A DNA stretch of 51,643 nucleotides from NCBI GenBank assembly GCA_030148915.1, contig JASBSN010000024.1:1-51643 (forward strand), given 5' to 3'. The DNA comes from Thiogranum sp. (GTDB taxonomy: Bacteria > Pseudomonadota > Gammaproteobacteria > DSM-19610). How positions within the stretch are numbered: the stretch's first letter is position 1; every line of letters starts with the position of its first letter. Made by a program: the position numbers and the translations under genes. Under the pieces are notes generated by a model. The model worked only from the letters and a program-made list of their open reading frames with translations, was not told the DNA's origin and did no database searches. Shown in pieces: positions 1-51,643 of this stretch.

Positions 1-58
1 GCGCAGAATAACTACGACCCGCTAAAGGGAAGCCCACGCAACTCAAAAAGGACAGAGA

Positions 59-538
59 ATGGAGAATCAGAAGCAATGCGTTTCTGTGAGGTTGTCCGCC
101 AACGACATTAAAAAGATAAAACGCATCGCCGAACGCCTGAACGTCAGCGATTCGGACGTTATCAGGTTTGGCATTAAGGGCATGCTGTCAAAACTGCTGC
201 CGCTGAGCGACGAGAGCTCCTCGGGCCGGCAGCTACTGCCGGTATTTCTGGAACACGGCAATGAAGTGGTGCGCTATTTCGACTTCGACGCCGAACGCCT
301 CGACCACATTATCAACGCCAATGTGTTGCCCGAACAGCGCATCGACCGCGTCGACATTGAGCTGCTGGCCATGCGCAACGTGTTCCCGAACTACTTGAAA
401 AGCCAATTGGAGAATCTGTTGGGCGACACGGTTGAAGACAAGGAGGTGATCCCGAACCTGCGCCAATATTTGTACGACAAGTACGGCAGTCAACGCGCAA
501 CCGCGCACGAACGCAGCCCCGAAGCGGAGCTGAATTGA
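59..538 (+). CDS. Ribbon-helix-helix-like protein of unknown function
   Basis: A 159-residue protein. Residues 5-45 (VSVRLSANDIKKIKRIAERL, then NVSDSDVIRFGIKGML) have the strand-helix-helix pattern of CopG/MetJ-type DNA-binding domains, so it may be a small regulator. The rest (about 60-159) is acidic, has no motif I recognise, and may serve for dimerisation or partner binding. The ATG follows an AAAAAGGA ribosome-binding site. The next gene, an exported PEP-CTERM-like protein, starts 47 bases downstream on the same strand, so the two may be co-transcribed. The DNA-binding role is inferred from the N-terminal pattern alone. Confidence 0.75.
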   Translation: MENQKQCVSVRLSANDIKKIKRIAERLNVSDSDVIRFGIKGMLSKLLPLSDESSSGRQLLPVFLEHGNEVVRYFDFDAERLDHIINANVLPEQRIDRVDIELLAMRNVFPNYLKSQLENLLGDTVEDKEVIPNLRQYLYDKYGSQRATAHERSPEAELN

Positions 539-585
539 ATCAATCCACGGCTACAACCCAAAAACCTAATTTCGGAGGAAACACC

Positions 586-1179
586 ATGAACAGCACGAAA
601 CTGATACTACCGGCGGCCCTTGGCATGCTTTTGCTGACAGGCAACCTGCCGAGCGCTCTGGCGGACTCTGTCGAGATCCACGACGCACCGCTGCCGGCGA
701 CTACCGTACACGGCGACTACCGCAACATCCGTTACTACGAGCGCAACAACGGCGTGGACGCGCCCGCCAGTGCAGACAATGGCGTGGTCTACGAGCAGGT
801 GAGCTTCCTGACCGGCAGCGGCTTTTTCACCGACAGTTTTAACATCGAGGATGCCGGCACCTATCAGGTCACACTGACGGATTTTGAGTTTCCGCAGCCC
901 TTCACCACCAGCGGCCTGAATGTCACCTCGGCCACCGCTTCGTTCGGTTCCCTGATGGCGCCGGGCTCGTTCAGCTTTGCCGCCGATCCGGGTCAATACT
1001 TCGTCAGCTTTTTCGCCGAAGCGCCGCAGCTCAGCCAATACGGCATTGAAATCGCCCAATCCGGTATTGTAATCGAGCAGCCGTCCAATGTGTCTGCCGT
1101 GCCCGTTCCCGCCACCGCCTGGCTGTTGGGCTCGGGTTTGATCGGTCTGGTGGGCGCCATCCGCCGTAAGTCGGCGTAG
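586..1179 (+). CDS. Exported protein with PEP-CTERM-like sorting tail
   Basis: About 197 residues. The start is the ATG at 586, which follows a strong CGGAGGAA site; an in-frame ATG at 535 overlaps the previous gene's stop and has no good site. The N-terminus is a signal peptide (MNSTKLILPAALGMLLLTG, then an ALA-type cleavage region). The middle is a beta-rich extracytoplasmic segment without recognisable catalytic residues. The C-terminus reads VPVPATAWLLGSGLIGLVGA followed by IRRKSA: a short proline motif, a hydrophobic helix and a basic tail. This is the layout of PEP-CTERM/VPxPA surface-sorting signals processed by exosortase-type enzymes; no exosortase gene is in the window. The function of the mature protein is unknown. 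Confidence 0.85.
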   Translation: MNSTKLILPAALGMLLLTGNLPSALADSVEIHDAPLPATTVHGDYRNIRYYERNNGVDAPASADNGVVYEQVSFLTGSGFFTDSFNIEDAGTYQVTLTDFEFPQPFTTSGLNVTSATASFGSLMAPGSFSFAADPGQYFVSFFAEAPQLSQYGIEIAQSGIVIEQPSNVSAVPVPATAWLLGSGLIGLVGAIRRKSA

Positions 1180-1211
1180 CGCGGCCCTGCCGGTAACCCT
1201 ATGCACTGACC

Positions 1212-1242
1212 AATTGGCCGCGGAACTCCGCGGCCAATTTTA
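1212..1242. terminator. Rho-independent terminator between convergent genes
   Basis: A perfect 12-base-pair stem (AATTGGCCGCGG, loop AACT, CCGCGGCCAATT) is followed on the plus strand by TTTATT. It lies 32 bases after the PEP-CTERM-like gene, and the djlA stop codon falls on its edge, so it can end both transcripts. Confidence 0.85.
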
Positions 1243-2043
1243 TTGCCCGCGTTCTTTTTTTATCAGATCGTAGGCCTGCTGGATCTCCTGAGTCTTTTCC
1301 GTGGCCATTTTGACCATCTCTTCCGGTAACCCTTTGGCCACCAGTTTGTCGGGGTGGTGCTGGTTCATCATCCTGCGGTAAGCGGTTTTTATTTTGCTGT
1401 CGCTGGCTGTCGGCTCGACGCCTAGCACCGCATAAGCCTCGCGCAAAGCACTTTTGCCGGTCGGCGCGGCCTGGCCTCTGCCTCCACTGGCACCGAAATA
1501 GCGGGCGTTATACACCACGGCCTCAATGTGACGGAACTCTCGTTGCGAAAAACCCAGACCGAGCCGCACCTGTTCGAGTACACGGCGCTCCGCCGAATCG
1601 AGCTCGCCATCGGCGTAGGCGGCATGCAGGAGAATCTCGGCGAACATACGCATTAGGTTACGGCGGCGATGACACGCCCGGGTGAACTTGCGCAGTACCT
1701 GCGCCAGGTCGAAATCCGCCTGTTTGCCCTGGCTAAAGAGCTCGATAGCGCTCTGGCGCATCTCGTCACTCAGATTCATGCGCTGCATGATGTCGCGCGC
1801 CACTTCGATTTCGCTTTTGGTCACACGTCCATCGGCCTTCGCCACGTGCCCCATGACAGAAAACACCGCGGTAAAAAAAGCCGTCTGCACGCGCTCCTGG
1901 TCACCGGGCTGGAGTTGATCGCGCAGGCTGCGCACCAGCCCGGTATCGAAATTATGGCCAAGCAAAATACCGATCAGCGCACCCAGCGGCCCGCCCAGCA
2001 GGTAACCGAAAACGGCCCCCAGCAATTTACCCCACCAGTTCAA
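1240..2043 (-). CDS. djlA: Co-chaperone DjlA (TerB plus J domain)
   Basis: A 267-residue membrane-anchored J-domain protein that stimulates DnaK. Residues 7-32 form a glycine-rich transmembrane segment (GAVFGYLLGGPLGALIGILL), as in E. coli DjlA. A TerB-like helical domain covers about 50-180. The J domain fills about 200-267, with the HPD tripeptide at about 230-232 (NQHHPDKL) followed by the family's typical insertion LVAKGLPEEM. Length and domain order match DjlA. The gene overlaps the end of the upstream 2-hydroxyacid-dehydrogenase-like gene by 4 bases (ATGA), which indicates translational coupling. Confidence 0.95.
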   Translation of the reverse strand: MNWWGKLLGAVFGYLLGGPLGALIGILLGHNFDTGLVRSLRDQLQPGDQERVQTAFFTAVFSVMGHVAKADGRVTKSEIEVARDIMQRMNLSDEMRQSAIELFSQGKQADFDLAQVLRKFTRACHRRRNLMRMFAEILLHAAYADGELDSAERRVLEQVRLGLGFSQREFRHIEAVVYNARYFGASGGRGQAAPTGKSALREAYAVLGVEPTASDSKIKTAYRRMMNQHHPDKLVAKGLPEEMVKMATEKTQEIQQAYDLIKKERGQ

Positions 2044-2438
2044 TGGCCCGCCCCCTGGTCCTTGTATCCACAGAGATAATGATCGATGGCGGCCGACACC
2101 CGGTTACACAGGTCCTGAGCGTTGGCGACACTGTCCAGATCGGCGTCGGGAAATGCCAGCAGCTCGATGCCCCGGGCCACCACGGCGCGTTGATCTACCT
2201 TGTCACAGGCCCCGCCCGCGCAGATGAGTAACCCGACTTTCACCATCTGTTCCAGCGCCTTCGAGTCAATAGGTGTTGCCAGCGAGATCAAAATATCGGC
2301 GTGCTGGCAGCGCTCGGCGATCTGCTCCACGCTTAGGCCCGGATATTGTTCCCAGCCGACCTTACCCGACGCCAGTGGCGGGAACCCGACCCCGGGCGGC
2401 AACCGGGCGCCGTCCAATACCACAACTTTTATGGTCAT
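2040..2438 (-). CDS. Orphan N-terminal domain of a D-2-hydroxyacid dehydrogenase
   Basis: 132 residues that follow the N-terminal half of glycerate/hydroxypyruvate dehydrogenases: VVVLDGARLPPG at the start, then SVEQIAERCQHADILIS, TPIDSKALEQM and VDQRAVVARGIELLAFPDAD. The family's NAD-binding domain (GxGxxG) and the catalytic His are missing. The gene ends with its own stop inside the djlA start (ATGA). The reading frame is clean and the gene begins beside a normal intergenic region, so this looks like a maintained single-domain protein and not a recent truncation. It is unlikely to be an enzyme alone; a ligand-binding or partner role in the DjlA operon is possible but unproven. Confidence 0.7.
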   Translation of the reverse strand: MTIKVVVLDGARLPPGVGFPPLASGKVGWEQYPGLSVEQIAERCQHADILISLATPIDSKALEQMVKVGLLICAGGACDKVDQRAVVARGIELLAFPDADLDSVANAQDLCNRVSAAIDHYLCGYKDQGAGH

Positions 2439-2599
2439 TTAATCCCCCACTAGGTGGAATAAAAACTGCGTGCTTGTCAAAATCGACTGATACGCCTATA
2501 AACAATACAGAGGTCATCCGCCAGGATAGCCTCAAGCCACTATTATCAAGCCGCGAAGCTGCCAAGTATCAGCAGTTTATTCATGGAGGTAAAGCCACT

Positions 2600-2899
2600 A
2601 TGAAACTTGAGCCCACACCCCGAATTGGCGATTGGTACCGTAACACGACCGGCGAAACCTTCGAAATCGTCGCCAGGGACGACGACGACGAAACGCTGGA
2701 ACTGCAATATTACGATGGAACCGTCGAAGAGCTGGACGCCGAAAGCTGGGACTATATCCACCCCGAACCCATCGAACCGCCGGAAGACTGGAGCGGCTCT
2801 ATGGACCTGCCCCGCGAAGACAGCCAACGCCCTGAAATGTGGTCCGAAACAGAAGACTGGATGCGCCAGCTGGAGCGCATGGACGGTCTTCGGGGTTGA
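2600..2899 (+). CDS. Small acidic conserved protein (DUF6763-like)
   Basis: 99 residues starting at an ATG after TGGAGG (2584-2589). The N-terminal half has the pattern IGDWYRN-TGE-FEIVARD, then LELQYYDGTVEELDAESW, a compact beta fold with a G-WY-N...DG...LD..SW signature. The C-terminal half is rich in Glu, Asp and Trp. From memory it resembles a short gammaproteobacterial family called DUF6763; the name is tentative and no function is known. A second protein with the same signature is encoded at 15567-15803. Confidence 0.75.
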   Translation: MKLEPTPRIGDWYRNTTGETFEIVARDDDDETLELQYYDGTVEELDAESWDYIHPEPIEPPEDWSGSMDLPREDSQRPEMWSETEDWMRQLERMDGLRG

Positions 2900-2989
2900 T
2901 TTTGCAGGAAAACAACTATACTGAGTCTTAAGGGTCCAACCTACTACCCGTTCCGGATAGGTTCTCAACCGGGGGTAAGGAGGCACGAC

Positions 2990-3502
2990 ATGAGACGCAG
3001 ACTCTATTTTCTCTTACCCGACGTCGGGCGCGCCAGGCAGGTAGTCGACGAACTGCTGCTGGCGCGGATCGACGACCACCACATACACGTCATGGCCAAA
3101 GAGGGCACGGCGCTGGACGATTTACCCGAAGCCAATTTGCTGCAACGCAGCGATTTTATTCACGGCATCGAGATTGGCCTGAGCGTCGGCGGCGCCACGG
3201 GTATTCTAGCCGGTCTGGTGGCTATCACCTTCCCACCCGACGGTATTGCCCTGGGCGGCTGGACGTTGTTGGTAACCGCTCTGGCAGGTGCGCTGATGGG
3301 TGCCTGGGTGGCCGGTATGATCGGTACCGATATCCCCAACAGTCAATTGAAAACTTTTCAGGCGGCCGTGGCGCAAGGGCAAGTGCTGATGTTGGTCGAT
3401 GTGCCCAAAGACAAGGTGGAGAGCGTCACAAATATGATCCGACAGCACCATCCTGAAGCGGGCATGCACGGTATCGAGCCAACCATTCCGGCCTTTCCCT
3501 AA
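2990..3502 (+). CDS. Small membrane protein, DUF1269-like
   Basis: 170 residues starting at an ATG after a strong TAAGGAGG site. An N-terminal soluble part (RRRLYFLLPDVGRARQVVDE) resembles a ferredoxin-like sensor fold. Two hydrophobic glycine-rich helices follow at about 65-85 and 90-110 (GGATGILAGLVAI; TLLVTALAGALMGAWVAGMIG). A C-terminal soluble segment (VLMLVDVPKDKVESV) ends the protein. The layout matches the DUF1269/stress-associated membrane family, whose molecular role is not established. A terminator follows within 60 bases, so the gene is probably a single transcription unit. Confidence 0.8.
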   Translation: MRRRLYFLLPDVGRARQVVDELLLARIDDHHIHVMAKEGTALDDLPEANLLQRSDFIHGIEIGLSVGGATGILAGLVAITFPPDGIALGGWTLLVTALAGALMGAWVAGMIGTDIPNSQLKTFQAAVAQGQVLMLVDVPKDKVESVTNMIRQHHPEAGMHGIEPTIPAFP

Positions 3503-3534
3503 AAGCCAACGCATTGAAGTCTATAGTGTATCCG

Positions 3535-3563
3535 GGGCAGCCAGAGGCTGCCCGGCGCTTTTT
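3535..3563 (+). terminator. Rho-independent terminator after the DUF1269-like gene
   Basis: An 8-base-pair stem, GGGCAGCC-AGA-GGCTGCCC, is followed by GGCGC and five T's. It lies just downstream of the gene ending at 3502 on the same strand. Confidence 0.75.
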
Positions 3564-3685
3564 CGCAGCGGCACGCAACTTGCTGCCATCAGTCTAGCGG
3601 CACACGGTTAATGTTTATCGACGCGGGCCGATAGCCCTTGTGCAGGCTGTGAAACAGCTCAACAACCACCCGAAGGAGGTGTGCC

Positions 3686-3898
3686 ATGGCATACATAGTT
3701 GAAATGGCAAGTGGTTCGGAATTCCTGGGCGATGAAGTGGGTTGCCCGCCCGCGGATAACGCCCACGGCGTGCCTCCGGTCGGTGACAGCGTTGAGGCAG
3801 GGTTGCAGCTGGCGCAGACAGAGGCGTCGAATGCCGCCAAAGAGGCGTTTCCCGCCGCGCTGTACCGTGAGGCCCTGCTCAGCGAGCTGGAAGATTAG
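3686..3898 (+). CDS. Small hypothetical protein
   Basis: 70 residues after an excellent GAAGGAGGT site 7 bases before the ATG. The sequence (MAYIVEMASGSEFLGDEVGC, then PPADNAHGVPPVGDSVEAG) has no domain I recognise. The second half is an alanine-rich amphipathic helix (AQTEASNAAKEAFPAALYRE). The strong ribosome-binding site and isolated position between a terminator and a hairpin argue that it is real. Function unknown. Confidence 0.65.
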   Translation: MAYIVEMASGSEFLGDEVGCPPADNAHGVPPVGDSVEAGLQLAQTEASNAAKEAFPAALYREALLSELED

Positions 3899-3913
3899 TT
3901 GATCGTCACCCTT

Positions 3914-3938
3914 AGGCCGGGACGGCCCGTCCCGGCCT
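3914..3938. other. Strong stem-loop between convergent genes
   Basis: A perfect 10-base-pair stem (AGGCCGGGAC, loop GGCCC, GTCCCGGCCT) lies between the small gene ending at 3898 and the Rieske gene ending at 3981. Neither side has a T-tract, so it is not a classical intrinsic terminator; it could protect 3' ends or act with Rho. Confidence 0.5.
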
Positions 3939-3980
3939 GACTACTGCCGGTGGCGGCCCTCGCACCACCTCGGCTGCCGC

Positions 3981-4343
3981 TCATGGCTCGTCTGGCGCCT
4001 CGACACTGACACAGAGGCGTTGCGCGCGCACACTCACGTTCACCGCACTCAGTGACTGACCGACACACGGCCCCGCTATGCACAAGCCGTCTTCGATTCT
4101 GAACAAGGCGGCATGGGTGGCGCACTGAATCAAGTCGCCCTCCAGGTTCAGAAACCGGTTCGGCACCCAGTCGAGCGGCCCACCGGTGTGCGGACAACAG
4201 TTACGGTAGGCGAAAACTCCCGCGCCGGTGCGCACGACAAAAATATTATCGCGCAACGCACTGGCAGATAGATCGAAGCCGCGGCTGCTGCCTTCGGCCA
4301 GCGTCTCCAGGCGGCAAAGTTCGATGATCTGTGGCGGCATCAT
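3981..4343 (-). CDS. Rieske [2Fe-2S] protein
   Basis: A single-domain Rieske ferredoxin of about 120 residues. The cluster ligands are C50-P-H52 (NCCPHTGGPLDW) and C74-A-T-H77 (IQCATHAALFRIEDG), matching CxH...CxxH. The following GLCIAGPCVGQSL is the usual end of the cluster-binding loop. The ATG at 4343 is chosen; a TTG at 4352 is also in frame. It begins 10 bases after the stop of the cyclic-nucleotide/rhodanese fusion gene and is almost certainly co-transcribed with it, which suggests a redox or sulfur-linked role. There is no oxygenase domain; its electron-transfer partner is unknown. Confidence 0.9.
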   Translation of the reverse strand: MMPPQIIELCRLETLAEGSSRGFDLSASALRDNIFVVRTGAGVFAYRNCCPHTGGPLDWVPNRFLNLEGDLIQCATHAALFRIEDGLCIAGPCVGQSLSAVNVSVRAQRLCVSVEAPDEP

Positions 4344-4353
4344 CCCATACAAT

Positions 4354-7300
4354 TTACTCTTTCACGACGCGAAAGCCCAGATTATCCAGACGGGTGCCGG
4401 TTTCACGGGCATCGCGGCTGGTGCTGCGGATACTCGCCGACGGACTGTTATAAGCGCCACCGCGCACCACCCGGCGGCTGCAGTCCCCGTCACCGACCGC
4501 GCTACCGTCGGCGGGCGCCCCGCTGTAGTCCGCCTGAAAGCAGTCCTCTACCCACTCCATGACATTCCCCGCCATGTCGTACAGTCGAAATGCGTTGGCC
4601 GCAAAACTGCCTGTCGGGGCGGTCATCCTTGCGGACCATTCCGTGCCACAGTCAAAGCAATTTGCCTGCGCCACACCGACGGTGTTGCCCCATGCGAAGC
4701 GCGTGTCTGTGCCGGCGCGGGCGGCGAACTCCCATTGCGCCTCGCTGGGCAGACGGTAACGGCCGCCGGTCTGCTCCGACAACCAACGGGTATAGGCCTG
4801 TGCATCTTGCCAACTGACATTGATCACCGGGCGCTCGCCGCGCCCCCAGCCATTGTCGTTAGGCAAGGAGCGACCGCTGGCGCGCGCAAAACGGTCATAC
4901 TCGGCGAAGGTGATTTCATGCGTACTGATAGCGAAGCGGGGCAACTCGACGCGATGTCGTGGACGCTCGTCGAAATTGGCCGAACTGGCGCCGCTGCCCA
5001 TGGCGAAGGCCGCGGCTTGAAACTCCACCAGCGTCGGCGCGCGGCCACCGTCGGCCAGCGGCTGACTGAACAGACGCAAGCTCTGGGCTTTACGGGCGAC
5101 CGGTGGCGCGCTTTCCCCAGCCGTTGCAGCGCGCTCGGTCTTCGCCGGCGCCGCGGCATCGTTAGCGGACGCGGTGTTCGCCGGCGAGACTGTTGGCGGA
5201 TTCGACAACGACGAACCTCCCTTGACAAAGCCGGGAAGGTGCATCGCCGAGGTATCCCGCTCGGCGTCCATGTTCGGCGGCGCACGTTGGACGCTCGCCT
5301 GTTGACCCGCCTCTGGCAAACCCGGCGATGGTAACGGCACGCGCTTGTCGGCACCTGCGGAGGCGGTGGGCGCTGAGGACCGTTGCGTGGCCGATGAGGG
5401 CGCACCGCTATGTTGTCCCTTGGCCCCTGGCGCCATGAGCCACCAAGTGCCGCCCCCGGCAACAGCCGCACCCAGGACTATCCCCAGCAGCAGCCGGCCG
5501 AAGCCGCCGCTAGCGGCGACGGCCGGTGGCGAGAAAGTCTGCACAGCGGCCTCACGATCATACTCCGCCTGATGCTCAGTACCGGCCTCATCAGGGCTCA
5601 CATCGTCCGGCCTGTTACGGGCATATTCCGCACTCGTTGCGCCCGCAGTCTGGGGAGGGTCATTATCCAAAGAAGGGATGTCCGCGACCGACACGCCGAC
5701 GGTTTCAGCCGCCGTTAACGCGGACTGCAGACGTGTGACCTCAGCTTCCAGTCGGAGATTTTTTTCCTCGGTCTGCGATCGCAGCCGCACCGCCACATCG
5801 ACGTTCTGTTGTGCCTGCGCCAGCTGTTCGCGCAACGCGCTGTCGGCGCCGGCACCACCGGCTTGCATATCGACCAGACCACGCGTGACCTCGGCTTCGG
5901 CGCGCAGCTGATCGAGCGCCTGTTGACTGTGCAGCTGCTGATCCTGAGCCGCATCGCGCTCCTGCTCGAGCTCCTGCTGGCGCTGCCGGGCCGCATCCCG
6001 CTCCTGCTCGAGCTGCCGCTCCCGCTGGCGAGCGGCATCGCGCTCCTCGCGCAGTGCCTGCAGCTGTTCTGCGCCCGCATCGTGAGCCGCGCTGGCCGAC
6101 TGGGCGCGCTCCACGGCCAGGCGCAATTCTTCCAGCTCCTGCCTCTCCACGGTCAACTGTTCTTGCGCACGGTTACGCTCATCGAGCGCCTCGGCGAGCT
6201 CCTCGCGCAGCTTCTGGCGAGCCTGTTCCTCGGCGTCCAGGCGTGTGCTCATTTCCTGATTGGCTGTCTGGTTGGCCTCTAGAAGTTGTTCCTCGGCCTG
6301 GCGGGCGCTGTCCTGCGCCTGACGCAATTGCAGTTCGAGCCGGTCGGCCTCGGCACGGGCGTCATCCAGATGCGAACTACGCTCGCCGAGCTTCATTTCC
6401 AACTCTTCGCGCGCGCGGAACTCTTCGTGCAACTTGATCTGCGCGGCTTCCAGTTCCGCAGCCAGATTCGAATCGGCGCCGCCTGCGGCTTCTTTCAGCT
6501 GCTTTCTCAGACGGTAAAGGTCGCTGTCGTGATCGTGCCGTTCCTGCTCGAGCTTGCGCTCGGCCTGGCGCAACGACTCCATCACACGGCTGTGCTCGCG
6601 CTTGAGGTTCTCGGTTTCTGTCTGTGCCCTACTCGTCGCCTGGCGTGTGCTGTGCAAATCCGACTGATGCTCTTTGGCCAGCGCGGCGAGTTGCTCTTGC
6701 AGCGCGCCCGTCTGAGCTGCGCGCTCTTCTGTCAGCGCTACGGCGGCGGCCAACTCGTCCTCCAGCGCGGCAATGCGCGCAGTCGCCTCGGCGAACTGCT
6801 GCTGCCATTGATCGCCACGCTCCTGTTCGTGCTCCCCAAGCTCCTGCAGCCGCTCCTGCAGCGCCTGCTCGCGGGCGCCGGCCTGCGCCAGCTCCTGTTG
6901 CAGCCGGGCGTGCTCGGCTTGCTGCTCCTGATCCCGGTGCTGTTGCTGGCGCAGCGTTTCCTGGAGTTCCTCGAGGCGCAGGTTGGCATTTTGCAGGTCG
7001 CTTTCAATTTGCTCCTGGCGTTGCCCGGAATCTTGCGCCTGGGTTTCTAATTGCGAGCGCTGCGCCTGCGCGCTTTGCGCCAGCGCGGCGGCCGCGGCCA
7101 ATTGATCTTCCAGCTCAGCGCGCTGCTGCGCGGCCTCATCAAGGCGCTGGCGCAGGTTATCGGCCTCGATCTGCCCAGCGGCGAGCGCCTGCTGCCGTTC
7201 ATCCAGGGCCTGTTGCAGAGCTTGCGCCGCTGCCTCATGCTTATCTGCGTGGTTATCGATTTGCTCCTTAACCGTTTTCAGCTCACCCTGGGCTTTATGC

Positions 7301-8823
7301 AGATCACGGCTCATAGCGTCGCGTTCGCCGGCCACCGCGCTGGTACGCTGTCCGAGCTGCTGATAATCCGCGCGCAGTCGATTCAGTTCCTCCTCCAGCG
7401 CGTGCAACTGTTTGTCGCGTTGCTGCAGCCCGGCATTGAGCTGCTCGCGCTCCTCGTTCAGCTGCCGCTGAGCCTCTGCCAGCTGACTCTGCAACGACTG
7501 GCTTTGCTGCGCGGCGCCGCCTGACAGTTGCGTCAACTGCGCTTCGAGATCGACCAGGCTCGCCTGCAGCCGCGCGACTTCCTGCTGCAAACTCTGCCGC
7601 TCGCTCTCAGCGCTGGCAAGTTTGTCGATCAGTTCGCTGTCCGGCTCGCCCGCGTGCTCCCGGTCCGGACTATCCTCGTGTAGGCCGCCGTTTGAACCAC
7701 CTTCAGCGTCGGGCGGCGGCGCGTCGGCATCGTGTATCGATCCGTCGCGCGCCGATGCGTCCGGCGACGAAAGTGACTCCGCGGGCACCTCCCTGAGGCC
7801 GTTTTTAAGGGTGTATACGCTGAAGCCCCGCTGGCTGAGCACAAAAGCGCCCGCCGCGCTACGTCGTCCGGTATCGCAACAGACGATATAGTCCGTGTTC
7901 TTATCCAGCTCAGCGCACTGCTCACGCAGCGCCGACAACGGCAGATTCAGACTGTCACGGACAGCCTGATTTTCAAATTCGCCCGGCAGGCGCACATCCA
8001 GCCAGCGCGCGCCGCCGGCCGCCAGTTCCTGCGCTTTGTCGTAATCGACCTCGTGAACCAGGGGCGCACGCAGCAGTTCGTTGAAATTGTCCTGCGACAA
8101 GCGCATCAGCGAGCCGTCGGTGACCATCATCACCGAGGCATTACGCTTGGTACCGGACACCAACGCTTCCTCGCCAAAGCAGGCACCCTCTCCCAGTTCG
8201 GCCAACAGCACTTCCTTGCTGCGCGGCGAGGCTTTGCGGGTGACAGCCAGGCGACCGGCTTTAACAATGTAAAAATAATCGCCCTCGTCCCCCTGGCGCA
8301 GGATCACGTCCCCGGCCGCGGCACTGACCGCCTCGAGGCGCATCAGCAGTTGGTGGATATTGGCCGGCGGCAGCCGCAGAAATGCCTCTGACTGCAGCAT
8401 CCGCGTCATCCAGTCGCCGCCGTCCTGAGTATCGATTTCGACGACATCGTAGCCGGCCGACTCGTCCCAGGTCAGCAGCACATCCAACAGGCTGGAGTCG
8501 ACCCGCGCCACGCTGACCTTGCCCTTGGCCCGCGCACCCAGATGCCGTGGCTGTTTGTGCGCCAGCGGATGCCTGGCCTGCTCGGAACCGGCGACCACGG
8601 CATCGACAACGGTGCGTCCGTCATCGACGAACTCCAGCAAACCTTCGAGGAGGTAGACCGTCTGATTATCGCGATCACCGGCTTTGAAGACGTAGGACCC
8701 CGAGCGGATCTCTTCAATAACGGCTTTTCTGGAGATTTCGTCAATGTGCGTTGCGGATAACGCGTTAATCGGAACAAGATCGCGTAACACTTTCTTATCA
8801 ATTAGTTTTTTTGCCGCTCCCAT
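4354..8823 (-). CDS. cNMP-binding x2 / rhodanese / coiled coil / TM / FGE-like fusion protein
   Basis: A 1489-residue fusion. A weak cyclic-nucleotide-binding fold occupies about 15-115. A clear one lies at 145-255, with the phosphate cassette FGEEAL...RNAS. A rhodanese domain at about 260-345 has active loop C316-DTGRRS. A very long Gln/Glu/Arg-rich coiled coil spans about 395-1040. One transmembrane helix lies near 1107-1131 (GRLLLGIVLGAAVAGG). The C-terminal domain (about 1264-1489) is of the formylglycine-generating-enzyme/sulfatase-modifying fold (VEFQAAAFAMGSG, RYRLPSEAQWEFAARAG, NVMEWVED, NLGFRVV). The two FGE cysteines expected just after RVVRGGAY are absent (NSPSAS there), so formylglycine synthesis is unlikely. 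The N-terminal part should be cytoplasmic and the FGE-like domain periplasmic. It is co-transcribed with the Rieske gene. Its role is unknown; sensing a nucleotide or sulfur signal across the membrane is a guess. Confidence 0.9.
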   Translation of the reverse strand: MGAAKKLIDKKVLRDLVPINALSATHIDEISRKAVIEEIRSGSYVFKAGDRDNQTVYLLEGLLEFVDDGRTVVDAVVAGSEQARHPLAHKQPRHLGARAKGKVSVARVDSSLLDVLLTWDESAGYDVVEIDTQDGGDWMTRMLQSEAFLRLPPANIHQLLMRLEAVSAAAGDVILRQGDEGDYFYIVKAGRLAVTRKASPRSKEVLLAELGEGACFGEEALVSGTKRNASVMMVTDGSLMRLSQDNFNELLRAPLVHEVDYDKAQELAAGGARWLDVRLPGEFENQAVRDSLNLPLSALREQCAELDKNTDYIVCCDTGRRSAAGAFVLSQRGFSVYTLKNGLREVPAESLSSPDASARDGSIHDADAPPPDAEGGSNGGLHEDSPDREHAGEPDSELIDKLASAESERQSLQQEVARLQASLVDLEAQLTQLSGGAAQQSQSLQSQLAEAQRQLNEEREQLNAGLQQRDKQLHALEEELNRLRADYQQLGQRTSAVAGERDAMSRDLHKAQGELKTVKEQIDNHADKHEAAAQALQQALDERQQALAAGQIEADNLRQRLDEAAQQRAELEDQLAAAAALAQSAQAQRSQLETQAQDSGQRQEQIESDLQNANLRLEELQETLRQQQHRDQEQQAEHARLQQELAQAGAREQALQERLQELGEHEQERGDQWQQQFAEATARIAALEDELAAAVALTEERAAQTGALQEQLAALAKEHQSDLHSTRQATSRAQTETENLKREHSRVMESLRQAERKLEQERHDHDSDLYRLRKQLKEAAGGADSNLAAELEAAQIKLHEEFRAREELEMKLGERSSHLDDARAEADRLELQLRQAQDSARQAEEQLLEANQTANQEMSTRLDAEEQARQKLREELAEALDERNRAQEQLTVERQELEELRLAVERAQSASAAHDAGAEQLQALREERDAARQRERQLEQERDAARQRQQELEQERDAAQDQQLHSQQALDQLRAEAEVTRGLVDMQAGGAGADSALREQLAQAQQNVDVAVRLRSQTEEKNLRLEAEVTRLQSALTAAETVGVSVADIPSLDNDPPQTAGATSAEYARNRPDDVSPDEAGTEHQAEYDREAAVQTFSPPAVAASGGFGRLLLGIVLGAAVAGGGTWWLMAPGAKGQHSGAPSSATQRSSAPTASAGADKRVPLPSPGLPEAGQQASVQRAPPNMDAERDTSAMHLPGFVKGGSSLSNPPTVSPANTASANDAAAPAKTERAATAGESAPPVARKAQSLRLFSQPLADGGRAPTLVEFQAAAFAMGSGASSANFDERPRHRVELPRFAISTHEITFAEYDRFARASGRSLPNDNGWGRGERPVINVSWQDAQAYTRWLSEQTGGRYRLPSEAQWEFAARAGTDTRFAWGNTVGVAQANCFDCGTEWSARMTAPTGSFAANAFRLYDMAGNVMEWVEDCFQADYSGAPADGSAVGDGDCSRRVVRGGAYNSPSASIRSTSRDARETGTRLDNLGFRVVKE

Positions 8824-9282
8824 GCCGTGTCAGTCCATCCGATCAATGTATTCAAGCGCCGTGAGAAAATGGCCGCGATCGACCCCGCGCGCTTAGGCAC
8901 GCCCTGATTCTATCGGCCGCGAACCCCGAAAAATTAGCCAAAAGCGCGACCGGCAGACAGTGAAACCGTGCCCCAATCACAGCACCTGTCGCCGACAAGA
9001 TCGGCATACACACACATCGCACCATCGCGCGCGCAACCTACATTGATGTCGCCGCACAGCTACATCGTCGCTATCGCAAAGGTGCCGTATCTGTGACAGG
9101 GCAACGGCGGTTGTAATCAACGAGCAGCGTTCGACCCTGTAATTTACAGCACCTGTGCAGAACAGTATTCGTTTGGGACTGATATACCAGCGGATAAATC
9201 AAAAAGAGCTTTCACTTTTTTTTCTTTGTGCTATCTTTGCGCGGTCACTGTCCCAGTAAACAACTTGAAAGGAGTTCACTGA
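8824..9282. other. Intergenic region between divergent genes
   Basis: 459 bases holding the upstream regions of the leftward fusion gene and the rightward HU-like gene. A weak promoter-like pair reads toward the HU gene (TTTACA at 9143-9148, TATTCG 17 bases later), and an oligo-T run lies at 9217-9224. The HU gene's ribosome-binding site (GAAAGGAGT) is near 9267-9275. No gene or RNA is evident. Confidence 0.4.
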
Positions 9283-9648
9283 ATGGCCGTAAAGAAAAAG
9301 ACAGCCAAGAAAACCGCCAAAAAGAAGGTCGCAGCAAAGGCGGTTAAGAAGCCCACCACAAAAGCCGAAACCTACACCTACATCGCGGATAAAACCGGCC
9401 TGACTAAAAAAGACGTCGGCGCCGTATTCGATACGCTCGGCGCACTCGTCAAGCGCGATCTGCGCCGCACCGGCCCTGGTGTCTACACCGTACCCGGCCT
9501 GATGAAAATCAAAGTTGTGCGTAAACCCGCCACCAAAGCACGCAAAGGCGTGAACCCGTTCACCGGCGAACCCATGACCTTCAAGGCCAAACCGGCCCGC
9601 AATGTGGTCAAGGTGCTGGCACTGAAAGCACTGAAAGATATGGTTTAA
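9283..9648 (+). CDS. HU-family DNA-binding protein with lysine-rich N-terminal tail
   Basis: 121 residues after a good AAGGAG site. Residues 1-28 are a histone-H1-like tail of Lys/Ala repeats (AVKKKTAKKTAKKK, then VAAKAVKKPTTK). The rest is a divergent HU/IHF fold: YIADKTGLTKKDVGAVFDTL is the dimer helix pair, GPGVYTVPGLMKIKVV the strand region and NPFTGEPMTFKAKPARNVVK the DNA-clasping arm and C-terminal helix. HU proteins bend and compact DNA; a Lys-rich tail should add non-specific DNA binding. A strong terminator follows 90 bases downstream, so the gene is monocistronic. Confidence 0.9.
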   Translation: MAVKKKTAKKTAKKKVAAKAVKKPTTKAETYTYIADKTGLTKKDVGAVFDTLGALVKRDLRRTGPGVYTVPGLMKIKVVRKPATKARKGVNPFTGEPMTFKAKPARNVVKVLALKALKDMV

Positions 9649-9737
9649 TCGGGCATTTGTCCGAGACGGCCCCGGGATGGGCCCAGCGCCGCGCCGGGAA
9701 GGCCAGAGAAACAGCAATAAGCAATTACAGCATCTTT

Positions 9738-9766
9738 AAAAGGCAGCCCTGTGGCTGCCTTTTTTA
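9738..9766. terminator. Rho-independent terminator, HU gene and TerB gene
   Basis: A 10-base-pair stem (AAAGGCAGCC, loop CTGT, GGCTGCCTTT) continues into T's to 9765. It ends the HU transcript. The stop codon of the convergent TerB-like gene lies on its edge, and the A-run on the left gives a T-tract on the minus strand too, so it can work in both directions. Confidence 0.85.
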
Positions 9767-10216
9767 TTCGCTCTCCTGCACCCGATGCTTGGCCTGGATA
9801 AAATCACGGTGCGGGACATACATTAGATCGGCGATCTTACGCACCAGCGCTTCTTCATAGGGATCGAGGTGCCCGTCGGCGTAGGCCACCTGCCAGAGCA
9901 TCTCGACCACCTGCACCTTCTGCTGAGCCGTAAAGCGCTCGTTGATCAGCGCCGTAAACTGGTACAAAGAGACAGCGTTGTGCGCTTCGTGATCGGCAAT
10001 CGCCGCCAATTCACGGGATTCTTCATCGCTGATATCAAAACAGGTGCACAACGCCGTTTCCAGCGCCTGGCGTTCCTGCGGATGTTCCTCGTGATCAGCG
10101 CGCAACATTTCGAACATCAGCGCCGCAGTGGCCAGCTGCAGGCCGCGCTCATCCGGCCCCGCCGCCTGATCGGCGCTGACCCGCGTGCGAAAGAATTCCT
10201 GGATGGCGCTGATCAT
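9764..10216 (-). CDS. TerB-family (tellurite-resistance B-like) protein
   Basis: 150 residues. The start is the ATG at 10216, which overlaps the S8 protease stop (ATGA); a longer in-frame opening upstream codes for an Arg-rich non-protein-like stretch and is rejected. The sequence is all-helical with the acidic metal-binding pattern of TerB/DUF533 proteins: ALMFEMLRADHEEHPQERQ and LWQVAYADGHLDPYEEALVR (YADGxxxxxE). TerB-like domains are thought to act at the inner membrane surface; substrate and role are unsettled. It is translationally coupled to the protease and is the last gene of the gspA-gspB operon. Confidence 0.88.
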   Translation of the reverse strand: MISAIQEFFRTRVSADQAAGPDERGLQLATAALMFEMLRADHEEHPQERQALETALCTCFDISDEESRELAAIADHEAHNAVSLYQFTALINERFTAQQKVQVVEMLWQVAYADGHLDPYEEALVRKIADLMYVPHRDFIQAKHRVQESE

Positions 10217-11826
10217 GAGCGGGACCGCCGTAGCGGCGAGCGCGCCAGCCACCACAGACCGAGCAAAAGCATGAACAGCGCCGGGTCGAAACGTGACGCA
10301 TGCGTTGTCGCCAGCGCACAACCACCGCCGCCACCGCCGCTGCCGGCGCCGCTGTCGGTACTGACGCGACTGCCCAGCACGGCCGGCGGGTCGGCGGCAC
10401 CGGCCAGGGCGGCGGCGGCATCCACGACCCCGGTTCCGCATCGCCCGGGCCCACAGCTGGCATCCGGAAAGGCGCGCGCCGTAGCCTTGATAAGATCCTC
10501 CACCAGTACCGGTGTGAGGGCGCTGTTTACCGCCAGCATCAGGGAGACCACGCCCGAAACCTGGGCGGCGCTGAAACTGGTGCCCTGGATCACCGCCAGG
10601 GCGTCGTCCCCGGCAGTGGTGAGGCCGAAATTCGATAATGTCAGAATACCGTTGGGCGGATTCAGCGGATCCGAGGGGTTCGGCGTATCGCCACCCGGCG
10701 CAGCGACATCCACGGCGTCGCCGGCGTTCGCATAACCGGCTTTGCGCCCGTCGCGGGCGATGGCGCCGACTACAATCACATTGCGACAGTTCGCCGGGCT
10801 GTAATTGCGCACATCCCCGCCTTCGTTGCCTGCCGATACGACCACGACCGCCCCTCGGCTAACCGCCGTGTCTATAGCCGACTGCTCCACGGAGCTACAG
10901 GGGCCATCGCCGCTCAGACTGAGGTTGATGACCCGTGCCGGGTTGGGATTGAGCTGCGCAACACCCGCCACTTCGATGCCGACCGCCCAGCGAATGGCAT
11001 CGGCGACATCCGACAGCAGGCCGCCGCACGTGCCCAGCACCCGCAGCGGCAGCACCTGCGCGCGGAAATTGATCCCGGCGATATCGCGTGCATTATCGGA
11101 CTCGGCGGCGATCACCCCGGCGATGGACAGGCCGTGCCAGGAACTGCGGTCTTTGCCAGAATCATTGGCATAACAGTCGTCTCCCGGTTCTGCCCAGTCG
11201 CCCGGGTCGGTGGGATCGCCGTCTCTGCCGGGAACGGCGTCGTGGTCCGCGGACGTATCGCTGACAAAATCGTAGCCGGGCAGGATGCGCGCCTGATTGA
11301 GGTCCGGGTGCGGGATAATGCCCGTATCCACTACGGCGATCACCACCCCCGCCGTCCCGGTCGAGCGGTCCCAACCGTTTTGCATATTAATGCCGGCAGT
11401 GTCTTCGAACAAATGCCACTGACCGGGATCATTTACCGCATCTGCACCGGGCAGGTACTGAGGGTCGTTCGGAACCAGCGCCGGGGAAAAGCGCTTGTTC
11501 GGAACCACCGCGGCGATATCGGGTCGAGCCTCGAGCTGCTGCGCCAGGTGCTCGGCCTCGCTCAGACTGAGACTTTCCGGCAGCTGTACCACCGCGCTCC
11601 GGCTCTCGAAGCGGCGCAGGAATTTCAAGCCGCGCCCGTCGGGCAGGGCGATATCCGGCAGCATCTGGTCGGCGCGCACCGATTGTATATGTACCTCACC
11701 GCTGCTCTTGAACTGAATGATCAATTGTTGGGTGCGTTGACGCGCCGTGGCCTGATCTGCTGCGGCGCCCGCCGATACCACGGCGCAGAGCAGACAAACG
11801 ACCAACGGGTTATGAAAGCTGGACAT
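10213..11826 (-). CDS. S8 subtilisin-like protease with Gly-rich C-terminal sorting tail
   Basis: 537 residues. A signal peptide covers about 1-24 (VVCLLCAVVSAGAAA) and a propeptide about 25-120. The catalytic triad is D167 (VVDTGI), H231 (SWHGLSIAG) and S417 (GTSFSAAQVSG), with the oxyanion Asn in SAGNEGG. The C-terminus has a run of glycines with a cysteine (GSGGGGGGCAL), the segment RFDPALFMLLLGLWWLA and a basic tail RSPLRRSRS. This is the layout of GlyGly-CTERM/JDVT-CTERM tails, which are processed by rhombosortase-type or CPBP-type intramembrane proteases. Its position after gspA-gspB suggests a type II secretion substrate, then surface display. It lies 18 bases downstream of gspB and overlaps the TerB gene. 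Confidence 0.92.
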   Translation of the reverse strand: MSSFHNPLVVCLLCAVVSAGAAADQATARQRTQQLIIQFKSSGEVHIQSVRADQMLPDIALPDGRGLKFLRRFESRSAVVQLPESLSLSEAEHLAQQLEARPDIAAVVPNKRFSPALVPNDPQYLPGADAVNDPGQWHLFEDTAGINMQNGWDRSTGTAGVVIAVVDTGIIPHPDLNQARILPGYDFVSDTSADHDAVPGRDGDPTDPGDWAEPGDDCYANDSGKDRSSWHGLSIAGVIAAESDNARDIAGINFRAQVLPLRVLGTCGGLLSDVADAIRWAVGIEVAGVAQLNPNPARVINLSLSGDGPCSSVEQSAIDTAVSRGAVVVVSAGNEGGDVRNYSPANCRNVIVVGAIARDGRKAGYANAGDAVDVAAPGGDTPNPSDPLNPPNGILTLSNFGLTTAGDDALAVIQGTSFSAAQVSGVVSLMLAVNSALTPVLVEDLIKATARAFPDASCGPGRCGTGVVDAAAALAGAADPPAVLGSRVSTDSGAGSGGGGGGCALATTHASRFDPALFMLLLGLWWLARSPLRRSRS

Positions 11827-11844
11827 GATACCCCTTGCCGTTGA

Positions 11845-12567
11845 TTACCGGGACAGCATACGGAAACGCTGCCCGTGGAAGGCCAAAATGACACCTCCAG
11901 GGGTTATGGCGTCCACCCGCGGGCCTTCCTGAAGCGTATCGCCAATGTGGTATTTACGCATATTGATCATGACGAAGCGTTCATCCGGCTGATCGCTGTA
12001 GACATGGACGTCGAGATGCAGACTGCCGTTTATCTCGCTCAACAGTTGGGCCGATATCTGCGGCCAGACCGGCAGGTTGTCGTGGCTGCGCGCAGCCGCG
12101 GCAGACACGGCCGGTGGCGCTACCGAAACCTTACCCCTGATTCCAGACTCAGCGCCAGTGACAGCTTCGACCCCGCCCGCATCGGCAGGTTCAGGCAACG
12201 CGGGCAGCGGGCGCAAGACCTTCGGTGGCGGCGCTGGTGCTGCCGGGCGGCTCGCCTCGGGAAGCGGCGCTGGAGGCGGGGATAGAGGAACGCTCGGCGG
12301 CGCTACGGCGGGTCGTGTGGCGGGCGGCGTCGAGGAAGCGATGGCGGGTTGCTCGCGCGCGGCATCCGGTGTCGGTGTCGGCTCCGCTGTTGGCCATAGC
12401 AGAATCACCAGCAGGAGGGCATTGACCAACAGCACGGCCAACAGAATCCACAGCCAGCGACCGGCGGCGTTGCGTGGTGGCAGCTCCTGACCACTGCCAA
12501 GACCCGGTACCCGGCCGATGGCACGTTCATTTTCCGCTTTCTTCAGAGCATCGAGAATGTAAGACAT
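11845..12567 (-). CDS. gspB: Type II secretion assembly protein GspB
   Basis: 240 residues. The N-terminus MSYILDALKKAENERA is the hallmark of the GspB/ExeB/PulB family. One transmembrane helix lies at about 38-58 (LWILLAVLLVNALLLVILLW). A long Pro/Ala-rich periplasmic linker follows, and the C-terminal globular domain reads LHLDVHVYSDQPDERFVMIN...YHIGDTLQEGP. With GspA it helps the secretin GspD insert through peptidoglycan. It lies 12 bases after gspA; the secretion machine genes are elsewhere. Confidence 0.95.
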   Translation of the reverse strand: MSYILDALKKAENERAIGRVPGLGSGQELPPRNAAGRWLWILLAVLLVNALLLVILLWPTAEPTPTPDAAREQPAIASSTPPATRPAVAPPSVPLSPPPAPLPEASRPAAPAPPPKVLRPLPALPEPADAGGVEAVTGAESGIRGKVSVAPPAVSAAAARSHDNLPVWPQISAQLLSEINGSLHLDVHVYSDQPDERFVMINMRKYHIGDTLQEGPRVDAITPGGVILAFHGQRFRMLSR

Positions 12568-12579
12568 AAATCGGCTCGC

Positions 12580-14334
12580 TTAACCGTTAACCACACCCAG
12601 TCGCGGCAGCGACGACCGCCCTTCCAGGTTATTCAGATGAATCAGCGTATGGGGGCCGGCGACACCGTCGGTCTGCAGGCCCTGGCTGCGCTGGAATTCC
12701 TCCACGACCTCTTTCAGCCCGTCATCGTAATAGGCCGGGTCGGAGGAGATCGCAGCGACTCCGGTTACCTTCTGCAATCGTTGCCGCAACCAGCTGACGT
12801 CGCTGCCGCGATCGCCGGGGCGCAACACGGCGCTGCCTTTGGGCGGCGTTTTCCACAGTATGCGGTAGTGCCCCAACCAGGCCTGCTTGAGCTCAGCGAC
12901 CGACACTTCCTGCTGGGTGCCCGCGACTTGAATGCGCGCTTGCGCGCCCAATAACTCCAGGAGTACCACCGGAACCTGACGGCCTTCGGGGCTGATGAGA
13001 AACACAATGGCCGGACGGTCCAGTTGGGTAAGCACCGTCCAGCTGCCCGCGCCTTGCAGACAGCGCAGACCCACGCCGGGCGCCTGCGCGCAGGCCTGCT
13101 CTTCGCCCACCACGTTAGCCTCCACGCCCCACAGCCGATAGAGCGCCGCCCAGGCCTGCGCCGCCGCGCCGGGGCCGCTTTGCACCAGAGCGCGTTGCAG
13201 ATCGGTCGCACGCAGAGCCTGCGCCAGTGCTTGTGCCTGCAGGGCGGCGGTCTGCGGCGTCCCGTCGTCCCCCGTCCGGGGGGTATCTTCCAGCGCCTCC
13301 GGAACCGTTTCCGGCTCCGGCTCGGCAGAAGCCCCCGGGGGCGGTCGATCCGGACTGCGCTCTTGCGCGGGCAGGGCCAGAGAGTGCGCTGGCGCGACCG
13401 GGTGCCGGGCCGGCAAGTCCGGCGCATAGCCCCGCCCCACCAGCAAATAGACGCCCACACCCAAGCCCAGCAACAGCGCCACGCCAGCCGGCCAGCGCCA
13501 ACCCAAGCCCGGCGCCTGCAGCCCTTCTTCGGGCAACACTTCGCTGGCGGCCTTACGCACAATCGGTACGTCGATCGCCTGCTTGCCTTCGACAAAGGCC
13601 CCCAGCATGGCCCGGTCGCACAGCACGTTGATCAGGCGCGGCACCCCCGAGGACAGGCTCTGCACCAAATCGATGGCGGCGTCACTGAAAAGCGCTTCCG
13701 TGGCGCCGCACACCTGAAGGCGATGGCGGATATAGGCCGCCGTCTCTTCGCGACTGATGGGTTCGAGGTGATAGCGCGCGGTAATCCGCTGAGACAACTG
13801 GCGCAGCTCTTCCCGGGCCAGCAGGAGACGCAGCTCCGGCTGGCCTACGAGGATGATCTGCAGGAGTTTCTCGCGGGTGGTTTCCAGATTGGTCAGCAGA
13901 CGCACCTGCTCCAACGCCTCTGCGCTGAGGTTCTGCGCTTCGTCAATCATCAGCACCGTGCGCCGGCCCCGTGCGTGGCTGTCCAGCAGATAGGCGCTGA
14001 GGGCGTCAGTGAGGACCTTGATACTGGTCGTGTCTCTGGCGTAGGCGACGTTCAGCTCATCGCAGAGGCTGGCCAGTAACTCCTGGGCGTTGACGCGGGG
14101 GTTCAAAATCAGCGCCAGGTCGACGTGGGCCGGCAACTGCTCCAGCAGGCATCGGCAGATCGTGGTTTTACCCGTACCCACTTCACCGGTCAGCTGCACG
14201 AAGCCGCCGCCCTCACCGACGCCATACAGCAGATGCGCCAGCGCTTCCCGGTGCTGACGACTCATATAAAGGAAACGCGGATCGGGCGCGATCGAGAACG
14301 GCCGCTCTGTCAGTCCAAAATGTTTCTGATACAT
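12580..14334 (-). CDS. gspA: Type II secretion ATPase GspA/ExeA
   Basis: 584 residues from the ATG at 14334 (MYQKHFGLTERPFSIAPDPR, the family's canonical N-terminus); a longer in-frame upstream opening lacks support. AAA+ ATPase: Walker A G50-EVGTGKT, Walker B VLMIDEAQ (D131, E132). A membrane segment lies near 275-295 (GVALLLGLGVGVYLLV). The periplasmic part has a C39-like fold (about 390-480) and a C-terminal peptidoglycan-binding repeat (RPGDRGSDVSWLRQRL...VVEEFQRSQGLQTDG). It binds peptidoglycan and works with GspB in secretin assembly. First gene of a four-gene leftward operon. Confidence 0.95.
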   Translation of the reverse strand: MYQKHFGLTERPFSIAPDPRFLYMSRQHREALAHLLYGVGEGGGFVQLTGEVGTGKTTICRCLLEQLPAHVDLALILNPRVNAQELLASLCDELNVAYARDTTSIKVLTDALSAYLLDSHARGRRTVLMIDEAQNLSAEALEQVRLLTNLETTREKLLQIILVGQPELRLLLAREELRQLSQRITARYHLEPISREETAAYIRHRLQVCGATEALFSDAAIDLVQSLSSGVPRLINVLCDRAMLGAFVEGKQAIDVPIVRKAASEVLPEEGLQAPGLGWRWPAGVALLLGLGVGVYLLVGRGYAPDLPARHPVAPAHSLALPAQERSPDRPPPGASAEPEPETVPEALEDTPRTGDDGTPQTAALQAQALAQALRATDLQRALVQSGPGAAAQAWAALYRLWGVEANVVGEEQACAQAPGVGLRCLQGAGSWTVLTQLDRPAIVFLISPEGRQVPVVLLELLGAQARIQVAGTQQEVSVAELKQAWLGHYRILWKTPPKGSAVLRPGDRGSDVSWLRQRLQKVTGVAAISSDPAYYDDGLKEVVEEFQRSQGLQTDGVAGPHTLIHLNNLEGRSSLPRLGVVNG

Positions 14335-14486
14335 AGGTAGTTTTGCCGCCCAACCGGCGAAACCCCTATTATGCCTTTTCCCATCTGCGCCGTCCTCAAC
14401 TGCCCCGCAGCTCAGGGGAAATAAGCGCACACGCCAGTCCGCCTGCTCTCCAAGCGCGGTGGGGCTTGCTTATTTATTAGAGTTTG

Positions 14487-14515
14487 ATTATATAGTTGTC
14501 GACAAACTTAACTAC
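14487..14515 (-). promoter_or_regulatory. Probable promoter of the gspA operon
   Basis: On the minus strand a perfect TATAAT (14487-14492) lies about 150 bases before the gspA start in an AT-rich stretch. The -35 position holds only a weak match (GTAGTT at 17 bases). A small palindrome, TTGTCGACAA (14496-14505), lies within the spacer and could be an operator. Confidence 0.4.
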
Positions 14516-14682
14516 GCAGGGCTCGTCTGCTCGCGGCCCTTAACCTGTTTGATCTCAGGCCCTTATGCGGTCTTTACGCGACCTTAAAAACGTCGGATAA
14601 ATTTACACTTTAATTATTTTGAGGCCCGAGAAAGGCACAATTATTATGAAAAATTTTTTTAAGTTCATGCGGATACCCCGAA

Positions 14683-14698
14683 TGGTACAACGCTTGCA
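14683..14698 (+). promoter_or_regulatory. Sigma-54 (RpoN) promoter
   Basis: TGGTAC-AACGC-TTGCA matches the consensus TGGCAC-N5-TTGCW at all but one base, with the invariant GG and GC exactly 12 apart (14684-14685 and 14696-14697). It lies 36 bases before the ATG at 14735 and reads toward that gene. Transcription would start near 14709. An AT-rich stretch just upstream (14640-14670) could carry IHF or an activator site. Confidence 0.8.
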
Positions 14699-14734
14699 GG
14701 GTTACTCTAAATAAAACGGGAGGTGCTTCACACC

Positions 14735-14911
14735 ATGAACGCAAAAGTAGAAAAAAAGATCAACGGAGTCTCGGTAACGGCCAATCCCATCTTCAAGGGC
14801 GGCATGCTGCCCGCTTATTGGGCCTGCTCGATTAATGACCGTATGCTGCCAAAGACGTTTGCCTCAGCGACTGAAGTGTTCCGCTTCGCTGAAACCATGA
14901 AGCATCACTAA
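14735..14911 (+). CDS. Small conserved-looking protein under sigma-54 control
   Basis: 58 residues from the ATG at 14735, after GGGAGGT at 14718-14724. The sequence is basic at the start (MNAKVEKKINGVSVTANPIF), with KGGMLPAYWACSIND in the middle and TFASATEVFRFAETMKHH at the end. There is no signal peptide or membrane helix and no family I recognise. Its unusual feature is the near-consensus RpoN promoter directly upstream, so expression probably depends on an enhancer-binding activator (nitrogen, motility, biofilm or stress are typical). The stop lies 3 bases from the convergent hydrolase stop. Confidence 0.7.
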   Translation: MNAKVEKKINGVSVTANPIFKGGMLPAYWACSINDRMLPKTFASATEVFRFAETMKHH

Positions 14912-14914
14912 AGG

Positions 14915-15523
14915 TCACGCAAAGGTCTGCACAATCGCCTGCTTGACCTCATTTAAGCGGCCGTGAAAAAAATGGCCGGCGCCCGCTATCAGCCGCAGCG
15001 CCGGCGGACGCTCCAGGGTGGCGACAAACGACTGAATCTGCGCCAGCGGCACAATCTCGTCATCCGTGCCCTGGATCAGCAGCCAGTCAGCAGCCAGACC
15101 CTTTACGGTTTGGGCTGGGAAGTAATTAACCGCCGGTGCCACGGTAACCAGCCGCTCAGGCCGTAACGCGGCGCTGGCGTGCATGGCGATATAGCCCCCA
15201 AAAGAAAAGCCTGCCAGCCATAAAGGCAGGGCGGGCCAGCGCTGCCTGGCCCATGCCACCACGGCGCGCAAGTCCGCCTCCTCACCCCGACCTTCGTCGA
15301 ACGCGCCTTCACTCTCACCGACCCCGCGAAAATTGAAGCGCACACTGAGCGCATTGAGCTGGTTAAAGGTGCGTGCCAGTTGGTGCACCACTTTATTTGT
15401 AAGGCTGCCACCGTGCAGTGGATGGGGATGACAAATGACGGCCAGGGCCTGCGGCGGCACGGCGGGCAAGTCCACCAGCACCTGCAACCGACCGGCCTCG
15501 CCGGCAACGAATTCGAAACTCAC
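14915..15523 (-). CDS. Alpha/beta hydrolase (COG2945-type)
   Basis: 202 residues starting at a GTG. Alpha/beta-hydrolase fold of the small bacterial dienelactone-hydrolase-like group: CHPHPLHGGSLTNKVV near the N-terminus, VRFNFRGVGES, nucleophile elbow G105-FSFGG (Ser107), acid in IQGTDDEIVP (about D154) and His184 in GAGHFFHGRL. The HPHP-HGG-xxNKVV pattern marks the family, which has no established substrate. The gene stands alone, convergent with the small sigma-54-driven gene. Confidence 0.9.
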   Translation of the reverse strand: MSFEFVAGEAGRLQVLVDLPAVPPQALAVICHPHPLHGGSLTNKVVHQLARTFNQLNALSVRFNFRGVGESEGAFDEGRGEEADLRAVVAWARQRWPALPLWLAGFSFGGYIAMHASAALRPERLVTVAPAVNYFPAQTVKGLAADWLLIQGTDDEIVPLAQIQSFVATLERPPALRLIAGAGHFFHGRLNEVKQAIVQTFA

Positions 15524-15566
15524 GACAGCACCAATTGTGCGGCGTCACGCCTGAAAAACAGTGCCT

Positions 15567-15803
15567 TCAGGACAGACGACTGGAATCGTCGCGGCGGCGA
15601 CGCCGGCATTCCATTCCCGGAGAGTGCAGGGTCAAATCCAGGCGATACCAGCTATCCAGATCCAGCGTCTGACGCTTGCCGCTGATATTTTCCAGGACGA
15701 CCAGCTTGGCTCTGCGACCAGCGTGCAGGACCACTCGCACCTGCTGCAATTGACCGACGATGTTGGTATACCAATAACCGGGCATGGGTGTGTGTGCCAG
15801 CAT
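15567..15803 (-). CDS. Small protein sharing a signature with the 2600-2899 product
   Basis: 78 residues; the ATG at 15803 or 15785 could be the start. The core reads PGYWYTNIVGQLQQVRVVLH, then KLVVLENISGKRQTLDLDSW. This parallels IGDWYRNTTGE...LELQYYDGTVEELDAESW of the protein at 2600-2899: G-WY-N-xxG, a strand pair, G-x4-LD-xxSW. The C-terminus is Arg-rich. The ribosome-binding site is weak (CACGGAC). The shared pattern is the main reason to believe the gene. Function unknown. Confidence 0.55.
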   Translation of the reverse strand: MLAHTPMPGYWYTNIVGQLQQVRVVLHAGRRAKLVVLENISGKRQTLDLDSWYRLDLTLHSPGMECRRRRRDDSSRLS

Positions 15804-16132
15804 GTTTTATGTCCGTGTAGCTAGTGGGCGCCAAAGCACCTCTAATGTTATCAACAGGTTACGCGATGCGTGACCACCGTAAGTTGCTAAAACCCCCATC
15901 TGCGCCTAACCCAGCAGACCTTGCCTCCCGCAAAAACAAACAAGACTCTACCATATGTAGTGGCTAACCGACTTTTTAACGCTATATGTTGAGATGCCAT
16001 CATAGTAAAAAAATTATGCTACACGCAATGCCCGAAGGACAATATTAACCAATCCGCATATTCTTATTGTTCCCCCAACCCCGCTCAAGTTAACGCCGTT
16101 GCGCCCGCTCTAGCTTACAACGTGGCAAGCCA
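15804..16132. other. AT-rich intergenic region
   Basis: 329 bases upstream of the rightward Hpt-REC-REC-GGDEF-EAL gene and the leftward small gene. It contains AT-rich stretches (about 15940-16020) suitable for promoters but no convincing -35/-10 pair, hairpin or reading frame. Confidence 0.35.
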
Positions 16133-18658
16133 TTGAGCGGTGACCTAGTGGGCAAGGAAAAAATTATCGGAACTGAGAACGAGCACGCATCAGCAGCGCC
16201 GCTCGACACCCCGGGCGATACGGGGGAAGTGGCGAAAGCCCTGGAGGATTTGCAGCAGAGTTATTCACGCAAGCTACCGCAAAAAATCTGGCTGATTAAA
16301 GACCTGTGGCAAAAACTCATCCACGTGGATTGGAATGAAGAGGCATTCCGCTCTCTGCATAGACTGATACACAGCCTGGCCGGCAGCGGGCGTACCTTCG
16401 GTTTTGACGAACTGGGCGAGCTGGCGAAAAAATTCGATCGCTATCTGAACTCTCTGCATACCAGAAACAGACTGCCGGATGAACACGACCGGCAACAGAT
16501 CTCTACGCTGATCGAGCAGCTCGCGCGGCTCGCCCAGCGTAAACAAGGTCCGCCAAGTTGCAACGATGCCTCTTTCAACACCAACGCCTCGGCAGTCAGA
16601 GACAGCCTGATCTATATCGTCGACGACGACGAGGATCTGGCGCGCTACCTCAGCACTTTATTATCGGCCGCCGGATTTTCAGTACTGACGTTTCCCGACC
16701 CGCAACTGGCGCGCGATTCGATCGGGGAAAACACACCGGATCTGGTCATCATGGACATCATGTTCCCCGATAGCGGCGTTCGCGGTTTTGATCTGGTCGA
16801 GGAAATCAGACGCTGCGCCGGACGCAGGATGCCGGTGATCTTTCTTTCCGGTCGCACCGATCTGTCGGGACGGCTGAGTGCAATAAGAGCCGGCGGTGAT
16901 GCGTATTTTAAAAAACCGATCGACTTCGACGCCCTGGTTGCAAAAATAGACGAATTGATCTCAGCATCGCACGAAGAGAAGTACCGTCTGCTGGTGGTCG
17001 ATGACGACAAAGAGCTCAGCGAGCACTACGCTTTGACGCTCAAGAAAGCCGGCATGATCTGTGAAACACTCAACAATCCGATAACGATCATGCAGTGTAT
17101 AGAGCAGTTCCAGCCGCACGCGGTGATCATGGATCTGCACATGCCGCAGTACAACGGCCTGGAGCTCACCTCGGTGTTGCGCCAGGACGAAGACCTGTAC
17201 GCCCTGCCCATCATTTTTGTCACCTCCGAGGCGGGAGAAGACTACAAGACGCAGGCGCTGGGATTGGGCGTTAATGACTATTTGGCCAAACCGGTTGCCG
17301 ACGATGCGCTGATCGAAGCCGTCTATAAACAGGTGCGTTGCGCAAGGCGGCTGCGCAGCAAAATAAATTCGCTGACAAAAAACAACCTGGGTACCGGGCT
17401 GGTAAACCGGGAATATTTTCTCTCCCGCCTGGAAAGCGCCGTTTCGTACAGTCGCGAACAGGGCGCTTATTTCTCTGTCCTGGATATCATGATCGACCAT
17501 TACGAGATCGTCAAAGAGAAGATCGGGCGCGCCTGGATAGACGAGGCCAACAAACAGATCGCGCTGAGAATATCCACGCTGCTGAGTGGGTCGGATATCG
17601 CCACTGTCGGCGCGGACGGCGTATTTATGGTGCTGACCGAAAACCGTTCGGCCGATGAACTGCTGCAACTGGGCAAGCGGATCAGCGATAACATTGCCGA
17701 GAGCAAAGTACAGCTGGGAGACCAGCAGATCTCGGTGACTTGCAGTATCGGCGTGGTGGAGCTGGACGGCTCGGCGAACTCGCTGCGCGAACTGCTGGTG
17801 CAGGCGCAAGCCGCTTCGCTTTACGCGGCCAACGGCGGCGGGGAAAAGGTCGCCTTACAGCCGACACCACAGGCTGACGACACGCAGCAATCCGCGAGCC
17901 TGCACCAGGAAGTCCTCGACAATATGCACAAGCGCTCTTTCAAGCTGGTGTATCAGCCGATTATCAGCCTGGATGACAGCGGCTCCGAACGCTATGAAAC
18001 GTTGCTGCGCATGATCTCGGCGGAAGAACGGATTATCCTGCCCGCCCAGTTCATGCCGATCCTGGAACAAGAAAGGTTGCTTGCCGATGTAGACCGGTGG
18101 GTGATAGAAAACGCGATAAACTCGCTCTCCGGCGATTCGCACGCCCGGATCAACTCCGATCTGTTCGTGAAAATCTCTGCCGCCACACTGCAATCCAAAT
18201 TATTGCTGCCTTTGATCAGCAACGCCTTGAGTGGCGGGCGAATCATCGGCGACGGCCGCGTGGTGTTCAGCATGGGGGAAAAAGACGTTGTCACGCACAG
18301 CAAAGACGTGCTGACATTCGCGCAAGGCGTAAAAACGCTGCGCTGTGGCTTCGCTATTGATCACTTCGGGACGACCGATGCCAGTGTGCGCCTGCTTGAG
18401 GAAATCCCGGTCGACTACGTCAAGCTCAGAGACACGGTACTCAATGACTTTATGGTAAACGACGAAAAGCGCAAACAGGTCGTCGAGCTGATCGCCCAAG
18501 CCAAGAACAGGGGCGTCGAAGTGATCGCCTGTTCGATCGAAAATCCGGCCAGTATTTCCGCGCTGTGGAACATGGGCGCGCGCTACTTCCAGGGTTACTT
18601 TATCAAGGAGCCGGACAGTGGCTTGAAATATGATTTCAGCGACGCGAGCGTGCAGTGA
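16133..18658 (+). CDS. Hpt-REC-REC-GGDEF-EAL protein with degenerate output domains
   Basis: 841 residues. Start is uncertain: TTG at 16133 or GTG at 16148; no in-frame ATG is near and a stop lies at 16091. The Hpt domain has H80 (HRLIHSLAGSGRTFG). Receiver 1 has an acidic pocket in IVDDDEDLA and phospho-site D208 (VIMDIMFP); receiver 2 has VVDDDKELS and D334 (VIMDLHMP), with conserved Lys in FKKP and LAKP. The GGDEF-type domain has GADGV (about 493-497) in place of GGDEF. The EAL-type domain has ETL (622-624) and IDHFGT in place of DDFGTG. Neither output domain should be catalytic, so it probably acts as a phosphorelay-controlled c-di-GMP receptor of FimX kind. No histidine kinase gene is adjacent. 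Confidence 0.88.
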   Translation: MSGDLVGKEKIIGTENEHASAAPLDTPGDTGEVAKALEDLQQSYSRKLPQKIWLIKDLWQKLIHVDWNEEAFRSLHRLIHSLAGSGRTFGFDELGELAKKFDRYLNSLHTRNRLPDEHDRQQISTLIEQLARLAQRKQGPPSCNDASFNTNASAVRDSLIYIVDDDEDLARYLSTLLSAAGFSVLTFPDPQLARDSIGENTPDLVIMDIMFPDSGVRGFDLVEEIRRCAGRRMPVIFLSGRTDLSGRLSAIRAGGDAYFKKPIDFDALVAKIDELISASHEEKYRLLVVDDDKELSEHYALTLKKAGMICETLNNPITIMQCIEQFQPHAVIMDLHMPQYNGLELTSVLRQDEDLYALPIIFVTSEAGEDYKTQALGLGVNDYLAKPVADDALIEAVYKQVRCARRLRSKINSLTKNNLGTGLVNREYFLSRLESAVSYSREQGAYFSVLDIMIDHYEIVKEKIGRAWIDEANKQIALRISTLLSGSDIATVGADGVFMVLTENRSADELLQLGKRISDNIAESKVQLGDQQISVTCSIGVVELDGSANSLRELLVQAQAASLYAANGGGEKVALQPTPQADDTQQSASLHQEVLDNMHKRSFKLVYQPIISLDDSGSERYETLLRMISAEERIILPAQFMPILEQERLLADVDRWVIENAINSLSGDSHARINSDLFVKISAATLQSKLLLPLISNALSGGRIIGDGRVVFSMGEKDVVTHSKDVLTFAQGVKTLRCGFAIDHFGTTDASVRLLEEIPVDYVKLRDTVLNDFMVNDEKRKQVVELIAQAKNRGVEVIACSIENPASISALWNMGARYFQGYFIKEPDSGLKYDFSDASVQ

Positions 18659-18704
18659 TCGGCCGTGGCACTCGACATCGGGCCCCGCGTTTTACCGACC
18701 GAGC

Positions 18705-19409
18705 TTATCCACACTTCGACTCGCCGCAGTTCAGGCAGGTCATACAACCGTCCATTTTTACTGTGGCTTTGGTGTTGCACTTGAGGCACAACTGGGCGCC
18801 TTCCGGAAAACCGTCCGCTTCGGCGATCACCGCGCTCTGAACATTCTGGGCGCCTTCATACTGGGCGCGCTTCTCGGCCACCAGTTTGCGCTGGTGTTCG
18901 TCCAGGCCATCATCTTTGAGCATACCGATCATGCGCAAATGACATTCGATGGCATCGCCGATTTCGGCCACCAGCGAAGGCATGTACTTACCGCCCTTCT
19001 TGAAATAGCCGCCCCGTGGGTCAAACACTGAACGCAGTTCTTCCACCAGGAAGGTGACATCGCCACCTTTGCGAAACACCGCGGAAATAATTCTCGTCAG
19101 CGCCACGATCCACTGAAAGTGATCCATGTTCTTCGAGTTGATGAAAATCTCGAACGGCCGCCGCAGTTCGTGCCGGGTACCCGCATTGAGGAGTACATCG
19201 TTGATGGTGATGTACAGCGCGTGCTCGGTCAAAGGCGTTTTCACTTTATAAGTGGAGCCCAATAACATCTCCGGGCGCTCGAGCTTTTCATGCAGCTGCA
19301 CCACCTTGTCTTCCACGGCCTGCGGTGCGGGCGCTGCGGCCTGCGCCTGATCCGGGCTGTTTTCCCGGACCACTTCGTAACCGACTATCTTCTGACTGAT
19401 TTTCTTCAC
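18705..19409 (-). CDS. nrdJb: Class II ribonucleotide reductase, C-terminal subunit NrdJb
   Basis: About 234 residues. The GTG at 19409 follows AAGGAG (19419-19424) and yields the usual start VKKISQKIVGYEVV; an ATG at 19442 overlapping the nrdJa stop is an alternative. It carries the thiol-bearing C-terminal part of the B12-dependent reductase: RRPFEIFINSKNMDHFQWIV, LTRIISAVFRKGGDVTFLVEEL, and a terminal cysteine cluster (LCLKCNTKATVKMDGCMTCL, NCGESKCG) that binds zinc and transfers electrons. It acts with NrdJa, encoded directly upstream, to make deoxynucleotides with or without oxygen. Confidence 0.93.
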   Translation of the reverse strand: MKKISQKIVGYEVVRENSPDQAQAAAPAPQAVEDKVVQLHEKLERPEMLLGSTYKVKTPLTEHALYITINDVLLNAGTRHELRRPFEIFINSKNMDHFQWIVALTRIISAVFRKGGDVTFLVEELRSVFDPRGGYFKKGGKYMPSLVAEIGDAIECHLRMIGMLKDDGLDEHQRKLVAEKRAQYEGAQNVQSAVIAEADGFPEGAQLCLKCNTKATVKMDGCMTCLNCGESKCG

Positions 19410-19438
19410 CCTGTGGCTCTCCTTAAGATACCGCCTGA

Positions 19439-21595
19439 TCAAAATTTACCGTAGTAGCCCTCTTTCAGGGCATCGTACAAATTGGCGGCGGTATGGGTCT
19501 CCCCGTCATACTCGATTTCCTCGTTGCCTTTGAGCTGAACCACACTGCCGTCGGCCAGCGTGAACTGGTAGGTGGTGTTGGCGAGATCCTTTTCTTTTAC
19601 CAACACGCCCTGGAAGGCCTGCGGGTTGAAACGGAACGTCGTGCAGCCCTTCAACCCCTGCTGGTAGGCGTAGAGATAGATATCCTTGAACTCTTCGAAC
19701 GGATAATCGGTGGGCACATTGGCCGTTTTGGAAATAGAGGAATCCACCCACTTCTGCGCCGCGGCCTGGATATCCACATGCGCTTTCGGGCTGATGTCAT
19801 CGGCAGACAGAAAATAGTCCGGCAATTGCGATGCCCCGTCCTGTTCAGCGCCAGGCATCGCCTGGGGATTCACCAGCGCCCGGTAAGCCAGCATCTCAAA
19901 GGAGTAGACACCCACCTTCTCTTTGGTCTTGCGGCCCTCGCGGATCACGTTGCGGGAATAATGATGGGCGAAGCTCGGCTCAATGCCGTTGCTGGCATTA
20001 TTGGCCAGCGACAGAGAGATGGTACCGGTCGGCGCGATGGACGAATGGTGGGTAAAGCGTGCGCCGGTTTCGGCCAACGCTTCCACCAGGCCGGGGTCGA
20101 TACCGGCCACTTGCTGCATATAGCGGCTGTAGCGCGCGTGCAGCACTTTGCCTTTGACCTGATCGCCGACATTGTAGCCGTCGCGCTTCATTTCCGGGCG
20201 CTTGCGCAGCATTTCGGCGGTGACCTCAAAGTTCTCCTCCAGTATCGGGGCGGGGCCTTTCTCCCGGGCCAGATCCAGTGCCACCCGCCATCCGGTCATC
20301 GCCAGCTCCTGACTGACCTTGGCGGTAAATTCAACCGACTCATCTGAACCGTATTTCATTCGCAACATGGTCAGGGTCGAGCCAAGGCCGAGAAAACCCA
20401 TCCCATGACGCCGCTTGCTGATGATTTCGCGGCGCTGCTGCTCCAGCGGCAGGCCATTGATCTCGACCACGTTGTCCAACATGCGCGTAAATACGGCGAC
20501 GACCTTGTCGAACTCTTGCCAGTCGAAATGGGCCTGGTCGGTAAACGGGTGGCGGACGAACTTGGTAAGATTGACCGAACCGAGCAGGCAGGAGCCATAA
20601 GGCGGCAGCGGCTGCTCACCGCAAGGGTTGGTGGCCCGTATATTTTCCGTGAACCAGTTGTTGTTCATCTCGTTGACCTTGTCAATGAGAATAAAACCCG
20701 GCTCGGCAAAATCATAGGTGGAGGTCATGATCATGTCCCACAGCCGTCGCGCGCGGATAACACGGTAGACTTTGCAGGCCACCAGCCCGGCCTCGTTGGC
20801 CAGATAGTGACGGTGCGTGGGCCACTCGCGCCAAACCACCTGGGTGGGGTCGTAGAGGTCGATCCCGTCGACCTCGGCTTCCTGCGCATTGAGCGGGAAG
20901 GCCAGCTTCCAGTCGGTGTCGTTGCTGACCGCTTCCATAAACTCCTGGGTGATCAGCAGCGACAGGTTGAATTGCCGCAGGCGGCCGTCTTCACGTTTGG
21001 CGCGGATGAAGTCCATGACATCGGGGTGGCCGACATCGAATGTCGCCATCTGCGCGCCGCGGCGACCGCCGGCCGAGGAGACGGTGAAACACATCTTGTC
21101 GTAGATATCCATGAACGACAGCGGCCCCGACGTGTAGGCCCCGGCACCCGAGACATAGGCCCCGCGCGGGCGCAGCGTGGAAAACTCGTAACCGATGCCG
21201 CAGCCGGCCTTGAGGGTCAGCCCGGCTTCATGAACGCGCTCGAGGATATTGTCCATGGAATCGTCGATGGTGCCGGAAACGGTGCAGTTGATGGTGGAGG
21301 TGGCGGGCTTGTGTTCCAGCGCGCCGGCGTTCGAAGTGATGCGCCCGGCCGGAATCGCACCGTGACGCAGCGCCCAGAGAAACTGCTCGTACCAGTGGCT
21401 GCGCTTGTCCTGAGTCTCCTCCACCTCGGCCAGCGCGCGCGCCACGCGCTGGTAGGTTTCATCGATGGTGGCATCCACCGGTGCACCGTCTTTACGCTTG
21501 AGACGGTATTTCTTGTCCCATATATCCATGGAGGCATCCTGCAGGGGTATTTCGGATACCTGCGTCGGGACGGACTTCAGCTGCACTGATTTCAT
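19439..21595 (-). CDS. nrdJa: Adenosylcobalamin-dependent ribonucleotide reductase NrdJa
   Basis: 718 residues after AAGGAG. Class II reductase catalytic subunit: the finger-loop segment ATNPCGEQPLPPYGSCLLGS (Cys near 324) and the barrel motifs TSTINCTVSGTIDDSMDN and SSIAPTGTISLSLANNASNG are intact. The C-terminal thiol region is missing and is supplied by NrdJb, the split arrangement also known in Pseudomonas. The upstream region holds a TTGACA promoter element with an NrdR-like box just after the predicted start of transcription, so repression by NrdR is likely. Requires coenzyme B12. Confidence 0.96.
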   Translation of the reverse strand: MKSVQLKSVPTQVSEIPLQDASMDIWDKKYRLKRKDGAPVDATIDETYQRVARALAEVEETQDKRSHWYEQFLWALRHGAIPAGRITSNAGALEHKPATSTINCTVSGTIDDSMDNILERVHEAGLTLKAGCGIGYEFSTLRPRGAYVSGAGAYTSGPLSFMDIYDKMCFTVSSAGGRRGAQMATFDVGHPDVMDFIRAKREDGRLRQFNLSLLITQEFMEAVSNDTDWKLAFPLNAQEAEVDGIDLYDPTQVVWREWPTHRHYLANEAGLVACKVYRVIRARRLWDMIMTSTYDFAEPGFILIDKVNEMNNNWFTENIRATNPCGEQPLPPYGSCLLGSVNLTKFVRHPFTDQAHFDWQEFDKVVAVFTRMLDNVVEINGLPLEQQRREIISKRRHGMGFLGLGSTLTMLRMKYGSDESVEFTAKVSQELAMTGWRVALDLAREKGPAPILEENFEVTAEMLRKRPEMKRDGYNVGDQVKGKVLHARYSRYMQQVAGIDPGLVEALAETGARFTHHSSIAPTGTISLSLANNASNGIEPSFAHHYSRNVIREGRKTKEKVGVYSFEMLAYRALVNPQAMPGAEQDGASQLPDYFLSADDISPKAHVDIQAAAQKWVDSSISKTANVPTDYPFEEFKDIYLYAYQQGLKGCTTFRFNPQAFQGVLVKEKDLANTTYQFTLADGSVVQLKGNEEIEYDGETHTAANLYDALKEGYYGKF

Positions 21596-21683
21596 CGTGA
21601 TAACCGACTCCTTGTAACATTATTATGGCAGTCGCCAGCGGATATCAAAGGCACATCCGGTAGTATCAGGCGTATTTGGATGA

Positions 21684-21699
21684 CCACAAGATATTGTGT
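21684..21699 (-). promoter_or_regulatory. NrdR-like box 1
   Basis: CCACAAGATATTGTGT agrees with the NrdR box consensus acaCwAtATaTwGtgt at 14 of 16 positions. It lies about 90 bases before the nrdJa start and just downstream of the predicted promoter, an efficient position for repression. Confidence 0.65.
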
Positions 21700-21711
21700 G
21701 AACGAGTTCTA

Positions 21712-21740
21712 AGATTAGGCCGCGCAGGGGGCTCTGTCAA
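21712..21740 (-). promoter_or_regulatory. Probable nrdJab promoter
   Basis: On the minus strand a perfect TTGACA (21735-21740) is followed after 17 bases by TAATCT (21712-21717). Transcription would start near 21705, immediately before NrdR-like box 1. Confidence 0.5.
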
Positions 21741-21862
21741 GCCTAAAACGAATAAAACACTTTATATATAAAAACTATATTTTATAAATAGTTATAATAA
21801 TTATTCCATTAATTCCGCAGTCATTTATCAGTCACCCTCAAAATCCGCACAAAAAGACCGAA

Positions 21863-21878
21863 ATACTATATATTGTGT
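21863..21878. promoter_or_regulatory. NrdR-like box 2
   Basis: ATACTATATATTGTGT matches the NrdR consensus at 15 of 16 positions. It is 179 bases from box 1, much farther than the usual tandem spacing, and 115 bases upstream of the divergent HtrA gene. The 21756-21800 stretch between is very AT-rich, with half-matching sites near 21757 and 21772. Confidence 0.6.
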
Positions 21879-21992
21879 TTCTAATATTCTTGGATTTCGC
21901 CTGAAATCAACGCATTTCACGCCGCATGAACTTGCCGGGCGACGATTTGTCTTTAACTACTTTACGCCCACCGCATCCGGGAGACCCAGACG

Positions 21993-23372
21993 TTGCCCCA
22001 CACAGTCCGTCGTACCAGCCTGCCTATTACCCTCCTGCTCGTGTTGTTGATCAGCCCCGCCACCGCGTTATTCGCGTCGTTGCCGGCCGGCGTCAACGGC
22101 CAGCCACTGCCGACCCTGGCGCCCATGTTGGCAGAGACCACACCGGCGGTGGTCAACATAGCCGCCACCGGCCATGTGAACGTCAGACAGAACCCGCTCA
22201 TGCTCGACCCCTTCTTCCGCCACTTTTTCGCGCTGCCCCAACAGCCGCGTCGGCAACAGACGCAGAGCCTCGGCTCGGGGGTGATTGTCGATGCCGCCCA
22301 CGGCTATGTGCTGACCAACAACCATGTCATCGAGCAGGCCGATAAAATCAGCGTGAAACTGCGCGACGGGCGCATATTCGACGCCAAACTGCTCGGCACC
22401 GATAAGGAATCGGATATCGCCGTGATCCAGATTCCGGCGCAAAAGCTCACCGCCCTGCCACTGGCCGACTCGGAATCCCTGCGGGTCGGTGATTTCGTCG
22501 TCGCCATCGGCAATCCGTTCGGCTTGGGGCAGACGGTGACCTCAGGCATCGTCAGCGCCCTGGGGCGGACCAACCTTGGCATCGAAGGCTATGAGGATTT
22601 CATCCAGACCGACGCCTCGATCAACCCGGGCAATTCCGGCGGCGCCCTGGTGAATCTGCGCGGGGAACTGGTCGGCATCAACACCGCCATTCTGGCGCCC
22701 AGTGGCGGCAATGTCGGGATCGGCTTCGCCATCCCCATCAACATGGCTGACAGCATCATGCAACAGCTGGTCGAACACGGCGAAGTGCGGCGCGGCCAAC
22801 TGGGCATCACCGCCCAGGACCTGACGCCCGAACTGGCCGCCGCCATCGGCATCAAGCGCAACAGCGGTACGGTCATTTCGCGCATCCAGGCGGCCTCGCC
22901 GGCGGCCCGGGGCAAGCTGCAAGTGGGGGATGTCATTCTGGAGATCGATGGCAAACCGGTGAGCAACTCGGGCGAGGTGCGCAATCGCGTCGGCCTGCTG
23001 CGGGTCGGCTCTCGCGTCGAGATGACCGTCTGGCGGGACGGCAAAGTCCTGCATCGATCGCTGGTGATCGAACCGAACAAACTGGAACGGCTGGCCGGAG
23101 CAAAACTGCATTACCAGTTGGCGGGCGCCACCTTCAGCAACCTGCCGGAAGCCCTGCGCCGCCCCGGGCAGACCGAGGGCGTCCTGGTCGATGGTGTAGC
23201 GCCCGACAGCCCCGCCTGGCGCGCCAGCCTGCGAAAAAACGATATCATCCTCTCGGCCAACCGCAGGACCTTGCGCAGCCTGGACGATTTCAGGCAGGCC
23301 GCACAGGGACAGCGCAAATTACTCATCAACGTGCAGCGGGGCGATGGCGCCATGTTTATTCTGCTGCAATGA
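21993..23372 (+). CDS. degQ: Periplasmic serine protease DegQ/HtrA family
   Basis: 459 residues from a TTG start preceded by GGGAGA. Signal peptide about 8-26 (SLPITLLLVLLISPATALFA). The trypsin-like domain has H111 (TNNHVIEQAD), D141 (KESDIAVIQI) and S215 (NPGNSGGALV). Two PDZ domains follow (about 265-350, RGQLGITAQDL; 365-455, LRKNDIILSANRRTLRS). Order and length match DegQ. It degrades or refolds damaged envelope proteins. Divergent from nrdJab; a diguanylate cyclase/phosphodiesterase gene follows 146 bases later on the same strand. degP is an alternative name; the short linker loop favours DegQ. Confidence 0.92.
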   Translation: MPHTVRRTSLPITLLLVLLISPATALFASLPAGVNGQPLPTLAPMLAETTPAVVNIAATGHVNVRQNPLMLDPFFRHFFALPQQPRRQQTQSLGSGVIVDAAHGYVLTNNHVIEQADKISVKLRDGRIFDAKLLGTDKESDIAVIQIPAQKLTALPLADSESLRVGDFVVAIGNPFGLGQTVTSGIVSALGRTNLGIEGYEDFIQTDASINPGNSGGALVNLRGELVGINTAILAPSGGNVGIGFAIPINMADSIMQQLVEHGEVRRGQLGITAQDLTPELAAAIGIKRNSGTVISRIQAASPAARGKLQVGDVILEIDGKPVSNSGEVRNRVGLLRVGSRVEMTVWRDGKVLHRSLVIEPNKLERLAGAKLHYQLAGATFSNLPEALRRPGQTEGVLVDGVAPDSPAWRASLRKNDIILSANRRTLRSLDDFRQAAQGQRKLLINVQRGDGAMFILLQ

Positions 23373-23518
23373 GCCCCGTCTGTGCCGCCGCGCACACCCC
23401 CGCTCGGCCGCCAGGGGCCGGGCGGCTGAAGCGCACATAGGGCGGAGGCTGCCTCGACGCCTGCCGGCGCAGCCGCTACTATCGGTGTGGGCACCGTCAA
23501 AGGGACAGCATCCGCTTC

Positions 23519-25807
23519 GTGGCACGGCCGATTACCACACATGTGCGCACCTGGGGCGCGGCCTATCTGCTGGCGACCATTGGCGTAGCGGCGACGTTGG
23601 TGGCCGTGCACCGACACCTTGATGCGGCGCGCTTTCAGGAGCACGCTTATTTCGTGCAGCGGGCGCGCGATCTGCAGAACGCGCTGCAAGAGCGCATCAA
23701 CCTCAATATCCACGCGCTGATCGGCATCCGGGCGCTGTTTGACTCCAGCGAGCAGGTCCACGACGATGAATTCCAGTCCTATCTGCTCAGCACCGGCATC
23801 CTGGAACACAATCGCGAGCTGCACCGGGTGGGCTTCGCGCAGCGGCAAAACGACCACGTGCACAACGCCGGCCAGGTCCTGGTCAAATACCTTGCGCCGT
23901 CGGTAGCACCGTTGGGGTTCCCGGGAGAACGCCTGTGTGCGGAACAGATCGCCCGACCCTTTTGCGCACTGTCGCGCGATAGCGGCGTGCCTATCGGCAC
24001 GCGCTGGATCACGGCGGGAAGCGATGCCCACACCCGGCGCTTTTCGCTGTTGCTGGTGCCGATCTATCGACATCCTCAGCAGGTCTCAAGCGTACGCGAA
24101 CGTCGCGCGGCGCTGAACGGGTTTGTCTTCGCCGAGTTCTCGCTACCCGAACTGCTGGCCGATCTCCAGGATACCGAGCTCTACCAGACACTGCACACGG
24201 AGATTTTCGATCAGCCCCAAGAGGCTGCCGATCGCACACCCCCAAGACGGGTCAACCGCCCGGCTTTCCAGTTCGGCCGGGATGCAGCCTTGGCCTACAT
24301 CGCCCCGTTGTCGCTGGGCGGCACGCGTTGGTATCTGCAGATTGCCCCCGGGGATGGATTCACCTTTCCCCCCATACGTGACCGGCTGCCGTGGATACTG
24401 ATTGCAGGCGCCCTGGTGACCTCTCTGCTGACCTGCCTGGCCGCCGTTCAAGCGCGCACAATCGGTGAGCGCCGGCGCCAAACCGAAGCCCTGGAACACC
24501 AGGTGGTCCACGACTCACTCACGGGCCTTCCCAATCGTTATTTTCTGCACCGCGAATTGGGTCGCGTGCAATCCCCGGGGGCCGCCCGGCCTGCCTGCTT
24601 CACGCTGGGCCTCATCGATCTGGACGGGTTCAAGGAAATCAATGATACGCTGGGCCACCAGGCGGGCGACAGAGTGCTGCGCGAACTCGGCCCACGCCTG
24701 CGCGCCCATCTGGGCCACGGTGAGATTATCGCCAGACTGGGCGGGGATGAATTCGCCGTGGTCGATTACGCCGCCGGCGATGTGCGCGGCGCGCAAGCCT
24801 GCGCGCAGCGCATTCTCAATGCACTTCACGAACCGTTCGAAGTCTCTGGCATCAAGGTCCGAGTGGGGGCGAGCATCGGCCTGGCGCTCTATCCGGAACA
24901 CGGCACCGACGCCGGCGCCCTGCTACGCTGCGCCGATGTGGCGATGTACAGCGCGAAAAACCGTGGCAGCGGCTTTTCTCTCTATGCCGCGGAGAACGAT
25001 CCGCATACCCCGCGGCGTCTGGCGCTGATGACCGAACTGCAGGACGCCATCCGCAGCGACCAATTGGTGTTGCACTACCAGCCAATTGTCGACATCGCCA
25101 GCGGCACCATCGTCTGCGCCGAAGCGCTGCTGCGCTGGCGGCACCCGGAGCACGGCTTGGTGCCGCCGGAGGAATTTATTCCCCAGGTCGAAAATCACGA
25201 ACTGATTCGGCCGCTGTCGCTCTGGGTTCTGAACCAGGCCCTGGCGCAGAACCGGCGCTGGCAGGATCGCGGCATGGGCGTAAAAATCGCCGTGAACATG
25301 TCGGCGCGCAATATTCAGGACATCGGCTTGCCCGAACAGATTCGACGGGCGCTGCACCGCCACGGAGTGGCCGCCCGAATGCTGGAGCTGGAGCTGACCG
25401 AAACCGCCGTCATGCAGGACCGCGAGCGCTCATTTGAAGTATTGAGCAAAATCTCGGCGCTCGGCGTGAGTATCGTCATCGACGATTTCGGCACCGGCTA
25501 TTCCTCGCTGGCCTACCTGCGCACCTTGCCGGTTCGCGCCTTCAAAATCGACCGCTCCTTTGTCGTCGATATCACCCACAACGACAACTCGGCTGTTATA
25601 GTCCGCGCCCTGATCGACCTGGCACACAACATCGGGCTGACCGTGGTGGCCGAAGGCATCGAAACCCAGGACAACTGGGATATCCTGGAAATACTGCGCT
25701 GCGATCACGGCCAGGGTTACTTCATCGCCCGACCGCTGACGGAAACCGATTTCACAGCTTGGATGAGCGGGCGCATCGAGCAGAGGACGTCTCCGGCGCT
25801 TACGTGA
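23519..25807 (+). CDS. CHASE-GGDEF-EAL cyclic-di-GMP enzyme
   Basis: 762 residues from a GTG. A membrane helix near 11-30, a periplasmic CHASE-like sensor (about 45-280; GIRALFDSSEQVHDDEFQSY, FALSR-type RDSGVPIGTRW), a second helix near 291-311, then GGDEF (intact GGDEF near 407, RLGGDEFAVV) and EAL (intact EALLRWRHP near 534; ELTETAVM; IDDFGTGYSSLAYL). Both catalytic signatures are complete, so it could make and break c-di-GMP; in such hybrids one activity usually dominates. The CHASE ligand is unknown. It is the catalytic counterpart to the degenerate protein at 16133-18658. Confidence 0.9.
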   Translation: MARPITTHVRTWGAAYLLATIGVAATLVAVHRHLDAARFQEHAYFVQRARDLQNALQERINLNIHALIGIRALFDSSEQVHDDEFQSYLLSTGILEHNRELHRVGFAQRQNDHVHNAGQVLVKYLAPSVAPLGFPGERLCAEQIARPFCALSRDSGVPIGTRWITAGSDAHTRRFSLLLVPIYRHPQQVSSVRERRAALNGFVFAEFSLPELLADLQDTELYQTLHTEIFDQPQEAADRTPPRRVNRPAFQFGRDAALAYIAPLSLGGTRWYLQIAPGDGFTFPPIRDRLPWILIAGALVTSLLTCLAAVQARTIGERRRQTEALEHQVVHDSLTGLPNRYFLHRELGRVQSPGAARPACFTLGLIDLDGFKEINDTLGHQAGDRVLRELGPRLRAHLGHGEIIARLGGDEFAVVDYAAGDVRGAQACAQRILNALHEPFEVSGIKVRVGASIGLALYPEHGTDAGALLRCADVAMYSAKNRGSGFSLYAAENDPHTPRRLALMTELQDAIRSDQLVLHYQPIVDIASGTIVCAEALLRWRHPEHGLVPPEEFIPQVENHELIRPLSLWVLNQALAQNRRWQDRGMGVKIAVNMSARNIQDIGLPEQIRRALHRHGVAARMLELELTETAVMQDRERSFEVLSKISALGVSIVIDDFGTGYSSLAYLRTLPVRAFKIDRSFVVDITHNDNSAVIVRALIDLAHNIGLTVVAEGIETQDNWDILEILRCDHGQGYFIARPLTETDFTAWMSGRIEQRTSPALT

Positions 25808-26046
25808 ACCGCGCATGCGCGGGCAATACCGCCTGGTTGCCCAAAAGCATGTAGGCGGACCTTCGTCCTCTCCCGCACACACCGGCAAGGCGCGCGCCAC
25901 TCTGGCCGCGTTCGATAAAAGGCATTGAAACACGCTCTTTCAGGGCGATGAGTGGCAGTAGGGGCAACATGGGTAAATCCGTACGCAAAACAGCACTGGA
26001 ATTCCTATAAACCCGCGACAAAATAACTTTACCAATACAGTTTAAT
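25808..26046. other. Region between the c-di-GMP gene and the leader-distal end of the CRISPR array
   Basis: 239 bases. A 14-base palindrome, CCGCGCATGCGCGG (25809-25822), sits just after the c-di-GMP gene stop. The rest has no repeat remnant, gene or clear terminator. Confidence 0.4.
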
Positions 26047-28711
26047 GCTTCAATGAGGCCGAGGCATTACGCCTCGGATAACTAGACGCTGACACGGCCC
26101 CTACATTGGTAACAGACGGTGCTTCAATGAGGCCGAGGCATTACGCCTCGGATAACGGGGACCTGGAGCGCTACAGTCGAGACGCCTAGCACGCTTCAAT
26201 GAGGCCGAGGCATTACGCCTCGGATAACTACGCAGAAGGAAGCCGAGGAAGTCGAAGCCAGCAAGCTTCAATGAGGCCGAGGCATTACGCCTCGGATAAC
26301 GTGGAGTTGAGTTAGTAGCTGATACCGGAAGATCGATGCTTCAATGAGGCCGAGGCATTACGCCTCGGATAACTCGCCTAGCGACATCACCCCGGATAAG
26401 TGTTCATCGGCTTCAATGAGGCCGAGGCATTACGCCTCGGATAACCAAGAATCACGCGCATCGTACCTATCGCGCGGCTACTGCTTCAATGAGGCCGAGG
26501 CATTACGCCTCGGATAACTTGGTGGCGAAGAGAGCTAAGAAGAAGGGCTAAGTTGGCTTCAATGAGGCCGAGGCATTACGCCTCGGATAACACAGCCGCG
26601 CCACGGTCTTCAGGCTCGCGTTGATTCGCTTCAATGAGGCCGAGGCATTACGCCTCGGATAACTGAATGCTGCTCAGCCTGCTTATGGATGCCGCTGCAG
26701 CTTCAATGAGGCCGAGGCATTACGCCTCGGATAACGCAGATAGTACAGCAACTGGTTGTCAGCGGGGCCGAGCTTCAATGAGGCCGAGGCATTACGCCTC
26801 GGATAACATTCCCGGAAAGCATTTTAGGATAGTAATACCTGTTGCTTCAATGAGGCCGAGGCATTACGCCTCGGATAACGTCTGACTCAAAGGCCCTATC
26901 CGCCTGTGCCCACCGCTGCTTCAATGAGGCCAAGGCATTACGCCTCGGATAACGACCACCAGGGTTTCCCGTCGCGTGAAACTGAGTAGGCTTCAATGAG
27001 GCCGAGGCATTACGCCTCGGATAACAGGAGGACGGATATGAATATTCTGCACCTTCCTCCGCGCTTCAATGAGGCCGAGGCATTACGCCTCGGATAACTG
27101 GTCATAAACCGCAGGGTCCAAATCGGACACTTTTTGCTTCAATGAGGCCGAGGCATTACGCCTCGGATAACCTGCAACCAGTTAGGGATGAGTTCGGTGG
27201 GTACCTACGCTTCAATGAGGCCGAGGCATTACGCCTCGGATAACCGCATTGACAGAAAAATCATACAGCTGGTTGCGCCAGCTTCAATGAGGCCGAGGCA
27301 TTACGCCTCGGATAACCTGAAAATCGCCCCAATTTTTTGGACTTAATTTCACAGGCTTCAATGAGGCCGAGGCATTACGCCTCGGATAACAGGTTGATAC
27401 GGGCACGAGTTAACCACATGCGGCGCATGGCTTCAATGAGGCCGAGGCATTACGCCTCGGATAACGAGGAAGGTTTAGGGAGGGTGAGTACTGGCAGCGG
27501 ACGGCTTCAATGAGGCCGAGGCATTACGCCTCGGATAACAATCTGAGACTCATCAGACCAAAATGAGATGTCCCGCTTCAATGAGGCCGAGGCATTACGC
27601 CTCGGATAACCCCCGCTGGATACTTGGAAGGGTAATGAGTACACCCGCTTCAATGAGGCCGAGGCATTACGCCTCGGATAACCGAAGTCGCTCCAGTTGC
27701 ACAGAGCAGCGGGTTGTCACCGCTTCAATGAGGCCGAGGCATTACGCCTCGGATAACGTCTCACCCTTGTTGTCGTTGACGGTGGGGTCATACAGCTTCA
27801 ATGAGGCCGAGGCATTACGCCTCGGATAACGTTATTATTTCCATTGACATGTGCGCATCCTATTATAAGCTTCAATGAGGCCGAGGCATTACGCCTCGGA
27901 TAACCTCCCCACCAGTCTTTTTGGGGTAATTTACTAACTAAAGCTTCAATGAGGCCGAGGCATTACGCCTCGGATAACTGCATCGCTCTCCAACGACTGA
28001 TATAACGTTGACGATGCTTCAATGAGGCCGAGGCATTACGCCTCGGATAACTTCATCTCGCGGGCCCGGAGTGCAGGCAGGCTGTTTTGCTTCAATGAGG
28101 CCGAGGCATTACGCCTCGGATAACATGGGCCAAGTGGGTCTATAGTGCCAGATCCACCGTAAGGCTTCAATGAGGCCGAGGCATTACGCCTCGGATAACC
28201 AAAGGCAGGAAGGTCATAATCCGCGTCCTGAGTAAGCTTCAATGAGGCCGAGGCATTACGCCTCGGATAACATCACACCGCTGGTCAGCAAGTTTTTGTG
28301 GTTAGCGTGGCTTCAATGAGGCCGAGGCATTACGCCTCGGATAACATACAACCCGAACCTCGGCAAACTGCTGCGCGTTGGCCGCTTCAATGAGGCCGAG
28401 GCATTACGCCTCGGATAACGATGAATTCAAATAATAGTGAGCATGAACAATTTTCGCTTCAATGAGGCCGAGGCATTACGCCTCGGATAACCTGTTCCGC
28501 CGCGCTTTCTACCTGGTGTTTACGCTGCCGCTTCAATGAGGCCGAGGCATTACGCCTCGGATAACCGCTCACCGGTCTAACGATGTCGAGTCGAGTCTCC
28601 TTGCTTCAATGAGGCCGAGGCATTACGCCTCGGATAACCGCCACCCTCCCAGGCGTCGACAATTTCATCAACCGTGCTTCAATGAGGCCGAGGCATTACG
28701 CCTCGGATAAC
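26047..28711 (-). CRISPR. CRISPR array, subtype I-G, 37 repeats and 36 spacers
   Basis: Thirty-seven 36-base repeats (plus-strand form begins GCTTCAATGAGG and ends CGGATAAC) with spacers of 35-39 bases. Each repeat has a 7-base-pair stem, CCGAGGC-ATTAC-GCCTCGG. All copies are identical by eye except the one at 26918, with G to A at repeat position 15 (26932), which breaks one stem pair. The form ending ATTGAAGC is read on the minus strand, the direction of the cas genes, and places the leader at 28712-28934 next to cas2. The predicted crRNA 5' handle is ATTGAAGC, made by the Cas6 part of Csb2. Both end repeats are intact. Spacers share no evident sequence with each other or with the window. 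Confidence 0.98.
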
Positions 28712-28934
28712 AGCTGGCCGATAACCGCCTAATTTTATACTGGAAGAACACGCAGTTTCGAGCACTACCCAGTTCTCTGCGCAAATAAGATGAAATCACC
28801 CATCAGGTCCTTCAAAAAAAATATTTATCCCGATTTTTAAAGAGCTTACCGCTTGCGAGCACTGCCTGGGAAATTCACCGTGACTGGAGCGCTCGCACCA
28901 CCCAGGCAAACAACTTCCAGGCACCACGTAGACT
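28712..28934 (-). promoter_or_regulatory. CRISPR leader
   Basis: 223 bases between cas2 and the first repeat, AT-rich in its middle (28790-28850). On the minus strand TATAAAATT (28731-28739) lies about 20 bases before the first repeat and is the best -10 candidate; no clear -35. GATAAC, the repeat's terminal hexamer, recurs at 28720-28725. GAGCACT-x-CC occurs twice (near 28760 and 28857), possibly an integration or regulator motif. Confidence 0.7.
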
Positions 28935-29225
28935 TTACACAATAACCACTTGACGATCCACCGGCTGAAATGCTTTACCCAGGCTCACAACCCTGGGATT
29001 GACGTTCTCGGCCCGGCCGAGGTCGAGCATCAATATATGATCGTCTTTATGGTGGATAATTTCATCAAGCGTGGCGAGCAACTCTGCGTGCCGTTTACGG
29101 TTCAACCGGCACTGGAATACCGATAACTGCAGCCATTCACCGTAGCCCTTCATCAATTTGAATACGGCACGCCAGCGTTTGGTGTCGCTGATATCGTAGG
29201 TGATAACGTAAAGATGCTCATCCAT
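28935..29225 (-). CDS. cas2: CRISPR adaptation protein Cas2
   Basis: 96 residues from the ATG at 29225 ([18 protein letters not shown]); a GTG at 29231, in TAGTG overlap with the cas4-cas1 stop, is an alternative. The ferredoxin-like fold has the acidic YDISD motif on strand 1, then [21 protein letters not shown]. Cas2 forms the integration complex with Cas1; with the fused Cas4 it should select protospacers by PAM. It is the last cas gene before the leader. Confidence 0.96.
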
Positions 29226-29230
29226 AAGCA

Positions 29231-30937
29231 CTACCGAGTGATAAATTCAGGATAATGGTCGATATCGTTGAGCAGAAACCGCCCCAACAACCGTGCCTGC
29301 ACTTCCAGTATGCGGCGGTAACTGATCCGGTAGCCGAACAACGGGTGTGTAACTTCCTGGCTTAAACGCCGCTCGATCACACCGATGAAACGTTTTCTGC
29401 CTTCGCTGGTCAGTGTCACGCCACCACCTGCGGATATGAAGTCGCCGGGGCGGACTTCACCGTTGTTGATGGCGGAAATCACGGCCGATTCGGCGATCAA
29501 AGGTCTGAACGGTTCCATCAGATCGAGCGCCAATGCCGGACGTCCGTAGCGCGGCTGATGGTAGAACCCCCGGTACGGATCAAAACCCACGGCACTGAGC
29601 GTAACCGCCCAGGTGCGTACCAACACCGTATAGGCATAGGAGAGCAACGCGTTCACCGCATCCGGCGGTGGTCTGCGCTGACGCCGTGCAAAATCGAACA
29701 CAAAGCTTTGCGTATCGCTGTCGTGCTTGATCAGATTGCCGAATGCGCCGAAATAACGTGCCGCGGCCGCGCCCTCTATGCCCAGTAGAGTCTGTTGGTT
29801 TTCAGCGCGGGCGACACTTCTGGCATCGCCCTTGAGCGCATCCAGCAGGGGCTGCACATCTTCCTCGCCCCGCCAATTACGCCGCAGCAGCGTGCGGCAA
29901 TTCACGATTTTGTTGCGCACCAGGGTTTTCGCCAGCTGCAAACACAACGCACTGTCGAAACTGGTGTGGTACTGCGCGGTGCGCAGCTCAACGTTTTTAT
30001 GCCCCAGACCCGTGCTGTGCCCCAGAAACCAGCCACCGTAGGAATGCCAGGTTATCGGGATTTCGCGTCGCATCAGTTCGTGCAGACAAGGTGTGGTGAC
30101 ATAGACATTCCCCATGAGCACCAGTTGCGATACGTCCAGGAGGCGCACCGCGGTCACCTTCTTGTCGTCGATCGAGACTTCCAGGGTTTCACCCTTCTTG
30201 GCCACTTTGGCGTGGTTGGCCTGCACATAGAGCGGCAGAGCTTCCGCGCGGCCTACGGCGAGCGGGCGCGGCGAAGTGTCGGCTTTGCGCAGAAAATTGA
30301 TTTCATCCGGCAGGCAGATGCCGACCAGTGAACAACGCGGGCATTTGGGGCTGTCGTCCAGTGGCGCGGGCATCCGCCCGCCGGCGGCGATCAGGCGCAG
30401 ACCATTGACGGCCGAGAGGGTGAGATTACGTAATTCTTCATCAAACTCGACACGCACGCGCTCCTTGGAAGCCGCAAAATACAGAATCCCTTCGCCGCAG
30501 TGATAACCGTGTTCTTCCAGCAGCATGCCCTGCACGCACAGTTGGATTCGCTCCGGGTCATAGGCGCCCTTGGCCACATGCGGGCGCTTGCCGCGCTTGT
30601 AGTCGACTGGCGTGACTTTGCCGTCGTCGCCCTCGACCAGATCCAACTTGGCGATCAGGCCCAGGCGATTGGAAGACAACTCAATGGAGCGGGCATGAAA
30701 TTTTTCAAAATCATCCGTTTGTTCAGGTAATTTGCCAACCTGCCGGTCGACCCGCCGATGCACGTGGCGGCCTTCCACGGTATCACCCGATTCCGCCCAC
30801 TCGCCCTGCACCCACTCCAGGTACGCCAGCCGCGGGCAGTACCCGAACTCATTGACCATGCGCGCGGGCAACAATGGCGAATCGCCCGAGAGCTCCGGAA
30901 ATGGCAGCGGCAGTTCCTGTTGGCTGTTGTGGTCCAT
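29231..30937 (-). CDS. cas4-cas1: Cas4-Cas1 fusion protein
   Basis: 568 residues. The Cas4 half (about 1-215) has C34 ([12 protein letters not shown]) and the cysteine cluster [11 protein letters not shown] near 200-210 for an iron-sulfur cluster, plus nuclease motifs [12 protein letters not shown] and [10 protein letters not shown]. The Cas1 half (about 225-568) has the metal ligands E ([11 protein letters not shown], about 385), H ([10 protein letters not shown]) and D/E (LDLMEPFRP). This fusion is typical of subtype I-G, as in Geobacter. It trims and integrates new spacers with Cas2. A 660-base gap containing antitoxin and PIN remnants on the other strand separates it from csb2. Confidence 0.97.
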
Positions 30938-31059
30938 GGCATCCTCGTCTTAATGCCCTTTACCTGCTATGTCGGTATCGGCCGGGATTTTCTTAGCTTT
31001 TTGTCCATCCCTGGCGTTAACCGACGCCCGCCCCCTTCAAAAGGACCATAGGACCCGAC

Positions 31060-31212
31060 TTGAAAGACCAGCACCGCCGGCGCTTTGGCCGGCTCGTGCA
31101 GGAAATCCGTGAACAGGCCAGAAAACAGGGAACGGACAAGCTCACACTTGAAGGCATACATGCTGAAATCGAGGCGGCCAGGCACGAGCGCCGACTTGAA
31201 AGCGGGGGTTGA
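31060..31212 (+). CDS. Antitoxin of a PIN-type toxin-antitoxin pair
   Basis: 50 residues from a TTG at 31060 after AGGA: MKDQHRRRFGRLVQEIREQA, then RKQGTDKLTLEGIHAEIEAA, then RHERRLESGG. The ...GxDKLTxExIxAEIxAxRxER pattern is the usual C-terminus of small antitoxins paired with PIN ribonucleases. The frame is intact and its stop overlaps the start of the adjacent PIN gene, the normal arrangement of such pairs. It lies on the plus strand, inside the minus-strand cas operon. Too short for firm assignment on its own; the neighbour supports it. Confidence 0.6.
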   Translation: MKDQHRRRFGRLVQEIREQARKQGTDKLTLEGIHAEIEAARHERRLESGG

Positions 31213-31597
31213 CACCAACGTATTGGTTTCAGGTCTTCTGTCAGGACACTCACCTCTTGCATGGATTATTCAGGCGATTGGAACCAGAAAAATTGAACCG
31301 GTTTTCTGTGGAGCGATGCCCTGGGAATATTTGCACGTGCTTACACGGGCACGTTTCCGTGCTTAGGCATGAAACAGTCGCAGCGCTGTTTGAACAGCTT
31401 GTCTTGTGGGGAATTCATATGGAGCTCGATCCCTCGGTGATAAGTTTCGAGCCGCCTAACGAACCGGATAGCCTATTTTTTCTCACAGCGATTGCGGCAG
31501 TGGTGTATTGATTTCAGAGAATCTGGAGCATTCACCTAACCAGAGACCGTTAGCTGTACTGTCGCCATCAGCGCTGGTGCAGACGTCGTGGACCCAT
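31196..31597 (+). pseudogene. PIN-domain toxin, broken by at least two frameshifts
   Basis: Three pieces in three frames rebuild a VapC-like PIN ribonuclease. Piece 1 (31196-31366) reads MKAGVDTNVLVSGLLSG...PWEYLHVLTRARFRA, with the first catalytic Asp in VDTNVLVSG. Piece 2 (ends 31511) continues HETVAALFEQLVLWGIHMEL and EPPNEPDSLFFLTAIAA, the usual PDDxxFLxxA segment. Piece 3 (from about 31505) reads VLISENLEHSPNQRPLAVLS, matching the family's xTGNLxHFP...SPxEFL end. Shifts near 31360 and 31505 interrupt it, so no active toxin is expected. The end is approximate and abuts the csb2 stop. Confidence 0.7.
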
Positions 31598-36804
<5,207 letters not shown>

Positions 36805-36818
<14 letters not shown>

Positions 36819-37314
36819 CGTCTTCCAGCCTCATCCGCAGATGTTCAATATCTATCCTGTCCTGTTCCCTGCCTGCCGCTTCTTTCATCTTGATCAAGGT
36901 CGGGATACTGACAAACCGCACTGGCATGGAGCCATATAGGGGCTTGATCAGCGCACTGTCATATTCCTTGTCGAACGGAAACGGCTCATAGACGAATATA
37001 TCGATGGATGTCTCACGATGGCCGTCGCTCCAGAGTTGCAGGACCTGCATGCCCTTGTCCCGTATCCATCTCTCGCGAGTGGCCGGATCGGCAAATTGCT
37101 CCACAGTCACCGGCGCCAATGGCCGGTAGCCCAACGTTGCCAGGGCGGTGAGGGCCTGTCTGATATTGTCCGGAATTAACTGGATAACGAAATCGGCGTC
37201 TTTCGTGAAACGCAAATAGCCGTGTGCATTCACCGCCAGTCCGCCGGCGACCAGGTAGCGGACGCCGGCCTCGTTCAGCACGCGAACGATGGCTTCAAAG
37301 CTGGTCAGTTTCAT
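36805..37314 (-). CDS. Nucleotidyltransferase-fold protein embedded in the cas operon
   Basis: 169 residues. The N-terminal half has the polymerase-beta-like nucleotidyltransferase pattern YLVAGGLAVNAHGYLRFTKD with catalytic acids D39 and D41 (KDADFVI), and a third carboxylate D105 in TSIDIFVYEP. This resembles the MNT/AbiEii/DUF6036 group, and all three metal ligands appear intact. No HEPN partner is next to it. It sits between cas3 and csx17: its ATG overlaps the cas3 stop (ATGA) and its last 14 bases overlap csx17, so it must be transcribed and is probably translated with the interference genes. It is not part of the standard I-G gene set. Possible roles are a linked toxin/antitoxin or an RNA-modifying accessory; none is shown. 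Confidence 0.9.
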
Positions 37315-39749
37315 GCGTCATCCCCCGCAATCCGCGCCGATACGCGCATATCGGCGGCGCGCAGCAGACATTCCAGATAGGCCAAACGGAACGGGCCAAG
37401 TTCTGGATCGTCGCGCAGCGAGAGCATGCGTTCCGCCCAACTGGGTTGGCCGCTTGCCGAAAGACCCAACTCCATCGGCTCCAGCGACAGCTCGACCGGT
37501 GGCGCCACCAGACCGTCACCGAGGTCGGTTTCGGGAAGGGGGTCGCCATCCCAAACACCGCGAGCAAAGCGCACCGCGGCATCGTCCGGTTTTTTCTCTC
37601 CCGGCAGCGAGCGGATCGAAAGGCGCACTTTGCCATGGTGTGCTGCGACCAAATATGCGATCAGGTTGCGCTGATTATCCGCAATAAGTCCCCCGGACTC
37701 CTGCAATACCGCCAGGGCAGAGGCGAGTTCGTGACGAAAGTGTTTTCGGGCATAGCGCTTCCAGCCCTTCCTCGGCGCCTTTGCCCACGGGATAAACGGA
37801 TCGCGCATGCCATCGGGTAAGGCATGACGGAAGACCCAGTGCGCCTTGCCGAGATCGTGCCAGCGGATAGCCGTCAGCAACGGTTCGTAAAAACCGCTCA
37901 GATGTCGCAGGTGTGCGAGGATTCCTTGGAGTTCTTTATGGGCTTGCGCGCTGTGCTTTGAAAGTTCCTGCCAAACACCGATCTGCGAATAAGGCTCGGC
38001 GTCGTTATCACTATCGGTAGCAATTCGCTGTTCTTTACGCGGAACAACTGTAACTGAACCCTTGGCATTCCTGGCCACATCCCCAGTCCAGCCTAATTCA
38101 GCAGTATAACCCCCCGCTATGGAAGCCAGCATGTACATCTGGCCGGGATAGATTTCCGTGTCGCGCACGGGTTCCCAACGACGCTCAAGGAAATTGCGGC
38201 GGAAGGCGGTGTGGATTTCCCGTTTTCTTAACTCTGCTTTGCCGGTCAGTTTTCCGACAACCGTCTTGAAATCGCCAATGGGGGCCGGGCACAGCTCGTC
38301 ACGCTGCGGCATCGGCTCATCGTCCGCTGGCTTCGCCAGCACATCACGCCAGAATACCTGAACATCACTGCTGTCGCTGTCTCTGACATAGCGGTCAATA
38401 TCGAGGTCATTACCGGCCAGATCGGGAGTCGTATCGAACAGTTCGATCAGATCCTTACGGCGGATCACATGGACGCGTCTGAATTCCAGTTCAGTATCCA
38501 CCGCATCCAGCGCTTCGGGACCCACCCCATGGTGGCATTGCTCCAGAAGTTTCTTCGAAGTGACCAAGGCATCTGGGTCGTAAGGTAACGCTGCCTTTTC
38601 ATAGTGCTTCTCATCCTGCGGCGGATCAATCCAATAAACCTGCGCGGGAGACTCCTGTTCGCATTCTCCACGCCGATTGCAACGGCCAAAGCGCTGCACC
38701 AGCGAAGCCCAGGGCGCGAGTTCGGTAAACAGGATACGGGCAGATACGTCAACACCGGCTTCAACAACTTGGGTGCTGACAATAATACTGCCTTCCGGCG
38801 GTGGATCGCTGAGCAGGCGCTTGATTTTGTCAGCCCGCTCCGCTGGCCTGTAACGCGAGTGAATCAGCACCGTAGATACTTCTAGTTTGCGCTTTTTTGA
38901 TTGAACTTCGAGCTTCTTGAAGATATCCATAGCCCGTGCCACTGTATTAACAATGACCAATGTACGACCAGCCGGTTGATGAGCTTTTAGGACTTCGTCG
39001 GCCAGTGCCCCCGTGTCACCCATCATGCTGTTGGCCTTGCCCAACGGCTTGACCGCCTTATAGGTCTTACTGCGGGCTTTATCCTGATCGGTCAGTTTTA
39101 TGGGGACACCCAGGTCGTCGGCACTCAGATCGACGGTCTCGAGCCATTTGGGATTCACCGTGGCACTCATCCACAGCGATTGGTTCTTACCAAAGGTACC
39201 GAGGGACTTCCGGAACGCATGAAGTTGAGCCGTTGTGGCAAGTCCTGCCCCCATTAATTGCACTTCGTCCAGCACCCACAGGCAGTCATTGTTCAACAAA
39301 CCGAAATGCATCGGCCAACGGTATCGCGACATGCCATATCCGCGGTTCAGTGCGCGCGAAATCAGCATATCCTGCGTGCCGATCAGGATTGTCGCCTGCT
39401 CGGGAAGCACATCCCAGTCTTCGACGTCTTCCCCGCCCATCAGCACGTGTACTTTGATATCCTGGCCCAGGCTCAGGTTCTTCAGCCAGTTGTCGACGCA
39501 CTGCCTTGTCTGCTCCACAAGCACCCGCATCGGCAGACACCAGACCAGCCGGCGCGGGATGTCTGCATCACTGTTCAAGCGTTTCCAAAGCCAGGCGAGG
39601 ATGACGGCAGCGGTCTTTCCCATGCCGGTCGGAACTTCTAGCAAGGCGGGGAACGAGCCGCTATTGGCCAAGTCCTCCTGGTAGAAATATGGGTTACCGT
39701 CCAGCCCCGTCGCCTGCTTGAAGAAGCTCGCATAGCTCTTAAATTCCAT
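37311..39749 (-). CDS. cas3: Cas3 helicase-nuclease with C-terminal HD domain
   Basis: 812 residues, preceded by GGAGAG. Superfamily 2 helicase first: Walker A PTGMGKTA (40-47), DEVQ box D161-Q164 (LWVLDEVQLMG), motif VSTQVVEAGVDVSA and motif VI QRFGRCNRRGE. The HD nuclease follows at the C-terminus: H631-D632 (RWHDLGKAHW), H673 (RHELASAL), H704-H705 (VAAHHGKVR). The helicase-then-HD order is the I-G arrangement, reversed from I-E. It unwinds and degrades DNA recognised by the effector. First gene of the cas operon; the predicted promoter region is 39750-39999. Confidence 0.96.
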   Translation of the reverse strand: MEFKSYASFFKQATGLDGNPYFYQEDLANSGSFPALLEVPTGMGKTAAVILAWLWKRLNSDADIPRRLVWCLPMRVLVEQTRQCVDNWLKNLSLGQDIKVHVLMGGEDVEDWDVLPEQATILIGTQDMLISRALNRGYGMSRYRWPMHFGLLNNDCLWVLDEVQLMGAGLATTAQLHAFRKSLGTFGKNQSLWMSATVNPKWLETVDLSADDLGVPIKLTDQDKARSKTYKAVKPLGKANSMMGDTGALADEVLKAHQPAGRTLVIVNTVARAMDIFKKLEVQSKKRKLEVSTVLIHSRYRPAERADKIKRLLSDPPPEGSIIVSTQVVEAGVDVSARILFTELAPWASLVQRFGRCNRRGECEQESPAQVYWIDPPQDEKHYEKAALPYDPDALVTSKKLLEQCHHGVGPEALDAVDTELEFRRVHVIRRKDLIELFDTTPDLAGNDLDIDRYVRDSDSSDVQVFWRDVLAKPADDEPMPQRDELCPAPIGDFKTVVGKLTGKAELRKREIHTAFRRNFLERRWEPVRDTEIYPGQMYMLASIAGGYTAELGWTGDVARNAKGSVTVVPRKEQRIATDSDNDAEPYSQIGVWQELSKHSAQAHKELQGILAHLRHLSGFYEPLLTAIRWHDLGKAHWVFRHALPDGMRDPFIPWAKAPRKGWKRYARKHFRHELASALAVLQESGGLIADNQRNLIAYLVAAHHGKVRLSIRSLPGEKKPDDAAVRFARGVWDGDPLPETDLGDGLVAPPVELSLEPMELGLSASGQPSWAERMLSLRDDPELGPFRLAYLECLLRAADMRVSARIAGDDA

Positions 39750-39999
39750 CCAATACTCTCCGCCCCGCTCAATCTTGCGTGTTACATCATGGCAGCTGCT
39801 CGACCGGCCGCATGCCCGGTGACGTTACCAAAATCCCGCCACTACTGCGCCAACTTCATCAGCATCGAACTCCTCCTGGTCAAACCAACCTCCAGCTATC
39901 ACCGCAATCGTACCGGCCAAGGTGAAATGGCAATCACACTCTATATGTTAATTTAGGCTATTATGCCTTTCCGCTCTATCAAAACCTGACCAGGCAAAT
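39750..39999 (-). promoter_or_regulatory. Upstream region of the cas operon
   Basis: 250 bases between the WYL gene stop and the cas3 start. On the minus strand CATAAT (39960-39965) lies in an AT-rich stretch and is the best -10 candidate; the -35 is unclear. AGGC-TATTAT-GCCT is a short inverted repeat across it. No terminator is visible after the WYL gene, so read-through into cas3 is possible. Confidence 0.35.
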
Positions 40000-40971
40000 T
40001 TATTTTTTATACAGGGCAGCGGCTTTCCTTAATCGTACGGCTACGCTATCCCTGAGTCCTTTCGGTTTCAGCACCTGCACCTCCGCGCCGTATCGTAAAA
40101 TATCCATAATCAACTCTCGATCATCACTGTAAGGCACTTTCAGCTGGTAACCACCGTCCTTCAACACCTTACCCTCCTGCCCCGGATGCCACTGCTCGTC
40201 CGCTACCCAGCGCGCCGCCTCGGGGGTGAAATGCAGCACGGCTGTGTATTTAGGTACACCGGCAAAAATACCGAAGGCCGTGGCGTAATGCCGGTCGAGC
40301 GCCGGGTCGCTGATCTCCTTCGCCGTGTCGTCGCGTATCTCTACCAGATGCAAGCGATCAAGCGCGAAACTGCGTAAGCCTTTGCGCAAGTGGCACCACG
40401 CGTCCAGGTACCAGTTGCTGCGGTAGTAAACCAGCCGTTGCGGCGAAATGACCCGTTCGGTGGTTTGGTCGCGTTCGCGACCGTGGTACAACACGCGCAC
40501 CTGTTGGCGTTCCAGTAGCGCGCTGGCAAAGCGGCGGAACGCCGCCAGGTCCGCCGGCCGGGCCGCCATCTGCAAAATACGCACCCGGCGGGCGACCTCG
40601 GGTGCGGCGCCGCCCTGTTTTTTCAACAGGTCTTCGATTTTGTCTTTTACCGGGTCTATATAGCGGCTAAGCAGGCCGGGCTGCAATTCATTGAGCAGCT
40701 GGTGCGAGACCAACAGGGCATAGAGTTCTTCCGGGCTGAACCACAGACCCGGGATTTCATAGCGATGATTCAGCTCGCCGGTGTACCGCCAGCCGTTGTG
40801 CTCGCGGTCGTATTCCAGCGGCGTATCGAGAAAGTCGCGCAGATAGCGCAGAGTGCGCCGGGCGGTGGAGTCGGAACAGGCCAGCTCGCGCCGGATTTCG
40901 TCCATGGAAACCGGCCTGCGGCGAGATGCAAACAGCTGGTGCAACTCCAGGATGCGGTCGAATTTCTGCAC
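40000..40971 (-). CDS. WYL-domain transcriptional regulator
   Basis: 323 residues. An N-terminal winged helix-turn-helix (about 1-62; FDRILELHQLFASRRRPVSM, then CSDSTARRTLRYLRDFL) is followed by a WYL domain with W187-Y188-L189 (YRSNWYLDAWC) and a C-terminal WCX-like segment (YQLKVPYSDDRELIMDILRY). WYL proteins sense nucleic acids or nucleotides and often control CRISPR-Cas and other defence operons. It lies just upstream of cas3 on the same strand and probably controls the locus. Divergent from the MazF module. Confidence 0.93.
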   Translation of the reverse strand: MQKFDRILELHQLFASRRRPVSMDEIRRELACSDSTARRTLRYLRDFLDTPLEYDREHNGWRYTGELNHRYEIPGLWFSPEELYALLVSHQLLNELQPGLLSRYIDPVKDKIEDLLKKQGGAAPEVARRVRILQMAARPADLAAFRRFASALLERQQVRVLYHGRERDQTTERVISPQRLVYYRSNWYLDAWCHLRKGLRSFALDRLHLVEIRDDTAKEISDPALDRHYATAFGIFAGVPKYTAVLHFTPEAARWVADEQWHPGQEGKVLKDGGYQLKVPYSDDRELIMDILRYGAEVQVLKPKGLRDSVAVRLRKAAALYKK

Positions 40972-41046
40972 GCCAGGGCCTCTGATTCGATGAGAAAAAC
41001 TTTTTCACTATATTTTTAATGGTTTTATACAGGATTCAGGCTTGCG

Positions 41047-41081
41047 TTGCGATTAAGTACATTTTGTATTACATTATGTAT
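41047..41081 (+). promoter_or_regulatory. Promoter and tandem operator of the toxin-antitoxin pair
   Basis: TTGCGA (41047-41052) and TACATT (41070-41075) are 17 bases apart and form a modest promoter. Overlapping it are two 12-base tandem copies, TACATTTTGTAT (41058-41069) and TACATTATGTAT (41070-41081), each nearly palindromic. This is the kind of site ribbon-helix-helix antitoxins bind to repress their own operon. Confidence 0.55.
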
Positions 41082-41116
41082 TAACATATTGACTGCATTT
41101 TGTGAGGCATTTCCCT

Positions 41117-41395
41117 ATGAGTACCGTCAGCCTGCGCATCCCCGATGATCTGAACGAGCAGCTCAACCAGGAAGCCCGTCGGCAAAACAAATCCCGCTCG
41201 GAGCTATTGAGGGAGGCTGTCACCGATTATTTGCAACGCAAGGAAAAGGAACGCTTTGTGGGCCGGTTCGTTGCCGAAGCCCGCGCCGGTTATGGAAACG
41301 CTGAGCTTGCGCGTGATGCCCACGCCATCGCCGAGGATTTCCTTACGCTGGAAAACGAGGCACTGGGTCACGCCGATGACAAGTGGTGGAAGTAG
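41117..41395 (+). CDS. Ribbon-helix-helix antitoxin of a MazF-type pair
   Basis: 92 residues from the ATG at 41117 (GAGG upstream); a GTG at 41102 is in frame but less likely. The N-terminal ribbon-helix-helix is clear: STVSLRIPDDLNEQLNQEAR, then QNKSRSELLREAVTDYLQR. The acidic C-terminal tail ending ENEALGHADDKWWK should wrap the toxin. The end overlaps mazF. It neutralises the toxin and, by analogy, represses its own promoter through the 12-base repeats upstream. Confidence 0.9.
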   Translation: MSTVSLRIPDDLNEQLNQEARRQNKSRSELLREAVTDYLQRKEKERFVGRFVAEARAGYGNAELARDAHAIAEDFLTLENEALGHADDKWWK

Positions 41396-41736
41396 TGCGC
41401 CGCGGCGAGGTCTGGGTGGCAAACCTGAATCCTGCACGCGGCCAGGAAGTCAGCAAGATCCGCCCCGTCCTGGTGATGCAGAATGACGAATTGACAGCAG
41501 CCGGAACGCCAATGATTGTCATACTGCCGCTCACCACCCGCGTGTTTCAAAATTTCGGCCTCTGGCGTATCACCCTACCGGCGCGGGACCGATTGCTGAA
41601 AGACTGCCAGATCATCGTTGATCAACCTCGCGCACTCGATAGAACACGCTTCGGCGAAGGCCCGTTGACCCGACTGACTGTCGACGAAACAGCGGTGGTA
41701 GAAAGAAGTCTGCGCATGGTTTTCGGCATGTGGTAA
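41383..41736 (+). CDS. mazF: MazF/PemK-family endoribonuclease toxin
   Basis: 117 residues from the GTG at 41383; GTG 41395, which overlaps the antitoxin stop, would give the more usual VRRGEVW start. Conserved MazF features: RRGEVWVANLNPARGQEVSK, RPVLVMQNDELT, then IVILPLTTR and DCQIIVDQPRALDRTRF. The catalytic Arg (KIRPVLV) and Thr (PLTT) are present, so it should cleave mRNA when the antitoxin is lost. The frame is intact. It lies beside the WYL/cas locus. Confidence 0.93.
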   Translation: MVEVVRRGEVWVANLNPARGQEVSKIRPVLVMQNDELTAAGTPMIVILPLTTRVFQNFGLWRITLPARDRLLKDCQIIVDQPRALDRTRFGEGPLTRLTVDETAVVERSLRMVFGMW

Positions 41737-42001
41737 GTCGTTAGGGATTAAGCGATCGGTTATTTTTAAAGGGCTGTAACTAACCAGTCGGACCCGCGTC
41801 AGGTCGTCAAACACCGGTGAATACCCGAAACTTTCAGCCGCAGTTTGCGCATTTCGTCAACCACTGCGAAGGCGGCCACAATACCTACAAACGCAAAGAT
41901 TCGATGCTCCTTCGTTGCGGCACCCACATTGGAAGATATCACCGGCAAACGGCGTCTCTCTCTATGGACGGTGCGCCAACACTGTCCGTTCCTTGACGTT
42001 G
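41737..42001. other. Gap after mazF
   Basis: No gene is clearly supported. On the minus strand a 47-residue frame (41799-41942, GTG start) contains a hydrophobic helix RIFAFVGIVAAFAVVDEMRK, but it lacks a good ribosome-binding site. Confidence 0.3.
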
Positions 42002-42027
42002 AGCCCCTCTTCGGAGGGGCTTTTTTT
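42002..42027 (+). terminator. Rho-independent terminator with UUCG loop
   Basis: AGCCCCTC-TTCG-GAGGGGCT followed by seven T's; an exceptionally stable tetraloop hairpin. It ends the toxin-antitoxin transcript before the kinase gene. Confidence 0.92.
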
Positions 42028-42068
42028 CCATCAGGCCGGCCACGACCATACCCGGTATACTCCCCCGT

Positions 42069-43058
42069 ATGCAGGAACCAGGCACCGACCACCCGTACCG
42101 CCAACTGACCCCCGACCTGATTATCCAGGCGCTGGAATCCCAGCACTATCCCTGCGACGGAAGGCTGCTCGCGCTCAACAGCTACGAGAACCGCGTCTAC
42201 CAGATCGGTATCGAAGACGCCACACCGGTGATCGCCAAGTTCTATCGCCCGCACCGCTGGGAACGCGAGGCGATAGACGAAGAGCACGCCTTTTCCCTGG
42301 AACTCGCGGCACGGGAAATTCCGGTGGTGGCGCCGTTGCGCAATGCCGCCGGTGAAACGCTGCACCGGTTCAAAGGCTTCCTGTTTGCCGTCTATCCGCG
42401 CTGCGGTGGCCGTTGGCCGGATCTCGACACGCGCGAACAGCGCTTGCAGATGGGCCGCTTTCTGGGGCGCATGCACGCCGTGGGCGCTGCCGACAGCTTT
42501 CGCCACCGTGGGCGCGTGGACATCGATTCGCTGGGCCGCAGTGCGCGCGAGTTTCTGCTCGGGCAACAGGTGATTCCCGCCTACCTGCTGGAGGCCTATT
42601 CCACCCTCAGCGCACAGCTACTGGAGACCATCCAAGACCGGTTCGACGCCGCCGGACCGGTGCGCCCGATCAGGCTGCACGGCGACTGCCATCCCGGAAA
42701 TATCCTCTGGACCGACGCCGGCCCCCACTTCGTCGACCTCGACGACAGCCGCAGCGGTCCGGCTATTCAGGATATCTGGATGCTGTTATCGGGAGAAAAC
42801 GACGAGGTGCACCGCCAGCTCGAGGATCTGCTGGAGGGCTACCAGACCTTTTGCGATTTCGACTATGGCAGTACGCTGCTGATCGAACCGCTGCGCACGC
42901 TGCGCATCATGAACTATGCCGCCTGGATCTCGCGGCGCTGGTCCGATCCGGCCTTTCCCCGCGCCTTCCCCTGGTTCGACTCGCCGCGCTATTGGGAAGA
43001 GCATGTGCTCAGTCTGCGCGAGCAGGCCGCCGCCTTGCAGCAACCGGTGGTGCTCTGA
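42069..43058 (+). CDS. srkA: Stress response kinase A (SrkA/YihE)
   Basis: 329 residues. Aminoglycoside-phosphotransferase-like Ser/Thr kinase: NSYENRVYQIGIEDATPVIA with AKFYRP as nucleotide loop, catalytic LHGDCHPGNILW (Asp near 205) and metal-binding FVDLDDSRSGPAIQDIWML. This matches SrkA, which protects against programmed death and MazF-type or Cpx-sensed stress in E. coli. Length is normal. Notably it follows a MazF pair, but a strong terminator lies between. Convergent with the TerC gene. Confidence 0.95.
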   Translation: MQEPGTDHPYRQLTPDLIIQALESQHYPCDGRLLALNSYENRVYQIGIEDATPVIAKFYRPHRWEREAIDEEHAFSLELAAREIPVVAPLRNAAGETLHRFKGFLFAVYPRCGGRWPDLDTREQRLQMGRFLGRMHAVGAADSFRHRGRVDIDSLGRSAREFLLGQQVIPAYLLEAYSTLSAQLLETIQDRFDAAGPVRPIRLHGDCHPGNILWTDAGPHFVDLDDSRSGPAIQDIWMLLSGENDEVHRQLEDLLEGYQTFCDFDYGSTLLIEPLRTLRIMNYAAWISRRWSDPAFPRAFPWFDSPRYWEEHVLSLREQAAALQQPVVL

Positions 43059-43083
43059 AGCAATGCCGTCGCAGTAGCCGTTA

Positions 43084-43704
43084 TCAGTGTATGGCCTGCG
43101 CCACCTGCAGGCTACCGCGCGCTATCATGTCTACGGCAACGTAGGCGATGATCGCCAGACCGACCCACGCCAGCCAGCGATGACGGTGGATGAGCCGCGC
43201 GACCAGACTGGCGACAAAGGCCATCATAGCGATCGAAATCACCAGTCCGATCACCAGTATCTCGACGTGTTCGCCGGCCGCGCCCGCTACCGCCAGCACG
43301 TTGTCCAGTGACATGGACAAATCCGCCAGCGCCACCTGCCAGACCGCCGCCGCCACGGTCATGGACGCCGCCCCTTTTGCCCCTTGCAGCGCTTCTGCCG
43401 GAGTCACCTCGTCGCGCCCGTGGCTGCGGATTTCCCGATACATTTTATAAGCGACAAATGCCAGCAGCAGACCGCCGGCCAGGGTAAGGCCGATGATCTT
43501 CAGCAACTGGGTTGTCAACAGAGCGAACACAATCCGCAGCGACACGGCCGCCACGGTACCCCAGAGAATCACGCGCCGACGCTGTTCGACAGGAACCGCC
43601 GCCGCGGCCATGCCGACGACAATGGCATTGTCGCCGGCCAGGACCAGGTCAATGAAAATCACCTGTAGCAGGGCAAGCAGTTTGTGGATTAACTCAGCTT
43701 CCAC
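43084..43704 (-). CDS. TerC-family integral membrane protein (YjbE-like)
   Basis: 206 residues with six to seven hydrophobic helices. Family motifs are two copies of an acidic membrane pattern: IDLVLAGDNAIVVGMAA near the start and ADLSMSLDNVLAVAGAAGEH in the middle. These paired Asp/Asn-containing helices are the likely metal path; TerC-type proteins are linked to manganese or calcium export and tellurite resistance. Substrate not determinable here. It lies downstream of the fba terminator on the same strand. Confidence 0.9.
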   Translation of the reverse strand: MEAELIHKLLALLQVIFIDLVLAGDNAIVVGMAAAAVPVEQRRRVILWGTVAAVSLRIVFALLTTQLLKIIGLTLAGGLLLAFVAYKMYREIRSHGRDEVTPAEALQGAKGAASMTVAAAVWQVALADLSMSLDNVLAVAGAAGEHVEILVIGLVISIAMMAFVASLVARLIHRHRWLAWVGLAIIAYVAVDMIARGSLQVAQAIH

Positions 43705-43736
43705 GGCGCAGCATACGAAACCGGGCGTTCAAGCAC

Positions 43737-43764
43737 TAAAAAAGGCGGCCATGCGGCCGCCTTT
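43737..43764 (-). terminator. Rho-independent terminator after fba
   Basis: A 10-base-pair stem AAAGGCGGCC-ATGC-GGCCGCCTTT; on the minus strand it runs into a T-tract. It lies 34 bases after the fba stop. Confidence 0.85.
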
Positions 43765-43797
43765 GGGGGATGGACACGACGCGCGGTTTAAAAATAC

Positions 43798-44862
43798 TCA
43801 ATTGACGCGAGGGTCGAGCTCTCCGGAGGCATAGCGTTGGACCATGTCATCAAGGCTGAGCGGCTTGATTTTGGAGGCGTGTCCGGCACAACCGAAAGCT
43901 TCGTAGCGGGCCTTGCAGATGTCCTTCATGGCGGCAGTAGACGCTTTGAGGAACTTGCGCGGATCGAAGTTGGATTTGTTTTCCGCCAGGTGCTTGCGCA
44001 CGGCACCGGTGCTGGCCATGCGCAGGTCGGTATCGATGTTTACTTTGCGCACGCCGTGGCGGATACCTTCCTGGATTTCCTCGACCGGTACGCCATAGGT
44101 CTCACCCATATCGCCGCCGAAGCTGTTGATGATTTCCAGCCAGTCCTGCGGTACCGACGAGGAGCCATGCATCACCAGATGGGTGTTGGGAATGCGTGCG
44201 TGAATTTCCTTGATGCGGTTGATGGCCAGAATGTCGCCGGTCGGCGGACGGGTAAACTTGTAGGCGCCGTGGCTGGTGCCGATGGCGATCGCCAGCGCGT
44301 CCACACCGGTTTCCTTGACGAAATTGGCGGCTTCTTCCGGATCGGTCAGCAACTGATCCATGGACAACTTGCCTTCGGCGCCGTGACCGTCTTCCTCGCC
44401 CATTTCACCGGTTTCCAGCGAACCCAGGCAACCCAACTCGCCCTCAACAGACACACCACCGGCATGCGCCATCTCCACCACCCGGCGGGTGACATCGACG
44501 TTGTATTCGTAGGTGGCCGGGGTTTTCATGTCCGACATCAGCGAACCGTCCATCATTACCGAGCTGAACCCGGACTGGATCGAGCGCAGACACACCGCCG
44601 GTTCGGACCCATGATCCTGGTGCATGACGATGGGAATGTGCGGATACATTTCCGTGGCGGCAATAATCAGATGGCGCAGGAAGGGCTCGCCCGCGTAAGA
44701 GCGCGCACCCGCCGAGCCCTGCATGATGACCGGGCTGTCGGCCTCGTCGGCAGCCTGCATGATGGCATGCACCTGCTCCATGTTATTGACGTTGAAGGCC
44801 GGCATGCCGAATTCGTTCTCGGCGGCGTAGTCGAGCAGTTGACGCATGGATATCAGAGCCAT
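43798..44862 (-). CDS. fba: Class II fructose-bisphosphate aldolase (Calvin-cycle subtype)
   Basis: 354 residues after GAGGAG. Zinc enzyme: [20 protein letters not shown] gives the His and Asp ligands, then [32 protein letters not shown] and [13 protein letters not shown] for phosphate binding. The 350-residue form with [20 protein letters not shown] is that found in autotrophs (also called cbbA). It makes and cleaves fructose and sedoheptulose bisphosphates. Last gene of the tkt-gap-pgk-pyk-fba cluster. Confidence 0.96.
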
Positions 44863-44929
44863 GATGGTCTCCTCGGTATTTTCTATATAGGATAAACGAA
44901 AGTTGTGAAACGACTGTTAGTGCGGCGGC

Positions 44930-46375
44930 TCATTCCATGGTCCGGACTTCGTCGCCGACACAGATAATTTTCATGGCGTTGGTACCGCCATGCACTCCGG
45001 TCAAATCGCCCTTGGTGATAATCACCAGGTCGCCGTCGCGCACCGCCCCGCGGCGGCGCAGTTCGTCGATCGCCTCGCGGTTCAACTGCGGGTGATCGGT
45101 GGTGGTGACATCGAAACTGACCGGGTATACACCACGATAAAGGGTTACCTTTCTACGCGTCTCGACATGGCGCGTCAAGGCGTAGATGGGGATACCCGAG
45201 CTGATGCGTGACATCCACAATGGGGTCGCGCCCGACTCGGTGAGCGCGGCAATAGCCTTAACCCCGGTATGGTTGGCGGTGTACATGGCGGCTTTGGCAA
45301 TCGCTTCATCGACGGACTGGAAGCGCACCGCGCTACGCCGCTCATGGGCCATGTCCACACGCTGACGCTCGGCGCCGCGGCAGATCCGATCCATGGCCTC
45401 GACCACCTTGGCGACGTGCTTGCCGGTGGCTGTTTCCGCCGACAGCATGACCGCATCGGTGCCATCGATCACCGCATTGGCTACGTCAAAAACCTCAGCT
45501 CGGGTAGGGATGGGATTTTCGATCATCGATTGCATCATCTGAGTGGCGGTGATGACCACTCGGTCTTTGGAGCGGGCGATACGGATAATCTGCTTTTGCA
45601 CTGCCGGCAACTCGGCATCACCAATTTCCACTCCCAGATCACCGCGCGCAATCATCACCACGTCGGCCGCCTCGATAATTTCCTCGAGCGCGTGCATGGC
45701 CTCGGCGCGTTCGATCTTGGCGACGATACCGCCGTGCCCGCCGGCGGCGTAGAGCAACTGACGGGCTTCATGGATATCGGCGGCATGGCGCGGAAAAGAA
45801 ACGGCGATATAGTCAGCCTGCATCTCCGCGGCTATCTTGATATCGACACGGTCTTTTTCGGTGATCGCCTGTGCCGAGAGACCGCCACCCTGACGGTTGA
45901 TGCCTTTGTTGTTCGACAGCGCGCCGCCGACAACCACGCGGGTGACCACTTCGCTGCCGCTGACCTCCTCCACCCACAGGACCACCGCGCCGTCATCCAG
46001 CAATAGGGTGTCGCCACGATTGACGTCCTCGGTGAGCGCCTTGTAGGCAATCCCGACGCGCTCTTGCGTACCGGCCTCGGCGGCCAATGCCGCGTCCAGC
46101 ACGAAACGCCCGCCTTCCTGCAGGACGACTTTACCCTGCTGGAATTTTTCGATGCGGATCTTCGGCCCCTGCAGGTCGGCGAATACGCCGACCTGCCGGC
46201 CGTGGGCGCGGGCGCGGTTGCGCACCTGTTCGGCGCGACGCAGATGCTCTTCGGCCGTGCCATGGGAAAAGTTGACACGCACCACGTCCACGCCGGCCTG
46301 GATCATATCATCCAGCACCTTGGGATCGTCGGTGGAGGGCCCCAGTGTTGCGACTATCTTTGTTCTACGCTGCAT
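44930..46375 (-). CDS. pyk: Pyruvate kinase
   Basis: 481 residues from the ATG at 46375 (MQRRTKIVATLGPSTDD, the standard start); in-frame ATGs at 46402 and 46396 would add up to nine residues. Motifs: RVNFSHGTAEEHLRR, the active site IARGDLGVEIG, TQMMQSMIENPIPTRAEVFD, and the C-terminal DLVIITKGDLTGVHGGTNAM. It converts phosphoenolpyruvate to pyruvate. Between pgk (80 bases) and fba (68 bases) on the same strand. Confidence 0.96.
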   Translation of the reverse strand: MQRRTKIVATLGPSTDDPKVLDDMIQAGVDVVRVNFSHGTAEEHLRRAEQVRNRARAHGRQVGVFADLQGPKIRIEKFQQGKVVLQEGGRFVLDAALAAEAGTQERVGIAYKALTEDVNRGDTLLLDDGAVVLWVEEVSGSEVVTRVVVGGALSNNKGINRQGGGLSAQAITEKDRVDIKIAAEMQADYIAVSFPRHAADIHEARQLLYAAGGHGGIVAKIERAEAMHALEEIIEAADVVMIARGDLGVEIGDAELPAVQKQIIRIARSKDRVVITATQMMQSMIENPIPTRAEVFDVANAVIDGTDAVMLSAETATGKHVAKVVEAMDRICRGAERQRVDMAHERRSAVRFQSVDEAIAKAAMYTANHTGVKAIAALTESGATPLWMSRISSGIPIYALTRHVETRRKVTLYRGVYPVSFDVTTTDHPQLNREAIDELRRRGAVRDGDLVIITKGDLTGVHGGTNAMKIICVGDEVRTME

Positions 46376-46454
46376 ATTCAGCCACTTCGCATCCATTATC
46401 ACTCAGCGGCAACGCAGACGGGGCGGGTGAAGGCCTCGCTGAATCGCCGGTTAT

Positions 46455-47633
46455 TTACTTGCCACGCGCTTCAAGCATGGCAACGGCCGGCAGTGTCTTG
46501 CCTTCAAGAAACTCGAGAAACGCCCCGCCGGCGGTGGAGATGTAAGACACTTTGTCATAAATATCGTACTTCTGGATCGCCGCAATCGTATCGCCGCCGC
46601 CGGCAAGGCTGAATCCCGGTGCATTGGCGATAGCCATGGCCACGGTTTTCGTGCCCTCGCCGAACTGGTCGAACTCGAACACCCCGACCGGACCGTTCCA
46701 GACAATAGTCCCGGCTTTGTTGATAATCTCGGCCAGCTCCTGGGCCGATTTCGGGCCGATATCGAAGATCATATCATCGTCCTGGACATCGCCGGCGTCT
46801 TTGAGCACCGCGGGCTCGTTCTCGTCGAATTTTTTGCCGCACACGACATCGACGGCGATCGGGATATGGGCGCCGCGGGCGGCCATTTTTTCGACCAGTG
46901 CGTTGGCGGTATCCACCAGGTCGGTCTCACACAGGGACTTGCCGACATTCTTGCCGGCAGCCTTGAGAAAGGTGTTGGCGATACCACCGCCGACGACCAT
47001 TTGGTCAACTTTCTCGGACAAGGCCTCCAGTACGGTCAGCTTGGTAGAGACCTTGGAGCCGCCGACAATCGCCACCATCGGGCGGGCCGGGTTGGCCAGC
47101 GCCTTGTTGAGCGCGTCGAGCTCTTCGGCCAGCAGCAGACCGGCGCAGGCAACCGGCGCGAACTTGCCCGCACCGTGGGTCGAGGCCTGGGCGCGATGGG
47201 CGGTGCCGAAAGCGTCCATGACATAAATGTCGCACAGGGCTGCGTATTTTTTTGCCAGCGTCTCATCGTCTTTACTTTCGCCGGCATTGAAGCGTACGTT
47301 TTCCAACAGCACCACTTCGCCTTCGCCAAGCTTCGGCGGATTGTCGAGGTAAGCTTTTACCAGCGCCACGGGCTTGCCCAGCTTGGCGGACATATCGTCG
47401 GCGATAGGCTGCATGGAGTTTTCTTCATCCACCACGCCCTCCTTAGGACGACCGCGGTGCGACATCACCATGACATGGGCGCCGGCCTTCATACAGTGTT
47501 CGATCGTCGGCATGGAGGCGGCAATCCGCGCGTCAGAGGTGACCTTTCCATCCTTTACGGGCACGTTGAGATCGGCGCGGATGAGCACGCGCTTGCCGGC
47601 AAGATCGAGGTCGGTAAGCTTGATGAAAGACAT
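46455..47633 (-). CDS. pgk: Phosphoglycerate kinase
   Basis: 392 residues after [19 protein letters not shown] is the substrate site, [13 protein letters not shown] the first basic patch, KPARP-type [20 protein letters not shown] the hinge, and [20 protein letters not shown] with GGGDTIAA the nucleotide site. Normal length. It phosphorylates 3-phosphoglycerate in the Calvin direction. Lies between gap and pyk. Confidence 0.97.
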
Positions 47634-47767
47634 GCTAAAAACTCCAGATTGGTAGGCAAAGATTACGGCTAAACGCCAGGTTTACCGAGCATCTCCGGCA
47701 CCGGGCACGGACGGGCAAACGGGGCGGATTATGCAGATCCATAACCCACCCCGCCGCTCTGCGTCGT

Positions 47768-48775
<1,008 letters not shown>

Positions 48776-48834
48776 TTATCTCTCCGTCATTTTCTCTTAG
48801 GTAAGCTTGCAGTAATACGCACGCGTCGCCTTAC

Positions 48835-50820
48835 TCAGGCAACTGCATCAATCGCGGCTACGACCTTATCCACAGTGAAGCCAAAGTGTTTGAACAGGTC
48901 ACCGGCGGGCGCCGATTCACCGAAGGTGTTGATACCGATCACCTTGCCGTTGAGCCCGACGTACTTCAGCCAGAAATCCGGGACGCCCGCCTCGATGGCC
49001 ACGCGCGCGCTGAGCGCCGCGGGCAACACCGACTCACGATAGGCTTCATCCTGCGCATCGAACCTGTCAGTAGAGGGCATCGAGACAACCCGAACCTTCT
49101 TGCTGCTCTGCGCGGCGGCCTGCATCGCCAGGTCGACCTCGGAACCGGTAGCGATAACGACCACCTCCGGCGTGCCCTCGCAATCCTTAAGTACGTACCC
49201 ACCACGCTCGATCGCCGCAATCTGTTCGGCCGTGCGGTTCTGGTGGGCGAGATTCTGCCGGGAGAAAATCAGGCAGCTCGGGCCGTCGGTACGCTCCACC
49301 GCGGTTTTCCAGCAAACGGCCGATTCCACGGCATCGCAGGGACGCCACACCGACATATTGGGGATCATGCGCAACGTCGCGGTCTGCTCCACCGGCTGGT
49401 GGGTGGGGCCGTCTTCGCCCAAACCAATGGAATCGTGGGTGTAAACAAAAATGGTCGGAATCTTCATCAACGCCGCCATGCGCAGGGCATTGCGGGCGTA
49501 TTCGGAAAACATCAGGAAGGTGGCGCCGTAGGGCCGGAAACCGCCGTGCAGCACGATGCCGTTCATGATCGCCGACATACCGAATTCGCGCACACCGTAG
49601 TAGATGTAGTTGCCGTCGGCGATAGTATTGCTGAGGCCTTTGGAGCCGGACCAAATAGTCAGGTTGGATCCGGCCAGGTCGGCCGAACCGCCGAGGAATT
49701 CCGGCAGCAACGGGCCCAGGCCGTTGAGAGCGTTCTGAGAAGCCTTGCGCGAGGCAATGGTTTCAGCTTTATCGTTCACCGAGGCGACAAAATCCGCCGC
49801 ACCCTTGGCCCAATCGGCCGGCAATTCGCCGGCCATGCGGCGTTCGAACTCGGCGGCCAGTTCTGGGTGAGCGGCGCGGTAGGCCTCGAACTTTTCCTTC
49901 CAGGCCTGCTCTTTCTCATTGCCCTTGGACTTGGCGTCCCAGCCGGCATAGATCTCCTTGGGCACATCAAAGGCGGCGTGCTTCCAGCCGAGATTTTCGC
50001 GGGTGGCCTTGATCTCATCCTCGCCCAACGGCGCGCCGTGGCAATCGTGGCTGCCGCACAGGTTGGGCGCGCCGTAGCCGATGACCGTCTTGGTGCAGAT
50101 CAGGGTGGGCTTGTCATTGACCGACTTAGCCTCGTGGATCGCCTTGTCGATGGCCGCTGAATCGTGTCCGTCGACGTTGCGGATGACATGCCAGCCATAA
50201 GCCTCGAAACGACCAGGAGTGTCGTCTGTGAACCAGCCCTCGACGTGTCCGTCGATGGAAATACCGTTGTCGTCCCAGAAGGCGACCAGCTTGCCGAGCC
50301 CGAGAGTTCCGGCCAGCGAGCAGGATTCGTGTGAAATCCCCTCCATCAGGCAGCCGTCGCCCAGGAACACCCAGGTGTAGTGGTCGACAATAGCGTGTCC
50401 GTCGCGGTTGAACTGTCCCGCCAGCACCTTTTCAGCAATCGCCATGCCGACGGCATTGGTTATACCCTGACCCAGAGGGCCGGTGGTGGTTTCCACGCCG
50501 GGGGTGTAGCCGTACTCCGGATGCCCGGGGGTCTTGGAGTGCAGTTGGCGGAAATTCTTCAGATCGTCGATTGCCAGATCGTAGCCGGTCAGGTGCAGCA
50601 GTGAGTAGATCAGCATGGAACCATGACCGTTGGAAAGTACGAACCGATCACGGTCAGCCCAGCCCGGGTTGGCGGGATTGTGCTTCAGGTGGTCGTTCCA
50701 GAGCACCTCGGCGATATCGGCCATACCCATCGGCGCGCCCGGATGGCCGGACTTGGCTTTTTGCACGGCATCCATGCTCAGCGCGCGGATGGCATTGGCA
50801 AGGTCTTTACGAGAGGCCAT
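48835..50820 (-). CDS. tkt: Transketolase
   Basis: 661 residues after AGGAGA. Thiamine-diphosphate motif [20 protein letters not shown] with DDNGISIDG; substrate His in [19 protein letters not shown] and [18 protein letters not shown]; central domain [18 protein letters not shown]. It moves two-carbon units in the Calvin cycle and pentose pathway. First gene of the carbon cluster; its leader holds a terminator-like hairpin. Confidence 0.97.
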
Positions 50821-51172
50821 TGCTGTCTCCTGTCAGTGTTTTAAAGCTGTAAACCGCCGACTGTCGACGGCAAAAACAGCCCCATCCGGAAGCCGGTACG
50901 GGGCTGCCTGAGAATGCATGTGTATTGACACTGGATCTGACTTGGCCGCTACCGGCCAAGTAATCAGCTAACCACTACCATTAGGAGGGTTTTGGCGACC
51001 AGTCCGGTCAAATTCGAGCGCGCCATTCTCCACCAGATGGCACGTGGGGGCAACCGTTGTTTTCTTTTGGCGACAAGGAATTGACGGATTAGGCTACGGG
51101 CAGTGACCTCGTAGCCACACTCAATCCTTTCAGCTCAAACCATCCTTATAAAGAAACTCTGACTATTCCTTA
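50821..51172. other. Upstream region of tkt
   Basis: 352 bases. Besides the hairpin at 50872-50906 it contains an 8-base-pair stem CTTGGCCG-CTAC-CGGCCAAG (50941-50960) without T-tract, and TTTGGCGAC twice (near 50992 and 51066). No clear promoter pair and no reading frame. Confidence 0.4.
50872..50906 (-). terminator. Terminator-like hairpin in the tkt leader
   Basis: On the minus strand CAGCCCC...GGGGCTG, with an inner CCGG/CCGG stem, is followed by TTTTTG. It lies 51 bases before the tkt ATG and reads toward it. It may end the transcript of the upstream thioredoxin-fold gene or act as an attenuator for the carbon cluster. Confidence 0.6.
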
Positions 51173-51243
51173 CCGTCATTCTGGCGTATGCCAGAATCCA
51201 GTAAAATCAGCACATTGGATTCTGGCATACGCCAGAATGACGG
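51173..51243. repeat. Nested palindromic repeat (MITE/REP-like)
   Basis: Two perfectly inverted 28-base arms (51173-51200 and 51216-51243) around a 15-base centre. Each arm contains its own palindrome ATTCTGGC-GTAT-GCCAGAAT. The pattern resembles the dispersed ATTCC-type repeats of many proteobacteria (for example dRS3 in Neisseria). No transposase. Other copies are not in this window. Confidence 0.75.
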
Positions 51244-51277
51244 ATTAATCAGAGCTTCCTTTAATATAAAGAGGGTC

Positions 51278-51643
51278 TCAGGCGGCCTCATCCTTCCATT
51301 TGATCGAGCAGCCTATGCTGGGGATCTGCTCAACTGGGCCCTGCCCGGTCCGCGCCACGGCAAGCATGCCTTCAAATAACTCGCGTCTGGCCTCCGCCGT
51401 AGCCGCCTCCTTGCTACTGGCGTCCAGCCGGCCCCGGTACTGCAATTTGAGATCGGCGTTATAGCCAAAGAAGTCAGGCGTGCAGACCGCCCCGTAGGCC
51501 TTGGCCACAGCCTGGCTCTCGTCGATCAGATAGGGAAAGGGGAATTGCTCCCGGGCGGCGACCGTTTGCATGTTCTCGAAGGCATCCTCCGGGTAATCCG
51601 AGGGGTCGTTGGACATAATGGCGACACTGTTCACGCCGTGCTC
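51278..51643 (-). CDS. Thioredoxin-fold (AhpC/TSA-like) protein, 5' end outside window
   Basis: The last 121 residues of a gene whose start lies beyond the right edge; the frame is open to the final base. Visible: VNSVAIMSNDPSDYPEDAFE, then FPFPYLIDESQAVAKAYGAV and CTPDFFGYNADLKLQYRGRL. This is the second half of a thioredoxin-like peroxiredoxin/redoxin domain, with the cis-Pro in CTPDFF. The redox Cys pair would lie in the missing part. Probably a redoxin-domain or resA-like protein. Its transcript reads toward tkt. Confidence 0.85.
   Translation of the reverse strand, partial: EHGVNSVAIMSNDPSDYPEDAFENMQTVAAREQFPFPYLIDESQAVAKAYGAVCTPDFFGYNADLKLQYRGRLDASSKEAATAEARRELFEGMLAVARTGQGPVEQIPSIGCSIKWKDEAA

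Follow-up and report, generated by a model that had tools for sequence, protein, structure and literature searches.

A single reading frame on the minus strand of the window, by which is meant the whole stretch of 51,643 nucleotides that was analysed, encodes a protein of 1489 residues in which two domains of the cyclic-nucleotide-binding type (cNBDs), a rhodanese, a long coiled coil, one transmembrane span and a domain with the fold of the formylglycine-generating enzyme (FGE) follow one another, and this order is retained in relatives. The design itself is undescribed in the literature searched, and its component domains belong to known families. The model proposed here, to which we give about an even chance, is that of an inner-membrane receptor or tether whose head is regulated by cAMP and carries a persulfide, a Rieske protein being its redox partner. 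The fusion gene, its domains and the adjoining Rieske gene are located as follows.

4354..8823, minus strand: fusion gene, 1489 aa, cNBD-cNBD-rhodanese-coiled coil-TM-FGE
8458..8754, minus strand: first cyclic-nucleotide-binding-type domain, residues ~24-122, with a non-canonical cassette loop and conserved Pro92-Arg93
8059..8412, minus strand: second cyclic-nucleotide-binding domain, residues ~138-255, cassette FGEEALVSGTKRNAS, Pfam 92.5 bits
7789..8046, minus strand: rhodanese domain, residues ~260-345, loop CDTGRRS, codon of Cys316 at 7876-7878
5734..7635, minus strand: long coiled coil, residues 397-1030 (634 residues), no proline
5437..5493, minus strand: single transmembrane span, residues ~1111-1129, mean hydropathy 1.73
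4360..5061, minus strand: FGE-fold domain, residues 1255-1488, FGE Cys pair absent, four other conserved Cys
3981..4343, minus strand: Rieske [2Fe-2S] ferredoxin-type protein, 120 aa, 10 bases past the fusion stop codon, Pfam 36.7 bits

The translation of the 4354-8823 frame runs through its 1489 residues without an internal stop, and Pfam matches above the respective cut-offs are found for cNMP_binding at residues 167-252 (92.5 bits), rhodanese at 265-345 (41.9 bits) and FGE-sulfatase at 1262-1488 (178.6 bits). Together with fold matches, hydropathy and the maintenance of the architecture in relatives, these matches bear out the domain order given in a preliminary description of this DNA. Its authors knew of no described protein with the full order, which is consistent with a search of the open-licence literature (domain combinations, PvdO-FGE, PP2C-FGE and Thiogranum-rhodanese), where no description of the fusion protein was found.

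The N-terminal head

The second cNBD scores 92.5 bits against PF00027, whose cut-off is 27.5, and its predicted model matches the fold of PKA and PKG with a Z of ~18 in a structure search; the cNBDs of these two kinases are also the best sequence and fold hits of the head among the matches listed. In an alignment of 91 head modules (N-modules), Glu218, Arg227, Asn228 and Ala229 are invariant in all 29 full-length proteins, and the first two of them, Glu218 and Arg227, which we take to be the Glu and Arg of the phosphate-cassette motif, are kept in 61 and 60, respectively, of the 62 other N-modules. The residue that follows the cassette Arg is Ala in PKA and Thr in PKG. Since Asn follows Arg227 in the fusion protein, the predicted ligand of this domain may differ from cAMP.

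The first domain scores 26.1 bits in a profile search of the genome, below the PF00027 cut-off of 27.5, and Pfam accordingly places a single cyclic-nucleotide stretch above cut-off in the window protein; two such stretches are found in 8/8 relatives that lack the FGE domain, as well as in the only full-architecture relative that was scanned (L153). Its AF2 block means are 91-98 for residues 11-110. The cassette loop of this domain (fusion residues 79-99, window 8527-8589) is non-standard yet conserved, with Pro92 present in 91/91 and Arg93 in 90/91 of the aligned N-modules, and because it keeps this signature of its own, the domain seems unlike a product of simple decay.

The rhodanese (PF00581, 41.9 bits against a cut-off of 22.2) has its active-loop cysteine, and the reading of an intact C316-DTGRRS loop, for which the conservation of the cysteine was to be checked, stands: Cys316 is found in 29/29 full-length proteins and in 58 of the 62 other N-modules, and Thr318, Gly319, Arg321 and Ser322 are kept in all 29 full-length proteins. 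The predicted head has a mean pLDDT of 90.1 and a pTM of 0.61, so that the folds of its domains are sure and their mutual arrangement is unsure. None of the structure and sequence matches listed for the head is a chain described as carrying both a cyclic-nucleotide domain and a rhodanese, and no account in which a cyclic nucleotide controls a rhodanese was found in the open-licence literature searched.

Other forms of the head were also seen. The window's genome contains a second N-module protein (L051; G000:C48 16870-17883), a 402-residue frame with 30% identity to the fusion head. At six other loci (L106, L109, L117, L118, L123 and L131), two long-tailed cNBD-cNBD-rhodanese paralogs are arranged head to head as a divergent pair, with a DUF520 gene nearby in 6/6 and VWA-CoxE or MoxR genes in 5/6.

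Co-occurrence with adenylate cyclases

The class was sampled evenly with 369 genomes, among them that of the window, and the N-module is present at E 1e-60 or better in 168. A cyclase match, either to class I (PF01295, E to 1e-20) or to class III (PF00211, E to 1e-8), is found in 165 of these 168 genomes, against 86 of the 201 genomes without the module, and class I alone in 97/168 against 9/201, counts that ignore relatedness and include the genome of the window and those of its kin. Of the genomes with the full architecture, which was found in at least 27, 26/27 have one or the other cyclase family, and class I occurs in 22/27, compared with 84/342 of the other genomes, while class III shows no association with it (18/27 vs 214/342). 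Three N-module genomes, G102, G225 and G258, have neither cyclase at the thresholds used, and G102 is one that carries the full fusion. In the window's genome, a class III cyclase was considered as the source of cAMP and none was found there; a class I adenylate cyclase match is present instead.

The Rieske gene and the gene neighbourhood

The Rieske protein encoded immediately downstream scores 36.7 bits against a Pfam cut-off of 20.3 and has the CxH and CxxH cluster ligands. Its linkage to the fusion, put forward from the window as a co-transcribed pair, extends to other genomes: a Rieske homolog starts no more than 1.2 kb downstream in 24 of the 28 full-architecture loci, and both ligand motifs are kept in 24/24. 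These counts come from a homolog search, as the ORF selection behind the clustering of neighbours misses some Rieske genes that overlap longer opposite frames. Among the remaining four loci, no Rieske gene was found near the fusion in L058, L059 and L066, where 3.5 kb of downstream sequence are available, or in L062, where 1.0 kb is available. None was found near the 51 N-module loci that lack the FGE domain, in 36 of which the gene is closed and followed by 1.2 kb or more of sequence; in G034, an FGE-less N-module gene does have a Rieske neighbour. A PfkB-type kinase gene commonly lies between the fusion and the Rieske gene (cluster 5, 16/80 loci; for instance L056, L060 and L061) and is missing in the window.

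Upstream of the fusion gene, four further genes of the window recur among the 80 loci examined.

9283..9648, plus strand: HU-type DNA-binding protein, divergent neighbour, Pfam 54.4 bits, cluster 2 in 25/80 loci
9764..10441, minus strand: TerB-family protein, Pfam 121.9 bits, cluster 1 in 27/80 loci
11845..12567, minus strand: GspB-like (T2SSB) protein, Pfam 67.9 bits, cluster 4 in 20/80 loci
12580..14430, minus strand: GspA/ExeA-like ATPase with a peptidoglycan-binding domain (Pfam), cluster 3 in 24/80 loci

The recurrence of GspA, GspB, TerB and HU genes may be plain inherited gene order. A role in anti-phage defence, Pycsar-type or other, was considered and set aside, as the fusion protein and two neighbours had no PADLOC match at E 0.001.

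Elsewhere in the window, at 26047-28711 and 29231-39749, a CRISPR array (CRISPR-DR16, 37 repeat matches) lies beside genes for a Cas4-Cas1 fusion and for a Cas3-like helicase whose HD part is C-terminal. Two large ORFs between them (31598-33262 and 34263-36818) have no Pfam match. Positions 43798-50820 hold consecutive genes for transketolase, GAPDH, phosphoglycerate kinase, pyruvate kinase and class II aldolase, an ordinary carbon-metabolism cluster.

The coiled coil and the membrane span

The region behind the rhodanese had been described as a coiled coil of roughly 650 residues, and 634 residues (397-1030) do form a proline-free stretch with heptad periodicity. In the window protein, for which this was computed, the power at 3.5 residues is 1843; shuffled sequences average 543 (sd 131; z 9.9), and 0 of 500 shuffles reached as high a value. 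A coiled coil rises by 0.15 nm per residue, and with this value a coil of ~630 residues would measure ~94 nm if fully extended. In an alignment with 15 homologs, coil residues ~480-505 and 970-1025 look far more conserved than the rest, and these stretches, around DYQQLGQRTSAVAGERD and LRAEAEVTRGLVDMQ, are possibly docking sites.

With a span taken as a 19-residue stretch of mean hydropathy above 1.6, exactly one span, and no further such stretch, is found in 29/29 proteins (28 full-length homologs and the window protein). Summed over the 29, the eight residues flanking the span contain 59 Lys or Arg before it and 15 after it; the count is higher before the span in 26/29, equal in three and higher after it in none. 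Hydropathy and charge thus agree with the transmembrane placement proposed earlier, the single span having a positive-inside pattern. Because of this charge pattern, and because its cysteines are fixed, as described below, the FGE domain is inferred to sit in the periplasm, a topology read from sequence features, with the coil and the head on the cytoplasmic side.

The distance between the rhodanese and the span varies from 597 to 1077 residues in the 29 proteins, and for that reason a tether is favoured over a precise or stiff mechanical transducer. The same variation would suit a different function, in which the protein is a scaffold or hub: the coil would place the head deep in the cytoplasm, the FGE domain would dock on the envelope, perhaps close to the machinery specified by the neighbouring GspA and GspB genes, and the cNBDs and the rhodanese would serve as docking surfaces and not as sensors. 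This reading also draws on the presence of GspA in 24/80 and GspB in 20/80 of the loci examined and on structure matches of the FGE fold to PorK/GldK, which are parts of a ring in another secretion system. The Gsp linkage, however, may merely reflect the inherited gene order mentioned above, and a pure scaffold would have no need of the binding- and active-site residues that are invariant in 29/29 full-length proteins and slightly laxer in the relatives lacking the FGE domain. We therefore regard the scaffold as unlikely, although it is the strongest of the competitors of the receptor model.

The FGE-fold domain

The C-terminal domain belongs to PF03781 (178.6 bits against a cut-off of 23.3) and also matches the fold; its model has a mean pLDDT of 80.1, with stretches below 50 at 139-167 and 218-226. 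Exactly four cysteines, in register, are present in this domain in 29/29 proteins, and none of them corresponds to the catalytic pair of FGE. The positions of what we take to be that pair, read against 6muj, are occupied by other residues in the window protein and in every aligned homolog (two overlapping alignments, of 15 and 27). The domain had been called non-catalytic, of which the absence of the pair is upheld; this absence is no proof that catalysis is lost, the closest solved structure being that of PvdO.

PvdO (5hha) is the nearest by sequence (8.5e-53) as well as by fold (TM 0.79), followed by active FGE, and the NCBIfam name of its family is 'dihydropyoverdine dehydrogenase'. It could consequently be argued that the fusion protein is a periplasmic oxidase or modifying enzyme of the PvdO type, acting without the FGE cysteine pair and regulated or anchored by its head. 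Against the NCBIfam equivalog model for PvdO, however, the domain scores 159.5 bits, where the cut-off is 500, the FGE catalytic pair is absent, and related FGE domains carried by phosphatase and kinase heads resemble receivers. An enzyme of this type is distinctly unlikely, more so than a scaffold.

The heads just mentioned come from nine other FGE proteins, picked by hand, eight of them from frames of 629-922 aa and the ninth being L050. Seven (L048 and L146-L151) begin with a PP2C phosphatase, and one (L152) has a Ser/Thr kinase and PEGA domains before a span and the FGE domain; in these eight, head and FGE domain are separated by a hydrophobic span (mean 2.0 to 2.9). No second Pfam domain is present in L050, which has a signal-peptide-like hydrophobic stretch at residue 8. 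We read the FGE domain, on the basis of these domain combinations, as a probable extracytoplasmic receiver to which signalling outputs of several kinds can be attached. The sensing role given to the fusion protein in the preliminary description gains support from the PP2C and kinase heads on 8/9 of these proteins and from the co-occurrence with cyclases, while the passage of a signal along the rod, nucleotide binding and persulfide chemistry are putative parts of it.

Proteins with the FGE fold are also known from diversity-generating retroelements, and 2y3c is among the structure-database matches of the domain. The reading of the fusion as the target of such an element was dropped, because no reverse transcriptase match was found in the window's genome.

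Distribution and origin of the full architecture

In the genus, 12/16 other genomes have both ends of the protein in one closed frame. The exceptions are G003, in which the start of the frame is missing, G005 and G010, in which the frame stops at contig edges, and G007, an 82% complete genome in which nothing beyond an N-module of 353 residues is seen. Of other members of the family, G017 and G018 have the full architecture, and in G019 it is cut by the contig end; in the relative G228, one internal stop breaks the frame. A scan of named genomes gave 124 loci, the best 80 of which were kept; 79 have an N-module frame, L128 being without an N-module row, and in 28 of these 79 the FGE domain follows in the same closed frame. 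The 80 loci are mostly from assemblies titled Thiogranum, Thiohalobacter, Ectothiorhodospiraceae or plainly Gammaproteobacteria or Proteobacteria, and the row nearest to the window is a Thiogranum assembly with 84% identity over 345 head columns. In the class sample, the N-module and the FGE domain share a contig and a frame length in at least 27/369 genomes. The same-genus, locus and class-sample sets overlap, and since some of the loci L056-L135 are the same contigs as loci of the G-series genomes (L056 and G004, for example), the L and G sets are not independent.

The large size of the gene, its rare domain order and the frames broken in some relatives (G003, G228) might suggest that two genes were misassembled or are read through by chance, a notion of negligible probability that is refuted by the closed frames in 12/16 same-genus genomes, 28/79 loci and at least 27/369 class genomes, three of which (G008, G140 and G150) consist of a single contig and have the full frame. 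The preliminary description had named such a misassembly, or the absence of the architecture in all relatives, as what would overturn it, and as the architecture is conserved in relatives, neither applies. Its reading as a whole holds for the domain order, the span, the Rieske linkage, the intact loop of the rhodanese and the missing cysteine pair of the FGE domain. The association with sulfur oxidisers fares worse: judged from the N-module alone, which is present in 168/369 class genomes, a distribution limited to these organisms is unlikely.

A single origin of the full architecture was considered and given up, since in a quick tree the state, full or not full, must change at least five times if rows truncated at contig ends are excluded, and 14 times if such rows are scored as not full; 13/89 rows run off their contig and have no architecture label, several long branches meet, and gain and loss are indistinguishable in it. 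Because the Rieske linkage is shared by distant members (L087, L096 and L099, for instance), the full architecture with its Rieske gene may be an old arrangement that has undergone losses.

The proposed model

The receptor model would have the protein anchored in the inner membrane by its single span, as receptor and tether at once, with the C-terminal FGE-fold domain in the periplasm, where it would bind a ligand or a structure of the envelope. The span would link this domain to a coiled coil of ~630 residues, presumably dimeric, which would bear the head, with its two cyclic-nucleotide-type domains and its rhodanese, in the cytoplasm. The second of these domains would bind a cyclic mononucleotide, most likely cAMP, and thereby control the rhodanese, whose Cys316 would carry a persulfide. 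The neighbouring Rieske ferredoxin may give or take electrons for the sulfur chemistry of the head. Whether the rod couples the two ends, and in which direction a signal would run, also belong to what the model supposes, as do the catalysis by the head and the partnership with the Rieske protein.

If the proposal holds, cAMP would act directly on persulfide chemistry, alongside its control of transcription, and several types of output would share the FGE-fold domain as their receiver in the periplasm. The head module is widespread, being found in 168/369 class genomes, yet control of a rhodanese by cyclic nucleotides is undescribed in the literature searched. A broader proposal, possible though doubtful, is that of a gammaproteobacterial class of envelope receptors that share a periplasmic FGE receiver, their outputs being a PP2C phosphatase, a Ser/Thr kinase or a cAMP-controlled persulfide rhodanese on a rod of ~90-150 nm. 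If this were true, the rhodanese kind, with its dedicated Rieske ferredoxin, would connect cAMP signalling directly with reactive sulfur and the envelope.

Comparison with known systems

The tandem cNBDs of PKA and PKG (e.g., 4z07 and 3pna) resemble those of the fusion protein in forming a pair whose second domain has the Gly-Glu and Arg of the cassette. In the fusion protein, by contrast, the conserved loop of the first domain is of another kind and Asn follows the cassette Arg; moreover, the cNBDs are joined to a rhodanese and not to a kinase, in a bacterial protein that is membrane tethered. The rhodaneses of CoA-persulfide/NADH persulfide reductases (8a56, 3icr and 3ntd) share the fold and are among the best matches listed, but the fusion chain has cyclic-nucleotide domains and no flavin reductase, and its linked redox protein is encoded by the Rieske gene.

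At the other end of the protein, the formylglycine-generating enzyme (SUMF1) is of the same fold family, PF03781, and differs in its two catalytic cysteines, which are missing in all 29 fusion proteins compared. PvdO (5hha) is the nearest FGE relative of solved structure, by sequence and fold, whereas the FGE domain of the fusion protein scores below the cut-off of the PvdO family and is connected, by way of a span, with a head in the cytoplasm.

Family 2 encapsulins (PMC8346489) have cyclic-nucleotide domains in Family 2B, for which regulation of a protein machine is proposed, and cysteine-desulfurase operons of Family 2A that are enriched in rhodanese genes. They offer a precedent for the proposed regulation of a machine by cyclic-nucleotide domains; the fusion protein differs from them in having no capsid domain and in carrying its domains in one chain with a membrane span.

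Similar in design are the PP2C-span-FGE proteins (L048 and L146-L151) and the kinase-span-PEGA-FGE protein (L152) from the same bacterial class, in which a signalling domain and a span precede a related, C-terminal FGE domain. Unlike the fusion protein, they have a phosphatase or kinase head and a length of 624-919 aa, without the long coil.
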